NCBI GenBank assembly: GCA_016190545.1
Contig: JACPQI010000065.1
Coordinates: forward strand, 1 to 18,976
Reading direction: 5' to 3'
DNA length: 18,976 bases
From: Chloroflexota bacterium
GTDB taxonomy: Bacteria; Chloroflexota; Dehalococcoidia; SHYB01; JACPQI01
Shown: in pieces, positions 1 to 18,976 of the stretch
Layout of the letters: each line of letters starts with the position of its first letter
How positions within the stretch are numbered: position 1 is the stretch's first letter
Position numbers and translations under genes: made by a program
Notes under the pieces: model-generated
The model's input: only the letters and a program-made list of their open reading frames with translations
Database searches by the model: none
What the model was told of the DNA's origin: nothing

Positions 1-792
1 GAGGGGAGTCATGAGCAAGCAGGCGAGCATGTTCCCTGGCACCACAGGAGCCGGAAGCCCACAAGCACTGGCCAGCTCGGTGTCGTAGTGGTAGGGGATG
101 TAGTCGTCCACGGAGCTCAACCACATGACCACGTCCCGAATGGTGACGGTCCGGGGCTTCGTAAGTACCAGAGGCTTGTCTGTCTCTATCTCCGCGAGCG
201 TGAGTTGCCTGGGCAGTGGAAGCTCCACAGGTTCCGGCGAGGGTACTCTGGTGAGGTATTGGGAAGGCTCGCGTGGCGCAGGAGGGCCCTGGCGCTGGAT
301 CGCCACGGTCCGGCGGACCAGCGTCGCTGCCAGAGCGTTGTGCTGGTTCCAGAACAGGGTCTCATCATCGCAGAAGAACAGCTTGCCCACCCGGCCTGGC
401 TTTTCCAGCACCTGTCCAATGCGGTTCACCATGGTGATGGGGTCACCCTCCTGGATGGGAAGGTGGAAGGCGTACACATCTCCCCCGAGAAACACGTCGC
501 CAGCGCTGGACCCTTCGCCGGACTGCGCGTTTGCCCCCGCCTCCATGGCTGTCCGGTCCCAGGGGGTATTGTTAGCCAGGTACCACAGGAAGCTTGGGTG
601 TGCTCGTGCAGGCCCTCCGCGCACCGCTCCGGTGGGGTCCTCAAGTCCGTACCACTGCGGCATGCGGGTCCTGGACACCCGAGCCAGGCGGCGCAAGGCG
701 CCCCCCTCGACGACCATCGTCCAGGGCGGCGTAACCTCCTGCGGCCACCCGGCGAGTGACCGGAGCCACTTCATGTGGTGCATGACCGTCAT
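1..792 (-). CDS. MaoC-like (FAS1-type) dehydratase, 3' end missing
   Basis: Reading frame open from an ATG at 792 to the left edge; 264 codons are visible and the gene continues outside the window. The start is set by GAGGAGGA about 8 bases upstream. The N-terminal half looks like the MaoC_dehydrat_N hot-dog domain: residues around 95-130 read LGGDVYAFHLPIQEGDPI, then a stretch ending EKPGRVGKLFF, and a WNQHN motif follows. Near the visible end, DDYIPYHYDTELASACGLP resembles the hydratase-2 motif (normally N-x-H-x-D...A...GF), giving a predicted His/Asp pair, though the usual Asn is not evident and HG is replaced by PG. Members of the family hydrate or dehydrate enoyl-CoA/3-hydroxyacyl-CoA thioesters in the cytoplasm. 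It begins 30 bases after CaiB1, so the two are probably co-transcribed and it may act on the CoA ester that CaiB1 makes. Substrate unknown. Confidence 0.85.
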   Translation of the reverse strand, partial: MTVMHHMKWLRSLAGWPQEVTPPWTMVVEGGALRRLARVSRTRMPQWYGLEDPTGAVRGGPARAHPSFLWYLANNTPWDRTAMEAGANAQSGEGSSAGDVFLGGDVYAFHLPIQEGDPITMVNRIGQVLEKPGRVGKLFFCDDETLFWNQHNALAATLVRRTVAIQRQGPPAPREPSQYLTRVPSPEPVELPLPRQLTLAEIETDKPLVLTKPRTVTIRDVVMWLSSVDDYIPYHYDTELASACGLPAPVVPGNMLACLLMTPL

Positions 793-822
793 GCTCGTCT
801 TCCTCCTCTTCAGGGTCTTCGG

Positions 823-2037
823 CTATCGTTTCGCCTGGTGCACCACTCCCGAGGCCACCAGCTCATCAAAGTCCTTCTGTGAGTAGCCCAGCAGCCCTGT
901 CAGCACCTCGCGATTGTGCTGGCCGAGCCGGGGCGCGCCACGGGGGATCGCCATGGGCGTCTTGGAGAAGCCGTGGGGCGTCTTTGTCACCAGGACTTTG
1001 CGCCCCAGGCTGTCTTCCACTTCCTGGGTGTTCTTCGGGCCCAGATAGGGGTCAGCGATGATCGCGTTGACGGACTTGATCGGCGCGCAGGGCACCCGCC
1101 ACTTCCCCGCCAGCTCCCGGACCGCGGTGTCTACGTCCGGGAAGGTTGCTTGGAGCCACTCTTCGATGAGGGACACAAGCGCGTCCTGGTTCTGGATGCG
1201 CCATTGGTTGTTGAACTCTCCCAGCTCCGGGCGCCCCATAGCCTTGGCCAGGGCTTTCCACTGGTGCTCAGCGTTGACGGTGATGTTCAGGTATCCTCCG
1301 CCTGGGCCCCGCAGATTCGAGACGGGGAAATTCCCCCACCGGTGCGCCCCGCCTCGGCCCACTTCTACCGTGCCGCGGGCGATGGACACAATGGGCACCG
1401 CCCAGTCGTGGCTAGCGAACACGGAGTCTACCAGGCTGATGTCCACGTACTGACCTTGCCCAGTGCGCTGCCGGTGGAACAGGGCCCCCAGAATCGCAGC
1501 GTAGGCGTTGAGGGCCCCGAGGTGATCGCCCAGGGCGCTGGCCGGATAAGCCGGGCGGTCGTTTGGCGGGCCGATCATGTGCATGAGCCCCCCGAGGGCA
1601 AGGGAAACGCCGTCGTTGCCTGGCCAGTTTCGATAGGGCCCCTCCTGCCCGCAGCCCGACATGGAGCACATGACGATGGATGGGTTGAGGCGGGACACCT
1701 CCTTGTAGGAGAGACCGTGCTTCGCCATCACCCCGGGGCTGAAGTTCTCCACCAATACGTCAGACCGGGCAATGAGGCGCTCGACGACCTGCTTGCCCTC
1801 GGGACGGTGGTAGTCGACACAAATCGCCTTCTTCCCCCGGTTGCACTGGACGAACAACCCCCCCTGCTCTTCATAGACGCGACAGACGTCGCCCGGCGGC
1901 CGCGGCTCAACCTTGATCACCTCGGCCCCGGCATCGGCCATCATGCGAGTCGCCGTCGGCCCCGCGATGACGAGGGTGAAGTCGGCTACCCGCATACCTC
2001 CCAGAAGCTTTTGAGGCACCCGCGCCGCGGTATCCAT
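823..2037 (-). CDS. CaiB/BaiF family (type III) CoA-transferase, copy 1
   Basis: 404 aa, the usual family length. Type III CoA-transferases move CoA between carboxylic acids through an aspartyl-CoA intermediate. Family signs: RVADFTLVIAGPTATRMMAD near the N-terminus, GAEVIKVEP (37-45), the FVQCNRGKKAICVD segment (62-75), DVLVENFSPGVMAKHGL (93-109) and the Gly-rich SMSGCGQEGPYRNWPGNDG stretch. Asp171 in SALGDHLGALNAYAAI is at the place of the catalytic aspartate of formyl-CoA transferase. The ATG at 2037 has GGAGGG about 9 bases upstream. It follows SBP1 after a gap holding an SBP remnant and precedes the MaoC-like dehydratase by 30 bases. The likely role is activation of an imported acid or racemase-type activity; the substrate cannot be told. 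Its N-terminus closely resembles the CaiB fragment at 5003-5113. Confidence 0.93.
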   Translation of the reverse strand: MDTAARVPQKLLGGMRVADFTLVIAGPTATRMMADAGAEVIKVEPRPPGDVCRVYEEQGGLFVQCNRGKKAICVDYHRPEGKQVVERLIARSDVLVENFSPGVMAKHGLSYKEVSRLNPSIVMCSMSGCGQEGPYRNWPGNDGVSLALGGLMHMIGPPNDRPAYPASALGDHLGALNAYAAILGALFHRQRTGQGQYVDISLVDSVFASHDWAVPIVSIARGTVEVGRGGAHRWGNFPVSNLRGPGGGYLNITVNAEHQWKALAKAMGRPELGEFNNQWRIQNQDALVSLIEEWLQATFPDVDTAVRELAGKWRVPCAPIKSVNAIIADPYLGPKNTQEVEDSLGRKVLVTKTPHGFSKTPMAIPRGAPRLGQHNREVLTGLLGYSQKDFDELVASGVVHQAKR

Positions 2038-2092
2038 GGTGTCGCTCCCTCCGGGTATCGACTGCGTAGCCTTGCGCCTCGGCCAGCCAGAC

Positions 2093-2197
2093 CTATCGTT
2101 TGGGCGCGAACATCTCCGCGAGCAGTCCGACGCCTTCCAGGTGAAGACCCTTCCAGTCTCCCACGGTCTGCCCGACGCCGGCGCTGAGCGTGCTCAT
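2093..2197 (-). pseudogene. C-terminal remnant of a fourth SBP_bac_5 lipoprotein
   Basis: Directly after the SBP1 stop, overlapping as TAATG, a 34-codon frame runs to TAG at 2093. Its product contains GVGQTVGDWKGLHLEGVGL followed by LAEMFAPKR. This matches the last ~30 residues of the SBPs in this window: SBP3 ends GIGARIGSWKNTHLGGFGL...ETITSK and SBP1 ends GVGPSVAEWTVIMSSGLGP...ETFRAK. I read it as the tail of another SBP gene left behind when tandem paralogues recombined, rather than a gene in its own right. The TAATG overlap means it could still be translated by coupling. The rest of the 2038-2196 gap shows nothing else I recognise except the CaiB1 ribosome binding site. Confidence 0.7.
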
Positions 2198-3963
2198 TAC
2201 TTTGCCCTGAATGTCTCGTAAATGGGCCCAAGACCAGAAGACATGATCACGGTCCATTCCGCAACGCTTGGGCCGACACCGTAGAGCGCGGGCATCAAGG
2301 CTACAGGCAGGTCTACATGCTGGGCGCGGATATAGTCGGCGATCTGGGTAATCTGAGTCTGTTGTTTCCGAGGGTCAAGTTCGGCTAAGCCCGCGTCGAT
2401 CATGGCGTCAAGGGTGGAGTCCGGTAGGACAAGCGTAGTGCCCTTGCTATGGTAGAGGGTCTTAAGATTCGCAAGGTTGGTTTGTGTGATGCTGCCGTAG
2501 AGGGGATACGCCGTACCAATAAAGTCGTCCGCCTGAGGCCGTGCGAACATCCTCGGAAAGAAGGCGCCCACATCCGCCGACACGATGTTCGGCTTCACGC
2601 CAATATTGGCCCAATAGCCGGCAGCCGCTTCCGCCAGCTGCGGCATCCAGGCGGCGCCTGGGGCGGCGTAGCTCCAGACTTGGAGAGGGAACCCGCTGGG
2701 GTATCCAGCGGCGGCCATGAGCTCCTTCGCCCTGGCGGGGTCAAACGGCTCTTGCTTCCAGTTGGGATTGTAGCCCAAGGTCCCGGGAGCGACCAACACC
2801 CTGGGCGCTGGATCAACCAGGCCGCGGAACAAGCTGGATATGATTTCCGCCCTATTTACCGCCAGAACGAGGGCTTCGCGCACCTCTTTCTTTGCGGTTG
2901 GCCTGGACGCCATCCTCGGGTCACCCCACCCGGGGAAAACCATGTAAGCCACGTTCACGGCTGGAACGGTGAGGACCTTTAGGGAGCGCTCCTTTTGCAG
3001 GTTGGCGGCCGCATCAAAGGTCGCAACTTCAACGATATCCGAAGCCCCGGTCTTCAGGGAGGCGATGCGCGTGCTTTCCTCCTGAATCACGGAGACCTCC
3101 AGTTCTTTGTATCCGGGTGTTGCACGGTAGGCGTGTTTGCCTGGAGCGGCCTGGAATACGAAGCGAATGCCGGGGTCATGGCGGACGAACTGCCAGGGGC
3201 CGGTGCCAACCGGCTTTTGGGCAAATCCGGCGCTTCCCACGCGTTCATGGTAGCCCTTGGGAATGATGCCGCCTTCCGGCCCTTGCCGGACACTGGCGTC
3301 ATACGGCAGCAGGGGCCACGGTCGCGCAAGGGTTATCCGAAGCACGGTGGGAGACACGACGTCCAGGGAGCTGCCCGCAAGGCTTCCCTTCCAGGCGAAT
3401 GCGAAGGACGAGCGCTCGGGGATGTCAGCATCCTTGACAACCGTTTCGATAGTGTACTTGACGTCCTCAACTGTGAGCGGGTCGCCGTTATGGAACCGCA
3501 TTCCAGACCGGACCGTGAGCATCCACGTTTTGCCATCGGCGGACATCTCCCACCGCTCCAGCACACCTGGAGCCAAGGAGCCGTCCGGGTTGGCCCAGGT
3601 CATCCAGTCGAACAAGGCGCCTGAGTAACCACGGACGGTGGCGATCAACGCGCGGGACCCTTGCACCCGTTCATTCCCGAGGGAGGAAAGGGCAACGCGC
3701 AGTTTCCCTGCCTGCTGCGCCGGAGGGGGAGCTGTCGTGGGCGTCGCCGCTGGGCGCGCCGTTGGTGTCGGCGCAGCGGTTGCGATGGGCGCTGCGGTTG
3801 CCGGTGGCCGCGGGATTGCCGTCGGCGCCGGGGCAGCAGTCGCGGTGGGCGCTCTCGTTGGCGCCGCGGTTGGCGTGGCCTCCTCCCCTCCACCGCAGGC
3901 CGCGGCACCCAGGGCTACTGTCATGACAAGGGTGATCCCTGCTAGCGTCCATCTATTTCGCAC
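2197..3963 (-). CDS. SBP1: extracellular solute-binding lipoprotein, SBP_bac_5 family
   Basis: 588 aa with GTG start at 3963, chosen because GGAGGT lies 5 bases upstream and because the start gives a clean lipoprotein signal peptide (VRNRW, then a hydrophobic core, ALGAAAC with lipid Cys23). An upstream ATG at 4008 would add 15 residues in front of the signal and has no such support. Residues 27-85 are a Thr/Pro/Ala linker that would hold the domain away from the membrane. The mature part has SBP_bac_5 signs: APGVLERWEMSADGKTW, RSGMRFHNGDPLTVEDVKY and ARAKELMAAAGYPSGF. The family binds peptides, nickel, sugars or other organics for ABC importers. It lies 74 bases downstream of the TetR gene and is probably in the same transcript. 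No permease or ATPase gene is in the window. It is a paralogue of SBP2 and SBP3. Ligand unknown. Confidence 0.92.
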   Translation of the reverse strand: MRNRWTLAGITLVMTVALGAAACGGGEEATPTAAPTRAPTATAAPAPTAIPRPPATAAPIATAAPTPTARPAATPTTAPPPAQQAGKLRVALSSLGNERVQGSRALIATVRGYSGALFDWMTWANPDGSLAPGVLERWEMSADGKTWMLTVRSGMRFHNGDPLTVEDVKYTIETVVKDADIPERSSFAFAWKGSLAGSSLDVVSPTVLRITLARPWPLLPYDASVRQGPEGGIIPKGYHERVGSAGFAQKPVGTGPWQFVRHDPGIRFVFQAAPGKHAYRATPGYKELEVSVIQEESTRIASLKTGASDIVEVATFDAAANLQKERSLKVLTVPAVNVAYMVFPGWGDPRMASRPTAKKEVREALVLAVNRAEIISSLFRGLVDPAPRVLVAPGTLGYNPNWKQEPFDPARAKELMAAAGYPSGFPLQVWSYAAPGAAWMPQLAEAAAGYWANIGVKPNIVSADVGAFFPRMFARPQADDFIGTAYPLYGSITQTNLANLKTLYHSKGTTLVLPDSTLDAMIDAGLAELDPRKQQTQITQIADYIRAQHVDLPVALMPALYGVGPSVAEWTVIMSSGLGPIYETFRAK

Positions 3964-4037
3964 GACGCACCTCCAAGATTCGAATCTCGGCCATCGCCTC
4001 AGCCGCACTAACAGGCATCCTGAAGCGGGATATCATT

Positions 4038-4763
4038 TCATCCGCCCCGAGGAAGACGCGCTTCTCCACCATCCTCTCTACCTCTTTGCTTCTCGAGGAC
4101 CTCAGTGCCCAAGCCCCTCGCCACTCTGCCTTTGAGACGCCTCGCTTTTTGTTCACAATCACCGTTCATCCCGCGACCGATCCCCTGAATGATCAGGCCT
4201 GCTGCAAGTTCGCCTATTTGGTCGGCGGACAGTCTTCTGCCCGGCTTGTACCATTGATAAACGGAATTGCACATCCCCATAATTAAGTTCACAGTGACCG
4301 GCACGTCAACACTCCGGAATCGTCCCTCCTCTATTCCTTGTCGGATCAGCTCTTCTATCGGCCTGTCATACTCCCTGGACCGTCTGTTTACAACCCGGCG
4401 GTACTGGGAGTCGAGTTCGGCCTTTTCCTGAAAGAAAATGGCGGACAAATCCGGGTGGATGGTAACGAACCTAATGTGGTTCTTGATTACCTCGAGCAGA
4501 GCAGCCGTCGCGTCGCCCGACGGCCGTAGCAACTCTTGCGCGGCTTCCGCTAGGCGGCTATGGATGCGTTCGTAAAGTTCGATGAGGATCTGCTCTTTGC
4601 TTTTGAAATAGTGGTAAAGGGACGCTTTAGTGACCCCGAGGGCGTTAGCGATGTCCCGAAGGGACGTCGCCCGATAGCCTTTTTCTTTGAAGAGTTGGGC
4701 CGCCACCTCGAGCACTTTCTCCCGTTTCAGATCATAGCCAGATTGTTCTAGCAAAATAGGCAT
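4038..4763 (-). CDS. TetR/AcrR family transcriptional regulator
   Basis: 241 aa from the ATG at 4763; the open frame extends further upstream but that part crosses the promoter and operator and has no family similarity. Residues 14-60 form the TetR_N domain, with the helix-turn-helix in TSLRDIANALGVTKASLYHY followed by FKSKEQIL. The C-terminal ligand domain (about 80-200) has features shared with acyl-CoA-responsive TetR proteins such as KstR2: an IHPDLSAIFF segment, REYDRPIEELIRQGIEEG, and QWYKPGRRLSADQIGELAAG near 175-195. The last ~40 residues are a basic, probably disordered tail longer than usual. The gene is first in a unit with SBP1, CaiB1 and the MaoC-like gene, and its promoter carries an inverted repeat, so autorepression relieved by a pathway CoA ester is the simplest model (inference). 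No clear Shine-Dalgarno was found. Confidence 0.92.
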   Translation of the reverse strand: MPILLEQSGYDLKREKVLEVAAQLFKEKGYRATSLRDIANALGVTKASLYHYFKSKEQILIELYERIHSRLAEAAQELLRPSGDATAALLEVIKNHIRFVTIHPDLSAIFFQEKAELDSQYRRVVNRRSREYDRPIEELIRQGIEEGRFRSVDVPVTVNLIMGMCNSVYQWYKPGRRLSADQIGELAAGLIIQGIGRGMNGDCEQKARRLKGRVARGLGTEVLEKQRGREDGGEARLPRGG

Positions 4764-4764
4764 T

Positions 4765-4802
4765 TGACCGCCCGTTAGGGAGAAGTGACCGGTCGTTCGG
4801 TC
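4765..4802 (-). promoter_or_regulatory. Probable TetR operator: GACCG-N6-CGGTC inverted repeat plus a second half-site
   Basis: Plus-strand bases 4787-4802 read GACCGGTCGTTCGGTC, an inverted repeat of GACCG/CGGTC with a 6-base spacer, starting 2 bases downstream of the -10 box. A second related copy occurs exactly 21 bases away, two helical turns: TGACCGCCCGTT at 4765-4776 against TGACCGGTCGTT at 4786-4797. Position over the predicted transcription start and next to the tetR-type gene fits an autoregulatory operator. The assignment is by position and symmetry only. Confidence 0.6.
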
Positions 4803-4804
4803 GA

Positions 4805-4834
4805 ATAATAGCACACCCCAAAAAGCTGTGTCAA
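4805..4834 (-). promoter_or_regulatory. Sigma70-type promoter of the tetR-SBP1-CaiB1 unit
   Basis: On the minus strand, TTGACA (4834-4829) is followed by an 18-base spacer and TATTAT (4810-4805). The -35 matches the consensus fully and the -10 in five of six bases. The start of transcription would fall near 4798, inside the inverted repeat. It is the best promoter seen in the window. The -35 box lies just outside the transposase remnant, so it may have been brought in by the insertion sequence end (inference). Confidence 0.7.
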
Positions 4835-4855
4835 GCAGATGTACTCGTCCAGTGC

Positions 4856-5002
4856 ATGTGAGGCTGGAGCGGATTCGGAGGCAGCCTCTGGGTGGCAGGC
4901 ACGAAGATACTCCAGGGGCGTGCGTCAGGCAAGGGCCTCGTGGGGGCGGACGGTGTTGTGGAGGCGCTCCCACTGGGAGAGGGCGGCAGAGAGCGCAGGC
5001 AA
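4856..5002 (-). pseudogene. C-terminal fragment of an rve/IS481- or IS3-like transposase
   Basis: The minus-strand frame reads LPALSAALSQWERLHNTVR followed by PHEALA, then an in-frame TGA (4927-4925), then RTPLEYLRACHPEAASES and on to about SHA. The pair NTVRPHEAL...TPLEYL is the well-known C-terminal signature of DDE integrase-core transposases (W-x3-YNxxRPHxALxxxTPxEY). The stop replaces one residue inside this signature. The N-terminal part, including the catalytic DDE residues, is absent, so it is inactive. The fragment is fused in frame to a CaiB N-terminus upstream. I could not identify terminal inverted repeats. Confidence 0.8.
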
Positions 5003-5113
5003 CTCGATTTTGATCACCTCCGCGCCGGCGTCCGCCATCATTTGCGTGACCGGCGGCCCCGCGATGACGAGGATGAAATCTGCCACCCGTATGTCTTCCA
5101 GGATCTTCTCGGG
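5003..5113 (-). pseudogene. N-terminal fragment of a CaiB/BaiF CoA-transferase
   Basis: About 37 codons read PEKILEDIRVADFILVIAG and then PPVTQMMADAGAEVIKIE, aligning with residues 8-44 of CaiB1 (PQKLLGGMRVADFTLVIAG... MMADAGAEVIKVEP). It ends abruptly at the conserved VIKIE, where the transposase fragment begins in the same frame. No start codon with a ribosome binding site belongs to it; the first ATG of the open frame (5248) lies in unrelated sequence. It is a fossil, closer to CaiB1 than to CaiB2. Confidence 0.8.
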
Positions 5114-5148
5114 CGATACTGTCGATCGAGAACCCGCAGGCCAGCGCT

Positions 5149-5238
5149 TGTTTCTTTCCAGAAGGGAGACCTGCAGACGAACCAGGTGTTCCCGATTCGC
5201 CAGACCACCTCGCTCTTTGTCCCGGTGAACTTGAAGTC
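5149..5238 (-). pseudogene. Internal fragment of the unknown two-lobed protein family
   Basis: In another minus-strand frame these bases read DFKFTGTKSEVVWRIGNTW and then FVCRSPFWKET. This aligns without gaps with ELKVSSTASQVVWKYRGSE / FICRPPYWTAK in the intact protein at 17126-18184 and DLKVSTTRDKAVWTFRDME / FVCQPPHWSAK in the one at 12109-13146, sharing the VVW, F-x-C-R and P-x-W positions. Flanking bases up to about 5280 and down to 5114 give no further match. It is a third, decayed copy of the family. Confidence 0.7.
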
Positions 5239-5320
5239 GCTCAGACAATAGCGCTCGGACGGTAGCGCACGACGTCGGAAGGCTACGCTATCGTGGCGGA
5301 CGGGAATGAATATACCTCAC

Positions 5321-6148
5321 CTAAGGGGTCAACTTGAACAACCGATGGGCGTTGTTCCAGAGGATGTTCTCCTTGTCCTTGTCCAAGAGCATTCGCGACT
5401 CGCGGATGCCCAGGAGAACGTACGGGACCTCGTAGGTGAGCGGGTCCAGGTAAAGGTCCGAGCCGAACAGGATGCGAGTGGAGCCGAGCTGCTCCACGAA
5501 TTCTTCGAGCACTCTCCCAAGAGAGAACAGGGCCGCGGTCTCCACATAGATGTTCGGGAGCCGCTTGCACATGCTCAGCATGTAGCGGCTCTGGGTAAAC
5601 TCGGTCAGACCGGCTAGGGCAACGAACGAGACGGTAGGAAAAGCCTCCGCCAGGATCTCTAATTGCCAGGCCGACTCCAGCATGGACTCCGCCATAACGT
5701 GGACAAAGGCGGGCATCCCCAGTTCCGCCGTCTTCTTCAGGAACGGCCTCATGCGCCGGTCGACCATCGAGCTTCCCTGAAAGTGGTGGTGCCACACCAC
5801 GCCGTCCAGTTTCAGCTCCCCGGCCATCCGCTCCAGCTCAACCAGGCCTTCTTTTTCGCCGTGGAGCGGCTCCACGGTCCCCAGCGCTACCGGGAAGCGG
5901 TCTCTGTAACGGCGCCGGTATTCGGCGGCGAGGTCATTGAAACGTCGAGTGTCGGCTTGGCCCTTGGGCCGCTCGTATTGCAGGGTGGGAGAGATGGCGC
6001 ACTTGGCAATCCCGAAGCGGTCCATCACCGCAGTGCGCCGCTCGTAATCGTGGTCGAGGTCCCACGCCGCCTCCGTGAGGGCAGGCCCTTGGGCGATCTG
6101 CACCAGGCCGAAATGCTGGTGGACGTCAAAAGCGCTCTGAGGAGTCAT
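5321..6148 (-). CDS. Amidohydrolase family 2 metal-dependent hydrolase/decarboxylase
   Basis: 275 aa, typical for the ACMSD/gamma-resorcylate-decarboxylase-like amidohydrolase_2 group. The ATG at 6148 is preferred over one at 6214: AAGGAG lies 7 bases upstream and the conserved fold begins at once with FDVHQHFG. Metal-site motifs: His10 and His12 (DVHQH, strand 1), VVWHHHFQG (118-125), His150 in MPAFVHVMAES (145-155) and Asp231 in ILFGSDLYLDP (226-236). NNAHRLF (265-271) is the usual C-terminal cap. Oddly, the strand-6 position that normally reads like vlaHlGg is FVALAGLTEF (175-184), with no His, so metal binding may differ. The family hydrolyses or decarboxylates ring compounds and related acids. 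It is the last gene of the long directon, after SBP2. Substrate unknown. Confidence 0.88.
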   Translation of the reverse strand: MTPQSAFDVHQHFGLVQIAQGPALTEAAWDLDHDYERRTAVMDRFGIAKCAISPTLQYERPKGQADTRRFNDLAAEYRRRYRDRFPVALGTVEPLHGEKEGLVELERMAGELKLDGVVWHHHFQGSSMVDRRMRPFLKKTAELGMPAFVHVMAESMLESAWQLEILAEAFPTVSFVALAGLTEFTQSRYMLSMCKRLPNIYVETAALFSLGRVLEEFVEQLGSTRILFGSDLYLDPLTYEVPYVLLGIRESRMLLDKDKENILWNNAHRLFKLTP

Positions 6149-6167
6149 GGCATCGCTCCTTACCTCC

Positions 6168-6326
6168 TTAAATCGCCTGTTCCGCTCGCAGGAGAGCCAA
6201 GTCGTGTCCTTCACGAGGGACGCAATACAGCCGGGGGTCCCACTTGAAGGTACTCACATCGTCAACTGCAGCGCAAAACATGCAAGTCTGAGCATCAGCC
6301 TTGCGCCGTGTCCGGGCAGCAGCCAT
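6168..6326 (-). CDS. Hypothetical small ORF between SBP2 and the amidohydrolase
   Basis: A 52-codon frame starting at ATG 6326, 15 bases after the SBP2 stop, ending at a TAA that overlaps the amidohydrolase ribosome-binding region. The product is unrecognised; it contains TCMFCAAVDD and the segment KWDPRLYCVPREGHDL, with three cysteines. There is no Shine-Dalgarno before the ATG and codon third positions are not strikingly GC-rich. The 193-base gap holds nothing else I recognise. It may be a gene remnant or chance. Confidence 0.2.
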   Translation of the reverse strand: MAAARTRRKADAQTCMFCAAVDDVSTFKWDPRLYCVPREGHDLALLRAEQAI

Positions 6327-6341
6327 CTTGTCGCGTCCGCA

Positions 6342-8084
6342 CTAGCGTCGGGGTTTGGCCGTCTCCAGCGTGAGGCCAACCCCCCCAGAAACTATTGTTT
6401 GCCACTCCGCCACCCTTTCGGTGGCTCCCCAGAGGGCCGAAGAGGCTCCTAGGGGTACGTCCACGTACTCTTCGTGGATCATGTCCTGTATCTGCCGAAT
6501 GAGCTGTACTCGCTGCTGGGGATCTACTGTGGTACCCAGCTTTCCCACGAGGCGATCGATCTCCGCTATGGGCAAGAGCCACACCACCCCGGCCGAGGAA
6601 TAGTGAACGGAGAAGACCCTGCTAGGGGAGGGAACTACCTGAGCAGGAAGGTTGAATACTGTCCCAACGACTTCGGTCTGGGGCCGGGCACGATACATGG
6701 GGGTCATAACTGCGAATTCCGTTGGGACGATTCTCGTTCGGACTCCGATGGCACTCCAGTAGCCAGCGACGGCTTCCGCAGCCCGGGGCATCCAGGGCGC
6801 AACGCTATGACTGGCACTCCAATATTTGATGTCGAAGCCCGCTGGATATCCGGCTTCCGCAAGTAACTGCCTGGCCCTTGCGGGGTCATAAGCAGTAGGC
6901 TGCCAGGAAGAGTCGAAGCCCTCGACTCCTTGAATGACCACGCTCCTTGCAGGCACGCTTCCAAAGCCCCCAAGCAAGGACTCGACGAGCTCCTGGCGAT
7001 TGACTGCGAGGGAGAGAGCCTTTCTCACATCCCGATTGGAAGAGGGGAATTGCTTGAACAGCTCGGGATTGCCGAACCCGAAGAACACTGCCCGGACGAC
7101 GGCAATGTTCTTAATCTCGTAGACACGAAGGCCTTGGCGGAGTAAGGCCGCCGCGTTCTCGGGGGAAACAGCGCCCATCTCTGTCTGCCCTGTCCGTAGC
7201 AAGGCCAGGCGAGTGCTTTCCTCGGGGACAAGGCGGATCTCCAGATTTCGGAACCCGGGCACTTGGCGATATGGATGAGACGCCAAGTTGGCCTCGTAGG
7301 TGTAGCGCACCCCCAAGTCATGGTTGATGATCTTCCATGGCCCGGTCCCCAGTGGCCGCCGGAAATAGACGTTGGCTCCCAACTCCTGAAAAGCCCTCTT
7401 GGATAGGACCACACCTTCCGTACCCGCCCGTGGGGAGAGCTGGACGATCAGCTCTGCCCACGGCTGCTTGGTGTGAAGGCGAGCCTCTTGAGGCGATACC
7501 GCCTCCACACGGCCGAGATTGGACCGCCACACTCCCGCACTGGCACTGGTTGCCGCCGGTTCCAGGACACGTTCCAGACTGAATTTTATATCTTCCGCTG
7601 TGATAGGGCGTCCATCATGGAAGCGGAGATCCCGAAGATGGAGGGTCCAAGCCGTACCGTCGTCGCTCATGGTCCATCGGTCCGCTGCTCCAGGTGCCAC
7701 GGTGCCGTCGGGGCTATGCCATATCACCCAGTCATACACGGGAGTCAACAGAGTATGGGCTACGTCCAGGGTCTCCCTCGTCGGGTCATTAGTTTCAAAG
7801 CCGAAACCAGGAACGGCTACCCGCAGGGTTCCCGTAGGTTGGTCAGAGCCAGCCGCCGGCGTTGGCGTAGCGACAGGGGAAGGAGTCGTTCGCGGCGTCG
7901 CGGTCGGCGTACTCACAAGTGAAGCGGTTGCCTGCGGCGCCGGCGTCGGCGTGCGAGTTGGTGAGGCGGTTGCTTGAGGCGCCAGCGTTGGTGTGGAATC
8001 CTCACCCCCGCCACAAGCGGCCACCGCGAGTCCCACAACAGTTATGAGAGACGAGATAAACACAATCCCTGATTTTCGCAGCAC
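6342..8084 (-). CDS. SBP2: extracellular solute-binding lipoprotein, SBP_bac_5 family
   Basis: 580 aa with GTG start at 8084, six bases after a GAGGGGG element. Another GTG at 8090 is possible; an in-frame ATG at 8168 would place 28 charged residues before the signal and is unlikely. The signal peptide is VLRKSG, a hydrophobic core and LAVAAC with lipid Cys24, then GGGE and a Thr/Pro/Ala/Ser linker to about residue 84. The ligand domain shows the family pattern: APGAADRWTMSDDGTAW, LRDLRFHDGRPITAEDIKF and ARARQLLAEAGYPAGF. It is more divergent from SBP1 and SBP3 than those two are from each other. It lies between CaiB2 and the amidohydrolase, with a 141-base gap before it that carries a short leader frame. 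No ABC permease or ATPase is nearby, so it must either serve transporters encoded elsewhere or deliver ligand in another way. Confidence 0.91.
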   Translation of the reverse strand: MLRKSGIVFISSLITVVGLAVAACGGGEDSTPTLAPQATASPTRTPTPAPQATASLVSTPTATPRTTPSPVATPTPAAGSDQPTGTLRVAVPGFGFETNDPTRETLDVAHTLLTPVYDWVIWHSPDGTVAPGAADRWTMSDDGTAWTLHLRDLRFHDGRPITAEDIKFSLERVLEPAATSASAGVWRSNLGRVEAVSPQEARLHTKQPWAELIVQLSPRAGTEGVVLSKRAFQELGANVYFRRPLGTGPWKIINHDLGVRYTYEANLASHPYRQVPGFRNLEIRLVPEESTRLALLRTGQTEMGAVSPENAAALLRQGLRVYEIKNIAVVRAVFFGFGNPELFKQFPSSNRDVRKALSLAVNRQELVESLLGGFGSVPARSVVIQGVEGFDSSWQPTAYDPARARQLLAEAGYPAGFDIKYWSASHSVAPWMPRAAEAVAGYWSAIGVRTRIVPTEFAVMTPMYRARPQTEVVGTVFNLPAQVVPSPSRVFSVHYSSAGVVWLLPIAEIDRLVGKLGTTVDPQQRVQLIRQIQDMIHEEYVDVPLGASSALWGATERVAEWQTIVSGGVGLTLETAKPRR

Positions 8085-8136
8085 GGTCACCCCCTCATTT
8101 GCATAGGATCGTTTTCGTCCAGAGCGTGTGACAGGC

Positions 8137-8181
8137 TCAAGGTAGGTCCGCGTTGATCTTCCTGTCAAGATGCATTTTCAT
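8137..8181 (-). CDS. Possible 14-codon leader ORF upstream of SBP2
   Basis: After the CaiB2 stop there is a strong AAGGAGG, five bases before ATG at 8181, opening a 14-codon frame (MKMHLDRKINADLP, then TGA at 8139-8137). The SBP2 GTG lies 52 bases further on in a different register. The ribosome binding site is better than that of SBP2 itself. It may be a leader peptide affecting SBP2 translation, or the leftover start of a lost gene. I see no hairpin pair that would prove attenuation. Confidence 0.3.
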   Translation of the reverse strand: MKMHLDRKINADLP

Positions 8182-8225
8182 TATTGCCTCCTTCACTAGC
8201 CGTATCTGTGGCTTATTGTGAGCCT

Positions 8226-9422
8226 TTAGACGGCTTTTTCAGCCCGAAGCTGGGCGATCTCGTTCTCATCCAGCTTCAGGAGTTTCCCCAAAATGTCGTT
8301 GGTGTGCTGCCCGAGCAAGGGCGGCGGCTCCAGTCGGGGCTGCGAGGCGCGCGTCGTCTTGATGAAGGTGCCTGCAGCGCGATACGCTCCAGCGACGGGG
8401 TGCTCAATGGACACCACCATGTCCCGTGCCTGGACGTGTTGGTCCTCCAGCGCTTCACCCACGGAATAGACCGGCGCGGCGCCCACACCCGCATTCCACA
8501 GGAGCGCCACCCATTCCCTGGCGGTGCGCTCGGCCAAGGCTTCTTCTATCAGGCTGCGCAGGACTTTATGATGCCGGACACGCGAGAGGACATTTTCAAA
8601 ACGGGGGTCATTGACGAGTGCAAGGCACCCTATGACTTTGCAGAACTCGGCCCACAACTCCTCATTCGATACAGTCACTACAAGATAGCCGTCGCTAGCT
8701 TTGAAAGCGCCCCACGGGGCCTGGGTAACCTGAAGCCCGCTGCCCGGGTCAGCCAGGTGCCCGGTGGCTAGATACCTGGTAGCGTGGAAGCCGAGGAGCC
8801 CCACGACGCAGTCCAGCATCGCCAGGTCGATGTGGCAGCCCTGGCCTTTCGCCCGCTGCTCATAGAGCGCGGCGGAGATGCTATAGGCCGCGCAGACCCC
8901 TGGAATGAGGTCGCCCACAGGCAGCCCCACACCCTCGGGCCTGGTACCGGGTTCCCCTGCGGTGCTGGCAAGACCGCTCAGGGCCTGGATGACGGGGTCG
9001 AAGCCCGGCAAATGCTGGTACGGACCGGTCTCGCCAAAGCCAGAAATGGAGCAGGAGATGACCTGAGGATTGAGCCGGGATAGGCTCTCTTGGTCCACGC
9101 CTATCCGCTTCGCCGCCTCTGGGCGAAAGCTATGGACGACCACGTTACTGAGGGGGACTAATTGATAGAAGAGGCGGCGTCCGGAATCCTTCTTGAGGTT
9201 GATGGTCACGCTCTTCTTGTTGCGGTTGAAGGCGAGCCAGTAAAGACTTACGCCATTGACGAACTCGGCTGCGGTGCCTATCCGACGCATCCGGTCCCCT
9301 TGGCCGGGCTCCTCGATCTTGATCACCTCAGCACCTTGGTCCGCCAGCAGCATGGTAGCCAAGGGCCCAGCCACCATGCGTGTCAAGTCGAGGACTCTTA
9401 CCCCTTCTAGAGGTAGCGCCAT
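8226..9422 (-). CDS. CaiB/BaiF family (type III) CoA-transferase, copy 2
   Basis: 398 aa, full length. The ATG at 9422 has GAGGAGG just upstream (spacing 4-5). Motifs: LEGVRVLDLTRMVAGPLATM at the start, ADQGAEVIKIEEPGQGD (27-43), WLAFNRNKKSVTINLKK (62-78), SISGFGETGPYQHLPGFD (125-142) and GLPVGDLIPGVCAAYSI (166-182), in which Asp171 is the predicted catalytic nucleophile forming the CoA thioester. The C-terminus has the customary PPLLGQHTNDIL segment. Compared with CaiB1 it is a distinct paralogue, not a recent duplicate. It lies 24 bases after the YHS gene and precedes SBP2. Likely role: CoA transfer from a CoA ester to the acid that feeds the acyl-CoA dehydrogenases next to it (inference from context). 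Confidence 0.94.
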   Translation of the reverse strand: MALPLEGVRVLDLTRMVAGPLATMLLADQGAEVIKIEEPGQGDRMRRIGTAAEFVNGVSLYWLAFNRNKKSVTINLKKDSGRRLFYQLVPLSNVVVHSFRPEAAKRIGVDQESLSRLNPQVISCSISGFGETGPYQHLPGFDPVIQALSGLASTAGEPGTRPEGVGLPVGDLIPGVCAAYSISAALYEQRAKGQGCHIDLAMLDCVVGLLGFHATRYLATGHLADPGSGLQVTQAPWGAFKASDGYLVVTVSNEELWAEFCKVIGCLALVNDPRFENVLSRVRHHKVLRSLIEEALAERTAREWVALLWNAGVGAAPVYSVGEALEDQHVQARDMVVSIEHPVAGAYRAAGTFIKTTRASQPRLEPPPLLGQHTNDILGKLLKLDENEIAQLRAEKAV

Positions 9423-9446
9423 CGTACCTCCTCAGTCAGCGTAGGG

Positions 9447-9659
9447 TCACTGGCCCTGTTCCCCGGGCACAAACGCCTCCGGGTTCTCCATAAACTTCCT
9501 TCGACAGTCAAGGCTGCAGAAGTAGTACCACTTGCCGTCGTGGTATCGTCGCGTGCCAGCCTTGGGATCGACGACCTTTGCCCCTGTGGGGAGCGTCGAC
9601 TGTTGCCGCTGTAGCTGCTCAACGTCCACTTCCTTGCCACAGACGGGGTCGTGTGTCAT
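9447..9659 (-). CDS. YHS-domain small metal-binding protein
   Basis: 70 aa. It starts MTHDPVCGKEVD, the typical DPVCGM-like opening of YHS domains, and continues to YHDGKWYYFCSLDCRRKF and ENPEAFV. Cys7, Cys48 and Cys52 are the expected metal ligands. The YHS/TRASH fold is found in copper and other heavy-metal proteins and as a small module accompanying oxygenases and dehydrogenases. An insert of about 15 residues (QRQQSTLPTGAKVVD) separates the two halves. The start has AAGGAG at about 11 bases, a rather long spacing. It lies between ACAD-S and CaiB2 with short gaps (48 and 24 bases), so it is likely co-transcribed. A metal-delivery or metalloenzyme accessory role is a guess. Confidence 0.85.
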   Translation of the reverse strand: MTHDPVCGKEVDVEQLQRQQSTLPTGAKVVDPKAGTRRYHDGKWYYFCSLDCRRKFMENPEAFVPGEQGQ

Positions 9660-9707
9660 AGCTGCAGTGCTCTCCTTTCACCCGAATGTGGGGCTGTCCA
9701 GTCCCCT

Positions 9708-10835
9708 TTAGAGGCCGAGGCCCAGCGCCACCTTCTCCAGGTTATCGTACATGCCCCCTAACCGGAGCTCACTCCCCTTGGCCCGGCGGAAGTAGAACTG
9801 GAGCGGGTACTCTTTCATGTGCCCAATAGCTGCATGAATCTGTGCCCCCACACTGGTCGCCTTGAGATAGGCATCTCGCGCCAGGACTCTCGCCACGGAT
9901 ACCTCTTTTGCCGCTGGCCTTCCGCTCGACAAAGCCCACAGCGCCCGGTAGGTCGCCAACCACGCGCCTCGCTCGAGCACATAGGCATCGGTGATTTGCC
10001 CCTGCACAGCTTGGAAGCCTCCGATTGGCCGCCCCAAGACGACCCTATTCTGGGCGTAGCGCACCGTCATCTCGAGGACCTTCCCAGTCCCGCCAACCAT
10101 TTCGGCGCAGCGCAGGGCGCTGGCCTGCTCCAGCGTCGCCTCAAGAGAAGGCCATCCCATTCCCACCTCTCCCACAACATCGTCAGGCGAAGTCGGCACG
10201 CCGCTCATCTCGACCGTAGCGACGCGCTCATTGTCTATGGGGCGCTCCTGGGTAATCCTCAAGCCGGGTTGACCGGCATCGATGGCGAGCAAGGTAACCG
10301 CGTCTGTGTCGCTGGTCGGACGCGCCGCGCAGACCAGAACGTCCGCCACGTGGCCCCAGTCCACCAGACATGACGTTCCTGTCAGTCGCCAGTCCTTCCC
10401 GTGTTGCTCCAGCCGAAATGGGATGTCCCATCCAGCGGTCCGCCCGGTAGGGCCAGAAACCGCGAGGGCCAATCGCTGTCCACCACGGACCAACTTGGGG
10501 AGCAGGCCCTTTTTTTGCTCCTCGCTTCCGGCTCGCTGAACGAGAGCGCCGCCTAAGGCCACCGTGCTAAAGTACGGCCCGGCGCAGGCCGCCCGTCCGA
10601 ACTCCTCCAGCAGCACGCCCAGGTCTATGAGGCTGCTCTCTTCGCCACCATAGGCCTTTGGGAACGAAAGTCCCAACCACCCTAACTCGGCCATCTTCTG
10701 CCACAGGTCTTGGCTGAAACCTTGAGAGTCCTCCTCCAAGGCATAGAGCAAAGAGTACGGGCATTCACGCTCGAAGAACTCCCGCGCCGCCTTGCGCAGC
10801 AGTTGTTGCTCCTGGGAATACGATAAGTCCACCAT
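9708..10835 (-). CDS. Acyl-CoA dehydrogenase, small subunit of a predicted heterotetramer
   Basis: 375 aa, full acyl-CoA dehydrogenase fold. N-terminal helices include LSYSQEQQLLRKAAREFF and LGWLGLSFPKAYGGEESSL. The FAD-contact motif YAQNRVVLGRPIGGFQAVQ (260-278) keeps Arg264 and the FQ pair. At helix G, where isovaleryl-CoA dehydrogenase has its catalytic Glu in DLER, I align Ala238 (LEQASALRCAEMVGG), so the base appears to be missing. The partner gene just upstream has the opposite pattern. Such complementary pairs form alpha2beta2 enzymes in steroid and cholesterol side-chain degraders (ChsE1-ChsE2, ChsE4-ChsE5). The start at 10835 has GGGAG about 10 bases upstream. It begins 32 bases after the large-subunit stop. 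It introduces the 2,3 double bond in a CoA ester, passing electrons to an acceptor such as ETF. Acyl chain unknown. Confidence 0.92.
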   Translation of the reverse strand: MVDLSYSQEQQLLRKAAREFFERECPYSLLYALEEDSQGFSQDLWQKMAELGWLGLSFPKAYGGEESSLIDLGVLLEEFGRAACAGPYFSTVALGGALVQRAGSEEQKKGLLPKLVRGGQRLALAVSGPTGRTAGWDIPFRLEQHGKDWRLTGTSCLVDWGHVADVLVCAARPTSDTDAVTLLAIDAGQPGLRITQERPIDNERVATVEMSGVPTSPDDVVGEVGMGWPSLEATLEQASALRCAEMVGGTGKVLEMTVRYAQNRVVLGRPIGGFQAVQGQITDAYVLERGAWLATYRALWALSSGRPAAKEVSVARVLARDAYLKATSVGAQIHAAIGHMKEYPLQFYFRRAKGSELRLGGMYDNLEKVALGLGL

Positions 10836-10867
10836 CGCTGGTGCGCTCCCTAGAACGTGGCGTTGCC

Positions 10868-12070
10868 TCAGCGGTCTCGGGGCAGATCCAGCCCTCGCTG
10901 TGCGATACGTGCCCTGAGAAGCTCAATACCTCCGGCTCCAAACTTGAGCAGAGGGTAACGCAAGTAGAACTTGCCCACCATGCCTTCGAACACCCCTCGC
11001 CCGCCCACACTCGTGAGACTCAGAGGCCCCACGATGTTGGAAGCGGCGTTGGCGAGGCGCTCCCGCAGCTCCCCGGCCCACAGCTTGTGCATGGCCACCT
11101 GGACATGCTGGGACTCGCCTTGGTCTATCGTCCAAGAGGTCCACAGCCCCAGAAGCCCGGCCATTTCGATATCGCACGCTAAGCGCGCCAGCGTCTGCCT
11201 GATGGCGCTGTCCTGGCTGAGCGGTCTTCCATTCACCTGAGTCGTTTTGGCGTACTCGATGAGCTGGTCGAGCATCCAGCGGAGGTCGCTGATGAGCATG
11301 GCCCGCTCGAAGTCGATGGCCGTCATCGTAATCAAGAAACCTTGGCCTTCCTCACCCACCCGGCAACTGACCGGGACGCGGACATCCTCGAAGAACACCT
11401 CGTTGGTCTGCTCGCCCGTCTGAGTCATCAGGGGGCGAACGGTGATTCCAGGGGTATCCATGGGGACAAGAAGAATGGAGATGCCCTTGTGTTTGGGGAG
11501 TTCAGGATTGGTGCGGACAGCCAGCCACACATGGGTAGCGAAATGGGCCGTGGTGGTGAACATCTTCTGCCCGTTGATGACGTACTCGTCGCCGTCTCTG
11601 ACCGCCCGGGTCTGCAACGCCGCCAGGTCTGTGCCTCCTGACGGCTCGGTGTGGCCCATGGCAAAGTGAACCTCCTGCTTCATGATGCCAGGAAGGTACT
11701 TCTGTTTCTGCTCCTCCGTGCCCCAGCGCAACAGCACCGGAGCGAAGGCCCAAATCTCCATGCCGCCGACCGGCAGCCCTTTATAGATCAGCCTTTCCAT
11801 GAACTGCCACTGCTGGACTGTTGTCGGGCGCTTGCCCCCATACTCTGGAGGCCAGTTCATCCCCAGGTAGCCCTTCTCGCCCAGCTTCTGGAACCAGGCT
11901 AAGGCGCCGGGCGGAGTCGGGTCACCGCTCAACAGATACTCGCCCATCAGCGACTCCCCCTGCTGGTTCCTGACGCCACGACGGACCTCTGGCGGCACCT
12001 CTTTTTCGAGGAACTCGTCGAGCTCCTTGAAGAACTTCTCTTCCTCCGGCGTCGTGCCGAAATCGATCAT
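10868..12070 (-). CDS. Acyl-CoA dehydrogenase, large subunit of a predicted heterotetramer
   Basis: 400 aa from ATG 12070, chosen because AAGGAG lies 6 bases upstream; an in-frame ATG at 12133 would overlap the preceding gene and adds unrelated residues. Family motifs: LGMNWPPEYGGKRPT (69-83), FAMGHTEPSGGTDLAALQT (136-154), YVINGQKMFTTTAHFATHVW (163-182) and FFEDVRVPVSCRVGEEGQGF (226-245). Glu255 in AIDFERAML sits at the catalytic glutamate position of isovaleryl-CoA dehydrogenase. The normal FAD Arg and FQ positions are Thr277 and Asp-Ser (YAKTTQVNGRPLSQDSAIR), so it probably cannot bind FAD fully alone and shares the site with the small subunit. The C-terminus (RARIAQRGLDLPR) is the usual end of this clade. 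It lies between the unknown protein copy 1 and the small subunit, within short gaps. Confidence 0.93.
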   Translation of the reverse strand: MIDFGTTPEEEKFFKELDEFLEKEVPPEVRRGVRNQQGESLMGEYLLSGDPTPPGALAWFQKLGEKGYLGMNWPPEYGGKRPTTVQQWQFMERLIYKGLPVGGMEIWAFAPVLLRWGTEEQKQKYLPGIMKQEVHFAMGHTEPSGGTDLAALQTRAVRDGDEYVINGQKMFTTTAHFATHVWLAVRTNPELPKHKGISILLVPMDTPGITVRPLMTQTGEQTNEVFFEDVRVPVSCRVGEEGQGFLITMTAIDFERAMLISDLRWMLDQLIEYAKTTQVNGRPLSQDSAIRQTLARLACDIEMAGLLGLWTSWTIDQGESQHVQVAMHKLWAGELRERLANAASNIVGPLSLTSVGGRGVFEGMVGKFYLRYPLLKFGAGGIELLRARIAQRGLDLPRDR

Positions 12071-12108
12071 GCACGTCTCCTTAGGGCCTGCACTGCCTAA
12101 CGTCAGGA

Positions 12109-13146
12109 CTAGGGCCAGATGGTCCTCATCCACTCCACGGTAAACAGCACGTCTTTGACCGGCGTCGCGCCACCATCAGGCCGGATGAAGTGCCCATTCG
12201 CCGTTCCCATGATCCACACGTCCAGCACGTAGCCGGAGCGCAGGCACCAGATGCGGTTGACGCGCCCGTGGGCCACGGCCTCAACATCGAAGATGCCGTC
12301 CTTGGAGCGTTGGGTGAGGTGCCAGCGGCAGGGGATGGTAGCCAAGCTGCGCGGGTCCTTCCACCAGTCGGTGACCGCCAGCGACATGCCCCGGTCGGCC
12401 GCCACGAATTTCCCATCGACGAGCACCCGCCCATAGTTGACCGGGCCCCAAGTGAAGTGGAAGAATTGCAGCCCATCTCCGCCACCGATGAACCAGTACA
12501 TCTGGTGGCTGAAGGCCTCGCCCACGGCCCGCGCCAGGACCGGGTGCTCGTGGGCCCCGTAGCCGTTGGCGATGGGGTAGCGCTTGCCGTTCACAGTGAC
12601 AGCGCCCCTGGCGGCGGTGAACTGGTCGAAGCAGGCGACCCCGGTCTTGAGGATGTCCTTGAAGTCTCCGATGAAAAAGGAGGTAGGCGATGTGCCGATG
12701 ATGTTCAGGTCAAAGGAGATGTTTCCATGACGGCCTTTGGCGCTCCAGTGCGGCGGCTGGCACACAAACTCCATGTCCCGGAACGTCCAAACGGCTTTGT
12801 CCCTGGTGGTGCTCACTTTCAGGTCTTTGCTCTTGCCATAGTCGGCGGGCGTGAACCCCTGGCAGACGAAATCGGTATCGTTCATCTTGCCGCGCAGATT
12901 GGTGGGCACGGCAAGGAACATGGTGCAAACCGTGGCCGCATCGTCGGCCAGGAACCCGACCGGCGTCTTGCCGTGCAGAAAGTACGGCGCCACCCAGAAC
13001 ATCACGTCCTGTCCGTCGACCGTCGCCATGACGAGTTGCTGGGCGCCGCTCTCGAAGATGCTGATGTCCTTTGGCAGTTGCGGATAGTAGGGGATTTCGT
13101 GGCGCAGGATGAGGTCGCTTTGGGCCGTCAGCGCTTTCCGTGCCAT
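12109..13146 (-). CDS. Unknown conserved two-lobed protein, copy 1
   Basis: 345 aa, no signal peptide or membrane segment. I do not recognise the family with certainty. It is a beta-rich sequence with two similar halves' worth of aromatic strands. The mid-region YGAHEHPVLARAVG followed by MYWFIGGGDGLQFFHFTWG resembles the G-x-x-EH...WF...DG pattern of AttH/CrtC (carotenoid 1,2-hydratase-like, double-lipocalin) proteins and of diels-alderase-like DUFs; that is a weak, pattern-level match. Conserved in both copies: AATVCTMFLAVP, LRGKMNDTDFVCQGF, SPTSFFIGDFK, RSLATIPCRWH and the end VEWMRTIWP. The start has AAGGAGG with 5-base spacing. It lies 29 bases after the luciferase-like gene and 38 before ACAD-L, which suggests a part in the same CoA-linked pathway. 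It might hydrate or isomerise an isoprenoid or ring-bearing substrate, or bind it. Confidence 0.75.
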   Translation of the reverse strand: MARKALTAQSDLILRHEIPYYPQLPKDISIFESGAQQLVMATVDGQDVMFWVAPYFLHGKTPVGFLADDAATVCTMFLAVPTNLRGKMNDTDFVCQGFTPADYGKSKDLKVSTTRDKAVWTFRDMEFVCQPPHWSAKGRHGNISFDLNIIGTSPTSFFIGDFKDILKTGVACFDQFTAARGAVTVNGKRYPIANGYGAHEHPVLARAVGEAFSHQMYWFIGGGDGLQFFHFTWGPVNYGRVLVDGKFVAADRGMSLAVTDWWKDPRSLATIPCRWHLTQRSKDGIFDVEAVAHGRVNRIWCLRSGYVLDVWIMGTANGHFIRPDGGATPVKDVLFTVEWMRTIWP

Positions 13147-13175
13147 GGCTCCTCCTTGGTGTTCGTGTCTCGTCG

Positions 13176-14189
13176 TTACCGCTTGAAGGCGGGGAGCACC
13201 TCGCGACCCAGGGTGGAGATGAAGAGGTCGCGGTCCGGCATGACGCCCGCTATGAACAGCTTCCGTACGCCATGTTTCTGTAGCTTACGGATCGTAGATA
13301 TCCAGTCGGCGGGCGTGCCGACGATGGCGAAGCGCTCCACGAGGTAGTCGCGCAGCCCCAATTCGTCAACCAACTCAGCCTGCCGTACTGCGCCCGCCTG
13401 CACATGCCGGGTAAAGTCGTACTCCGCCATCAGCTTCTTGATAGCCGGCACCAGCTTGGGCGGGAGCTGCTTTCCCTCCAGCGTCACGCTAAAGGCCAGG
13501 CCGGCGCTGCTCGCCAGCCCGGAGCGGATGTCGTAGCCGGCTGCCTCTTTGCTCGCGCCCAGATTGCCCTTGGCGAACCACCACACGTCGATATCCTCCA
13601 CTCGCCGCCCGGCCTCCTTCGCCCCCTTTTCTAATTCGTCCAGAGAGCTTTGGATGATCTCCGGCGTCAGGCCCGTGCCGATGAGCACCCCATCGGCCAC
13701 GCGGGCCGCCATGCGCAGCACCTTAGGGCCGCTGGCCGAGATGAAGACCGGCACCGGCTTGCGCGCCCACATCATGCGGATGGTCTTGCCTTGATAGGTG
13801 GCGGTTGTATCGGCCCACAGCGACTTCAGCGCCAGGACGTATTCCTCCAACCCCGCAGTGGTGGAGGGCCGCATACCCAGGTTCGCAACACCGCTGTAGC
13901 CGGTAGCGATACCCAAGACGGCCCGCCCGTTCGACAGCACGTCAATGGAGGAGATGGCCCCGGCGGCCACTACCGGATGCCGGACGAGAGGATTGGTGAC
14001 GAAGACGCCCAGCTTACAGGTCTTGGTGTTGAGCGCGGCCAGCGTGAGGGCCACGTATGGGTCCATTATGAGGGCCGCGGAGTCGCCGACCGAGACCATG
14101 TCAAATCCCACCTGCTCCGCCAAACTGACCTGCCGGATGAACTCGGCGGGTGTGTATGCCGGCAGCCCGATGGCAAAACTCATGGTCAT
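13176..14189 (-). CDS. Luciferase-like (LLM class) flavin/F420-dependent oxidoreductase
   Basis: 337 aa from ATG 14189, with AAGGAGG 7 bases upstream; a longer frame from 14273 has no such site. The protein is a single TIM-barrel bacterial-luciferase-like domain: FAIGLPAYTPAEFIRQVSLA at the start, EQVGFDMVSVGDS, LGVFVTNPLVRHPVVAAGA (typical of the Mer/F420 subgroup, TNP-x-x-RHP), LGIATGYSGVANLGMRPST and PVPVFISASGPKVLRMAAR. These resemble 5,10-methylenetetrahydromethanopterin reductase-like F420 enzymes; FMN cannot be excluded. Such enzymes reduce, dehydrogenate or oxygenate small substrates. SAR202 Chloroflexota are known for large expansions of related flavin oxidoreductases. The gene follows the epimerase after 111 bases; the gap has no recognisable element besides the ribosome site. 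Substrate unknown. Confidence 0.92.
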   Translation of the reverse strand: MTMSFAIGLPAYTPAEFIRQVSLAEQVGFDMVSVGDSAALIMDPYVALTLAALNTKTCKLGVFVTNPLVRHPVVAAGAISSIDVLSNGRAVLGIATGYSGVANLGMRPSTTAGLEEYVLALKSLWADTTATYQGKTIRMMWARKPVPVFISASGPKVLRMAARVADGVLIGTGLTPEIIQSSLDELEKGAKEAGRRVEDIDVWWFAKGNLGASKEAAGYDIRSGLASSAGLAFSVTLEGKQLPPKLVPAIKKLMAEYDFTRHVQAGAVRQAELVDELGLRDYLVERFAIVGTPADWISTIRKLQKHGVRKLFIAGVMPDRDLFISTLGREVLPAFKR

Positions 14190-14300
14190 AGCATCGCCTC
14201 CTTTTCGTTTGCGCCTGGTCACGGGCCAACAGGAAGAAACAGCGGGTACATCCCGACAAAAAAGGCGTACCAACTGTCCACGTTGCGTCCTACTTTCTGC

Positions 14301-15272
14301 CTAGCGTGTGGCGGCCCGGTGGGCCATGTACCATTCCTTGTAGTGGGCCAGGGCCTTCTCCAAGGGGTACGAAGGCGTATAGCCCAACTGCTCACGGGCA
14401 CGGCTCAGGTCCATAGGGCCAGCGACGTTGAACGGGAGCGGAGCGGCCCTGACCGTTGTATCCACCTTCACCTTGGCGCCGGAGAACACCCGCTGCACGA
14501 TGGCCGCCAACTCCTGCGGCGTGAAAAACTCCCCCGCGCCGATGTTGAACACCCTGTTCTTCAGCCCCTTGGCCCGGGAGGCCAGGAAGGCGCCCCGCGC
14601 CGCGTCCTCGGAGTAGGCGAATTCGAATCGCATGGTGGAGAGGGTGACCTCTTTCCCGGCGAGAGAGGCTTCCGTCCACCCTCGGACCATCTCCGTCAGC
14701 AGGCCACCGCCGCCAGGGGTCTTCCACGGCCCGAACAGGCCGGGGAAGCGCACTGCCACACAGTCCACGCCAAAGGCCTCCGCGTAGTTGATGGCCAGGG
14801 CTTCCGCCGCCTGTTTCGTGGTGGCGTAGACGCCGCGTGTCCGAGGAAAGGCCTCCTCTTTTGTGAGGTCGCCTCTGTCTTCGCCGCCCGTCATCATCAA
14901 GGGGATGGCGCTGCTGCTGCAGACCGTCACCCTCTCTATGCCAAAGATGCGAGCCGCCTCCAGGACGTTGGCGGTGCCCACCACGTTCACCATGACAGCC
15001 AGGTGCGGCTTCAACTGGGCGCCCGCCGTCAAGCCGGGGTTGGCCGCCGTGTGGATGATGCGCTCGACTTTCTCCTTGCGGATGGTCTCAGCCAGTTCGA
15101 GGGGGTTCAGCACGTCGCCCCGCACCACGACGCAGCGCTTCAGGTCGACGACCTCCGCCATCGCCTCCGGGTTGGGGGCGATGTCGTAGAGGATGGGCCT
15201 GCCGCCTGCCTCCAGCTCGTGCCGAGCCACCCGCGCCCCCACGGGCCCGGCGCCGGTAATCAAGGTGCTCAT
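14301..15272 (-). CDS. NAD-dependent epimerase/dehydratase (extended SDR) family protein
   Basis: 323 aa from ATG 15272 with AAAGGAG 4-5 bases upstream; the upstream open frame to 15392 overlaps SBP3 and is rejected. A Rossmann nucleotide-binding start is seen in MSTLITGAGPVGARVARHEL (G-x-G-x-x-G spacing), with acidic LYDIAP ending strand 2, which favours NAD. HTAANPGLT (95-103) and VCSSSAIPL supply the conserved small-residue and Ser positions, and GVYATTKQAAEAL carries the YxxxK catalytic pair. VRFPGLFGPWKTPGGG is the usual RxxxxYGP-like segment. The C-terminal part closes with TPSYPLEKALAHYKEWY. It might reduce, dehydrate or epimerise a hydroxy or keto group. It begins 19 bases after SBP3 stops, so it is surely in the same transcript. 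Not clearly a sugar enzyme; the context is CoA and flavin catabolism. Confidence 0.9.
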   Translation of the reverse strand: MSTLITGAGPVGARVARHELEAGGRPILYDIAPNPEAMAEVVDLKRCVVVRGDVLNPLELAETIRKEKVERIIHTAANPGLTAGAQLKPHLAVMVNVVGTANVLEAARIFGIERVTVCSSSAIPLMMTGGEDRGDLTKEEAFPRTRGVYATTKQAAEALAINYAEAFGVDCVAVRFPGLFGPWKTPGGGGLLTEMVRGWTEASLAGKEVTLSTMRFEFAYSEDAARGAFLASRAKGLKNRVFNIGAGEFFTPQELAAIVQRVFSGAKVKVDTTVRAAPLPFNVAGPMDLSRAREQLGYTPSYPLEKALAHYKEWYMAHRAATR

Positions 15273-15291
15273 GCCGCTCCTTTCGTCAGGG

Positions 15292-17061
15292 TTACTTGGA
15301 CGTGATGGTCTCCGCAAAGAGGCCAAACCCGCCCAGATGCGTGTTCTTCCACGAGCCAATACGTGCGCCGATGCCGTACAGGTCCGGCACAATGGCCACG
15401 GGTATGGTTGTGTAGTTTCCGTGCACTATGTTCATGAACTGGCGGATGAGGGCCACTTGCTTGGTAGTATCCGTCTCTCCCAGGGCCTGGTCAATGAGTG
15501 CGTCCGTCCTCGGGTCCGGGTGGTTGTAGGTGATCCCTCCGGAGTGGAAGAACACTCGCAGGAAGTTCATGTTGGTGGGCGTGACGGCGCCGTAGACGGT
15601 AGTCGCCTGGCCCATGTAGTCCTCCGGCTGGGGCCGTTTTCTCCAGTTCGTGAACAATGTTCCTGCATCCGTTGGGACGATTTGGGGAGTGATGCCTATG
15701 TTGGACCAGTAGCCTGCCGCGGCCTCAGCGAGTCGCGGCATCCAGGCGGCGCCGGGAGCCGAATAGCTATACACTCTGACGGAGAAGCCGCGTGAATAAC
15801 CGGCGGCAGCCAATAGCTCCTTGGCGCGCGTCGGGTTGTACGGCTCTGGTGTCCAGGAGGGATCCCAGCCCAGGGTACCGGGTGTTACCAGCATGCGCGG
15901 GGAGATTTCGGCCAAGCCGGTAAACAGCGTGTCGATGATCTCCTTGGTATTAATGGAGTTAAACAGGGCCTGTCGCACGTCCTTCTTTCCCAAAGGAAGC
16001 GCATCGACCCGGGGATCGCCATACCCCATCAATACGATGTTTGCGGTGTTCAGCCTGGGGATAGTCAACACACGTAGAGTCCCGCTCTTTTGGACCGAGG
16101 CAGCGGTGTCAAAGGAGCCGATATCCACCATGTCGGCGGCGCCAGTCCGCAGCATGGCGATTCGGGTGCTTTCTTCAGGGACCAGGAGAAGTTCCATCTC
16201 CTTGAACGCCGGCGTGGACCTGTACGGATGGGTGTAGGGTGATGGCTGGTAGACGAAGCGGACACCGCGTTCGCGGCGGACAAGCTGCCATGGCCCGGTC
16301 CCGATGGGCTTCTCTTCAAAACCGGTCTCGCCCACGCGGTCCGTGTAGGCCTTGGGCACTACCATGCCCTCCGAGCCTGTCCTAGGGCCAACGTCGTATG
16401 GCATGAGGGGCCAATTCCGTTTGAGGTTCACGCGGACGGATGTAGGAGACAGCACCGTTACAGACTCCACGCTCGCCTTATAGCTGGCGGCGTTCGTGCC
16501 CTGCCGTGGGCTGTCGGCGTGGGCGACGACGATGTCGTAGGTGAACTTCACGTCGTCCGCCGTCACCGGGTCGCCGTTGTGGAAGCGCATGCCAGGCCGC
16601 AGGTCGAGCGTCCAGCTTTTGGCATCGGCGGCCATCTGCCATCGCTGAATCACGCCAGGAGCAGGAGAGCCGTCCTCGTTGGTCGTGAACAGCGAATCGT
16701 ACATAGGGCCCAGGTAGCTGCGGGCCGCCGCGATGCGCCCAAAGGATGGCTGGACATCTTCGGTGACGAAGGAGGAGATGGCGACCGTCAGTTTGCCAGC
16801 CGGCCCAGACAGGGCAGCCGTGGCAGTCGCCGCCGGGCGTGTTGCCGCCGGCGCTGTGGTGGCGGTAGGCGCAGCGGTCGCCGCCGGCCTCGGGGTAGGC
16901 GTGGAGGGCGCCGCGGTTGCGGGTGGCCGCGTCGCCGTGGCGGCTGGCGCTCGCGTGGGGACCGGCGTCGCCTCTTCTCCGCCGCCGCAGGCCGCAGCCA
17001 GCAGGCCTAAGGCCATTGTCAGGAACACGATAAGGACACTGGGTTTCGTTAATCGTTCCAT
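15292..17061 (-). CDS. SBP3: extracellular solute-binding lipoprotein, SBP_bac_5 family
   Basis: 589 aa from ATG 17061, chosen for AGGAGG with 6-base spacing and because the signal peptide follows at once (MERLTKP, hydrophobic core, LGLLAAAC with lipid Cys25). An upstream ATG at 17187 would overlap the preceding gene. Residues 29-88 are a Thr/Pro/Ala linker. Family motifs: APGVIQRWQMAADAKSW, LRPGMRFHNGDPVTADDVKF, PIGTGPWQLVRRERGVRF and ARTNPTRAKE-like region before LLAAAGYSRGF. It is the nearest relative of SBP1 and its C-terminus (ARIGSWKNTHLGGFGL) is closest to the SBP remnant at 2093-2197. It lies between the unknown protein copy 2 (64-base gap) and the epimerase. The ligand is not predictable; peptide-type folds of this family bind many organics. 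No transporter core genes are visible. Confidence 0.92.
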   Translation of the reverse strand: MERLTKPSVLIVFLTMALGLLAAACGGGEEATPVPTRAPAATATRPPATAAPSTPTPRPAATAAPTATTAPAATRPAATATAALSGPAGKLTVAISSFVTEDVQPSFGRIAAARSYLGPMYDSLFTTNEDGSPAPGVIQRWQMAADAKSWTLDLRPGMRFHNGDPVTADDVKFTYDIVVAHADSPRQGTNAASYKASVESVTVLSPTSVRVNLKRNWPLMPYDVGPRTGSEGMVVPKAYTDRVGETGFEEKPIGTGPWQLVRRERGVRFVYQPSPYTHPYRSTPAFKEMELLLVPEESTRIAMLRTGAADMVDIGSFDTAASVQKSGTLRVLTIPRLNTANIVLMGYGDPRVDALPLGKKDVRQALFNSINTKEIIDTLFTGLAEISPRMLVTPGTLGWDPSWTPEPYNPTRAKELLAAAGYSRGFSVRVYSYSAPGAAWMPRLAEAAAGYWSNIGITPQIVPTDAGTLFTNWRKRPQPEDYMGQATTVYGAVTPTNMNFLRVFFHSGGITYNHPDPRTDALIDQALGETDTTKQVALIRQFMNIVHGNYTTIPVAIVPDLYGIGARIGSWKNTHLGGFGLFAETITSK

Positions 17062-17125
17062 CGCAGACCTCCTAAAGCTATGTCTGTCAACATCAAATTC
17101 GCCTTGCCACATGCTTGAGACTTTC

Positions 17126-18184
17126 CTACGGCCAGAGCGTACGCACCCACTCAACCTCATAGAGCACGTCCTTGACAGGGACGACACGCCCGTTGGGGTA
17201 GAGGACGGAGCCGTTCAGTGTGCCGAGGAACCAGGTGTCTAGCAGGTACCCGAACCGCATCGCCCAGATGCGGTTGATGCGCCCCGAGGCCACGGCCTCC
17301 ACGTCCACGATGGCCTTGGGGGAGCGCATGTTGACGTGCCATCGGCACGGCATGGTCGCCAGGCTGCGGGGGTCCTTCCAGTGCTCCAGGGTGTGGATGG
17401 TAACGTCGTTGTCGCCGAAGGGAAGGTACTCGCCGTCGACCATGATCCGGCCATACCTGTGGTTACCCCAACTGAAGCAGAAGAACTGGAGAGGGTCGCC
17501 GCCGCCGACAAACCACAGCATCTGCTGCGCCGTAGACCCCTGGCTGAAGGCTTGGCCCATAGCCATGGTGCTGATGCAGTGCTCATGGCCGCCGAAACCC
17601 TTAGCGATGGCATAGCTCTTCTGGCCCGCCTTGATGGTGCCGGTGCAGGTGGTGAACTGGTCGAAGTCCGCTACGGGGACCTCTTTCGGGAACTTCTTGA
17701 AGTCCCCGATGTAGTAGGAGGTCGGGGCTGTGCCTGTGATCTTCAGGTCGTAAGAGAGGTCGCCATCTTTGCCCTTGGCGGTCCAGTAGGGCGGGCGGCA
17801 GATGAATTCCGAACCACGGTACTTCCATACCACCTGGCTTGCGGTGCTGCTCACCTTCAGTTCGGTGTCCTTGCCGTAGTCCGCCGGCGAGAAGCCCTGG
17901 CAGATGTAATCAGTGTCGTTCATGTGGCCGCGCAGCTTCTTGGGGACGGCCAGGAACATGGTACAGACCGTTGCGGCCCGGTCCGCCATGAAGCCGTCTC
18001 GCGTTGCGCCGTGGAGGTAGTAGGGGGACGCCCAGAACAAGATGTCCTGATCACCTACCTCCGCAAAGATGACGTGTTCAGGCCCACCTTCGAAGATGTT
18101 CAGGTCCTTGGACAGCTTGGGGTAGAAGGGCTTCTCCAGGTCCAACGGAATGGTGCTTTGGGGCTTGAGCGCAGCGCGAGCCAT
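17126..18184 (-). CDS. Unknown conserved two-lobed protein, copy 2
   Basis: 352 aa, paralogue of the protein at 12109-13146 and by eye about half identical over the full length. It starts MARAALKPQSTI and ends VEWVRTLWP. Shared landmarks: AATVCTMFLAVPKKLRG, DTDYICQGFSPADYG, FICRPPYWTAKGKDGDLSY, TAPTSYYIGDFKKF, GFGGHEHCIST and RSLATMPCRWHVNMRS. The GGHEH and MLWFVGGGDPLQFFCFSWG segments again recall the AttH/CrtC-like double-lipocalin pattern, at low confidence. Compared with copy 1 it has a small insertion before MLWF (FSQGSTAQQ). AAGGAGG precedes the ATG by five bases. It heads the directon after the 186-base gap and is followed by SBP3. No signal peptide, so a cytoplasmic role is expected. 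Confidence 0.75.
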   Translation of the reverse strand: MARAALKPQSTIPLDLEKPFYPKLSKDLNIFEGGPEHVIFAEVGDQDILFWASPYYLHGATRDGFMADRAATVCTMFLAVPKKLRGHMNDTDYICQGFSPADYGKDTELKVSSTASQVVWKYRGSEFICRPPYWTAKGKDGDLSYDLKITGTAPTSYYIGDFKKFPKEVPVADFDQFTTCTGTIKAGQKSYAIAKGFGGHEHCISTMAMGQAFSQGSTAQQMLWFVGGGDPLQFFCFSWGNHRYGRIMVDGEYLPFGDNDVTIHTLEHWKDPRSLATMPCRWHVNMRSPKAIVDVEAVASGRINRIWAMRFGYLLDTWFLGTLNGSVLYPNGRVVPVKDVLYEVEWVRTLWP

Positions 18185-18241
18185 GGTAACCTCCTTGATT
18201 CTTCCTTCCTGACCTTCCTAACGTCGCCTAATAACAGCGGC

Positions 18242-18255
18242 CTGCCATATGGCAG
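18242..18255. promoter_or_regulatory. Perfect 14 bp palindrome in the 186 bp intergenic gap
   Basis: CTGCCATATGGCAG is fully self-complementary and lies about 60 bases upstream of the start of the unknown protein copy 2. On the minus strand a TTGACA (18289-18284) lies 28 bases upstream of it, but no acceptable -10 follows at 16-18 bases, so I do not call a promoter. The site could bind a dimeric regulator of the long directon. Otherwise the gap 18185-18370 holds nothing recognisable. Confidence 0.35.
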
Positions 18256-18370
18256 CCACGCCACACGAAACGGAGACGTCAAATGTCAAGCATCCTACGC
18301 AATACGCCTCCCTCTCTGGCGGTGCTGTCGCCGTGATGCGCCATTCGACTGCATCGCAATACCCCTTCAG

Positions 18371-18976
18371 TTATCCATCCCAGGGCTTCTCGGCGGCGGC
18401 GTTCGCTCCGGCGACGTGGCCGACGGCATAGGACTCAGCCAACGGCCCTCCGCCATGCGACAGCATTCCCCAGAAAGAACCCAGGTCGCCGGCGGAGTAG
18501 AGGCCCGGGATGGGTGTGTTGTCGGGATGGAGAACTTGCCCTCGGACATTCCTCTTTGGGCCGCCCTGGGTATCCGAGCCACCGAGCCAGAGCTGGACAG
18601 CGTAGAAGGGCGGGCTGTCCAGCGGCACCAGCGTGGGCGTGGGGCGGTGGAAATCGGGGTCTCGCCCCTCCTGGCAGTAGCGGTTGTAGGTCTTGACCGT
18701 CTCTTCCAAGACCGCAGCGCTCATCATGAGCCTGCCATCCGATTCCTTGCCTATGGCGCTGATAAGGTCGGCCACCGTGCGGCCCTTCATGATCCAGCCC
18801 TTCTCCATCTCGGCCCCGTTATCTTCGCTCCAGCGGTAGTAGTTGGGGCCCATGACCCCGCCTGGCGGGTTGCACGGCCCCAGGCCCATCGGCAGCGGCC
18901 CGCCACGCATCCGCTTCTCGTCGAAAATCCAATAGATCGGTATGCGCGGATAGCAGAGGCCGTGGGAATCATAGAA
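18371..18976 (-). CDS. FAD-binding flavoprotein dehydrogenase/reductase (FrdA/KstD-like), 5' part missing
   Basis: C-terminal 201 codons of a gene that starts beyond the right edge and stops with TAA at 18371. The end holds the second FAD-binding segment of the FAD_binding_2 family: GQVLHPDNTPIPGLYSAGDLG (split here as GQVLHPDNTP and IPGLYSAGDLG), then SFWGMLSHGGGPLAESYAVG and AGANAAAEKPWD. The cap-domain part has LEETVKTYNRYCQEGRDPDF and PPFYAVQLW before the conserved GGSDTQGGPKRNVRG. Members include fumarate and urocanate reductases, 3-ketosteroid dehydrogenases and tricarballylate dehydrogenase. They move hydride across a C=C bond using FAD. The catalytic region needed to choose among them is mostly outside the window. 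It precedes the directon by 186 bases and may or may not be co-transcribed. Confidence 0.88.
   Translation of the reverse strand, partial: FYDSHGLCYPRIPIYWIFDEKRMRGGPLPMGLGPCNPPGGVMGPNYYRWSEDNGAEMEKGWIMKGRTVADLISAIGKESDGRLMMSAAVLEETVKTYNRYCQEGRDPDFHRPTPTLVPLDSPPFYAVQLWLGGSDTQGGPKRNVRGQVLHPDNTPIPGLYSAGDLGSFWGMLSHGGGPLAESYAVGHVAGANAAAEKPWDG

Follow-up and report, generated by a model that had tools for sequence, protein, structure and literature searches.

Paired proteins of a predicted AttH/CrtC double-lipocalin fold in a putative catabolic gene cluster of a Chloroflexota bacterium

The AttH/CrtC fold counts few characterised bacterial members. The 25-phosphosteroid lyase, an enzyme of bacterial sterol catabolism within the pathway described in PMC11061730, has been in the PDB only since January 2026. 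In uncultured Chloroflexota of the SAR202 clade, the oxidation of recalcitrant sterol- or hopanoid-like matter through expanded flavin-monooxygenase and CaiB families has been proposed (PMC5395668).

Here we analyse a window of 18,976 nucleotides, the whole stretch of Chloroflexota DNA under study, with two intact paralogues among genes of broad catabolic families (Table 1). Our best explanation, held at roughly even odds (about 0.5), is that these paralogues are duplicated, cofactor-free AttH/CrtC-fold enzymes acting on a hydrophobic molecule, and that their duplication was lineage-specific, in a deep branch of the fold that is rare and has no name.

Table 1 Features of the window, by position
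Feature	Position	Strand	Remarks
CaiB/BaiF CoA-transferase family III	823..2037	-	
Family-5 ABC solute-binding protein	2197..4008	-	
TetR regulator (TetR_C_24)	4038..4973	-	True start probably internal to the ORF
Possible integrase-core (rve_3) remnant beside the fossil	4931..5011	-	Weak: E 0.0042, 17.3 bits vs cut-off 26.5
CaiB N-terminus fragment beside the fossil	4994..5101	-	Pfam; blastp 80% over 30 aa to CaiB 823-2037
Family fossil, ~29-35 residues, matching residues 100-135 only	5155..5262	-	tblastn, hmmsearch, 100 shuffles
Amidohydrolase 2 family protein	5321..6214	-	
Family-5 ABC solute-binding protein	6342..8168	-	
CaiB/BaiF CoA-transferase family III	8226..9422	-	
Acyl-CoA dehydrogenase	9708..10835	-	PimD second NCBIfam model, below cut-off
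Acyl-CoA dehydrogenase	10868..12133	-	PimC top NCBIfam model, below cut-off
Family member A (P0002)	12109..13146	-	345 aa; predicted double-lipocalin protein; ORF and paralogue alignment
LLM-class flavin/F420-dependent oxidoreductase (Bac_luciferase)	13176..14273	-	
NAD-dependent epimerase/dehydratase-type SDR	14301..15392	-	
Family-5 ABC solute-binding lipoprotein adjoining member B	15292..17061	-	Pfam SBP_bac_5, 6.8e-62
Family member B (P0003)	17126..18184	-	352 aa; predicted double-lipocalin protein; member whose structure was modelled
FAD_binding_2 oxidoreductase, C-terminal part	18371..18976	-	Cut by window edge; fumarate-reductase / 3-ketosteroid-dehydrogenase kind

Members A and B are open reading frames exactly where the preliminary description of this DNA had placed them, and are 56% identical and 72% similar over their full length (E 7e-153). 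The landmarks it had listed, CTMFLAVP, F-x-C-(R/Q)-x-P-x-W, PTS(F/Y)(F/Y)IGDFK, (A/G)HEH and VEW(M/V)RT(I/L)WP, are common to both. In each gene an AGGAG-type sequence precedes the ATG, with the Shine-Dalgarno-like AAGGAGGAGCC upstream of member A, for which no hydrophobic leader was seen by eye. Among the neighbours, the solute-binding protein beside member B likely starts at 17061, though its reading frame extends to 17187, and the acyl-CoA dehydrogenase at 10868..12133 likely starts at 12070, as judged by eye. None of the nine neighbours scanned reached an NCBIfam cut-off, and Rfam gave no match in the window at gathering scores. Weak matches to HipA, DUF2817 and ferrochelatase were judged to be chance. 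Searched against 400 genomes from the phylum of genome G001, the acyl-CoA dehydrogenase at 10868..12133 matched 30 genomes at E ≤ 1e-60 with at most 43% identity, so that no sampled genome is close kin. The tree and the gene content point to a Chloroflexota origin of the window. A scan with the three solute-binding proteins yielded 24 loci, whose genomes became the centres for later searches.

The fragment reported as a fossil proved real, but its sharing of the landmarks had been overstated: F-x-C-R-x-P-x-W alone is kept. It was reached by tblastn with member B at 5158-5262 of the minus strand (34% over 35 aa, E 3e-4) and with member A (31%, E 0.014). In a six-frame search with both intact genes masked, the family profile scored it at 18.0 bits (E 1.7e-5), compared with a best score of 6.9 bits in 100 dinucleotide shuffles.

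The family falls under no curated model, in line with the earlier failure to assign it. The nearest Pfam model is Lipocalin_9 (PF17186), with scores of 23.5 bits for member B (E 6.4e-5), 13.4 for member A (E 0.09) and 19.1 for the relative P0004 against a cut-off of 26.2. For the two window proteins no match to PF07143 (CrtC) was listed at E ≤ 10. The cut-offs of DUF7065/DUF7064 (PF23213/PF23212) were not reached either, the best DUF7065 score being 16.9 bits vs 27; DUF7065 was matched by two of ten family members at E ≤ 1 and was not listed for the window proteins. The two members from genome G882 had no Pfam match at E ≤ 0.01, and searches of PDB sequences with member B, A3 and A7 gave no credible match. 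A structure prediction from three sequences only was useless (pLDDT 32.1). The predicted structure of member B consists of two packed lipocalin-like β-barrels, as expected for a double-lipocalin protein of ~320–370 residues, and the fold search agrees with the AttH/CrtC resemblance suggested in the preliminary description; on the strength of this model the family very probably belongs to the AttH/CrtC double-lipocalin fold and superfamily. A separate profile comparison with 15 CrtC/AttH-type proteins is flattered because these were chosen as family-profile matches (13, plus two at E 6e-4 and 2e-3), and they were recognised by an EWWY motif, not by Pfam, with one other such protein Pfam-checked; the Pfam and structure results are free of this selection bias. 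A fold search of viral proteins returned one giant-virus protein at E ≤ 0.001.

The distribution of relatives among genomes is very scattered. The family was opened by a tblastn search against plasmids, and three further plasmid searches led to the same pSA2 record only. With member B as a single query, a search of 5.8 billion proteins, which reaches only relatives sharing exact five-residue words, returned P0004 and the window's own copy; a three-row profile in the same search returned these two again and nothing further. Scans of genome contigs and viral contigs with the family alignment found nothing. Several genome searches scored the first 5–6 candidates per genome, so that misses are possible, and another search scored 7996 candidates; among the first 5–6 candidates thus scored, a locus of genome G863 (L058) matched over 62 positions (E 3.4e-6). 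A search for true CrtC was positive in 1 of 142 genomes. By way of taxonomic background, Euryhalocaulis is an alphaproteobacterium. Computation further indicates that duplicated pairs within the family arose separately in three lineages.

The expectation that solute-binding, CaiB and acyl-CoA dehydrogenase partners would recur in other Chloroflexota was borne out in part. G882 was the only other Chloroflexota-placed genome in which family members were found. On its contig 28 the family gene adjoins an ABC solute-binding protein, of the Peripla_BP_6 type where the window has SBP_bac_5; the locus also holds CaiB genes and a TetR regulator whose Pfam type is that of the window's TetR, but nothing there matched the acyl-CoA dehydrogenases of the window. 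The second G882 locus, on contig 49, is set mostly among genes of no catabolic appearance, and none of the window's solute-binding, CaiB, TetR or acyl-CoA dehydrogenase proteins found a match there. The family genes of the Novosphingobium resinovorum plasmid pSA2 have TonB receptors, TetR, an acyl-CoA dehydrogenase and MaoC as neighbours, and no CaiB match in the PLSDB gene table, which is incomplete and may be missing pSA2 genes.

How might such a protein act? In the proposed mechanism a hydrophobic molecule, perhaps isoprenoid- or steroid-like, would be bound in a cavity between the barrels, where the cofactor-free enzyme would add, remove or rearrange a group as a hydratase, lyase or isomerase. 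Uptake, activation and degradation of this molecule would be the work of the solute-binding proteins, CoA-transferases, acyl-CoA dehydrogenases and flavin oxidoreductases encoded nearby. The isoprenoid- or steroid-like substrate is suggested, somewhat tentatively, by analogy with fold relatives and with neighbours from broad families; a fold in common says nothing of function, and AttH-like NE1406 has no known activity. Regarding catalysis, a candidate acid-base pair, E201 with H202, may be involved; the alignment places it opposite the Asp-(Arg/His) pair in CrtC/AttH proteins. The position resembling His239 of RgCrtC retains a basic residue; we infer from spacing and relatives that this His lies within a D-H-x-W motif. 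The residue aligned with Trp241, the second essential residue of CrtC, is I204, and none of 12 members has Trp there. Of the four essential residues of RgCrtC, His239, Trp241, Tyr266 and Asp268, the comparison covered the first two.

The protein might instead be a carrier, whose barrels receive a water-insoluble substrate from the uptake machinery and hold it until delivery to the enzymes of catabolism. Four of the six family genes with readable neighbours directly adjoin an uptake component (a solute-binding protein for member B and P0012, TonB receptors for P0005 and P0006; member A and P0013 are the exceptions), and twin-arginine-like leaders, in P0005 read upstream of the annotated start, imply that P0005, P0006, P0008 and P0009 would act in the periplasm. 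Lipocalins are also classic binders (PMC2954199). However, the members from the window and from G882, as well as P0010, show no leader and thus would not meet an extracytoplasmic solute-binding protein, the solved fold relatives with an activity named in their title are enzymes, and a conserved acid-base pair would sooner be looked for in an enzyme. We lean towards an enzyme and consider a carrier rather unlikely.

Narrower enzymatic readings fare less well. A phosphate-eliminating lyase like the 25-phosphosteroid lyase would act after a kinase on a tertiary alcohol, and APH genes do lie near the pSA2 members. Such genes are very common, though (13 of 14 control genomes); no APH domain occurs among the window proteins scanned, the two APH matches of G882 lie on contigs other than those of its members, and CghA, NE1406 and others score higher Z, which makes this reading improbable. 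The distance between kinase and lyase does not decide, since the steroid kinase study reports no lyase candidate near the kinase gene (PMC8449060). The Lipocalin_9 scores and the His239-like basic residue would suit a strict CrtC-type carotenoid or terpene hydratase, yet the missing PF07143 match and the lack of Trp at the Trp241 position argue against it, as do a tree in which the family is a clade separate from the four CrtC/AttH-type proteins included (support 100/100) and the lack of any carotenoid gene among the 13 Pfam-scanned window proteins; we give it very little credence.

Several known systems come close. Like CrtC (PF07143 + PF17186), the family has a Lipocalin_9-like second domain, and its putative acid-base pair lines up with the D-(R/H) of CrtC/AttH-type proteins; the differences are those just weighed. 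Kievitone hydratase (PDB 7a0q, 7a0t; 12% identity) carries D-R-Q-W where the family has E-(H/K/R). NE1406 (PDB 2ich; PF09410/DUF2006 in its structure paper) is 10% identical, and a search with the family profile at E 10 did not retrieve it. The 25-phosphosteroid lyase (PDB 9fzn, 9g2i, 9g4c) has the fold predicted for the family, but only ~9–10% identity, and neither the window proteins scanned nor the surroundings of the G882 members offered a kinase partner. The top Z-scores (24.7–25.8) belong to the fungal lipocalin-like Diels-Alderases CghA, Phm7 and Fsa2, a match in fold only: these are biosynthetic, 8–14% identical, and their class is defined by a [4+2] cycloaddition in a biosynthetic cluster. 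More speculatively, and with appreciable doubt, the family could represent a new class of cofactor-free AttH-fold enzymes acting on steroids or terpenoids, with E-(H/K/R) replacing D-(R/H)-x-W, duplicated independently in uncultured Chloroflexota and sphingomonads and providing a key step by which recalcitrant hydrophobic molecules become accessible to CoA-linked breakdown. The genes are small, paired, and amenable to expression and testing. The cluster resembles the SAR202 proposal in gene kinds alone; within that scheme the family would supply a candidate enzyme of a non-redox kind.

The family is real, lacks a curated name and has a fold that is already known: the predicted structure is the AttH/CrtC double lipocalin, as the preliminary description had guessed. 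The sole match in Pfam is Lipocalin_9, found for P0003, one of the two intact window members, at E 6.4e-5 (slightly below the curated cut-off) and for the other, P0002, at E 0.09. Nine sequences of a ten-member set match Lipocalin_9 at E <= 1, and this recurrence says more than one weak match would. The two members of genome G882, P0012 and P0013, matched no Pfam family at E <= 0.01, and NCBIfam held no credible match for the family proteins. The Catovirus protein A0A1V0SB04 shares the fold of the predicted model (Foldseek E 5e-9, viral structure library).

All fourteen genes listed for the window are encoded on the minus strand. Along their whole length P0002 and P0003 share 56% identity (E 7e-153), which bears out the earlier claim of two full paralogues, and an AGGAG-type sequence precedes both starts. 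When the family profile was run against all six frames of the window, these two genes being masked, it returned a third copy at 18.0 bits (E 1.7e-5), while 100 dinucleotide-shuffled sequences reached at most 6.9 bits. Judged by this score, the copy is a genuine family remnant. The fossil proposed earlier is thus real, but of the landmarks it was said to share it retains only F-x-C-R-x-P-x-W, within about 29-35 residues. Its site looks like a rearrangement scar, because a CaiB fragment (80% identity over 30 aa to the CaiB in the table) and a weak, possible integrase-core remnant adjoin it.

Features of the family loci and their surroundings
Feature	Sequence	Position	Strand	Description
P0002	window	12109-13146	-	intact ORF, 345 aa; LLM-class oxidoreductase on one side, acyl-CoA dehydrogenase pair on the other
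P0003	window	17126-18184	-	intact ORF, 352 aa; FAD_binding_2 oxidoreductase (cut by window edge) on one side, family-5 solute-binding protein (SBP) on the other
Family remnant	window	5155-5262	-	third copy
Apparent scar	window	4925-5262		family remnant, CaiB N-terminal fragment, possible integrase-core remnant
CaiB	window	823-2037
Family-5 SBP	window	2197-4008		52% identity to SBP 15292-17061
Family-5 SBP	window	6342-8168		37% identity to SBP 15292-17061
Family-5 SBP	window	15292-17061
Acyl-CoA dehydrogenases	window	9708-12133		side by side
P0012	G882 contig 28			GMC oxidoreductase on one side, Peripla_BP_6 SBP on the other
Gene group	G882 contig 28	1105-7255 (numbering of locus L065)		thiolase, ketosynthase-III-like protein with ChsH2-type zinc and OB domains, B12-dependent mutase
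P0013	G882 contig 49			GMC oxidoreductase ~5 kb off; otherwise e.g. hexapeptide protein, TauE, NUBPL-type ATPase
Two family genes	pSA2	14836-15948, 24131-25345 (numbering of locus L001)		both with twin-arginine-like leaders, the first upstream of the annotated start; beside TonB receptors; SDRs, aldehyde dehydrogenase, APH phosphotransferases, acyl-CoA dehydrogenase and MaoC near

In the genomes sampled, the family is rare and its occurrence patchy. Searched against 5.8 billion proteins, a single query recovered just the window's own copy and P0004 (partial, 94% identity). Novosphingobium resinovorum pSA2 came up in a translated plasmid search with two relatives ~9 kb apart (26% identity, E 2e-21), and adding them to the query brought five further proteins, none with a precomputed Pfam domain. 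With a ten-row profile, 13 of 400 genomes from the phylum of G001 (labelled Chloroflexota) matched at E <= 1e-5, every match falling inside profile positions 138-305 of 363 and carrying EWWY, the motif seen in ordinary CrtC/AttH-type proteins. Three of 294 genomes matched in the class of G319 (G882, G793 and G863). G882, with two full-length members (E 3e-58 and 2e-55), is the sole full-length carrier identified among them and the only match in its order (1/18); the G793 match was rejected as an ordinary CrtC-type protein. No match was found in the class of Euryhalocaulis (0/385) or, with a twelve-row profile, in the phyla of a Pseudonocardiaceae (0/168) and a Salinisphaera genome (0/175).

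In a tree of 12 family members and four CrtC/AttH-type proteins the family forms a single clade (support 100/100). P0004 groups with the window copies, apart from the G882 pair and from the Novosphingobium-type copies, which are themselves separate; the pairs in the window, G882 and pSA2 therefore trace to different duplications. The window and G882 copies group together at 88/87, outgroup included, and the pSA2 duplication predates the split from P0009. Twin-arginine-like leaders occur in the pSA2 proteins P0005 (if read upstream) and P0006 and in P0008 and P0009; none was seen in the window members, the G882 members or P0010.

The preliminary description had also predicted a shared neighbourhood. 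The prediction is borne out in part: G882 contig 28 carries an SBP, three CaiB genes and a TetR, besides an aldehyde:ferredoxin oxidoreductase and two 2-hydroxyglutaryl-CoA-dehydratase-like subunits, but on contig 49 most genes are of other kinds. The window itself holds, within a single 19 kb cluster, three paralogous family-5 SBP lipoproteins whose lipobox is followed by a Pro/Thr/Ala-rich linker. PimC and PimD, each scoring below its cut-off, are among the best NCBIfam models for its acyl-CoA dehydrogenase pair, which may therefore form a heteromeric enzyme.

What might these proteins do? Characterised double-lipocalin proteins include enzymes for prenyl, steroid and polyketide chemistry. 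From the chemistry of these relatives, the catabolic neighbours and the alignment described below, we infer that the family protein would be a cofactor-free enzyme of the hydratase, lyase or isomerase type acting on a hydrophobic, isoprenoid- or steroid-like compound. The frequent presence of uptake genes next to the members (in direct contact for four of the six with readable neighbours) makes a carrier role the strongest rival. A narrower alternative is a phosphate-eliminating lyase akin to 25-phosphosteroid lyase, whose solved structure is known here from PDB titles alone, paired with an APH-type kinase. Passages in PMC8449060, PMC11061730 and PMC7411048 describe a 25-hydroxysteroid kinase that phosphorylates the steroid tertiary alcohol in anaerobic sterol breakdown, after which the phosphate is eliminated. 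APH-type kinases near both pSA2 members suit such chemistry; however, the window proteins scanned include none, both G882 matches lie on contigs other than the members', and APH genes match in 13 of 14 control genomes, which makes the pairing weak evidence.

For a cofactor-free enzyme, a candidate acid-base pair emerges from profile alignment with 15 CrtC/AttH-type proteins, repeated using several family alignments. E201-H202 of P0003 falls on the Asp-(Arg/His) of a D-(R/H)-(E/Q)-(W/F) motif present in all 15. All 12 family members keep E201 and follow it with a basic residue (3 H, 2 K, 7 R). Both CrtC and CghA have been described as cofactor-free. PMC4717167 names His239, Trp241, Tyr266 and Asp268 as essential in the carotenoid hydratase RgCrtC; later work that combined modelling with mutagenesis (PMC12402844) sites the cavity for the substrate between the barrels. 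Compared with CrtC, the family lacks the Trp but retains a basic residue where His239 probably aligns.
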